From a virus, in the IMG/VR virus record IMGVR_UViG_3300046028_000691, positions 1 through 33,892 of that record: a stretch of DNA of 33,892 nt; one strand, written 5' to 3'. The notes under the pieces were generated by a model. It was not told the DNA's origin. It searched no databases and saw only the letters and a list, made by a program, of their open reading frames with translations. Numbering within the stretch: position 1 is the stretch's first letter; every line of letters begins with the position of its first letter. Position numbers and translations under genes: made by a program. Of the stretch, positions 1-33,892 are shown one piece after another.

Positions 1-1922
<1,922 letters not shown>

Positions 1923-1925
1923 GCC

Positions 1926-2930
1926 ATGACACTCCCGGCGTCAGGGTCAATATCACTATCTCAGGTAAACACTGAGCTAAGTAAGTCTGCTACCGCGCAG
2001 ATTTCGCTAAACGATTCTGATGTTCGTACTTTGGCCGGTGTGCCAAGCGGGCAAATCTCCATGAGTAATTTATGGGGCAAGTCCGCGTATAACGGCCCTC
2101 CGTCTGTTGAATACCTTGTTATTGCTGGCGGTGGATCTGGCGGTAGTTTATATGGCGGAGGCGGCGGTGCCGGTGGTTATCGCACGGCCACGGGTTTTAG
2201 TATTACCAAAGGAACTACTTATACCGTTACCGTTGGCGGAGGTGGCGCTGCAACTTCAAGCGGCAGTATTACTCAAGGTAACAACGGATCTAACTCTGTG
2301 TTTGGAAGTATTACCTCCACAGGTGGCGGTGGTGGCAATCGCGGAGACAGCACTGCTGGTGGTAATTCCGGTGGTAGCGGCGGCGGTGGCGGAACGTATT
2401 TTACTGGCTCAAGTTGGGTTCCTTCTGCTGGCGGCGCTGGCACTGCGGGCCAAGGAAATAATGGCGGCAACGGTACCGGCGGCGGTGGCTATTGGGGTTC
2501 CTCAGGTGGCGGTGGCGGCGGCGGCGCTGGTGGTGGCGGTGGATCGAGTCCTGCGGACGGTGGTGCCGCAGGTGGCGCAGGTTCTGCCTCCTCAATTAGC
2601 GGTTCGTCTGTAACCCGTGCAGGTGGTGGCGGCGGCGGCGGTAGTGACTATGGCGGCAATCCCGGCCCCGGTGCCGGAGGTTCTGGTGGAGGTGGCGGAG
2701 GTAACGGCGGTCCCGGCACTGCTAATACTGGCGGCGGTGGCGGTGGGGCTAATTTCGTTCCGTATTCAGGTTTCCCGGCAAGCGGCCGTGGTGGATCAGG
2801 CGTTGTCATCATTCGCCATTCAGACACATACTCAACTGGAACCACTACAGGTTCTCCAACCGTTACAACAAGTGGCGGGTTTAAGATCTACGTGTTTAAC
2901 GGCTCTGGCTCTATTGTTTGGAACTCATAA
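1926..2930 (+). CDS. Glycine-rich tail fibre tip/adhesin protein, copy 1
   Basis: A 334-residue protein starting at an ATG three bases after the previous stop. The first ~55 residues contain a motif often seen at the start of phage tail proteins (SISLSQVNTEL ... SLNDSDVRTLAG ... MSNLWGKS). The rest is extremely glycine-rich, with runs such as GGGGGAGG and GGGGGGGG. It ends in a hydrophobic segment (GSGVVIIRHSDTYSTGTTTG ... YVFNGSGSIVW) typical of the glycine-rich domain of tail fibre tips. Such regions can form polyglycine-II sandwiches in some phage adhesins (established for the S16-type gp38); applying that here is inference. A paralogue lies at 5893, with near-identical DNA at the start and end of the Gly-rich domain. 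Confidence 0.8.
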   Translation: MTLPASGSISLSQVNTELSKSATAQISLNDSDVRTLAGVPSGQISMSNLWGKSAYNGPPSVEYLVIAGGGSGGSLYGGGGGAGGYRTATGFSITKGTTYTVTVGGGGAATSSGSITQGNNGSNSVFGSITSTGGGGGNRGDSTAGGNSGGSGGGGGTYFTGSSWVPSAGGAGTAGQGNNGGNGTGGGGYWGSSGGGGGGGAGGGGGSSPADGGAAGGAGSASSISGSSVTRAGGGGGGGSDYGGNPGPGAGGSGGGGGGNGGPGTANTGGGGGGANFVPYSGFPASGRGGSGVVIIRHSDTYSTGTTTGSPTVTTSGGFKIYVFNGSGSIVWNS

Positions 2931-2932
2931 AT

Positions 2933-3346
2933 ATGGCGCATTTTGCACAACTTGACGTAAATAACGTCGTAACAGAAGTCATTGTTGTTAGTAACGATGC
3001 AATTAACGATTTGCCATTTCCAGAGTCGGAGCCGGTTGGTGTGGAGTTTTGCCAATCACTTTATGGTGCAAACACAATCTGGAAACAAACTTCGTACAAC
3101 GCTAATTTTCGTAAAAATTACGCTGGTCTTGGTTACAGTTATCGCGCTGACATAGACGCTTTTGTGCCTCCCCAGCCGTATCCATCATGGACTTTGAATG
3201 ACGAAACGGCCGAATGGGAAGCCCCTATTCCGTACCCGACAGATGGGAAAGCCTATGTATGGGATGAAAATAGTATGTCTTGGGTGCCATTGCCAATCTA
3301 TCCAGCAGGACTAGGACAAGATATGGAAAACAACGAAGTTCCATAA
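2933..3346 (+). CDS. Small conserved tail-associated protein, copy 1
   Basis: A 137-residue protein. The chosen start is the ATG at 2933, because the paralogue at 6795 begins with the same MAHFA(Q/L)LD sequence directly after the glycine-rich gene. It contains a conserved hydrophobic N-terminus, FPESEPVG, WKQTSYN.NFR.NYA and a Trp-rich C-terminal part (YPSW, YVWDENSMSWV). Proteins of this kind occur next to tail fibres in aquatic phages; the molecular role is not known. It could be a fibre cap or an assembly factor (inference from position). Its stop overlaps the next start (TAATG). Confidence 0.7.
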   Translation: MAHFAQLDVNNVVTEVIVVSNDAINDLPFPESEPVGVEFCQSLYGANTIWKQTSYNANFRKNYAGLGYSYRADIDAFVPPQPYPSWTLNDETAEWEAPIPYPTDGKAYVWDENSMSWVPLPIYPAGLGQDMENNEVP

Positions 3347-3900
3347 TGTTTTTTAACAAAAACAAAAAACTTGCGTTTATTACTATGCCAAAGTGCGCCA
3401 GCATTTCGGTGGCTGCTTTTCTTTTGCCTAATCAATTTAAAAAATTGTCCCACTCAAAACTGGTCAATCATCATCATATAAAATATCTAGATGCTGTAAA
3501 TTTGTATCCAAATCTCGTTAATTACAAAAAATACGCTGTTTTTAGAAATCCTTTAACCAAATTTGTAAGTGCGGCAAACCATGTTCGTAACATCACGCTA
3601 CCAAGCAATTACGATTATTTTGCAAAAAACATTTCAAGTTTTAAAGGGTTTGAGGGCACGTTGTTTGCGCCTCAAGTTGAGTTTTTAAAAGAGTCAAATT
3701 CTTCATTGATTGATTTTGATAACTTAAAAAATCAAATTGCTGAAGTTTTTGAGTTTGACCCTAACGGCCTTGACTTTCCGTATTTGAATAAAACGACTGT
3801 AGAGAGGCCTGCTATTAGTAGTTACGTTGAGTCATTTGTCCGCGACTACTACGCTGCCGACTATGAGTTTGCGAAGAATGCACTAGGTAAGGAATACTAG
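3346..3900 (+). CDS. Sulfotransferase-like protein (moron candidate)
   Basis: A 184-residue protein starting at the ATG that overlaps the previous stop as TAATG; an upstream in-frame start at 3280 would run inside the previous gene and is not preferred. Residues 12-21 (ITMPKCASIS) resemble the 5'-phosphosulfate-binding loop of PAPS-dependent sulfotransferases (PKxGTTS-like). Residues 64-76 (AVFRNPLTKFVSA) resemble the 3'-phosphate-binding RNP...S motif. Both motifs are in the expected order and the length fits small sulfotransferase-2-like proteins. The gene is visibly much richer in A+T than its neighbours, suggesting recent acquisition. It sits between two tail-fibre cassettes, so it may modify a glycan or fibre (inference). 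Enzymatic activity is unproven. Confidence 0.65.
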   Translation: MFFNKNKKLAFITMPKCASISVAAFLLPNQFKKLSHSKLVNHHHIKYLDAVNLYPNLVNYKKYAVFRNPLTKFVSAANHVRNITLPSNYDYFAKNISSFKGFEGTLFAPQVEFLKESNSSLIDFDNLKNQIAEVFEFDPNGLDFPYLNKTTVERPAISSYVESFVRDYYAADYEFAKNALGKEY

Positions 3901-3903
3901 CGA

Positions 3904-4764
3904 ATGCTTGGCTTTACCCCATTTGCCGCTGCACCATTTGCTGACCTTGGTAGCGGCGATGTCAACGTATCCGTAACTGGGGTAGAAGCCACCGGTCAGC
4001 TTGGTGATGTCCTTGTTGTAGCCCCTGCCAACGTATTCCCGAGTGGGGTTGCTGCTACTGCTGAGCTTGGTAATGTTGAAATCTTCATCACCATTGCGGC
4101 TCAAGTCACGGGCGTTCAGGCCACGGGCTTTGTTGGCGATGTCACCGTCGCCGCCGACGCCAATATATTCCAAGACGGGGTTCAAGCTATCGGCGAGCTT
4201 GGCGATGAAGTAGTTGTCGCCACTGCTGTTGTAATTGAGGATGGGGTCGAAGCTACTGCTGAACTTGGCACGGTCTTCGTTGTTACTGATCAGGTCTTGG
4301 CTGTTACCGGCCTTGAGGCTACTGGCGAAGTTGGTACGGTTGCAGTTGCGGTTATTGTCGATGTTCCCGTCACGGGGGTTGAGGCTACTGGCGAAGTCGG
4401 TGATGTGGTTGTTGCTGCTGGGGCAACAATTATTCCGTTCCCGGCGGTGGCAAACGGCGTTATTGGGAATGTTTTTGTTGTCACGGATCAGATTCTTGCC
4501 GTCACAGGCGTTGAAGGTACAGGCCAGCTTGGTACAGCTACGGCAGCGGCAGGGGCGGGTGTTCCGGTCACAGGAGTATCTGCACAAGGCGCGGTCGGTA
4601 CGGTTACTACGTCTGCGGGGGCGGTTGTGTTCCCCACAGGGGTTGTCGGTACGGGCGTTGTAGCCCAAGTGCTTGTTTGGGGTAATATTGTTCCGGTCCC
4701 GACCGGTCCTTGGACTCCTGTTGACGATACACAAAATCCAAATTGGACACAGGTTGCGGCGTGA
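3904..4764 (+). CDS. Short-period repeat protein, probable virion/tail component
   Basis: A 286-residue protein. After a short N-terminus (MLGFTPFAAAPFADLG) it consists almost entirely of about 11 imperfect repeats of roughly 23-25 residues. Their pattern is V-T-G-V-x-A-T-G-x-x-G-x-V-x-V-x-A with alternating hydrophobic residues, consistent with a beta-stacked filament. The C-terminus leaves the repeat (PTGPWTPVDDTQNPNWTQVAA). No catalytic motif and no signal peptide are visible. It lies between the sulfotransferase-like gene and the second fibre cassette, suggesting a structural tail or fibre-associated role. The precise function is unknown. Confidence 0.65.
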   Translation: MLGFTPFAAAPFADLGSGDVNVSVTGVEATGQLGDVLVVAPANVFPSGVAATAELGNVEIFITIAAQVTGVQATGFVGDVTVAADANIFQDGVQAIGELGDEVVVATAVVIEDGVEATAELGTVFVVTDQVLAVTGLEATGEVGTVAVAVIVDVPVTGVEATGEVGDVVVAAGATIIPFPAVANGVIGNVFVVTDQILAVTGVEGTGQLGTATAAAGAGVPVTGVSAQGAVGTVTTSAGAVVFPTGVVGTGVVAQVLVWGNIVPVPTGPWTPVDDTQNPNWTQVAA

Positions 4765-4772
4765 GGTTTTAA

Positions 4773-5891
4773 ATGGCTACTTACAGTACAAATCTGGCCT
4801 TGACCCTTTTGACTACCGGCGAAGGCGCAGGTACATGGGGTAATACTACAAATACCAATCTTGGTACGCTGCTTGAGCAGGCCATCTCCGGCTACGTCAC
4901 TCAAGCCGTTGCTACGGGCACAGATACCACGCTGACTATTCCAAACGGCGCGACCGGTGTCGCCCGTAATATGTTTATCGAGTTGACTGGCACGGGTGGT
5001 ACTAACACTAACCTGATTGTCCCGGCTAACAAGAAGCTGTACTTCATCTATAACAATTCTACTGGTGCAGTAACGGTCAAGGTTACAGGGCAGACCGGCG
5101 TCTCTGTTGCAGCGGGTAGTAAAGTTATTCTTGTTTCTAACGGTACGGATATCGTCCAAGCAACAAGTTACCTGACTACCACTCCGTCTAGCCTATCGTT
5201 GACAAATCTGACGGCTACTTCTGCCACGATTACGACGCTGACTTCGACTTCGGCGGGGATTACTACTCTGACCGGCACCAGCATGAACGTTACGACGGCG
5301 ACTCATGCCTCAGCCAACATTACTCAGCTTCAATCTACTTCGGCTACGGTTACAAACCTCGGGTCTACTTCAGCCAACATCACGACTCTCACAGGTACGA
5401 CGGCCACTTATACCTCGGCTACGGTTACAAACCTCGGGTCTACTTCAGCCAACATCACGACTCTCACAGGTACGACGGCCACTTATACCTCGGCTACGGT
5501 TACAAACCTCGGGTCTACTTCAGCCAACATCACAACTTTAACCGGTACAAGTGCGACTATCACTAATATTCTTGATGGAAGCGGTCTAGTTCGTAACATA
5601 CCGCAAAATTCGCAGACCACCACTTACACGCTTCAAGCGTCAGATAACGGTAAGCACATTAGTACGACTAGCGGCGCTGTTACAGTCCCAAATAATACGT
5701 TCGCTGCTGGTAACGTGGTGTCTGTGTATAACAATTCCGCAGGTTCTATTAGCCTCAATATTTCAACCACCACTGCTTACGTAACAGGTACTAACACTAA
5801 TAGAACCGGAGTTACTCTTTCGACTCGCGGCATTTGCACCGTACTGTTTATTAACCCTTCGTACTGCATAGTCAGCGGAAATGTGAGTTGA
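4773..5891 (+). CDS. Tail fibre protein with TSANITTLTGT repeats, copy 2 (no S74 domain)
   Basis: A 372-residue protein. The N-terminal ~130 residues (MATYSTNLALTLLTTGEGAGTWG ... KKLYFIYNNSTGAVTVKV) are a recognisable phage fibre/tail attachment module. The middle is a Thr/Ser-rich shaft of TSANITTLTGT-type repeats shared with the fibre at the left edge. The C-terminal ~100 residues (YTLQASDNGKHISTTSGAVTVPNN ... NPSYCIVSGNVS) form a small terminal domain common in phage fibres. Unlike the first fibre it lacks an S74 chaperone. It contains a perfect 75-bp tandem DNA repeat. Its stop is immediately followed by the second glycine-rich gene, mirroring the first cassette. Confidence 0.8.
   Translation: MATYSTNLALTLLTTGEGAGTWGNTTNTNLGTLLEQAISGYVTQAVATGTDTTLTIPNGATGVARNMFIELTGTGGTNTNLIVPANKKLYFIYNNSTGAVTVKVTGQTGVSVAAGSKVILVSNGTDIVQATSYLTTTPSSLSLTNLTATSATITTLTSTSAGITTLTGTSMNVTTATHASANITQLQSTSATVTNLGSTSANITTLTGTTATYTSATVTNLGSTSANITTLTGTTATYTSATVTNLGSTSANITTLTGTSATITNILDGSGLVRNIPQNSQTTTYTLQASDNGKHISTTSGAVTVPNNTFAAGNVVSVYNNSAGSISLNISTTTAYVTGTNTNRTGVTLSTRGICTVLFINPSYCIVSGNVS
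5340..5533 (+). repeat. Perfect 75-bp tandem repeat, about 2.6 copies
   Basis: Copies at 5340-5414 and 5415-5489 are identical, and the first 44 bp of a third copy (5490-5533) are identical too. The unit begins tcggctacggttacaaacct and encodes 25 residues in frame, so copy-number changes lengthen or shorten the fibre shaft without frameshift. Absence of even silent differences indicates a very recent expansion (or an assembly artefact). Confidence 0.93.
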
Positions 5892-5892
5892 T

Positions 5893-6792
5893 ATGACTAT
5901 TCAGCAGATATTGCTTGCATCTTCTTTTTATGCAGGTCCGCCTGATGTTGAATATCTTGTTATTGCTGGCGGTGGATCTGGCGGCAGTTTATACGGTGGT
6001 GGCGGCGGTGCTGGTGGATACCGTACAGCTACAGGCTTTGCTATTACTAAAGGAACTACTTATACCGTTACTGTAGGTGGCGGCGGTGCCAAAACTTCAA
6101 GCGGTTCTATTCAGCGAGGCAACAACGGTTCTGATTCTGTATTTGGCAGTATTACATCTACCGGCGGTGGCGGTGGAGCACATGGCGATTTCGGTCAGGG
6201 CGGTACTACAACTACTGGTAAAAACGGTGGAAGTGGCGGCGGTGGCGGAACGTATTTTATTTCGGGACCTGATATATGGGTTGGCGACTCTGGCGGTACC
6301 GCAACTTCAGGCGAAGGCAATAATGGCGGTAGCGGTACCGGCGGTGGCGGTAGCTTCGGTTACTCAGGCGGCGGTGGCGGTGGCGGTGCAGGGGCAGCGG
6401 GCGGTTCAACTCCTGCAAACGGTGGTGGCGCAGGCGGTGCGGGTTCAGCATCCTCAATTACCGGCTCGTCTGTAACCCGAGGCGGTGGCGGTGGCGGTGG
6501 CGGTGAAGATTATGGCGGTGATCCGGGTCCCGGCGCAGGAGGTTCTGGCGGTGGCGGAGATGGAAATGGCGACTCCGGTGATGCTAATACTGGCGGCGGT
6601 GGTGGCGGCGGTAAGTTTGTACCGCCTTCTGGTTTTGCTACAAGTGGCGCAGGTGGATCAGGTGTTGTCATTATTCGTCATGCAGACACGTATTCGACAG
6701 GAACCACTACAGGCTCTCCAACTGTAACTACGAGCGGTGGTTATAAAATCTACGTGTTTAACGGCTCTGGCTCTATTGTTTGGAACCAATAA
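5893..6792 (+). CDS. Glycine-rich tail fibre tip/adhesin protein, copy 2
   Basis: A 299-residue paralogue of the gene at 1926. It lacks the ~55-residue N-terminal module of copy 1 and begins with a short distinct leader (MTIQQILLASSFYAGPPDVE) before joining the same Gly-rich domain. The domain start (EYLVIAGGGSGGSLYGGGGG) and the C-terminal segment (YKIYVFNGSGSIVWNQ) are nearly identical to copy 1, including a long identical DNA stretch around tacgtgtttaacggctctgg. The interior differs in insertions such as YFISGPDIWVGDS versus YFTGSSWVPSAGG. It is probably a receptor-binding tip, with variable loops displayed on a glycine lattice (inference from known Gly-rich adhesins). Confidence 0.8.
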   Translation: MTIQQILLASSFYAGPPDVEYLVIAGGGSGGSLYGGGGGAGGYRTATGFAITKGTTYTVTVGGGGAKTSSGSIQRGNNGSDSVFGSITSTGGGGGAHGDFGQGGTTTTGKNGGSGGGGGTYFISGPDIWVGDSGGTATSGEGNNGGSGTGGGGSFGYSGGGGGGGAGAAGGSTPANGGGAGGAGSASSITGSSVTRGGGGGGGGEDYGGDPGPGAGGSGGGGDGNGDSGDANTGGGGGGGKFVPPSGFATSGAGGSGVVIIRHADTYSTGTTTGSPTVTTSGGYKIYVFNGSGSIVWNQ

Positions 6793-6794
6793 AT

Positions 6795-7163
6795 ATGGCT
6801 CATTTTGCATTACTTGATGAAAATAACGTAGTTATCAATGTCGTAGTTGTACATAACAACGATGTAAATAATCTTCCGTTTCCAGAATCAGAGCCGGTTG
6901 GCATAGCCTTCCTAAATAATCTGTATAAAAAAGACCAACGGTGGAAGCAGACTTCGTACAACCGCAACTTCCGGCGAAACTACGCAATAATTGGTGGAAC
7001 GTACGATCCTGAGTACGACATTTTTACTGAAGCTCAGCCATATCCATCATGGTCTTTAAACCGTGAAACCGGCTTATGGGTGCCGCCAACTCCAAAGCCT
7101 AATGATGGAAATTGGCACACGTGGGATGAGCCTACTTTGTCTTGGATAGAGGTACCTGAATAA
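6795..7163 (+). CDS. Small conserved tail-associated protein, copy 2
   Basis: A 122-residue protein, paralogue of the gene at 2933. Conserved blocks are MAHFALLDENNVV, LPFPESEPVG, WKQTSYNRNFRRNYA, QPYPSWSLN and a terminal Trp-rich segment (WHTWDEPTLSWIEVP). The start at ATG 6795 is supported by alignment with copy 1 and by its position just after the glycine-rich gene stop. The last base of its stop is the first base of the holin start (TAATG). Function unknown; its pairing with each glycine-rich gene suggests it works with the fibre tip. Confidence 0.7.
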   Translation: MAHFALLDENNVVINVVVVHNNDVNNLPFPESEPVGIAFLNNLYKKDQRWKQTSYNRNFRRNYAIIGGTYDPEYDIFTEAQPYPSWSLNRETGLWVPPTPKPNDGNWHTWDEPTLSWIEVPE

Positions 7164-7648
7164 TGATGACGATGGTTTCAACCTTCCTGTCCTTCCTCGC
7201 GGGTGGACTGCCCAAGATCCTGCAAATCTTTCAAGACCGTCAGGACAAGAAACATGAACTTGCCCTCGTTGCTGCTCAGAAGGAACGTGAGTTGGCATTG
7301 GCTGAGCGCGGATTCATTGCACAGGCACGAGTCGAAGAGATCAAGCTAGAGCAGATTCAAACTCAGACGGCAGGTGAAGAGCGCCAAGCCCTGTATCAGC
7401 ACGACATGGAAATCGGCAAGGGTGCCTCGCAGTGGATGATCAATCTCCGCGCCAGCGTCCGCCCGGTCGTGACTTATATCTTCGTGCTGGAACTTGTTGC
7501 TATCAACATTGCTGGTGTTTGGTACGCCTACAACACGGGTGTGCCGTTTGCCGCTGCGATGGCTGAAGTGTTCTCGGATGACGAGATGTTGATTCTGTCT
7601 TCAATTATCGCCTTTTGGTTCGGCACGCAGGCGTTCGGCAAGAAGTGA
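7163..7648 (+). CDS. Holin, GTA-type three-TM family (GTA_holin_3TM-like)
   Basis: A 161-residue protein. The N-terminus has a hydrophobic stretch (VSTFLSFLAGGLPKILQIF) and then a charged coiled-coil region (QKERELALAERG ... EERQAL). A helix SQWMINLRASVRPVVTYIF leads into a membrane segment, and the second half ends with a final hydrophobic helix and WFGTQAFGKK. This layout, the RPVVTY block and the WFG-x-x-x-F end fit the holin family found in gene transfer agents and many aquatic phages. It would form lesions in the inner membrane to release the endolysin encoded immediately downstream. ATGs at 7166 and 7172 are alternative starts. Its stop overlaps the endolysin GTG start. Confidence 0.78.
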   Translation: MMTMVSTFLSFLAGGLPKILQIFQDRQDKKHELALVAAQKERELALAERGFIAQARVEEIKLEQIQTQTAGEERQALYQHDMEIGKGASQWMINLRASVRPVVTYIFVLELVAINIAGVWYAYNTGVPFAAAMAEVFSDDEMLILSSIIAFWFGTQAFGKK

Positions 7649-8133
7649 AAGTCTCCAAGGCCGCTATCGACATGATCAAACATCACGAGGGGGTACGGAC
7701 CAAGCCTTACCGCTGCCCTGCCCTTTTGTGGACTGTCGGTGTCGGCCATGTGATTGACCCTGCTCACGCTACGGTGAAGTATGAGGAGCGCAAGAATCTA
7801 CCGATACCCGCAGGCTGGGACCGGGTTATCACGATGGACGAGGTGGACCGGATACTTGCTGAAGACCTTCGTCGGTTTGAGCGTGGTGTGGTTCGACTTT
7901 GCCCTGCTTCTGTTGGCAATCAAGGAATCTTCGATTCTCTCGTCAGTTTTGCCTTCAACGTGGGTCTTGGCAATCTCCAACGTTCTTCCCTTCGGATGAA
8001 GACCAACCGGGGTGAACTGGAAGAAGCCGCTGACGAGTTTATGAAATGGACTAAGGCGGGTGGTAAAGTACTGCCGGGACTGATTAAACGGCGTATGGAC
8101 GAACGTGCGCTGTACTTGTCGGGGGTTATGTAA
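7645..8133 (+). CDS. Endolysin, GH24 lysozyme (muramidase)
   Basis: A 162-residue protein. The chosen start is GTG 7645, overlapping the holin stop (GTGA); this gives the usual N-terminus MKVSKAAIDMIKHHEG. The catalytic arrangement is Glu15 - 8 residues - Cys24 - 5 residues - Thr30 followed by VGVGH. This matches the GH24 E-8-D/C-5-T spacing with Cys in place of the common Asp. Later blocks (FDSLVSFAFNVGLGNL, LPGLIKRRMDERALYLSG) match the GH24 helical lobe. No signal or SAR segment is visible, so export presumably depends on the upstream holin. It hydrolyses the glycan strands of peptidoglycan at lysis. Confidence 0.9.
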   Translation: MKVSKAAIDMIKHHEGVRTKPYRCPALLWTVGVGHVIDPAHATVKYEERKNLPIPAGWDRVITMDEVDRILAEDLRRFERGVVRLCPASVGNQGIFDSLVSFAFNVGLGNLQRSSLRMKTNRGELEEAADEFMKWTKAGGKVLPGLIKRRMDERALYLSGVM

Positions 8134-10439
8134 TGCCACTTCAGAAGGTCGAATTCCGCCCCGGCGTCAACCGTGAAACTACCAACTACGCAGGCGAGGG
8201 GGGTTACTTCGTCGTAGATAAGGTGCGTTTCCGTGGTGGCTACGCCCAAAAGATCGGTGGCTGGATAAACTCTTCCACGATCCTGTCTACCTTTAAAGGC
8301 GTTGCCCGGTCGCTATGGAACTGGGTGACAATCGACGGACTTAACCTGCTGGGCGTCGGTACGAATCAGAAGTTCTACGTCGAATTAGGCGGTGAGTACT
8401 ACGACATCACCCCGCTTGGTAATTCCTTAAACCTGTCTCAAAACCCGTTTACGACTGTATCGGGTAGTAACTTTGTCACTGTTCTTGCCTCGGGGCATGG
8501 CTCGTCAGTGGGTACCTACGTTACCTTTTCTGGTGCCACTTCGGTAGGCAGTCTGACCCTAAATGGGCAGTTTGAGATCATAGAAGTTCCGGGCGATAAC
8601 TCGCTCGTGATCGTAACCCCGACTGCTGCTAGTTCATCTGCTACGGGTGGCGGTTCGTTAGTTATTGCCAGTATTGATATCGACGCAGGTACCGCTGTCT
8701 ATACGTCCAACGTCGGTTGGGGCGGTCCTCCGTGGGGATCAGGCGGTTGGGGTTCTTCAACTCCGCAGGGTGTTCCGCTGCGTTTGTGGTCACAGTTTAA
8801 CTACGGCAACGACCTGATCTTTGCTGAGAACAACGGCCCAATTTACTACTGGACTAACGACACCTCTACATGGGCACGAGCTATTACGCTTGAAGAGAAA
8901 GCTAACTCTGTACCTAAAACGACCACAACAGCAGCTTACGCTTCGGGTTCTGTCACGCTCGTCGTAGCTGATGCTACGGGTATTAACACCGGTTCAGTCA
9001 TCTCAGGCAGTGGTATTGTCTCAGGCACGTATGTCACTGCGGCATGGGATGGCAGCACTTCAGTCACTATCTCAACGGCTACAACGGCTTCCGCCACGGT
9101 TTCGGCTTTGAGCTTCAGCTATGCCGGACGGCATGTGCCTGATGAAACCGGGTTAATTATTGACTCTCCGGTTGACGACTTTACGGTTTGCTTTGGATCT
9201 AATCCTTACGACCCGACTAATTTCAGTACGGCGTTTGATCCGTTATTGGTGCGTTGGTCAGATGCAGACAACCCGTATGAATGGGTACCTGAAGTTACTA
9301 ACCAATCCGGTGAACAACGTCTTGCTAACGGCTCCAAGATCGTAACGGCGACAACTGCTCGTCAGGAAATTGTGGTTTGGACGGATACAGCTGTGTACTC
9401 GATGCAGTACCTCGGACCTCCGTTTGTGTTTGGGTTCACCCTGCTTGATCAGGACGTTTCGATTGCCTCTCAGAATGCGGTGATCAACGTCAACAACGCT
9501 GTGTACTGGATGGGCTTGGATAAGTTCTTCGTGTACGACGGTCGTGTAAATACGTTGCCCTGCACGATTCGCCAGCACATCTTCAGTACGTTGAATAAAG
9601 ATCAGATCGCACAGGTCATGTGCGGTAATAACGAAGCATTCAGTGAAATCTGGTGGTTCTACCCAAGCACGGGCAGCACGGTGAATGACACGGTAGTGAT
9701 CTACAACTACCTTGAAAACGTATGGTCGTACGGCAGCTTGAACCGATCTGCGTTCTCTCCGCAGAGTATCCGCGACTATCCGATGCTGTCGTTCAGCATC
9801 CAGACTTCTTACCTTGCGACAGACATCAATTCATCTGTCACTTCTATCGCTCTGCTTGAAGCTTCTGCTTATCCGCGATCAGGTACGGTACTGATTGATA
9901 GCGAGTACATTACTTACACAGGCGTTAGCAACGACACTCTGACTGGATGTGTGCGAGGTGCGAATAGCCCTGCTGGAGTGGCTTCAACGGCTGCGTCTCA
10001 CACGACGGGTACTACCGTTTCGATGACGGCACCGAATCAAGTGCTGTATCACGAAGTGGATTGGGATGATGTCTCGACGGGTGTGGCGCAGCCAATTACT
10101 TGCTTTATTGAGTCGTCTGACTTTGACATTGGCGACGGGCATAACTTTGGTTTCGTCTCCCGCATCATTCCGGACATCAAGTTCTTGGGATCTACGACCT
10201 CTTCGCCGTCAGTTACTATCTCGATCTATCCGCGTAACTATCCCGGCTCCGCGTACGGCACTCCTGATATAGAACAAGTTAATGCGACGGCAGTGCTGCC
10301 GTACGAGATCTATACCGAGCAGTTGTTTACTCGGGTTCGCGGTAGGCAGATGGCTGTACGTGTCGGGTCTTCTGGGCTTGGCGTGTCGTGGCAGGTAGGT
10401 GCGCTGCGTCTTGATATCAGGCCGGACGGTCGCCGGTAA
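8133..10439 (+). CDS. P22 gp10-like tail hub/nozzle or packaged-DNA stabilisation protein
   Basis: A 768-residue protein whose start overlaps the endolysin stop (TAATG). The N-terminus (MPLQKVEFRPGVNRETTNYA ... KVRFRGGYAQKIGGW) and the central block (VVWTDTAVYSMQYLGPPFVF ... NAVYWMGLDKFFVYDGRV) have the pattern of P22 gp10-type stabilisation/nozzle proteins, thought to be beta-propellers closing the podovirus connector. Two Ser/Thr/Val-rich insertions interrupt it (around residues 255-325 and 575-635), the latter resembling a small adhesion-like module (VLIDSEYITYTGVSNDTLTG). Family assignment is by pattern recognition only. A generic tail structural protein is the fallback. Confidence 0.6.
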   Translation: MPLQKVEFRPGVNRETTNYAGEGGYFVVDKVRFRGGYAQKIGGWINSSTILSTFKGVARSLWNWVTIDGLNLLGVGTNQKFYVELGGEYYDITPLGNSLNLSQNPFTTVSGSNFVTVLASGHGSSVGTYVTFSGATSVGSLTLNGQFEIIEVPGDNSLVIVTPTAASSSATGGGSLVIASIDIDAGTAVYTSNVGWGGPPWGSGGWGSSTPQGVPLRLWSQFNYGNDLIFAENNGPIYYWTNDTSTWARAITLEEKANSVPKTTTTAAYASGSVTLVVADATGINTGSVISGSGIVSGTYVTAAWDGSTSVTISTATTASATVSALSFSYAGRHVPDETGLIIDSPVDDFTVCFGSNPYDPTNFSTAFDPLLVRWSDADNPYEWVPEVTNQSGEQRLANGSKIVTATTARQEIVVWTDTAVYSMQYLGPPFVFGFTLLDQDVSIASQNAVINVNNAVYWMGLDKFFVYDGRVNTLPCTIRQHIFSTLNKDQIAQVMCGNNEAFSEIWWFYPSTGSTVNDTVVIYNYLENVWSYGSLNRSAFSPQSIRDYPMLSFSIQTSYLATDINSSVTSIALLEASAYPRSGTVLIDSEYITYTGVSNDTLTGCVRGANSPAGVASTAASHTTGTTVSMTAPNQVLYHEVDWDDVSTGVAQPITCFIESSDFDIGDGHNFGFVSRIIPDIKFLGSTTSSPSVTISIYPRNYPGSAYGTPDIEQVNATAVLPYEIYTEQLFTRVRGRQMAVRVGSSGLGVSWQVGALRLDIRPDGRR

Positions 10440-11053
10440 TGACAACTCCACGTGGTGTAGTTCCGCCAAATTTGCCAGTTGCGCTTCGGCAATACGATCA
10501 GCGTGGTATGGAGCAGTTCAATAACGTCCTGCGTCTGTACTTTAACCAAGTCTCAAACCGGATCAACGCGCCTACTCCACACGCTTCGTATTTCGACACT
10601 ACGACGCAGACGAACCCGGTAGCCAATACGGTCAATCTTTTTACGTTTAACTCGGTCGTTTCGGACTACGAAGTTACTCGTGGTACCCCGACTTCCAAAA
10701 TTTACGTCGCTAATACTGGTGTATACAACTTTCAGTTCTCCGCTCAGCTAGACAAGTCTGGCGGTAGTGCAAGCGCGGTCTATATTTGGCCCCGGATTAA
10801 CGGAGTCAACGTACCGGACTCAAATACCAAGATCGTTATTGACGGTCCTAACAGCGAGATCGTGGCGGCTTGGAACTTTGTGCTTGTGATGGAGGCCAAC
10901 GACTACTTTGAGTTGGCTTGGGAAGCGGCTGATACGGCTGTCATCATTCCGTACGTGGCAGCTACTAACAACAGGCCAGCCATCCCGTCCGTCATCTTAA
11001 GCGTGGTTTGGGTGTCGAACTACGGCTCGGCTATTTATCAGGCGGCTACATGA
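10439..11053 (+). CDS. Small virion protein with jelly-roll-like C-terminal domain
   Basis: A 204-residue protein with start overlapping the previous stop (TAATG). The N-terminus (residues 1-50) is polar and helical (LRQYDQRGMEQFNNVLRLYF). The remainder resembles the C1q/TNF-like beta sandwich seen in phage fibre or head-decoration proteins: YFDTTTQTNPVANTVNLFTF, IYVANTGVYNFQFSAQLDKS, DYFELAWEAADT. No catalytic motif is seen. It is probably a virion surface or tail component; the exact role is unknown. Confidence 0.6.
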   Translation: MTTPRGVVPPNLPVALRQYDQRGMEQFNNVLRLYFNQVSNRINAPTPHASYFDTTTQTNPVANTVNLFTFNSVVSDYEVTRGTPTSKIYVANTGVYNFQFSAQLDKSGGSASAVYIWPRINGVNVPDSNTKIVIDGPNSEIVAAWNFVLVMEANDYFELAWEAADTAVIIPYVAATNNRPAIPSVILSVVWVSNYGSAIYQAAT

Positions 11054-11087
11054 TATTATTTAAGAAACTTTACCCCACGGGGGTCGT
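11054..11087 (+). other. 34-bp intergenic gap with small hairpin before the large virion-protein genes
   Basis: This is the longest non-coding gap on the + strand. Its first part is A+T-rich (TATTAT at 11054-11059 would suit a -10 box, but no convincing -35 is seen). It ends with a perfect 5-bp stem, ACCCC (11072-11076) pairing with GGGGT (11080-11084), three bases before the ATG at 11088. It may affect translation initiation of the next gene or mark a promoter; neither is shown. Confidence 0.3.
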
Positions 11088-14000
11088 ATGAACGATAAGT
11101 ATCCTGCGGCGGGGTTAGCATCCCTTGTAGCCGCTCAAGGCCGTGGCGGGGACTCCACCCTCGTCCACATGAACCCCGAAGAAGTTCAGGTACTTAAAGA
11201 GTACGCAGCCGCTAACGGCTTACCCCTGACTTTCAACCCACAAACCGGGTTGCCGGAAGCATTTTGGCTAACGGATTTCTTGCGAAATACGTGGAAAGCG
11301 ATCAAACCGACCGTGACGAGCGTCGGTAACGCTATCATCAATAACCCTCAAACCACAGCCCTTCTAACCGGCGCTGCCTACGGTGCCGTCAAGGGTGATC
11401 TGCAAAAAGGTCTTGAGGCGGGTATGAAAGCCTACGCCGGGACTAAGTTGCTCGGCGGTATCACGGCTGGAATGCAGCAAGGCAGGAAGATCCCCGGCAT
11501 CGCCGGTCCTGTTGGCTATAAGGAAGCTGGTCGTGGTGCGGATGACTTCGGTGAGATTGCGCCGGGTCTTATGGACACTAAGCCCACGGTTGAGGCTCCG
11601 CTCGGTAGAAGTCCCGCCACGGGCGGTCTTGATGCTCTGCTAGGTCGAGTGCTGGGCGGCGGTCAGACGGGTACTACGCAGCAAGGACAGGCTCAGCAAG
11701 GACAGCAGGGGCTGTTCCGTTCAGGCGATCCGATCATGGACGCTATCATGCTCTATGCCACTAAGAAGGCTGAGCAGAAGATCACGGGGCAGCGTCCGGG
11801 CATCCCGACTCCGGAGCCGACGCAGTATCGCAACGTGCAGTACAGCCGTGGGCAGGTCAATCCGCTGTTCTTTACGCAGCCGGGACAGCCGTACTTTATC
11901 GGTGGTGGATATAGCGACCAAGGGACTACGACACAGTACCCTGACTACACTCGTCCTCCGACTACGACTCAGCAGCCGGGGCAAACGACTGGACAAAGCC
12001 AGCCTCAGCCGCCGCCAAGACCCCAGCCACCCAGTCCACAAGATGACCGCCGCTACGGGCTACAGATGGCCTCGGGCGGTATTGCTTATGCGGAAGGTGG
12101 TGCAACGGAGACTGAAGAAGAAAGGAGGCGGAAGTATTTCGAGAATCTCCGCCCTTTCGCTCCCGCCCTGTCTGACTATTATCGCGCTGGTGCCACAGGC
12201 ACCGGTTCAGCGCAGGGCGACAATTTAAACCGCGATCCGATGACCCGTCTGCCTCAAGTACCGGCAGGTGGCATAGCCACTGGGGACATCGCAGATTGGT
12301 ATCGTTCACTACTTGTCCCTCCCACGGCCCGTGCGCCGGTAGATATGGGGGATTATTTCTCAACCACGCAGAGGCGTGGTGCGACCGACTATGGTCCGGT
12401 AGTTAAATATCCGGATGGTCCGACTCCGCCACCTCCGCCTCCTTCACCCCCTCCTCCGCCAGAATTAAAATGTCCTGACGGAAGTGCGCCAGATTTAACC
12501 CGTATTGTTCAGGGACTTGATCCGTGTCCGACTACTGGGGGTACTAAAACTTGCCCTGATGGGTCAATTATTCCCTCAGATCAGGAATGCGGTACAAGTA
12601 ATACTTGCCCGGATGGGTCTGCACCTGATCCGACGACTGGTCAGTGCAGGGGTACAGGGACTAAGACTTGTCCCGATGGTTCTGTCATTCCTGCGAATCA
12701 AGAATGTAAAGGCACAGAAAAGTGTCCGGATGGGTCGCTACCTGACCCTGTAACGGGTTTGTGCAGGGGAACGGAAAAGTGCCCAGATGGGTCTCTACCC
12801 AATCCTGTAACCGGCCAATGTGCTGGTGAAGAAAAGTGCCCAGACGGGTCTCTACCTGACCCCGTGACTGGCAAGTGTAAAGGTACGGAAACCAAAACCT
12901 GTCCTGACGGGTCAGTAATCCCTGTGGGTCAAGAGTGTTCAGGCGAGAGAGACGAACCATGTCCCGATGGATCTTTGCCTGATCCTGTAACGGGTAAATG
13001 TAAAGACGGTCCTGATAGCCCGGAGACTAAGACCTGCCCGGATGGGTCCGTAATTCCTGTTGAGCAAGAGTGTAAGCCGGGTCCGCCGCCACCTCCTCCG
13101 CCACCTCCGCCGCCTCCGCCACCTCCGCCACCGCCGCCCCCACCTCCGCCGCCGTACTTAATCTGCGATGACGGAAGCATTGTCTATCCTGAGTTGGGAG
13201 AAAAGTGTCCAAAGTTGCCTGATCAGGAATGCAAACCTAATCAGAAGAAAATGACGGACCCGTACACGGGCGAACTCCGTTGCGTGGACTTCTGTCCTCC
13301 GGAACTTATTTACGACACCAATTTAGATAAATGCCTTTGCCCGAATGGAAAAGCGCCGGGACCGGATGGTAAGTGTGTAACAAATCCACCACCTCCACCT
13401 CCGCCTCCACCGCCTCCGCCGATAGACAAATGTCCTCCGGGTACTAAGCCTGATCCGGTGCTGGCTGCGCTTGGCTTTATTGTTTGTGTTCCTGCGGAAG
13501 ATGATGACCCGCCGCCTCCGCCACCGCCTCCGCCACCGCCTCCGCCACCGCCTCCTCCGCCACCACCCCCGGCGAAGCCAAAATGTAATGAGGACGAGAC
13601 GCAAGATGGCGATATGTGCTACGGCACATGCCCGGATGGTTCGACCTATACACGTGGTGTTGGTTCTCCGTCTCCGTGCGGTTCTCCAAACCTGCCTCCA
13701 CGAAATAGACCGTCGTTTGACATGATTCGTTGCTGGGGTCCGGATGGTATGCCGTATCTCTCGACGTTGGAGGTGGGCTGTTTCCGTCCGGGTTCTCGCT
13801 TGAGCAGATACTGCTCTAGTACCGATAACTCATGCTATGAGTCAGATGACACTGCGCCAGAACCTAATGTTGATACAGTTATGGCCTCCGGAGGCGTCGT
13901 GAAGAAGACTAAGAAGTATCAGATGGGCGGTATTGCCTCTTTGCCTGCTCGTGATCCTCGTCTGGGTGGAGCAGTAAACCCGGTTGATGGTTACAACTTC

Positions 14001-14330
14001 GGCTTTGCCCAAGGCGGTATGCCGTCGATGCCTGAATATCAGGCAGGTGGTAAGCTCCTGCGTGGACCGGGAGATGGTATGTCTGACGATATCCCTGCCG
14101 TAATCCGAGGTAAGGGGGTGCAGAGAGCGGCTTTGGCAGACGGTGAGTTTGTCATCCCCGCCGATGTGGTGTCGCATCTTGGCAACGGATCAACCGAGGC
14201 AGGTGCGAAAAAACTGTATAAAATGATGGAGCAGATTCGTCGTGCGCGAACGGGGACCGGCAAGCAAGCCCCCCAAGTAAACCCCGATAAGTTCCTGCCC
14301 CGTGCAACGCCCGCCAAGAAGCGGCGATAG
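11088..14330 (+). CDS. Large Pro/Cys-rich modular virion protein (unknown function)
   Basis: A 1080-residue protein. Residues 1-125 are helical (MNPEEVQVLKEYAAANG, LTFNPQTGLPEAFW, AYGAVKGDLQKGLEAGMKAY), followed by Gln/Gly/Pro-rich linkers. Around residues 325-340 is the motif ASGGIAYAEGG. Residues ~462-662 hold ten CPDGS motifs in an array. Three pure proline runs follow (24, 12 and 21 residues), separated by further Cys-containing segments. The C-terminal ~150 residues include LLRGPGDGMSDDIPAVIRG, LADGEFVIPADVVSHLGNG and KKLYKMMEQIRRARTG, a block I recognise as conserved in large virion proteins of aquatic phages. With the next three genes it probably forms the internal/ejection protein set. 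The polyproline runs imply strong dependence on EF-P for translation. No enzymatic motif seen. Confidence 0.6.
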   Translation: MNDKYPAAGLASLVAAQGRGGDSTLVHMNPEEVQVLKEYAAANGLPLTFNPQTGLPEAFWLTDFLRNTWKAIKPTVTSVGNAIINNPQTTALLTGAAYGAVKGDLQKGLEAGMKAYAGTKLLGGITAGMQQGRKIPGIAGPVGYKEAGRGADDFGEIAPGLMDTKPTVEAPLGRSPATGGLDALLGRVLGGGQTGTTQQGQAQQGQQGLFRSGDPIMDAIMLYATKKAEQKITGQRPGIPTPEPTQYRNVQYSRGQVNPLFFTQPGQPYFIGGGYSDQGTTTQYPDYTRPPTTTQQPGQTTGQSQPQPPPRPQPPSPQDDRRYGLQMASGGIAYAEGGATETEEERRRKYFENLRPFAPALSDYYRAGATGTGSAQGDNLNRDPMTRLPQVPAGGIATGDIADWYRSLLVPPTARAPVDMGDYFSTTQRRGATDYGPVVKYPDGPTPPPPPPSPPPPPELKCPDGSAPDLTRIVQGLDPCPTTGGTKTCPDGSIIPSDQECGTSNTCPDGSAPDPTTGQCRGTGTKTCPDGSVIPANQECKGTEKCPDGSLPDPVTGLCRGTEKCPDGSLPNPVTGQCAGEEKCPDGSLPDPVTGKCKGTETKTCPDGSVIPVGQECSGERDEPCPDGSLPDPVTGKCKDGPDSPETKTCPDGSVIPVEQECKPGPPPPPPPPPPPPPPPPPPPPPPPPYLICDDGSIVYPELGEKCPKLPDQECKPNQKKMTDPYTGELRCVDFCPPELIYDTNLDKCLCPNGKAPGPDGKCVTNPPPPPPPPPPPPIDKCPPGTKPDPVLAALGFIVCVPAEDDDPPPPPPPPPPPPPPPPPPPPPAKPKCNEDETQDGDMCYGTCPDGSTYTRGVGSPSPCGSPNLPPRNRPSFDMIRCWGPDGMPYLSTLEVGCFRPGSRLSRYCSSTDNSCYESDDTAPEPNVDTVMASGGVVKKTKKYQMGGIASLPARDPRLGGAVNPVDGYNFGFAQGGMPSMPEYQAGGKLLRGPGDGMSDDIPAVIRGKGVQRAALADGEFVIPADVVSHLGNGSTEAGAKKLYKMMEQIRRARTGTGKQAPQVNPDKFLPRATPAKKRR
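12471..13073 (+). repeat. CPDGS cysteine-motif array (10 copies)
   Basis: Ten in-frame copies of Cys-Pro-Asp-Gly-Ser occur within about 200 residues; one more lies at about 13629. Two repeat types are interspersed: CPDGS(L/A)P(D/N)P(V/T)TG-x-C (12 residues between cysteines in CPDGSLPDPVTGKC) and CPDGS(V/I)IPxxQEC (11 residues between). The paired cysteine spacing suggests many small disulfide or metal-binding loops. The DNA copies have diverged at silent sites, so the array is not brand new. Confidence 0.9.
13083..13154 (+). repeat. Polyproline-encoding tract of 24 CCN codons
   Basis: Twenty-four consecutive proline codons, mainly CCG/CCT/CCA with one CCC, run from 13083 to 13154. Two further runs occur in the same gene: 12 prolines at 13386-13421 and 21 prolines at 13509-13571. 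A shorter interrupted run lies near 12424-12460. The mixed codon use shows that the repeat is under protein-level rather than purely DNA-level maintenance. Confidence 0.93.
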
Positions 14331-14341
14331 AGGGTACAAAG

Positions 14342-15361
14342 ATGTCTACTACGACTCCGACCACTACAACCCAGATTACGTCCAACATCCCAGATTGGGC
14401 GAAAGGGTACGCCACTGACTTACTTGGGTTTGGTGCGGCACTTACGTACCCCAAACTAAATCCGCAAACAGGAAAACTTGAGTCTGGCTTTAAGCCTTAC
14501 GGCGGTGAACTCGTTGCCGGGGAAAGTCCCCTTCAGCGTCAGGCATATAATGACCTGTCCCGTATGCAGGTCTCTCCGCAGACCTCTCAAGCAACTGGCT
14601 TCACAGGGCTGGCCGCGCTTCAGGCGCAGGATCTTGCTAGATACAACCCTCTCCAGCAACAACAGTATTACCAGTCTGCTTATGATCAGCCGGGTGGTCT
14701 TAATAAATATATGTCGCCCTATATGCAGGGCGTCGTTGAGCAGCAAAAGAGTCAAGCGATTGCAGACTACGGTCGGCAACTTCCGGGCATGGCCGCTGCC
14801 GCTGCTCGTGCTGGCGCAAAGGGTGGTACCCGTGAGGCTCTTGTCCGTGCCGAAGGTCAGCGCAATCTAAGCGAACAGTTACAGAACATTCAGGCGACGG
14901 GCCTTCAAAACGCTTTCCAACAAGCGTCACAACAGGCAATGGCTGATGCTGCTACAAAAGCGCAGTACGGTCTTGCTGGTACGCAGTTGGGCGAACAGTC
15001 TCGCCAGTTCGGTGCCGGTCTTGGCTTGCAGGGTTTACAACAGCAGTTGGCTGCGGCAGGTCAACTTGGTCAGTTGGGTCAACAGCAGTATCAACAGCAG
15101 GCCGGTATCCTCGGTGCTCAACTTGGTGCTGGTGCTCAACAACAAGGACTCAAACAAAAGATGTTGGAGTCGAACTACCAACGCTTCATTGATGAGATGT
15201 CGTACCCGTACAAGCAGTTGGAGTTTATGTCGAACTTGCTGCGCGGCACTCCGTCGTCTGCGGAAACACGTAACGTATATACACAAGCCCCGAGCACTTT
15301 CCAGCAAATAGCGGGTTTGACTGGCGGTCTTGGTGGACTGTTTGGATCTTTCGGGAGTTAA
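14342..15361 (+). CDS. Gln/Ala-rich helical virion protein (putative internal/ejection protein)
   Basis: A 339-residue protein preceded by a GAGGG ribosome-binding site. The N-terminus is Thr-rich (STTTPTTTTQITSNIPDWA) with YPKLNPQTGKLESGFKPYGG. The central region (YMSPYMQGVVEQQKSQAIAD ... AARAGAKGGTREALVRAEG) is a recurrent pattern in marine and freshwater phage genomes. It is followed by a long Gln/Gly/Ala-rich helix and a conserved C-terminal part (FIDEMSYPYKQLEFMSNLLRG) ending in a Gly-rich tail. There is no catalytic motif. Position between two large structural genes suggests a role in the internal core or DNA ejection, analogous to T7 gp14 (inference). Confidence 0.55.
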   Translation: MSTTTPTTTTQITSNIPDWAKGYATDLLGFGAALTYPKLNPQTGKLESGFKPYGGELVAGESPLQRQAYNDLSRMQVSPQTSQATGFTGLAALQAQDLARYNPLQQQQYYQSAYDQPGGLNKYMSPYMQGVVEQQKSQAIADYGRQLPGMAAAAARAGAKGGTREALVRAEGQRNLSEQLQNIQATGLQNAFQQASQQAMADAATKAQYGLAGTQLGEQSRQFGAGLGLQGLQQQLAAAGQLGQLGQQQYQQQAGILGAQLGAGAQQQGLKQKMLESNYQRFIDEMSYPYKQLEFMSNLLRGTPSSAETRNVYTQAPSTFQQIAGLTGGLGGLFGSFGS

Positions 15362-15364
15362 ACC

Positions 15365-16744
15365 ATGATTGGTCCGGTAAGCGAAACTGGTAAGACGATG
15401 CTCTCTTCGCTCCAAGGAGCGATGGCTAAGGGTATGCCCGTTGATCAGGCAATCACCTACGTTAAGAGCATGGCGCAGCAGGGTGTCGCCCCGCTGGTTG
15501 ATCTCTATGCGTTGCTAAAACAATTTGAGCGGATGAAGCAGCCTCCGACTCAAGCTCCGCAAGGTGGCAACCTTAAAGATCAACTTAACAATCTTGAGTC
15601 TTCGCTTGTCGGTGGACTTGGCGGGATGCCGCCGCGTGCTATGCCTCCTTCACCGGAGATGCCTCCTGAAATGCAGGGTCTTGCTTCGTTAGATGCGGGG
15701 GCAATGGAGAATCCGCAAGGCTTCAACATGGGCGGTATCGTGGCTTTTGCAGAGGGCGGTCAGCCTGAAGCACCGAAGTCCATCACGCCCCAACTGTATA
15801 CGCTGCCTAAGTCGTATGAAGAGTTAGCTCAACAAGCGATGCGTGAGCAGATGGCGCTTGAGACTGCGGAAGGACGCGCTGCATTCTTGGCTAAACGTGA
15901 TGCGGAACTCAAAGAAGCGGGGCTTGGTCAGTATGCTAAGTCTCTTGAAATGCGTGATGAGTTGGCTCAAGAAACTGCTAAACGAGCCGAGTTACTGCCC
16001 GGTGAAGAAGCTGCACTTAATGAAGAGTCATTCTGGGCAGACGTAGCCGGTTCCGACGCAGGCGATCTCGTGTCTGCTATGGCTAAGAGTAAGGCCAAGG
16101 CAGTTGAGCGCAAACGCGCCAGCCGTGAGAAAGTTCAGGCCGCCAAGGAGAAGGCAGCGGAAGAGAAAGTTCTGCGCCAAGAAGCCCGCGAAGCTCTTAA
16201 GCAGGGTGATATGGAGTCTTACAAGACGAAGCTCGCGGCTGCTAACACACTGCGAGATACGAAAATTAACGACTACGTTAAAGCTGTTGAGGGTGACAAA
16301 GACCGAGAAGACGCAGCGGCAAGGGCACGGGAATTGGCTCGGATTCAGAAGGACTCGCCGTTGGCTCGGGCGCAAGAAGCGTTGCGTACTACTCCGATGT
16401 ACTTGGAGAACGGTGAGCCGAACCCGACTTATGGTGAGATTCGCCGTCTCATAAGCGATATGAATGCAGGTCGTGGCGGTGCAGGGAATCGGTCACAGAT
16501 AAGTTACTATCAAAATATCTATAGAAACGCGACCACTGCGCTAAGAAAGGCTCAAGAGGCTGATGCTGTATCTGGTACGGCTGAGACTAGAGCAGCACTT
16601 CAAGCAGCACGGGCTGCTGAAGCCAAAGCACGACGAGACTATGAAGCGGCTTCGTTGGGGCAGGACTTTGAAGCACCTACCGGAGGAGTATCAGATCCTA
16701 CACAGATGTCGGATGAAGAATTGCTGGCCGCTCTGAATCAGTAA
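15365..16744 (+). CDS. Coiled-coil virion protein (putative internal/ejection protein)
   Basis: A 459-residue protein beginning four bases after the previous stop. The N-terminal ~60 residues are helical (MAKGMPVDQAITYVKSMAQQ, VDLYALLKQFERMKQPP). A Pro/Met-rich linker leads to FNMGGIVAFAEGG, which echoes ASGGIAYAEGG in the 1080-residue protein. The centre (residues ~140-340) is a long, highly charged Ala/Glu/Lys/Arg-rich helix typical of a coiled coil. The C-terminus is acidic (QMSDEELLAALNQ). No enzyme motif. It is likely a core or scaffold-like partner of the neighbouring large virion proteins; exact function unknown. Confidence 0.5.
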   Translation: MIGPVSETGKTMLSSLQGAMAKGMPVDQAITYVKSMAQQGVAPLVDLYALLKQFERMKQPPTQAPQGGNLKDQLNNLESSLVGGLGGMPPRAMPPSPEMPPEMQGLASLDAGAMENPQGFNMGGIVAFAEGGQPEAPKSITPQLYTLPKSYEELAQQAMREQMALETAEGRAAFLAKRDAELKEAGLGQYAKSLEMRDELAQETAKRAELLPGEEAALNEESFWADVAGSDAGDLVSAMAKSKAKAVERKRASREKVQAAKEKAAEEKVLRQEAREALKQGDMESYKTKLAAANTLRDTKINDYVKAVEGDKDREDAAARARELARIQKDSPLARAQEALRTTPMYLENGEPNPTYGEIRRLISDMNAGRGGAGNRSQISYYQNIYRNATTALRKAQEADAVSGTAETRAALQAARAAEAKARRDYEAASLGQDFEAPTGGVSDPTQMSDEELLAALNQ

Positions 16745-16749
16745 AGCAC

Positions 16750-19700
16750 ATGGCTAACCTGCAACTTTTGCTGGAAGCAGAGCGTCGTGGCATCCTGCCG
16801 CCTGATAAAGCCGCACTGTTACAAGAAGCGCGTAAGCGCGGTCTAGTCCCCGGTACTAAAGCCGCTCCGCCTCAACCCGAAACCACTTCCAACCCGTTCA
16901 TGGGCGCATTGGGTCGTGGTGCAGAACTTCTTGGGTCAGGTGTTGAACTGGCGGCCCGCGCTGGTGAATCCATCGGTGACTTCATCGCTGAGAAGGCTCC
17001 TGTCCTTGATACCCGCGTTGTTGCAGACAAAGAGGGCGTACGTGTAGAGCGTCCATCTCTGAAAGAAGTTCGCAAAGAAAATCAGATGCAGTACATGTTC
17101 GACTGGGCGAACAGTCTGCGCGAGTGGGGCCGAGAGATTAATTACGAGCCGAGTACCAAACTCGGTGACTTGGCTGATAACCCATTGACTGCTGTGCCGT
17201 TCATCGTTGAGCGCGTAATTACGTCTGCTCCGGACATGGCTGCGGCTGTGACTGTACCGCTTCCGTACATTGCCACACGGTCTAACGAGATCCTGAATGA
17301 ACGTCTGGCTAATGACAACAAAACGCTAGATCAAGCAACCGTTGCTGACGTAGCTGCCGCTACTGGCGCGGCCATCGTTGAAGGAAGTCTTGAGCGATTT
17401 GCTACAGGACGCTTGCTGGAGAAGGGTGCGGAAGCCGCTACCCGTGCCGGTCGTATTGGTAAGGAAGCCGGGGTTCAGGCAGGTACTGAAGCCACCGAAG
17501 AAACTGCTGCTTATGCTGGTGCCACTGCGGGTACCGAGGCAGGGTTTGATCCCCGCACTGCGGGACTTACTGCGCTTGAAGCAGCCATCGTTGGCGGCGG
17601 TCTCGGTGCCGGTGTGCAGGGTGTTCGTGAATTGGTTGGGCCGGGTGAAACTCCGCCTGAAGTACCGCCTGTTGCGCCTGCCGCTACAACTGTCACGCCC
17701 CCAACTGCGCCTACTCCTCCCCCGGCAGCGGCGGCTGTGCCGACCACGGTCGATGAATTACTTGATGCTCCGCCTAAAGTGGCAGCGGAAGACGCGCCTG
17801 AGAATGTTCGTTACGAGCCGACAACGCTAAACAACGAGCAGATCAACAATGAAATCGACAAGATGGAGGACTTCCAAGAGCAGATCGCGGATCTCCTCTT
17901 CAACCCGCAGCAACTTGAGCAACAGGCCGTACTGGCTCGTATCCCGCCAGACGTATTCCGTAACAACTTACAGAATGACTTTGATCAAGTTACTACACGG
18001 CTAGATGTTTTCTACAAGCATCTGAATGGTACGTTGCCGCCCGTTAAGCCTACGATTACGCAGGACCAAGTGACGGCAGCGGGAGTTTCACCTGACGTTG
18101 CCAAAGCTCTAAATGTACAGCCCACTGTCACTCCTACTACCCCTGTCCAGCCGGGTGTCTCTGATGCAGCCGCAACAACAGCACCGCCAATTACTCAGCC
18201 GCCTGTCGGTGGAACAGTTGGAAGAGGCGCTAATGTGCCTCCATCTGGACTTACTACCCAAAGACAAATTGCTCCGGAAACTCCCGTCGCAGGACTGGAA
18301 CCTGCTGCACGAACTCCTAGTGATGTTGTTCCGGGAGAAGGAGCAGTCGAGCCTCCACTAAACGAAGATCAGCTATTTGAAGAAGGCGAGCGAATCAAAA
18401 ACGAAGCTCGATCTTTACTTACTGAAGACGGCAAATTACCCGCTGTTGGTACCCCTGAGCGTGAAAGATACAGCGCGTTAGCCCAACAATTTAAAAACTT
18501 AAAACAGGCTTGGACTGAAAGGTTTGGGAAAGAACCTGCTGCACCCGCTGCACCAAAAGTCCCAAGAGTTCAGTACAAAGACAAAGGCGACCGTTCTGAA
18601 CAAGGTCTTGAGTTTTACTACGATGGACTTTATTACAAATTGCTGCCAATGGCCGGTAAGCATGATCAGCCTATCCTTGATGTGTACAAGGATAAAAGAA
18701 TGATTCGATTGGTAGGCAATCATTACGCTAACAATGAACGAGGGCAGGTTGATGGTCGCGTTGGTGATGCAAGTGAAATTGACCAGTACAACTTACCGCC
18801 AGAAATATCCAAGGCGATAAAAGACTATTTGTCTTCCTCTGGTATTGGCTTAACGTCCGATCCTAGGCGGCTACCGAAGTCGTCTGTTGATGCGGCTGGT
18901 AAACGCCTTGCCGATGCTGTCAATGCGGAGATGGCGAAGTATGAAACTCCGCTACGTACCTCTGAACAACGTCGTCCCCGCACGGCTGAAGAGGCCGAAC
19001 GGCAAGAGTTTGAAGACTTCTTTGCAGGTGAAGCGGAACTTATCTACAGCACTCGCTCGTATGAGGCTGAACCGAAGCCCGATGGTCCGTTTACAGGTGC
19101 CAAGGGCAACGTAGTTGTATCTGAGAGCGTTGATCCGCGCTTTGAGAAGTTGCTGTCGGGCTTGATGAAAACGCTCGGCATGGGAGATGTGCGGGTATTT
19201 TTGGCAACGAAGAAGGATATGTTGCCGCCCGGAGCGTCGTATGCAGACGCGATGGACAAAGCCAAGACCCAGTACGGGATGTCTGGTGACTATGCCATCA
19301 ATAGCCTTTTGGCTGATCTGCGTCCCAAGGGTACGGTTGGTATCTCGGCGCAGTGGGGCAAGACCAAAGACTTCATTATTGTTTACGACTCTTCTAGGAC
19401 GTTAGAGCAGAACATCGAAACGATTGCTCACGAACTGGGTCACGTTGTACAGATCACTGCTTATGACAACGCATCAAGCGACGTAAAGGCAGCGATCCAA
19501 GAAGAGTACGAGAAGTGGTTTAAAGCCAATAAAGGCAAGACCGCACGTGACATGGTGCGGGCTACGCGCAATCGAGTGACGGCACAAGAAGCCATCATCT
19601 ACCCGCCTGAGTACAAATTCTCGGGTAAGGATCTTGAGTACTGGACTTCGTTCAGCGAGTGGTTTGCTGACAACGTATCCAAGTGGGCTACGACTAATAA

Positions 19701-22620
19701 GAAGCCCATGACTGTCGTGCAGAAGTTCTTTGCCGACATAGCTCGTAAGATCCGCAAGATTGTCTCTGAGATAACCGGTAACAAGTTCGTTCCGAACAAA
19801 GCCGTGGCTGACTTCTTGGACAAGATGGGTCCGGAAGATATCTCTACATGGCTCAAGTCCGACACGATGCCGGGGATGCGTACCAACTACATGCTGAATG
19901 CGGTTGGTAACAGAGTTAAGAATCTGCCTAGCCTGACCCGCAACGTTTACGAAGCGGTACGCAACATCCTCGACTCGACCCGTATTACCGACAATATGCG
20001 CTCGGGTATCTATGCGTTCCTGTCTCTGCCTCAGCAGGTACAGTTATTTGCGAAGGAACTACCGAAGCTCCGTGATCTGCTCAACGTGGTCAACGTACGG
20101 GCAAGTTCGCTCAAGGATCGCAAGGAAGTTTTGGATAGAAATGTTCGTAAGTGGAACGACGTTATTAGCGATAAGACTCAGAAAATGCGGGATGATTTCT
20201 ACCGTATCGCGCACGAATCCACGCGCTTGGTAGGTGCTGATGGCCGCATGGGTATCGACTTCAATGACCCGGCTGAGGCAAACAATCCGCTCACCAAAGA
20301 GTTTAACGCCCTGCCTGCTGACTTGAAGAAGGTCTACTTTGAGATGTTGCAGAGCTACAAGGACATGTCGGATGAGTACTTAAAGCTCATCTCAAAGAAC
20401 CTGTCCAAGCGTGCGGCACGCAAACTTGAGCGGCAGATGGCGCAGAAGCGTCTAAAGGTCTACCTACCCTTGTTCCGTGAGGGTGACTACTGGCTGCGCT
20501 ACCAAGACCAGAATAACGAAACTGTGGTTATGTCGTTTAAGTCTAACCGCGAACGTGAAATGGCTATCAAGGAAGCAGTTGCGGCGGGTGCTGCCCAGTC
20601 CAGTATGCAGCCGTTCTCTCGCGTTGAAGGTGCGTTTGAACAGGCAGGTGGCGGTCCGTTCTTCTTTAATATTCTGGACGAGTTGGATAAGCGGGGCGCT
20701 CCGCAAGCGACTAAACGCGCCTTGTTTGAGATGTATTTGGATTTGATTCCTACTCAGTCGGTGCGACAGCAGTACCGTACCCGTGATGGGTACAAGGGTT
20801 ATGAGTCTGATCTAATGAATGTTTACGCCACGGTTGCATCCCGTATGGCTAATCAGCTTACCAATCTGGAATACGTACCTGAGATTGACAAGGTATATAA
20901 CGAGATTGAGAAAGAGGCTAAGACCGCCGCTGCTCAGTCCAAGAACCTTGCGGTCGATAAGTTGATGCGGAACCTGAAGTTGCAGATGGATTACCTCCGT
21001 GATCCTGCCAACAGCCCTCTGGTCAACACGCTCTCTTCGTTTAGTTACTACTGGTACATCATTGGTAACGTCTCGACGGCCTTGATCAACCTGACGCAGT
21101 TGCCGATGGTGGTCTACCCGATGCTTGCCGGTAAGTACGGCAACGTTGATGCCACGAAAGCAATGGCTGACGCCCAGAAACAGTATATGAAGGGCGGGTG
21201 GGATAATGACAACATTCCCGGCGGGGCGAAGCGGTTCCCGTCTGACTTCTCGTTTGGTATCGGCCTACCGGCTAATTCTCCGCTAAAGAAGTTGTACGAC
21301 GCTGCTGTACGGCAGAGTGCGATCCGTCGCTCGACGGGGTACGACGTTATCGAAGGCAGGAAACAGAACTACGGGATGGGGGATTACATCGGTCTGAAGG
21401 CTAAGACCGAGCAGATACTGGGTTGGGTATTCCAGAACTCTGAGCGTTACAACCGTGAAATCACGTTGATTGCAGCGTTCAACCTAGAGATGAAGAAGAA
21501 TGGCGGCAAGGTAGACGAAGCTATCAACACCGCTATCGACTTCATTAATGATACTCACGGTACAACCCTGACTGAAACTTCGCCACGAGTATTCCAGAGC
21601 GGGTTTGGTAAGGTGGCGTTCACCTTCAAGAACTTCGCCCAGACGATGATTTATCTGCAAGCCAAGTTGTTACGCGATGCAGTCAAGGGCGAGACTCGGG
21701 AAGTTCAGAAACTTGCTGCCAAGCAGTTCTTGGGTATCTCCGCGATGGCCTTCACGTTTGCAGGTATTCAGGGAATGCCGTTCTTCGGGGCCGGGACCGT
21801 GATGGCTGACATACTGCATGACATTCTTGGTGACGAGGACGAACCGTGGGATTCAGCAGCAGCCGTGCGTAGTGCGGTAGGTTCAATACCGAATAAAGGG
21901 CCGGTCAACGAACTTCTGATGATGGATATTGCTTCACGTACTGGCTTTGCCAACTTGCTGTGGAAGGACGACGACAAGCGTATTGAGGAAGTAGGCCCGA
22001 TTCTGTTCGCAATGGAGCAGATCTTCGGTCCATCCTACGCTGCGGCTATGGGCATATTCAGAGGATATAAGGATTACAAGGAAGGCCATTACGACCGTGC
22101 AGTTGAGGCGGTAACGCCGTCGTTCATCCGAAACAACTTAAAGGCATATCGTTACTACATGCAAGGTTCTCTAACTAGAGATAAAGAAGTTCTATACGAT
22201 GACTTCAATAAGTACGAACTGTTTATGCAGACTCTTGGCTTCACGCCAGTTGAAGTAGCGCGTCGTTCAGAACTTGCCGGGGATAAGGCGAAGAAAATTA
22301 AGGATTTAGAGAACCGAAAAAAGGCTCTCCTAGATAGGATGTACTTGGCTCGTATTAGCGGGGATGACGAAGGCAAAAAGGAAGCCAAGGCTGCGATTGA
22401 TAAGTTCAATGAGAACGAGACCGTCAAGAAGTACGGTATGCGTATCACGCCAGAAGGCATCATCAGTTCTTACAATACGCGACGTAATCGCAGTGCACAG
22501 TCTACGTTCGGTATTTACTCGCCGCCGAAGATGCGTCGTGCGTTGAGCGAAGAGTTTGAAGAGCCGCCCCCGCCGATACTGAAGCGGATGTTCGGCAAAG
22601 AAGAAGAGAAGAAAGACTAA
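16750..22620 (+). CDS. Giant virion protein (1956 aa) with zinc metallopeptidase motif
   Basis: This is the largest gene in the window. Residues 1-35 are a helical hairpin-like motif (LLLEAERRGILPPDKAALLQ). Residues ~130-300 are Ala/Gly-rich and amphipathic, followed by a Pro/Ala/Thr-rich linker. Around residues 800-1020 is a metallopeptidase-like domain: HELGH at 894-898 with a downstream SEWFAD whose Glu970 is a plausible third zinc ligand. The C-terminal ~900 residues are mostly helical, with hydrophobic stretches (SFSYYWYIIGNVSTALINLT; FLGISAMAFTFAGIQGMPFF), and resemble C-terminal regions of large polyvalent phage proteins. As the last late gene and of this size, it is probably an internal protein ejected with the DNA (inference). 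The protease motif is visible; its activity and substrate are unknown. Confidence 0.65.
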   Translation: MANLQLLLEAERRGILPPDKAALLQEARKRGLVPGTKAAPPQPETTSNPFMGALGRGAELLGSGVELAARAGESIGDFIAEKAPVLDTRVVADKEGVRVERPSLKEVRKENQMQYMFDWANSLREWGREINYEPSTKLGDLADNPLTAVPFIVERVITSAPDMAAAVTVPLPYIATRSNEILNERLANDNKTLDQATVADVAAATGAAIVEGSLERFATGRLLEKGAEAATRAGRIGKEAGVQAGTEATEETAAYAGATAGTEAGFDPRTAGLTALEAAIVGGGLGAGVQGVRELVGPGETPPEVPPVAPAATTVTPPTAPTPPPAAAAVPTTVDELLDAPPKVAAEDAPENVRYEPTTLNNEQINNEIDKMEDFQEQIADLLFNPQQLEQQAVLARIPPDVFRNNLQNDFDQVTTRLDVFYKHLNGTLPPVKPTITQDQVTAAGVSPDVAKALNVQPTVTPTTPVQPGVSDAAATTAPPITQPPVGGTVGRGANVPPSGLTTQRQIAPETPVAGLEPAARTPSDVVPGEGAVEPPLNEDQLFEEGERIKNEARSLLTEDGKLPAVGTPERERYSALAQQFKNLKQAWTERFGKEPAAPAAPKVPRVQYKDKGDRSEQGLEFYYDGLYYKLLPMAGKHDQPILDVYKDKRMIRLVGNHYANNERGQVDGRVGDASEIDQYNLPPEISKAIKDYLSSSGIGLTSDPRRLPKSSVDAAGKRLADAVNAEMAKYETPLRTSEQRRPRTAEEAERQEFEDFFAGEAELIYSTRSYEAEPKPDGPFTGAKGNVVVSESVDPRFEKLLSGLMKTLGMGDVRVFLATKKDMLPPGASYADAMDKAKTQYGMSGDYAINSLLADLRPKGTVGISAQWGKTKDFIIVYDSSRTLEQNIETIAHELGHVVQITAYDNASSDVKAAIQEEYEKWFKANKGKTARDMVRATRNRVTAQEAIIYPPEYKFSGKDLEYWTSFSEWFADNVSKWATTNKKPMTVVQKFFADIARKIRKIVSEITGNKFVPNKAVADFLDKMGPEDISTWLKSDTMPGMRTNYMLNAVGNRVKNLPSLTRNVYEAVRNILDSTRITDNMRSGIYAFLSLPQQVQLFAKELPKLRDLLNVVNVRASSLKDRKEVLDRNVRKWNDVISDKTQKMRDDFYRIAHESTRLVGADGRMGIDFNDPAEANNPLTKEFNALPADLKKVYFEMLQSYKDMSDEYLKLISKNLSKRAARKLERQMAQKRLKVYLPLFREGDYWLRYQDQNNETVVMSFKSNREREMAIKEAVAAGAAQSSMQPFSRVEGAFEQAGGGPFFFNILDELDKRGAPQATKRALFEMYLDLIPTQSVRQQYRTRDGYKGYESDLMNVYATVASRMANQLTNLEYVPEIDKVYNEIEKEAKTAAAQSKNLAVDKLMRNLKLQMDYLRDPANSPLVNTLSSFSYYWYIIGNVSTALINLTQLPMVVYPMLAGKYGNVDATKAMADAQKQYMKGGWDNDNIPGGAKRFPSDFSFGIGLPANSPLKKLYDAAVRQSAIRRSTGYDVIEGRKQNYGMGDYIGLKAKTEQILGWVFQNSERYNREITLIAAFNLEMKKNGGKVDEAINTAIDFINDTHGTTLTETSPRVFQSGFGKVAFTFKNFAQTMIYLQAKLLRDAVKGETREVQKLAAKQFLGISAMAFTFAGIQGMPFFGAGTVMADILHDILGDEDEPWDSAAAVRSAVGSIPNKGPVNELLMMDIASRTGFANLLWKDDDKRIEEVGPILFAMEQIFGPSYAAAMGIFRGYKDYKEGHYDRAVEAVTPSFIRNNLKAYRYYMQGSLTRDKEVLYDDFNKYELFMQTLGFTPVEVARRSELAGDKAKKIKDLENRKKALLDRMYLARISGDDEGKKEAKAAIDKFNENETVKKYGMRITPEGIISSYNTRRNRSAQSTFGIYSPPKMRRALSEEFEEPPPPILKRMFGKEEEKKD

Positions 22621-22820
22621 GCGGTACGCCAGACCCGAACGCCGAGGTGTCCTTCCTTGGACGAGGCGTAAGCCTTCACTCGTACTTGAGCGGCCTTGGC
22701 TCGGCAGTCTATCACGTACAGCATTTCTGGAATCTTCAGCGTGGGGATAAAGAAACTATCCCCAACCGCCATACCCTCAAAGGGGAAGATCCACTCAGGC
22801 TCCACTACCTTTATTGTCAT
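22617..22820 (-). CDS. Small hypothetical protein at the convergence point
   Basis: A 67-residue protein on the - strand, the last gene of the right-arm operon. The sequence (PEWIFPFEGMAVGDSFFIPT, YVIDCRAKAAQVRVKAYASS, LGVRVWRTA) has a compact beta-alpha pattern and reads like a real small phage protein. Its ATG lies inside the 3' end of the primase-helicase gene (26-bp overlap). Its TAG stop overlaps the stop of the giant + strand gene by four bases. Function unknown. Confidence 0.6.
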   Translation of the reverse strand: MTIKVVEPEWIFPFEGMAVGDSFFIPTLKIPEMLYVIDCRAKAAQVRVKAYASSKEGHLGVRVWRTA

Positions 22821-25614
22821 CTAACAACTCTTTTGGTACTTCGTACTGGAATGCGTACACATGAATAGGTGGGGTCGTCATACCGGCTTTCCAACCAGTA
22901 GACAGGCGCATCTTCTTCGACTCTAACTTGACGGTCGATTTCTCCAAGGCTTTCTCAAACTCAGCCGTGCCTACGCTACGACTAGTCAGGTACTGCTTGA
23001 ATTTATTCTTGGAGACATACTGCGTCGAGTTACCGATCTCAACACGGGCTACGAGTTCACCAAACGGCTCGTTCACTACCCGGCCTTCGTCGAAGATCAA
23101 CGTGCCCTTACGCCAGTGGTCGTTTAAGAACTCACCGATCAGGCCTTCATAGTCTGTGATGCTGTTCTTCTGGGTGTTATCCCGAACTTTGATTGTTTCA
23201 AGTATCACTTTGTCAAATATCCTTTCTATGTCGAAGTTAATAATACCCGCCTCGTTAGCGATCTCCGCACCGGCAAAGATGGCACTGAAGGCAGTCTCGT
23301 AGAAACGGAAGGCCGCGTTGCTTCCCAGTTTCGTACCGGTTACACGCTTACTCCACTTCTGAATACGGGCGCGGATCTCCGTGTCGCCCATCGTCAAGAG
23401 CTTATCCATGAAGGCAACTCCGGCATGACCGTGGTTGCGATGCAGTGGGTCGAAGATCTCTTTACCGACTTCCAAAGTCAGGTACGACGGCGGGACAAGC
23501 ACGTACTCCAAGAGACGCATGATCTCGCCACTTGCGTTAGCTTTCTTGTTGAAGATCAAGTCGTACAGCGAGACGTTCGATGACATCAAGCACAGCATGG
23601 AGGCAATCTCCTGCTGCTCACGCTCGGCGTTAATCGAACTCTGCATACGCATCTTGCCCTTGCCTTGAGAGACAAGGTGGATCAGCTTCGATATCTGCTC
23701 AGGCGGTTTCTCCTGAATCTCGTCCATGCCCATCATGATGTTCTTGAGCGACATGGCGCGGCTGTTGAAGGCGTTGTCCGTAGACTCGTACACGCTCAGC
23801 GGCTTGGGCGAACCCCATACAGAGAGTGCTGCATAGAGCGACCCGGACTTGGCTGCGCCTGACGTACCCGTGAAGCAGAATGTCATACCGTTTGTGGATG
23901 TAAACCGCATCAGCGGGGAGCCAAACGAGATAAATAAACCGAACGCTTGCATCTCCAACTCAGGGCGGTTCAGTTGATTGATGCAATCCTTCCAAACCTG
24001 AAAGTCACCCTTCGGACGCATAAGGCGTGATATGTCACGTATTAGGGGACTGGATGCCGCCCTGCGAGTGACCCCGTTGCCAAGGACTTCGGTCTCACCA
24101 ATCAAGAACGATTCGTTGCCTTCCGTCCACCCCATCTGGTGACAGATCTTGTCGGCAGCGTTCTGGCTCTGTAGGTAGTGTGCCCATTTCATAATGTAAT
24201 CCACAATCTTAGGCCATAGGTTCTGGTTCGGCGGTGCGATACCGGCCTTGCCAAGAATGTCTTTCAGGCTATCAACCGACTGCGCTTCGCCCATCGAGAT
24301 GTATTTTTCACGGACTTCGTGAGGCAGTTTGATCCGAACGAGGAACAGTTCACCGTCCGACTCACCGTACATTCGCTTGATGGGGAAGAACTCATTAGTC
24401 GATATCAGCACCGGCTGTGGCTGGATCTTTACTCCATCGTCGTCTTCTTCGGAGGGAGGTAAGTAGTAAACTCCCCCGGCTCGTCCTCGTACATAGGGTA
24501 GGATCGCTTTAGGAAATGGCGGAACTTCTTGGGGATTCGCCTCGACCCGAACTGCGACCTCCTCGGTGATTTCTTCTGCCGGGGCTGCAACAAACTTCCT
24601 TCCAATGGCAAGTGGGTTGGTGATTCGTCCCTTATGAGGACATCCGTCACATCCACCGGGGTTTCGCTGTGCAAAAATCTCGCAACTATGCGGCTTACCA
24701 AACGTTTCATTCGCTTTCCTAAGTGTGGCTTCAGGGCTATATCCGGGGTAATCCTCGGACATCAAGTGGATGGCAGTCTCCCAATCCGTGCAGTGCCGTG
24801 CGATGGACAACGCTGAGTGCCATACAGGTTCAGGCAGGGTCTTGGAATTGATCAGGGCGTTCTTAATCTGGTTGCAACCACTGCCGTCCAGACTCATCTC
24901 AGCAATGTCTTGGAAGGTAACTTCAAAGTTGTCGAACTTGGCTATCTGCCGGGTATCGTCGTCCAGTCCCTTCGGCACAAGATCAAGAATTGATCCGGTC
25001 GATATCTCCACTTCACCTAAATAATCTTTAAAGGCGGCGAAGTCGTACTGGTTGATCTCGTCTGTCAGGAACGAAGTCGGGTTCGGGGGATCAGTCTTGA
25101 AGTTCAACGTCTCAGGGCAACGCATAATCCGGGTGATGTCAGCCGTCACCACAGGATCAATCTTCATATGATCCAAGCAGAGTTGTTTAAATTTCTCTGC
25201 GTATGCCTTCCACTCTGCAATCGGCACGGCTTCTTCAAACGGCCAATAGGCGTGAATGCCGTTACCTGAGTCGATAACGACAGGCGGGGGAAGTTCTGTC
25301 ACTTTCAGAAAGCGATCTAAATCCTCGATAGCCTCAGCCTTACTCTTGTAATGACCGGGCTTGTCTGGCTTTACATCCAGATCTATAAAGAATGAACGGC
25401 AGTACGCAGCATAATCGCCCATACGACTATGACCATTAAAATTACTCAGGGCAATGAACGCATTCTTGCCTTCTGAATTGATCTGTTCGACTAAGTTCTC
25501 AACCTCGTCAAGGCTCTCTGCAAACCGATTAACTACCTTCTTGTCTACAGCAATCTCGGTAACGCAATAGATGCCATGCGGGGGCAGTACTTTCTCGTAA
25601 AATTGTTTTCGCAT
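22795..25614 (-). CDS. Primase-helicase: AEP-like primase plus P-loop (DUF927-like) helicase domain
   Basis: A 939-residue protein. The start is set at ATG 25614, because a longer in-frame start at 25683 would include a terminator hairpin. The N-terminal domain carries the archaeo-eukaryotic primase signature: Asp78/Asp80 in FFIDLDVKP, SGNGIHAYW (His121) and ITRIMRCPETLNFK (residues 160-173). A Cys cluster (GGCDGCPHKG) follows. The C-terminal ATPase has Walker A GTSGAAKS with Lys589 and Walker B MGMDEIQE with Asp631/Glu632, plus a conserved block resembling DUF927-type phage helicases. It would prime and unwind DNA at the phage fork with the polymerase encoded upstream. The Walker A has Ala where Gly normally precedes Lys. 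Confidence 0.82.
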   Translation of the reverse strand: MRKQFYEKVLPPHGIYCVTEIAVDKKVVNRFAESLDEVENLVEQINSEGKNAFIALSNFNGHSRMGDYAAYCRSFFIDLDVKPDKPGHYKSKAEAIEDLDRFLKVTELPPPVVIDSGNGIHAYWPFEEAVPIAEWKAYAEKFKQLCLDHMKIDPVVTADITRIMRCPETLNFKTDPPNPTSFLTDEINQYDFAAFKDYLGEVEISTGSILDLVPKGLDDDTRQIAKFDNFEVTFQDIAEMSLDGSGCNQIKNALINSKTLPEPVWHSALSIARHCTDWETAIHLMSEDYPGYSPEATLRKANETFGKPHSCEIFAQRNPGGCDGCPHKGRITNPLAIGRKFVAAPAEEITEEVAVRVEANPQEVPPFPKAILPYVRGRAGGVYYLPPSEEDDDGVKIQPQPVLISTNEFFPIKRMYGESDGELFLVRIKLPHEVREKYISMGEAQSVDSLKDILGKAGIAPPNQNLWPKIVDYIMKWAHYLQSQNAADKICHQMGWTEGNESFLIGETEVLGNGVTRRAASSPLIRDISRLMRPKGDFQVWKDCINQLNRPELEMQAFGLFISFGSPLMRFTSTNGMTFCFTGTSGAAKSGSLYAALSVWGSPKPLSVYESTDNAFNSRAMSLKNIMMGMDEIQEKPPEQISKLIHLVSQGKGKMRMQSSINAEREQQEIASMLCLMSSNVSLYDLIFNKKANASGEIMRLLEYVLVPPSYLTLEVGKEIFDPLHRNHGHAGVAFMDKLLTMGDTEIRARIQKWSKRVTGTKLGSNAAFRFYETAFSAIFAGAEIANEAGIINFDIERIFDKVILETIKVRDNTQKNSITDYEGLIGEFLNDHWRKGTLIFDEGRVVNEPFGELVARVEIGNSTQYVSKNKFKQYLTSRSVGTAEFEKALEKSTVKLESKKMRLSTGWKAGMTTPPIHVYAFQYEVPKELLDDNKGSGA

Positions 25615-25634
25615 GAACACCAACCCACTTAGAT

Positions 25635-25663
25635 AAAAAAGGCGGGGCGACAGCCACCCCGCC
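25635..25663 (-). terminator. Intrinsic terminator between HTH gene and primase-helicase
   Basis: Read on the - strand, a GC-rich hairpin (GGCGGGGTG, loop GCTGT, CGCCCCGCC; nine pairs including one G-T) is followed immediately by six T residues. On the + strand the arms are 25641-25649 and 25655-25663, and the A run is 25635-25640. It is a textbook rho-independent terminator, oriented to stop transcription coming from the HTH gene. It lies only ~20 bases before the primase-helicase start codon. Confidence 0.88.
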
Positions 25664-25679
25664 AACCACGAGTAGCACC

Positions 25680-25991
25680 TCAAATAGTTCGGCCAATCAT
25701 CTCCTCTATGTAAGCCTTTGCTTGTTTAAGGTTATGTGCAGGGAGTGTACCGGCCTCGATATCCTGCTTGACAAGGTGCATGAAAGCCTCGACTAACTTG
25801 CGCTTGTCTTCGTACATCATCTGACCCCTAAACCACAAATGCACCGTATTACGGGAGACATTCAATGCTTCGGCCACATATACAACCGGAAGGTTCGCTT
25901 CAACACATAGGCGACCAAGTTGTACTCCCAACAGAGTAGAGTCTGCCTGTTGCAGTTGAAGCAGCAACTTGTCGCCGTACGTGCGAGGCAT
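25680..25991 (-). CDS. Small HTH DNA-binding protein
   Basis: A 103-residue protein with a good Shine-Dalgarno (AGAAGGG, 7 bases before ATG 25991). Residues ~37-57 (VYVAEALNVSRNTVHLWFRG) read as a helix-turn-helix: helix, turn at NVS, recognition helix RNTVHLWFRG, as in Cro/C1-like or resolvase-type folds. The C-terminal half is helical and charged. It lies between the candidate ssDNA-binding protein and a terminator, so it could regulate the replication operon or bind an origin (inference). Regulator identity is unproven. Confidence 0.55.
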   Translation of the reverse strand: MPRTYGDKLLLQLQQADSTLLGVQLGRLCVEANLPVVYVAEALNVSRNTVHLWFRGQMMYEDKRKLVEAFMHLVKQDIEAGTLPAHNLKQAKAYIEEMIGRTI

Positions 25992-25994
25992 TGA

Positions 25995-26876
25995 TCAACC
26001 CTTCTTAGACCATTTCTTGATGACATCCGCTGCGTCTCCAGACGGCGCAGCCGGTTCAACCTTCTTGGTCTCACGAACGACGGGTTCAGCAACAGCCGTT
26101 TCATCTACAGGATTGAATGTAGCACTCGTAGCCGTAGCGACAACCACGGTCTCCTCGCTTTCATCCTGCTGATACACGGTCAACTTAACAGCGTTCTCCG
26201 CTGCCTTCGTTTCCTTCTGACGCTGCACAGCCTCAGCGTCCCCTTCAGGCACAACGCCAATAGGCGAGAACAGCAACTTCGGTACAGGCGACTTGGTGTC
26301 AAACTGCATCTTAGTCACTACGCGACCTGCCGAGATGTTGTTGTTAGCAAGCATCTGGATGTACGGACGGAACGGATACTTACCGCTCTCTTCCTTGCCA
26401 AAGCAAGACGTAGCCGGGAGAACCAACTGCATGACATCCCCGTTCGGATCTTGCGGCAGGACAACAGCCGTACGCCACGACAAACGACAAGCAGCACCGC
26501 TGCCGCCTTGACCAGAACCCTTCACAGAGTACTGACACTTGTCACAAGCGGAGGCTTGCGGATTCTTCACTTCCGGGTCAGGAACCTTAGAGTCTGACGA
26601 CCAACAAACCGGAGCGATCTTCTCACCTTCCTTGTATGCACCCGTGTAGTAAGTGCGGCTCGGTGCGTGAGCCATCTTCACAAAGATCACATTCATGTGA
26701 CGATCTTCGATGGAGCCGATCTCCTTACCCCCCGCCATCTTGCGGAACACGCCGCCCTTGATAGAGATGCGCTTAGCGGCACCGCCACCACCGGCAACTG
26801 CACGGGTATCGTCATCAACACCACCCTGAATCTGGGCGAGTTGGTTTTTCAAACTTGTAATAATGTCGTTACTCAT
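25995..26876 (-). CDS. Zinc-ribbon-like replication protein, candidate ssDNA-binding protein
   Basis: A 293-residue protein. The start at ATG 26876 is chosen because a strong GAGGAA Shine-Dalgarno precedes it; an upstream in-frame start would sit inside the neighbour. The N-terminal part has KNQLAQIQGG and a basic, Gly-rich segment. A central domain includes CDKCQYSVKG and nearby cysteines (ACRLSW, TSCFGKE), suggesting a metal-binding or OB-fold-associated element. The C-terminal ~90 residues are Ala/Thr/Glu/Val-rich and probably disordered, ending in ADVIKKWSKKG. Its place in the operon among helicase, polymerase and primase suggests an SSB role, as in other phages. This is inference; the fold is not certain. 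Confidence 0.5.
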   Translation of the reverse strand: MSNDIITSLKNQLAQIQGGVDDDTRAVAGGGGAAKRISIKGGVFRKMAGGKEIGSIEDRHMNVIFVKMAHAPSRTYYTGAYKEGEKIAPVCWSSDSKVPDPEVKNPQASACDKCQYSVKGSGQGGSGAACRLSWRTAVVLPQDPNGDVMQLVLPATSCFGKEESGKYPFRPYIQMLANNNISAGRVVTKMQFDTKSPVPKLLFSPIGVVPEGDAEAVQRQKETKAAENAVKLTVYQQDESEETVVVATATSATFNPVDETAVAEPVVRETKKVEPAAPSGDAADVIKKWSKKG

Positions 26877-26883
26877 AAATTCC

Positions 26884-27279
26884 TCACTTACTGGCTTTAC
26901 GCACTGAAACACCGTACTCACGCATCACATTTACTCCCGGCGGTAAACCGTCCATAGCGGTCTCCGAAAGGAATTGCTTAAAGTTGCTCTGATGGATGCG
27001 TCTCTCAAGCAACTGAACTGCCTCAGCATCTAAAACGAACTTGTAGAAATTCTCCCAGTCTTGGCAGAAGAAACGTTCGTTCAACTTCCGCATGACTGTG
27101 CCGTGCTTCGTTTTGATACTGTCAGCATTGACTGCATTACACATCTCAAGCATGACTGCTTCCAACTTAGCCATGTCTTCTTTCAACTTGGCATCTGCTA
27201 TCTCGTACTCGCGGAGCAACTTATCGCGCTCCGAGCGTATTAACAAATACGCTTCAACTAATTCATCTGTGTTACCCAT
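26884..27279 (-). CDS. Conserved coiled-coil protein of the replication operon
   Basis: A 131-residue protein whose start overlaps the helicase stop by 8 bases. The N-terminal half is a charged coiled coil (RSERDKLLREYEIADAKLKE). It is followed by ADSIKTKHGTVMRKLNERFF and a conserved C-terminal block (DWENFYKFVL, LLERRIHQSNFKQFL, LPPGVNVMREYGVSVRKASK). The coiled coil followed by an S-x-K-T-x-x-G-T segment is reminiscent of Gp157-like phage proteins, but the match is only of general layout. No catalytic motif. Function unknown. Confidence 0.55.
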   Translation of the reverse strand: MGNTDELVEAYLLIRSERDKLLREYEIADAKLKEDMAKLEAVMLEMCNAVNADSIKTKHGTVMRKLNERFFCQDWENFYKFVLDAEAVQLLERRIHQSNFKQFLSETAMDGLPPGVNVMREYGVSVRKASK

Positions 27280-28867
27280 TTTCTACTTCCTCTAACTCCT
27301 GCTTGTACAGGTCTACTAACTTTTGATGATCGTCAACTTTGCCTTGGAGCATGGTGTAGATCTTCTTCTCAACTTCCGATCCACGCAGATGCACCACTGA
27401 CATTTTGTTGACTTGGCCTACTCTCTCAATACGAGCAATGCACTGTAGATACGTCTCTACTGACATCACCGGTGCCCAGAAAACAACCGTGTCAGCAGCA
27501 GTTAGCGTTACGCCGTGTGATGCCGATTGAGGCTGAATAATCAGGACTCTGGGATCTGTCGCAGTTTGGAATCGGTTGATAATGTCGTGCCGATTCTGTG
27601 CCGAAACACTCCCGTTTATTACCTCGTTCGTTATGCCTTCTTTCGTCAGGAACTCCCCAACGATGTCGATAGCATGAAGGAACGGAACAAATACTACAAC
27701 CTTGTTGGTAGTTTCTTCAAGCACTTCTTTGAGCGCATTTAAACGAGGTGCGATGTCGAACTGCACAACGTCATGCTTGTCCGTGTACACAGCCCCCGAG
27801 GATATCTGTAGAAGTTTGTTAAGAGCCGCTGCCGCATTGACGGCGGAGACTTGCTCTCCGGCTGCTTCTATCAGTAATTGCTTTTTTAACGCATAGTAAT
27901 ACTTGGACGCCTGCGGGCTTAGCTGTACGTCTCGGGTTTGGTAAATAATTTCTGGGAGATCCAGACATTCCTTCTTGGTGTATCTAATCGCCGGTTGTAG
28001 GGCACGGTACACCTCGTCTGTGGCTACGTTCTTTGGAACCCATTTGAACTTACTGACCTGTGCCATAACACGGTCACGCCATGCAGTTGAGAACTTGGGG
28101 ACACGACCGGGGCTGATTAACTTAGCCAAACCATACGCATCGACCGGAGACTGTGCGGCAGGGGTTCCCGTCAGCATCCATAGCCACGTGTCTGCTTGAA
28201 TTAACTTGGCAAGATTCTTCCACCGCTTTGTGCTTGGACTCTTATAGGCATTGGCTTCGTCAATAACGATGAGATCGAACTTGGCTTGCTGCAAGTCTTC
28301 TAGTATGACTGCTGTGCCGTCGTAGTTAATGATCGTGAAGTCAAAGTTTTCATCTAATATCTTCTTACGCTTTGAGGCCGAGCCGTGTGCGACCCCGCAC
28401 GTTCTGTGCATTGCCGTCTTGAAGATGTCGGCTTGCCATGCTGAATACATAATTGACAACGGGCAGATGACTAGTACTTTCTTGATGATGCCCTGTTTCA
28501 TCAGATAGTCAGCAGCCCAGACTACCGCCGATGTCTTACCTGTCCCGGCTTCGTTAAAGCAGAAGGCTCGTTGCCGCAGGGACAAGAACTCTGCCGTGTC
28601 ACGTTGGTGATCAAACGGTTTGTACAATCCCGGCCAGTCGTAATCCCTCTGCATGGGCGAGGGGATCTTGGGCACGTTGGGATTTGGGAGGTAACGATCT
28701 AGGTACTCAGCGAGAGTCTTCATCTCGCCGTGATCCCAACAGATCAGGACTTCCTTACTATGCTTGTTGTCTTTAAGGATTTCGCTACGTTCTAGCCGAG
28801 ATGTGATTTCGGTAGCGAAGTTATTGGATGCGGTTATTTGCACCGCTGCGTTATCTACTATTTGCAT
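27272..28867 (-). CDS. SNF2-family DEAD/H-like helicase
   Basis: A 531-residue protein with AAAGG upstream of ATG 28867. It shows all main SF2/SNF2 motifs in order: Q-like FDHQ, motif I EAGTGKT (Lys111), Ia VLVICPLSIMYSAW, motif II VIDEAN (Asp203-Asn206), motif III WMLTGTPAAQSP, motif IV VVVFVPF, motif V SHGVTLTAAD and motif VI QCIARIERVGQ (from Gln475). Motif II ends in Asn rather than the usual His or Gln. It is an ATP-driven DNA translocase, probably remodelling forks or removing proteins during replication or recombination. Its neighbours (nuclease, polymerase, primase) fit that job. No nuclease or methylase domain is fused to it. Confidence 0.88.
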   Translation of the reverse strand: MQIVDNAAVQITASNNFATEITSRLERSEILKDNKHSKEVLICWDHGEMKTLAEYLDRYLPNPNVPKIPSPMQRDYDWPGLYKPFDHQRDTAEFLSLRQRAFCFNEAGTGKTSAVVWAADYLMKQGIIKKVLVICPLSIMYSAWQADIFKTAMHRTCGVAHGSASKRKKILDENFDFTIINYDGTAVILEDLQQAKFDLIVIDEANAYKSPSTKRWKNLAKLIQADTWLWMLTGTPAAQSPVDAYGLAKLISPGRVPKFSTAWRDRVMAQVSKFKWVPKNVATDEVYRALQPAIRYTKKECLDLPEIIYQTRDVQLSPQASKYYYALKKQLLIEAAGEQVSAVNAAAALNKLLQISSGAVYTDKHDVVQFDIAPRLNALKEVLEETTNKVVVFVPFLHAIDIVGEFLTKEGITNEVINGSVSAQNRHDIINRFQTATDPRVLIIQPQSASHGVTLTAADTVVFWAPVMSVETYLQCIARIERVGQVNKMSVVHLRGSEVEKKIYTMLQGKVDDHQKLVDLYKQELEEVENG

Positions 28868-29022
28868 ACTGTACCTTTGTTACTAAAGGCCCGTATCGTG
28901 GGCTAGACGGCTGACGCCTAGGGGGAATCATCGAGGTAGCGAGTCCCTATCGTCAACTGGCGCGGTTATTGGGGGGAGAAGTGGGTGGGAAACTCCCCTA
29001 CAGCACACTCACGCCTCGTGCA
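28868..29022 (-). other. 155-bp non-coding leader of the helicase gene
   Basis: This is the longest gene-free stretch in the window. No credible coding frame is seen on either strand. On the - strand it contains a promoter-like pair (28927-28956) and a few short inverted repeats: GGCCC (28884-28888) with GGGCT 7 bases later, a GGGA/TCCC pair near 28989-28999, and CACG/CGTG near 29010-29020. None is followed by a T run, so no terminator is called. It likely contains a promoter or leader for the downstream helicase, and possibly protein-binding sites. Confidence 0.45.
28927..28956 (-). promoter_or_regulatory. Sigma70-like promoter candidate upstream of the helicase
   Basis: On the - strand TTGACG (28956-28951; five of six consensus bases) is followed after 18 bases by GATGAT (28932-28927; four of six). 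Transcription would start about 50 bases before the helicase ATG. It lies in the only sizeable non-coding gap of the right arm, which supports it; the match itself is modest. Confidence 0.35.
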
Positions 29023-29277
29023 TTATTTCATAGCACCGCTAGAAGTTCTACGGAAAGAACGGTTTTTTGAAGGTGGCTCCAACTTAGTTCCTGTTGAGTT
29101 ACTGCCACCTTTGGATAGCGCCTTAACGTGGGCGATATCCTTACCCTTTCGGCTAATACCTTTCTTGTCATACGACCGACGCGCACGCTGGCGCTCCATG
29201 CGGTTCTCGTGTTCGCCACGTTCAACCTGCTGCTTGTATTCCTTCTTGTATGGCCGTGCCTTGTTTACGTATGGCAT
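29023..29277 (-). CDS. Small HNH-like endonuclease
   Basis: An 84-residue, very basic protein starting at ATG 29277, preceded by AGGGAG 8 bases upstream. The N-terminus is Lys/Arg-rich (MPYVNKARPYKKEYKQQ, RMERQRARRSYDKKG). The C-terminal half, GKDIAHVKALSKGGSNSTGT and SKNRSFRR, fits the short HNH pattern D-x-H-...-S-K-G-G-S-N-...-K-N-R-S-x-R seen in many phage HNH proteins (metal-binding His, central Asn, closing Asn/Arg). The stop is just before the 155-bp non-coding region. It could be a homing-type or recombination nuclease; cleavage activity is inferred from motif only. Confidence 0.68.
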   Translation of the reverse strand: MPYVNKARPYKKEYKQQVERGEHENRMERQRARRSYDKKGISRKGKDIAHVKALSKGGSNSTGTKLEPPSKNRSFRRTSSGAMK

Positions 29278-29278
29278 C

Positions 29279-29932
29279 TCATCGCTCCCTATAAAATTTG
29301 CAGTTACTGACCGGACACCACCCGCATAGACCGCCCGGCTTCGCCATCCACATATTGTTGTCGTAAGAGATCTGAATTGCACTTAGCACTGGAAGGAAGC
29401 TCTCCCAGAGTTTGTTTATGTCAGATCTCGCATACTCTTCAGTTACGAAAGTATTGTGCATCACGAACAACAAGCCCGCCTTGATCCGCTCAACTTCAGG
29501 AAAATGAGCAAAGGTCATCAAGGCCATCAACTTTAACTGCTTCGGGTCAGGGTAGCGGTTGCTGCCGGTCTTGTAGTCCACGATGTAAGCATCGGCACCG
29601 TCCACAATCAACAAGTCAACGATACCCCGTACCCACCTATCCTCCGAATCAAACGCGCACGGCTCGTGAGTTTTTGATATTGCCATCTCATGCTCACAAT
29701 ATCGCGAGCCGGCTATCGCGATTAGCGCGTCTAACTGTGGCTTAAAACGTTCATAATTCTTGGCAAGTGGTGTCCCGTCACGGACGTAATCCTCGCAAGC
29801 CTTGTGTACAGCCGTACCATAGAGCATCTGCTCCGTGGTTTTCTTAACAAAGTCCTTGGCTACCTTGGTGTGGTAGTACTGCTTCGGACAATTTATGTAG
29901 TCTTTTAGGCTACTGAACGACCACTGGATCAT
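29279..29932 (-). CDS. PD-(D/E)XK nuclease, Cas4/RecB-like with Fe-S cysteines
   Basis: A 217-residue protein. Catalytic elements are in order: GTAVHKACEDYV (His43), RGIVDLLIVDG (Asp106), IVDYKTG (Asp119, Lys121) and QLKLMAL. One cysteine near the N-terminus (Cys15 in NCPKQYY) and three near the C-terminus (CGWCPVSNC) form the four-cysteine pattern of the AddB/Cas4-type 4Fe-4S cluster. This is the standard single-domain phage RecB/Cas4-like exonuclease, usually acting in end processing or recombination. It lies between the polymerase block and the helicase. Its start overlaps the 3' end of the upstream gene by 23 bases. No CRISPR array or other cas gene is nearby, so a CRISPR role is not suggested. 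Confidence 0.87.
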   Translation of the reverse strand: MIQWSFSSLKDYINCPKQYYHTKVAKDFVKKTTEQMLYGTAVHKACEDYVRDGTPLAKNYERFKPQLDALIAIAGSRYCEHEMAISKTHEPCAFDSEDRWVRGIVDLLIVDGADAYIVDYKTGSNRYPDPKQLKLMALMTFAHFPEVERIKAGLLFVMHNTFVTEEYARSDINKLWESFLPVLSAIQISYDNNMWMAKPGGLCGWCPVSNCKFYRER

Positions 29933-30278
29933 TAGGAAAATCGCTTGGAGTTAATTCAGATCTGTATGTTGGCGGCTTAGTTTCTGAAGTCTGAGTTCTG
30001 GTTCTGAAGAATCCTGCGTATTGTGGATATGAAGCCATGAACCTGCGCGAATAGAACGCACGATAATTGTTGTTTAGTTTGAAGCAGGTCAGGCCGTCGC
30101 CTCCCGCATCTATCTCCCATCGAATACGTTCAAACACGGCGTTCACAGAGTAATTTTTATACCCTCGGTTAATCATCTGGAACGTAAACTGTACGAACAT
30201 ATCCCACACTTCGGGATGTTTCCGGTGAAACTCAATCACCTGTTCCCGCATTTCCTCAAGTCTGGATTCATTATTCAT
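29910..30278 (-). CDS. Conserved hypothetical protein linked to DNA polymerase
   Basis: A 122-residue protein. The start chosen is ATG 30278, which overlaps the polymerase stop as TAATG; the TTG two codons earlier is less likely. It is helical at the N-terminus (EEMREQVIEFHRKHPEVWDM) with a conserved core: FQMINRGYKNYSVNAVFERI, RWEIDAGGDGLTCFKLNN and AFYSRRFMASYPQYAGFFRTR. The C-terminal 30 residues are polar and probably flexible. The core pattern is familiar from phage genomes as an unnamed conserved family. Tight coupling to the polymerase gene suggests a replication accessory function. No catalytic motif identified. Confidence 0.65.
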   Translation of the reverse strand: MNNESRLEEMREQVIEFHRKHPEVWDMFVQFTFQMINRGYKNYSVNAVFERIRWEIDAGGDGLTCFKLNNNYRAFYSRRFMASYPQYAGFFRTRTQTSETKPPTYRSELTPSDFPNDPVVVQ

Positions 30279-32137
30279 TAGCAATCTCCGTAAGATTCAC
30301 CCGATTTAGCCTCACAAGCCACGGGCAAACCTTCGGCCCAACTTGGAGGAGTAGACATGACTTCAGTTATAAACGCAACTGCTTGGTCTAATTCATCTTT
30401 TGGTACGACGATCACGGCGGCGTCATGCACCGTCAGGACAGGTCGATATCGCTCTCTGATCTTGAGCATCTGCTCACCAACAATAATCCGAGCCAAGGCT
30501 TGCACGATGTTCTCAACCATCGCCCCGCCCCATATACTCGTGATGCCCTTACGAGACTTATAGATATATTTCTTGTCGCTGAGTCTGAGATCTGGGTATC
30601 GTATAAACAATTTATTTGGGAGGAGTACTCCCGAAGGGGTAGCCCATACACACTTGTTCTTGCCTATCGGGTAAGACTTTAAATTATCAGGCCATGACGA
30701 TAAGTGCGGTAGCGCACTGTCGCAATCTCGCCATAAGTCCGTGATCATGTGGTTGGAGTCACGGTACAGATTCACGATGCGCTTGCACTCGTCTTCAGGC
30801 AGGTCAGCCCCCGGAGGCTGCGTCTTCAGCGTGTGCTGTAACTTCTTAGCCCCTGTGCCGTAGCCCAGTCCGAGGATGCAGGTCTTGCCAACGAACCGTT
30901 CGACCGGATCGGCCTTGCTGATAGGCTTCTTGTAGATCTTCGTAGCAAAGATCGAATACACATCGTCGCCCTTGGCGAACTGTGCGGTGACATCATCCTG
31001 TCCTGCTAACCACGCAAGGATACGCGCCTCAATCTGAGAAGAGTCACAGTTGATAATTACATTGCCTGCGGGGGCCATGATGGACTTCTTCAGCGTTTTC
31101 TTTTTCTTATCACGGCTTGGCAGGTTCTGGAAATTAACCGAGTCCGACCCCGCCCACCGTCCGGTGTGTGCCCCGTAATACTTCAACGGGATTGGAACCT
31201 TACCACCGTTACGCGCACCGATCCCGATAAACCGCTCGATGCGTGACTCCTCGATGGTGGACTTCGTACCCAACCGGACAGAGCAGAGTTGTTGGATGAG
31301 CGGGTCTTCGTGTTCTAATAACTCAATAAACCCTTCGTCGTTTTTAGCAAGTGCAAACGTTTCCTTACCGGTTGTTGGACTAATCTTCATCGGCACAGGA
31401 ATGCCGAGTTCCTTCAGGATGGCAGCGAATTGAGGATTACTGGCTAACTTCGCCCGAACCTCTTCCTCACTCCCAACGTCTAGTACCCCTTTCAATCCCG
31501 CCAAGAGTTCGTTCTTCTCTTGCTTTATCTCTTCAAGTCGCTCGACCAACAGCGCGTCATCCACCGTCAGGGTCGGGATGGTGTACATCCGCAAAGTCAT
31601 GTCGATCAGATCGAGTTCTTCTTGCGGGAAGTAATCCTCGATAAAAAGGTTGAACAACTTGTAAGTAAGATTGACATCGTTAATGCAATAATCCCCATAA
31701 CGATGCAGATCAGCAGGAGCAAAGTCTTGCCGACGCTTCCCAAGGGCATCGACGACTTCCGTACCTTTCTCACCTAAGTTATACCTCTTAACCAGATTCG
31801 CCAGAGATCCGCTTACATCAACGCCATGCTTAGCCCGAGCCATGCACAGGGTGTCGAAGTAGTAGGCAGGAACAATGTCGAAAATAAATGACAGGATGCC
31901 ACCATCGAACTGCGTGTTGTGGCACAGCAGGGCTGACGTACTCCAATCAACTTGGTTCAGCCACGCCTTAATCTCGTCCTTGGTTCCGCTGAACCATTGC
32001 GTCTCGTCCTCATCAATCTTCATCGCCACGCCGACGACTTCAAACAACGGACTACGGATATATTCTTCCGTGGTCATCCGACTGAGACTGAACTGATGTG
32101 AATAGTACGTCTCAAAGTCAAGTGTTACGAATGACAT
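30278..32137 (-). CDS. polA: DNA polymerase, family A, with 3'-5' exonuclease
   Basis: A 619-residue replicative polymerase; GGTGGA precedes the ATG. The exonuclease domain is intact: LDFETY (Exo I), CHNTQFDGG (Exo II) and YCINDVNLTY (Exo III). Polymerase motif A is INCDSSQIEARILAW with Asp365. Motif B (O helix) runs RFVGKTCILGLGYG with Arg414 and Lys418; the residue equivalent to E. coli Pol I Phe762 is Leu422. Motif C is TVHDAAVIVV with Asp572, where the usual Glu after Asp is Ala. There is no 5'-3' exonuclease domain, as is usual in phages. It would synthesise phage DNA with the primase-helicase encoded downstream. Confidence 0.93.
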   Translation of the reverse strand: MSFVTLDFETYYSHQFSLSRMTTEEYIRSPLFEVVGVAMKIDEDETQWFSGTKDEIKAWLNQVDWSTSALLCHNTQFDGGILSFIFDIVPAYYFDTLCMARAKHGVDVSGSLANLVKRYNLGEKGTEVVDALGKRRQDFAPADLHRYGDYCINDVNLTYKLFNLFIEDYFPQEELDLIDMTLRMYTIPTLTVDDALLVERLEEIKQEKNELLAGLKGVLDVGSEEEVRAKLASNPQFAAILKELGIPVPMKISPTTGKETFALAKNDEGFIELLEHEDPLIQQLCSVRLGTKSTIEESRIERFIGIGARNGGKVPIPLKYYGAHTGRWAGSDSVNFQNLPSRDKKKKTLKKSIMAPAGNVIINCDSSQIEARILAWLAGQDDVTAQFAKGDDVYSIFATKIYKKPISKADPVERFVGKTCILGLGYGTGAKKLQHTLKTQPPGADLPEDECKRIVNLYRDSNHMITDLWRDCDSALPHLSSWPDNLKSYPIGKNKCVWATPSGVLLPNKLFIRYPDLRLSDKKYIYKSRKGITSIWGGAMVENIVQALARIIVGEQMLKIRERYRPVLTVHDAAVIVVPKDELDQAVAFITEVMSTPPSWAEGLPVACEAKSGESYGDC

Positions 32138-32294
32138 ATTTCCACCCTTTTGCTGTCTCTACGAAACCTATTGCCGCCATCGCCTCGACTGAGCGGCACT
32201 CACCGAATCTGTACTTGTGCGACCGGAACGATTCCGGGTTAGCGAACTTTCGCTTGCACTCCGTACACCTTCTTTCTTTTACGACGACCGTCAT
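32118..32294 (-). CDS. 58-residue zinc-finger protein (short gene)
   Basis: A small gene between the polymerase and the 72-residue gene, overlapping both. It starts at ATG 32294 with GAGG 7 bases upstream. Its TGA (32118-32120) lies 20 bases inside the polymerase gene. The protein reads MTVVVKERRCTECKRKF then ANPESFRSHKYRFGECRS, giving C-x2-C-x12-H-x6-C, a C2HC-type zinc finger close to the classical C2H2 pattern. The C-terminal part is VEAMAAIGFVETAKGWKYV. It may be a DNA-binding or fork accessory factor (inference). The well-formed finger and the start signal argue for a real gene despite its size. Confidence 0.68.
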   Translation of the reverse strand: MTVVVKERRCTECKRKFANPESFRSHKYRFGECRSVEAMAAIGFVETAKGWKYVIRNT

Positions 32295-32457
32295 CCTTTA
32301 ACCTCGCTACCTCTCGACGTAAATAAATAATCTCATCCCGACACGCCCACAGTACGCTACCAACTGTTAAAAACTTCATCTCTGTTGTTGTAGAGGTGTC
32401 GTTGATGTTGGCAGGGAGTGCTTGAATCAGTTCAAGGATATCATCTTCGATCTCCAC
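32239..32457 (-). CDS. Small hypothetical protein, GTG start
   Basis: A 72-residue protein. The start is GTG 32457, preceded by a very good Shine-Dalgarno (AGGAG about 8 bases upstream) within the end of the HNH gene. The N-terminus is acidic (MEIEDDILELIQALPANIND). The C-terminal half has a short coiled coil (ACRDEIIYLRREVARLKDD) and a basic tail (GRRKRKKVYG). Such acidic-to-basic small helical proteins are frequent in phage early regions. It overlaps the zinc-finger gene by 56 bases, so either could be the less certain of the two. Function unknown. Confidence 0.55.
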   Translation of the reverse strand: MEIEDDILELIQALPANINDTSTTTEMKFLTVGSVLWACRDEIIYLRREVARLKDDGRRKRKKVYGVQAKVR

Positions 32458-32827
32458 CCTTCTTTCTCCTCTTCCTCATAGCCTTACGTGTTAAATCCCA
32501 GTGCAGTATGCGGTGACAGTTGGAGCAGAGAGGGATGCACTTACCCTCTGCTTCTTTGATTGCCTCGGCTATGTTTCTTTGTCTCACAGCCAAGTAGTTA
32601 ACAGATCGCTTACCTTCTTTGATGACATGGTGAAAGTCAATGATAGCCGGGTGTTTTTTCCGACAGTGACTACACCGCTGCTTCGACTTGTACGCGATCC
32701 ACTCTACTCTGTTTTTATCTCTACCCTTCCTTGCTCTCTTGATAACCTCTTGTCTGTTCCCTTCGTACCACTTCCGTGCGTACACCTTCTGCTTGGCCTT
32801 GCGTATGGCCTCGTCCTTGAATGGCAT
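32441..32827 (-). CDS. HNH endonuclease
   Basis: A 128-residue protein with GAGGGGG ahead of ATG 32827. The N-terminal ~50 residues are highly basic (KAKQKVYARKWYEGNRQEVI). The HNH domain has a zinc knuckle with CSHC and CSNCH, and IDFHHV supplies the catalytic His pair; the closing part reads CIPLCSNCHRILHWD. The tail is Lys/Arg-rich. Phage HNH proteins of this type can be homing enzymes or packaging nicking factors. With no intron or terminase nearby, a free-standing homing or recombination role is more likely (inference). Confidence 0.82.
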   Translation of the reverse strand: MPFKDEAIRKAKQKVYARKWYEGNRQEVIKRARKGRDKNRVEWIAYKSKQRCSHCRKKHPAIIDFHHVIKEGKRSVNYLAVRQRNIAEAIKEAEGKCIPLCSNCHRILHWDLTRKAMRKRRKKGGDRR

Positions 32828-32836
32828 GAATCCCCC

Positions 32837-33262
32837 TCAGAGTCGTTTCCTCCAGTACAACGCTCTTGCGAACGAGTACGTGATCTTGGGGGTGTAAAGT
32901 CTGAAGCCGCACGAGATCAGGTTGTTGGCACTTGGTATATTGTCGGTGGTATCCGACACAGCCCATCTATACCCATGCCTTCTAGCCCATTGAACGCGCA
33001 GTCGGATCATCTGCCGCTGAATGCCATACCCCCTGTACGCACTCAGCACACCGCAACGACCCAGATAAATGCCATCCTCCATTTGCTGTGATGGCGACAG
33101 ACAACTAAATCCTATCGGGGTAACTCTGTGATGCGCCATCCACCACACCCCGTCTTCAGGAAAGTACAGATCATCCGCCGGGAGACAGGCCTTTTGCAGC
33201 ACCTTCAACTGCCGCTTGACCCCCGGATCTGAAGCATCGACTTGGCCGTAAGTGATCTTCAT
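32837..33262 (-). CDS. GNAT-family N-acetyltransferase
   Basis: A 141-residue protein. The acetyl-CoA binding motif A is clear: YLGRCGVLSAYRGYGIQRQM with Arg77-Gly78-Tyr79-Gly80-Ile81. This is followed by a helix (RLRVQWARRHGYRW) and the motif B region with SANNLISCGFRLY, where Asn-Asn and Gly-Phe are typical GNAT positions. Length and order fit a single-domain GNAT. The substrate is unknown: phage GNATs are variously proposed to modify host proteins, toxins or small molecules. It sits in a cluster of small early genes upstream of replication genes, so host take-over or protection is possible (inference). Confidence 0.8.
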   Translation of the reverse strand: MKITYGQVDASDPGVKRQLKVLQKACLPADDLYFPEDGVWWMAHHRVTPIGFSCLSPSQQMEDGIYLGRCGVLSAYRGYGIQRQMIRLRVQWARRHGYRWAVSDTTDNIPSANNLISCGFRLYTPKITYSFARALYWRKRL

Positions 33263-33273
33263 GGGTCATAATT

Positions 33274-33528
33274 TTACCTGACCTTTTTACCCATCTGGTA
33301 CTCCAGTTCATTCCTCAAAGTAAGAAGCTCTAACGAAAGGACTGTAGCCTCGTTGGACAACCCCGCTCTCCGTATATTCTGCAATGATCGCTCGACGAGC
33401 GTCTGCTGACTTTGCCCATAGCCCCAAGGGGCAGCACTCATCTCGTCTTTCCACGCGCCGGGCGGGGACAGATTGTCCACAATCATTGACGTTTCCGTTG
33501 CCACCCTCGGCTTTGATTCTGTCGTCAT
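33274..33528 (-). CDS. Small hypothetical protein
   Basis: An 84-residue protein. The N-terminal half is polar and probably disordered (MTTESKPRVATETSMIVDNL, APWGYGQSQQ). The C-terminal half is helical (TLVERSLQNIRRAGLSNEAT and LSLELLTLRNELEYQMGKK). GAGG lies 11 bases before the ATG and spacing to both neighbours is about 6-11 bases, consistent with an operon gene. No recognisable family or motif. Confidence 0.6.
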   Translation of the reverse strand: MTTESKPRVATETSMIVDNLSPPGAWKDEMSAAPWGYGQSQQTLVERSLQNIRRAGLSNEATVLSLELLTLRNELEYQMGKKVR

Positions 33529-33534
33529 ATTGTC

Positions 33535-33807
33535 TTATTCCTCGGTAAACTGCTTTCTCGTCTCATCTCGCACCAATACTAGTAATTTACACATCACGTG
33601 TGACTGCGAACGATTTTTGTTGTCGATGTCATACTGCTTGGCGTACATCTCAATGATGTCCCACCGGATGACTTCAAGATCGCCGTTGTCACCAATCTTT
33701 GCCCACACCGTCTCGCTCGGCACAGCCTTCACGTGGGTCTTATCCACGATCAACTCGGCGTACTCTGCATCCTTCGGCGGCTTCACCGCTGCTTCTACCC
33801 TTGTCAT
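33535..33807 (-). CDS. Small hypothetical protein
   Basis: A 90-residue protein with a strong Shine-Dalgarno (AAGGAG, 8 bases upstream). It contains a beta-rich N-terminal half (AELIVDKTHVKAVPSETVWA, KIGDNGDLEVIRWDII) and a helical, charged C-terminus (MYAKQYDIDNKNRSQSHVMC, LLVLVRDETRKQF). It follows the partial gene at the right edge after one base. No family recognised and no catalytic motif. Confidence 0.65.
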   Translation of the reverse strand: MTRVEAAVKPPKDAEYAELIVDKTHVKAVPSETVWAKIGDNGDLEVIRWDIIEMYAKQYDIDNKNRSQSHVMCKLLVLVRDETRKQFTEE

Positions 33808-33808
33808 G

Positions 33809-33892
33809 TCACATCTCCTTCGCTACTGCTAACCATTCGTCGGCATATTCCACGTTGCCCCAGTCCTTGAACCAAGGACCACCACGAGTGAA
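33809..33892 (-). CDS. C-terminal end of an unknown protein (5' part outside the window)
   Basis: An open - strand frame runs in from the right edge and ends at TGA (33809-33811). It encodes the last 27 residues of a protein: FTRGGPWFKDWGNVEYADEW then LAVAKEM. The stop lies one base upstream of the next start, and the next gene's Shine-Dalgarno is inside this coding end, the tight packing seen elsewhere in the operon. Too little is visible to assign a function. Confidence 0.6.
   Translation of the reverse strand, partial: FTRGGPWFKDWGNVEYADEWLAVAKEM

Follow-up and report, generated by a model that had tools for sequence, protein, structure and literature searches.

Organization of the locus

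We analyzed a 33.9-kb IMG/VR virus record, hereafter the window, in which an open reading frame on the plus strand codes for a 1080-aa proline/cysteine protein of a probable virion module, which we call CP (Table 1). All 38 of its cysteines lie within residues 462-916. The original prediction described proline runs of 24, 12 and 21 residues, and we recovered all three at these lengths. It also described ten CPDGS motifs in two interspersed repeat types, followed by the proline runs. Both repeat types are real, with spacings of C-x12-C (CPDGSxPDPxTGxC) and C-x11-C (CPDGS[VI]IPxxQEC), and ten copies do form an array (aa 462-650), but the exact total is 11, with the additional copy at aa 848. Likewise, the array does come first, but cysteine pairs continue between and after the runs, and a further proline-type stretch (PPPPPPSPPPPP) precedes the array.

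Table 1. Features of CP and of the neighbouring genes in the window.
Feature	Position	Strand	Basis or remark
CP, 1080 aa	11088-14330	+	ORF; relatives
N-terminal domain, aa 1-461, Cys-free	11088-12470	+	Alignment of relatives
PPPPPPSPPPPP spacer ahead of first Cys	12426-12461	+	Sequence
Array of ten two-Cys loops, aa 462-662, CPDGSxPDPxTGxC and CPDGS[VI]IPxxQEC types	12471-13073	+	Sequence
24-proline run	13083-13154	+	28 in L002, 23 in L017, absent in L005
Four two-Cys loops, aa 693-763	13164-13376	+	Pairing analysis
12-proline run	13386-13421	+	9 in L002, 12 in L017
Two-Cys loop, aa 782-800	13431-13487	+	Pairing analysis
21-proline run	13509-13571	+	27 in L002 and L017, 19 in L005
Four two-Cys loops, aa 833-916, with CPDGSTYTRGVGSPSPC	13584-13835	+	Pairing analysis
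C-terminal domain, aa 917-1080, Cys-free, GPGDGMSDDIPA..ADGEFVIPADVVSHLGNGST	13836-14327	+	IMG/VR matches
Tail nozzle homologue	8133-10439	+	phrog_3287; PDB nozzle chains 8zkk/8zkm, 9nwi
Small conserved gene, 204 aa, between nozzle and CP	10439-11053	+	Synteny
DNA-ejection-protein homologue, no Cys	14342-15361	+	phrog_4287, E 9e-11; Cys count
g15365, 459-aa protein of the same module, no Cys	15365-16744	+	Synteny; Cys count
1956-aa giant with PLxRFG domain, no Cys; probable giant ejected protein	16750-22620	+	NF032893; phrog_10089

In 5000 residue shuffles of CP the longest proline run was 8 (mean 3.7) and CPDGS occurred at most once, which rules out a chance origin of the tracts. That they are assembly artefacts of low-complexity DNA is unlikely, as the prolines are encoded by a mixture of CCG, CCT, CCA and CCC codons, the longest tract is 72 bp, short enough for one typical short read to contain, the tracts of relatives differ from those of the window at corresponding positions, and two metagenomes yielded one and the same relative allele within flanks that diverge (L002 and L003). 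Contigs end inside the CP gene in 19 of 27 relatives, against about 7.5 expected, so repeat numbers in such assemblies should be treated with care.

The gene order runs from the tail nozzle through a small gene to CP, and from there to the DNA-ejection protein, g15365 and the giant. We found this order, whole or in part, across most of the 118 loci examined, and in part in the cultured Synechococcus phage MinM2 and Caulobacter phage RW. The nozzle homologue matched the nozzle chains 8zkk/8zkm (E ~1e-7) and 9nwi (E 5e-15) in the PDB. Judged by homology and synteny, CP is encoded in a podovirus nozzle-to-ejection block, a gene order that makes the virion role originally proposed for it probable. 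The same genome has a separate block of fibre genes (window 3-1922), and a host scan of genomes returned only a weak match, to an Acidobacteriaceae MAG.

CP matched neither a Pfam nor an NCBIfam family and had no PHROG match of confidence, and the best PDB match of the Cys array was to an LDL-receptor-related protein, at only E 0.07. The full-length model had a mean pLDDT of 40, and a helical model of the N-terminal domain (pLDDT 61) had no Foldseek match (E >= 0.48). A membrane-inserting role of this domain is unsupported for the window protein, as its maximum hydropathy of 0.62 is below transmembrane strength. Long proline runs are not unique to CP: at least 120 IMG/VR stretches contain 20 or more consecutive CCN codons. 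Where the longest local ORF carries the prolines, runs reach up to 54 (L142), but the proline frame was the longest ORF in only 33 of 80 retrieved stretches. As originally suggested, the protein-family libraries and the literature that we searched yielded no described phage system of this design. What these sources lack is the combination of conserved ends, paired-Cys loops and interchangeable spacers; long proline tracts alone also occur in other viral contigs.

Conserved ends flank an interchangeable middle

The relatives of CP share two conserved, Cys-free end domains around a hypervariable middle. The N-terminal domain, 51-99% identical among Cys-bearing members, has a core shared by the whole family (GLASL..GRG.D..LVHM.P.EV..NP.TG) and, after it, a helical stretch rich in Gly and Ala; its first 240 residues could be aligned in 34 members, Cys-free ones included, with L-V-H-M and N-P-x-T-G invariant. 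Environmental phages very commonly have the C-terminal domain, which matched at least 595 stretches of IMG/VR; its homologue in the cultured MinM2 is short, at 294 aa. Among the IMG/VR matches found, only the CP family had long ORFs with triple CPDG arrays. The middle holds CPDGS arrays, with 0 to 29 copies of CxDG[ST], a CPEGFRRNPETGVCEPI array, and repeats as different as polyproline, (GPP)n, (PT)n, (PA)n, (EP/KP)n, (EKPPV)n, (ARKAEE)n and (GGGT)n. The proline runs of CP fall in the extended repeat region between the two end domains, which in relatives L046 and L047 contains EP/KP and ARKAEE repeats. The spacers are, by these comparisons, interchangeable across relatives, and because GPP, PT, PE/PK, EKPPV, ARKAEE or GGGT can stand in their place, what seems to be kept is the extension and not proline itself. 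The idea of proline rods and cysteine knots acting as a spacer is therefore retained in part: the spacer is supported and the pairing of its cysteines strongly indicated, but polyproline is not required, and the spacer may not be stiff, since some spacers (GGGT, GD-rich) are flexible.

Tract lengths differ even between close relatives (24/12/21 in the window, 28/9/27 in L002, 23/12/27 in L017), and in L005 the first two long tracts are missing while the third has 19 prolines. Identity to the window drops in the middle to as low as 0.36 (L005) and 0.46 (L002), with most flanking bins above 0.9. Moreover, three phages (L095, L097 and L108) share 92% DNA identity with the window from 7.2-7.7 kb, through the nozzle, to position 11190 (CP codon 34). 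Past this point they carry a Cys-free CP allele; DNA similarity returns only at 14136, at 73%, and the ejection gene is likewise diverged. CP therefore varies together with the ejection side, and Cys/proline and Cys-free alleles swap as cassettes along with diverged ejection genes. The existence of Cys-free alleles in phages so similar upstream also means that the Cys array is replaceable and inessential to the core role of the gene. The argument that the design would fail if relatives with an otherwise intact protein lacked the proline and Cys segments applies to the family at large, where alleles free of both occur, but not to the close relatives, since all of those whose sequence reaches the middle carry Cys pairs and repeat spacers. 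On the C-domain tree only 2-4 changes of the Cys-bearing state are needed across bootstrap trees, so this state is clustered and is not scattered noise.

Cysteines come in pairs

The number of cysteines was even in 15/15 distinct full-length Cys-bearing members, with counts of 20, 22, 24, 26, 38, 44, 68, 72 and 78, and the N- and C-terminal domains had none. When pairs were counted from the first cysteine onward, the resulting loops spanned 6-23 residues (median 12, n = 283) with gaps of 1-225 between pairs, and low-complexity runs lay between pairs in 65 of 65 cases and never inside one. Fifteen incomplete members, which had not been used to derive this rule, agreed with it (six runs between pairs, none inside) when trimmed to the start codon; untrimmed, cysteines upstream of the start gave two exceptions. 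The 15 even counts should not be taken as 15 independent trials, because the members are related and their repeats carry cysteines two at a time, and after collapsing them to about 11 lineages, all-even parity has p ~0.0005 under random parity. AlphaFold modelled the loops as hairpin-like, at low confidence only. The simplest reading of this pattern is that disulfide-closed loops alternate with extended spacers.

The neighbours of CP on the ejection side are nearly free of cysteine. No cysteine occurs in the 2754 residues that make up the ejection homologue, g15365 and the giant (0/1956), whereas the replication proteins of the window have 1.1-3.2%. Across relatives there are 6 in 29,074 residues of the ejection gene product and 3 in 16,197 of g15365. 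The controls behaved in the same way, with none in T7 gp15/gp16 (0/2065) or in P22 gp7/gp20/gp16 (0/1309), while their nozzles do hold cysteines (5/794 in T7, 7/472 in P22) and T7 gp14 has one. The signature is not specific to ejection, as the P22 scaffold and needle also have zero. These counts are suggestive, and would fit a pattern in which proteins that enter the oxidising periplasm (PMC8954989) avoid cysteine or, in the case of CP, have it in pairs only.

A candidate strut ejected into the periplasm

With slightly less than even confidence, we favor the explanation that CP is an ejected virion protein of environmental short-tailed phages, and that it forms a disulfide-looped strut crossing the periplasm. 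The sequences show the anatomy of the family, how its cysteines pair, the conserved gene order and the exchange of both spacers and alleles; that CP is present in the virion, is ejected and forms its disulfides in the periplasm is what we infer. In such a mechanism the conserved N- and C-terminal domains would do the fixed work of docking with partner proteins, and the middle, with its two-Cys loops on extended spacers, would be a strut variable in length and sequence. CP would leave the capsid along with the ejection proteins and span the oxidising periplasm, bridging part of the envelope; there the cysteine pairs would close, making the chain resistant to proteases and partly stiff, while the spacers would determine reach, as the proline rod of TonB and the helix of TolA do. 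At the polyproline II rise of 0.31 nm per residue, the 57 prolines of the three long runs would measure about 18 nm if they adopt that conformation. The strut is optional, since Cys-free alleles perform the same core job, and repeats may also expand by slippage without selection. A more specific version, in which swaps among TonB-like, TolA-like and collagen-like spacers tune the reach of a modular, periplasm-spanning strut to the thickness of the host envelope, is doubtful as a whole; repeat and cassette exchange would then adapt injection to hosts with different envelopes.

CP could instead be located outside the virion. The main rival to an ejected strut, which we regard as unlikely, is that CP remains at the tail tip or on the surface of the virion as a stalk resembling a fibre or needle, whose disulfides would form after lysis, in the oxidising medium outside the cell, and whose variable strut would position an end domain or evade binding. 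Only one small gene separates CP from the nozzle, a position near that of the P22 tail needle gp26; the collagen-like GPP repeats of relatives are known from phage tail-type proteins (PMC3368898), and hypervariability fits an exposed part. Nevertheless, neither end of CP resembles a fibre or a receptor-binding domain, the genome already has its fibre genes elsewhere, and CP alleles covary with the downstream ejection genes and not with the nozzle.

It is less probable still that the middle is a largely neutral low-complexity insert, made by slippage and having no specific mechanical role. Such an insert would account for repeat numbers that vary among close relatives, for contigs that break in the CP gene and for the occurrence of Cys-free alleles, but it would not be expected to have an even number of cysteines in every full-length member and zero elsewhere in the protein, nor to keep all the runs (65/65 and 6/6) outside the loops. 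Moreover, the tracts are pure proline in several relatives despite differing third codon positions.

The original prediction had left the choice between disulfide and metal knots open. Proteins made in the reducing cytoplasm often bind metal through cysteine, which speaks for zinc or iron knots, but we consider them very improbable here: even numbers point to disulfide pairing, the counts are 2 mod 4 in 7 of the 15 members, which disfavors Cys4 metal sites, the C-x11/12-C loops of the array lack the CxxC knuckle typical of zinc sites, and the Pfam search gave CP no match to a zinc family.

Dependence of CP expression on EF-P, also put forward originally, is a plausible but generic idea that draws on general knowledge, namely that polyproline stalls ribosomes when EF-P is missing. 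That the tracts, which do separate the Cys modules, serve mainly as EF-P-dependent pauses timing folding or limiting CP expression is the least probable of these alternatives, because some relatives have no long proline runs (the longest in L044 and L045 are 4 and 3 residues, and others have GPP, PT or AEK repeats), so stalling is not the conserved feature, and ten related virus records yielded no EF-P homologue, while most control bacteria have one.

Should CP prove to be ejected, phages would have their own counterpart of the TonB and TolA struts, and the CP family would be a natural library of interchangeable spacers reaching into the periplasm. The even-Cys rule may offer a sequence signature for phage proteins that enter an oxidising compartment, which can be tested across phages because the T7 and P22 ejection proteins are Cys-free. 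The CP gene is also hypervariable, a place where short-read assemblies of these viruses break, and the family offers dozens of natural designs of putative disulfide/polyproline modules.

Comparison with known systems

The C-terminal domain of CP weakly resembles tape measure proteins (E 0.01-0.23); its SDDIPA..DGEFV region matches families such as phrog_3547 and phrog_7025 at E 0.01-0.09, below significance. The surroundings of CP are those of a podovirus, with a nozzle, and genes for a long tail were not seen in the window. Collagen-like phage and prophage tail proteins share Gly-Pro-Pro with the CP relatives L014-L016 and L018-L020, but the window protein has no GPP array and the end domains of CP are unrelated to fibres. 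Cnidarian minicollagens likewise bring Cys-rich modules, polyproline and Gly-Pro-Pro (the last in CP relatives) together within one chain. Their disulfide-bonded cysteine-rich domain has six cysteines in the pattern CX3CX3CX3CX3CC (PMC4863159), whereas the loops of CP have two, at x11-x12, and the window protein has no GXY array; the likeness is one of convergence at most, without homology.

CP can also be compared with TonB, whose domain II is a polyproline II rod of Glu-Pro/Lys-Pro repeats, and TolA, whose domain II is a Lys-Ala-Glu helix; these two spacers, unrelated to each other, both span the periplasm and are divergent in sequence (PMC10666116, PMC10771500). Relatives L046 and L047 have TonB-like (EP/KP)n and TolA-like (ARKAEE)n spacers. 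CP differs from both in having no transmembrane anchor and no TonB or TolA C-terminal domain (no Pfam match), in being encoded by a phage and in adding paired-Cys loops.

The ejection proteins of podoviruses (T7 gp14/gp15/gp16, P22 gp7/gp16/gp20) assemble into a conduit across the periplasm, an oxidising space (PMC8954989). No sequence or fold similarity between them and CP was detected in PHROG, Pfam, PDB or Foldseek searches, and the T7 and P22 proteins, free of cysteine except for the single one of T7 gp14, are not described as having proline/Cys repeat struts. The resemblance lies in the setting: CP is encoded after the nozzle, the next gene matches a DNA-ejection PHROG (phrog_4287), its module neighbours are Cys-free as are T7 gp15/gp16 and P22 gp7/gp20/gp16, and the P22 order gp10-gp26-gp14-gp7-gp20-gp16, in which gp7, gp20 and gp16 come after gp10 and gp26, is close to that of the CP locus.

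Relatives of the proline/cysteine protein and other repeat-bearing viral ORFs

Some members of the family (loci L027 and L029) carry an extra domain, ..VNTKEFGD.AL.NYWKA.DQGRGFG.., between the middle region and the C-domain. This domain was found in one cysteine-bearing and one cysteine-free member. In another relative, L049, about 30 EKPPV repeats form a long array placed between cysteine pairs.

Proline runs of 54, 47, 73 and 40 codons were observed in other viral contigs (L142, L126, L124 and L150, respectively), all of them longer than the runs of the protein studied here. In L142, L126 and L150 the run lies within the longest local ORF (528, 490 and 762 aa, respectively), and that of L150 contains 28 cysteines. 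Contig L255 (IMGVR_UViG_2775506874_000002) has a 108-aa ORF that holds six tandem copies of FTICPDGSFVGGSS and lacks the end motifs of the family.

In the genome scans, only one contig of a bacterial genome, from an Acidobacteriaceae MAG (JADCJL010000196.1), encodes a relative of the N-domain (54% over about 50 aa). It is possibly a hint of the host, or possibly a viral contig binned into the MAG.

Other features of the window

A 75-bp unit is repeated in tandem (2.8 copies, 96% identical) near the tail-fibre genes. The ORF matching phrog_13900 sits amid the reverse-strand replication genes, and its label may be incorrect.

Additional features of the window
Feature	Position	Strand	Context	Match
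206-aa ORF	3280-3900		fibre gene block	phrog_3347, galactose-3-O-sulfotransferase, E 5e-7
75-bp tandem array	5336-5548		within 372-aa ORF (4773-5891), adjoining tail-fibre genes	
131-aa ORF	26884-27279	-		phrog_13900, minor head protein

Comparison with model ejection proteins

None of five model ejection proteins, gp15 and gp16 of T7 and gp7, gp20 and gp16 of P22, contains a single cysteine. This absence suggests a candidate general rule for phage proteins that enter the periplasm.
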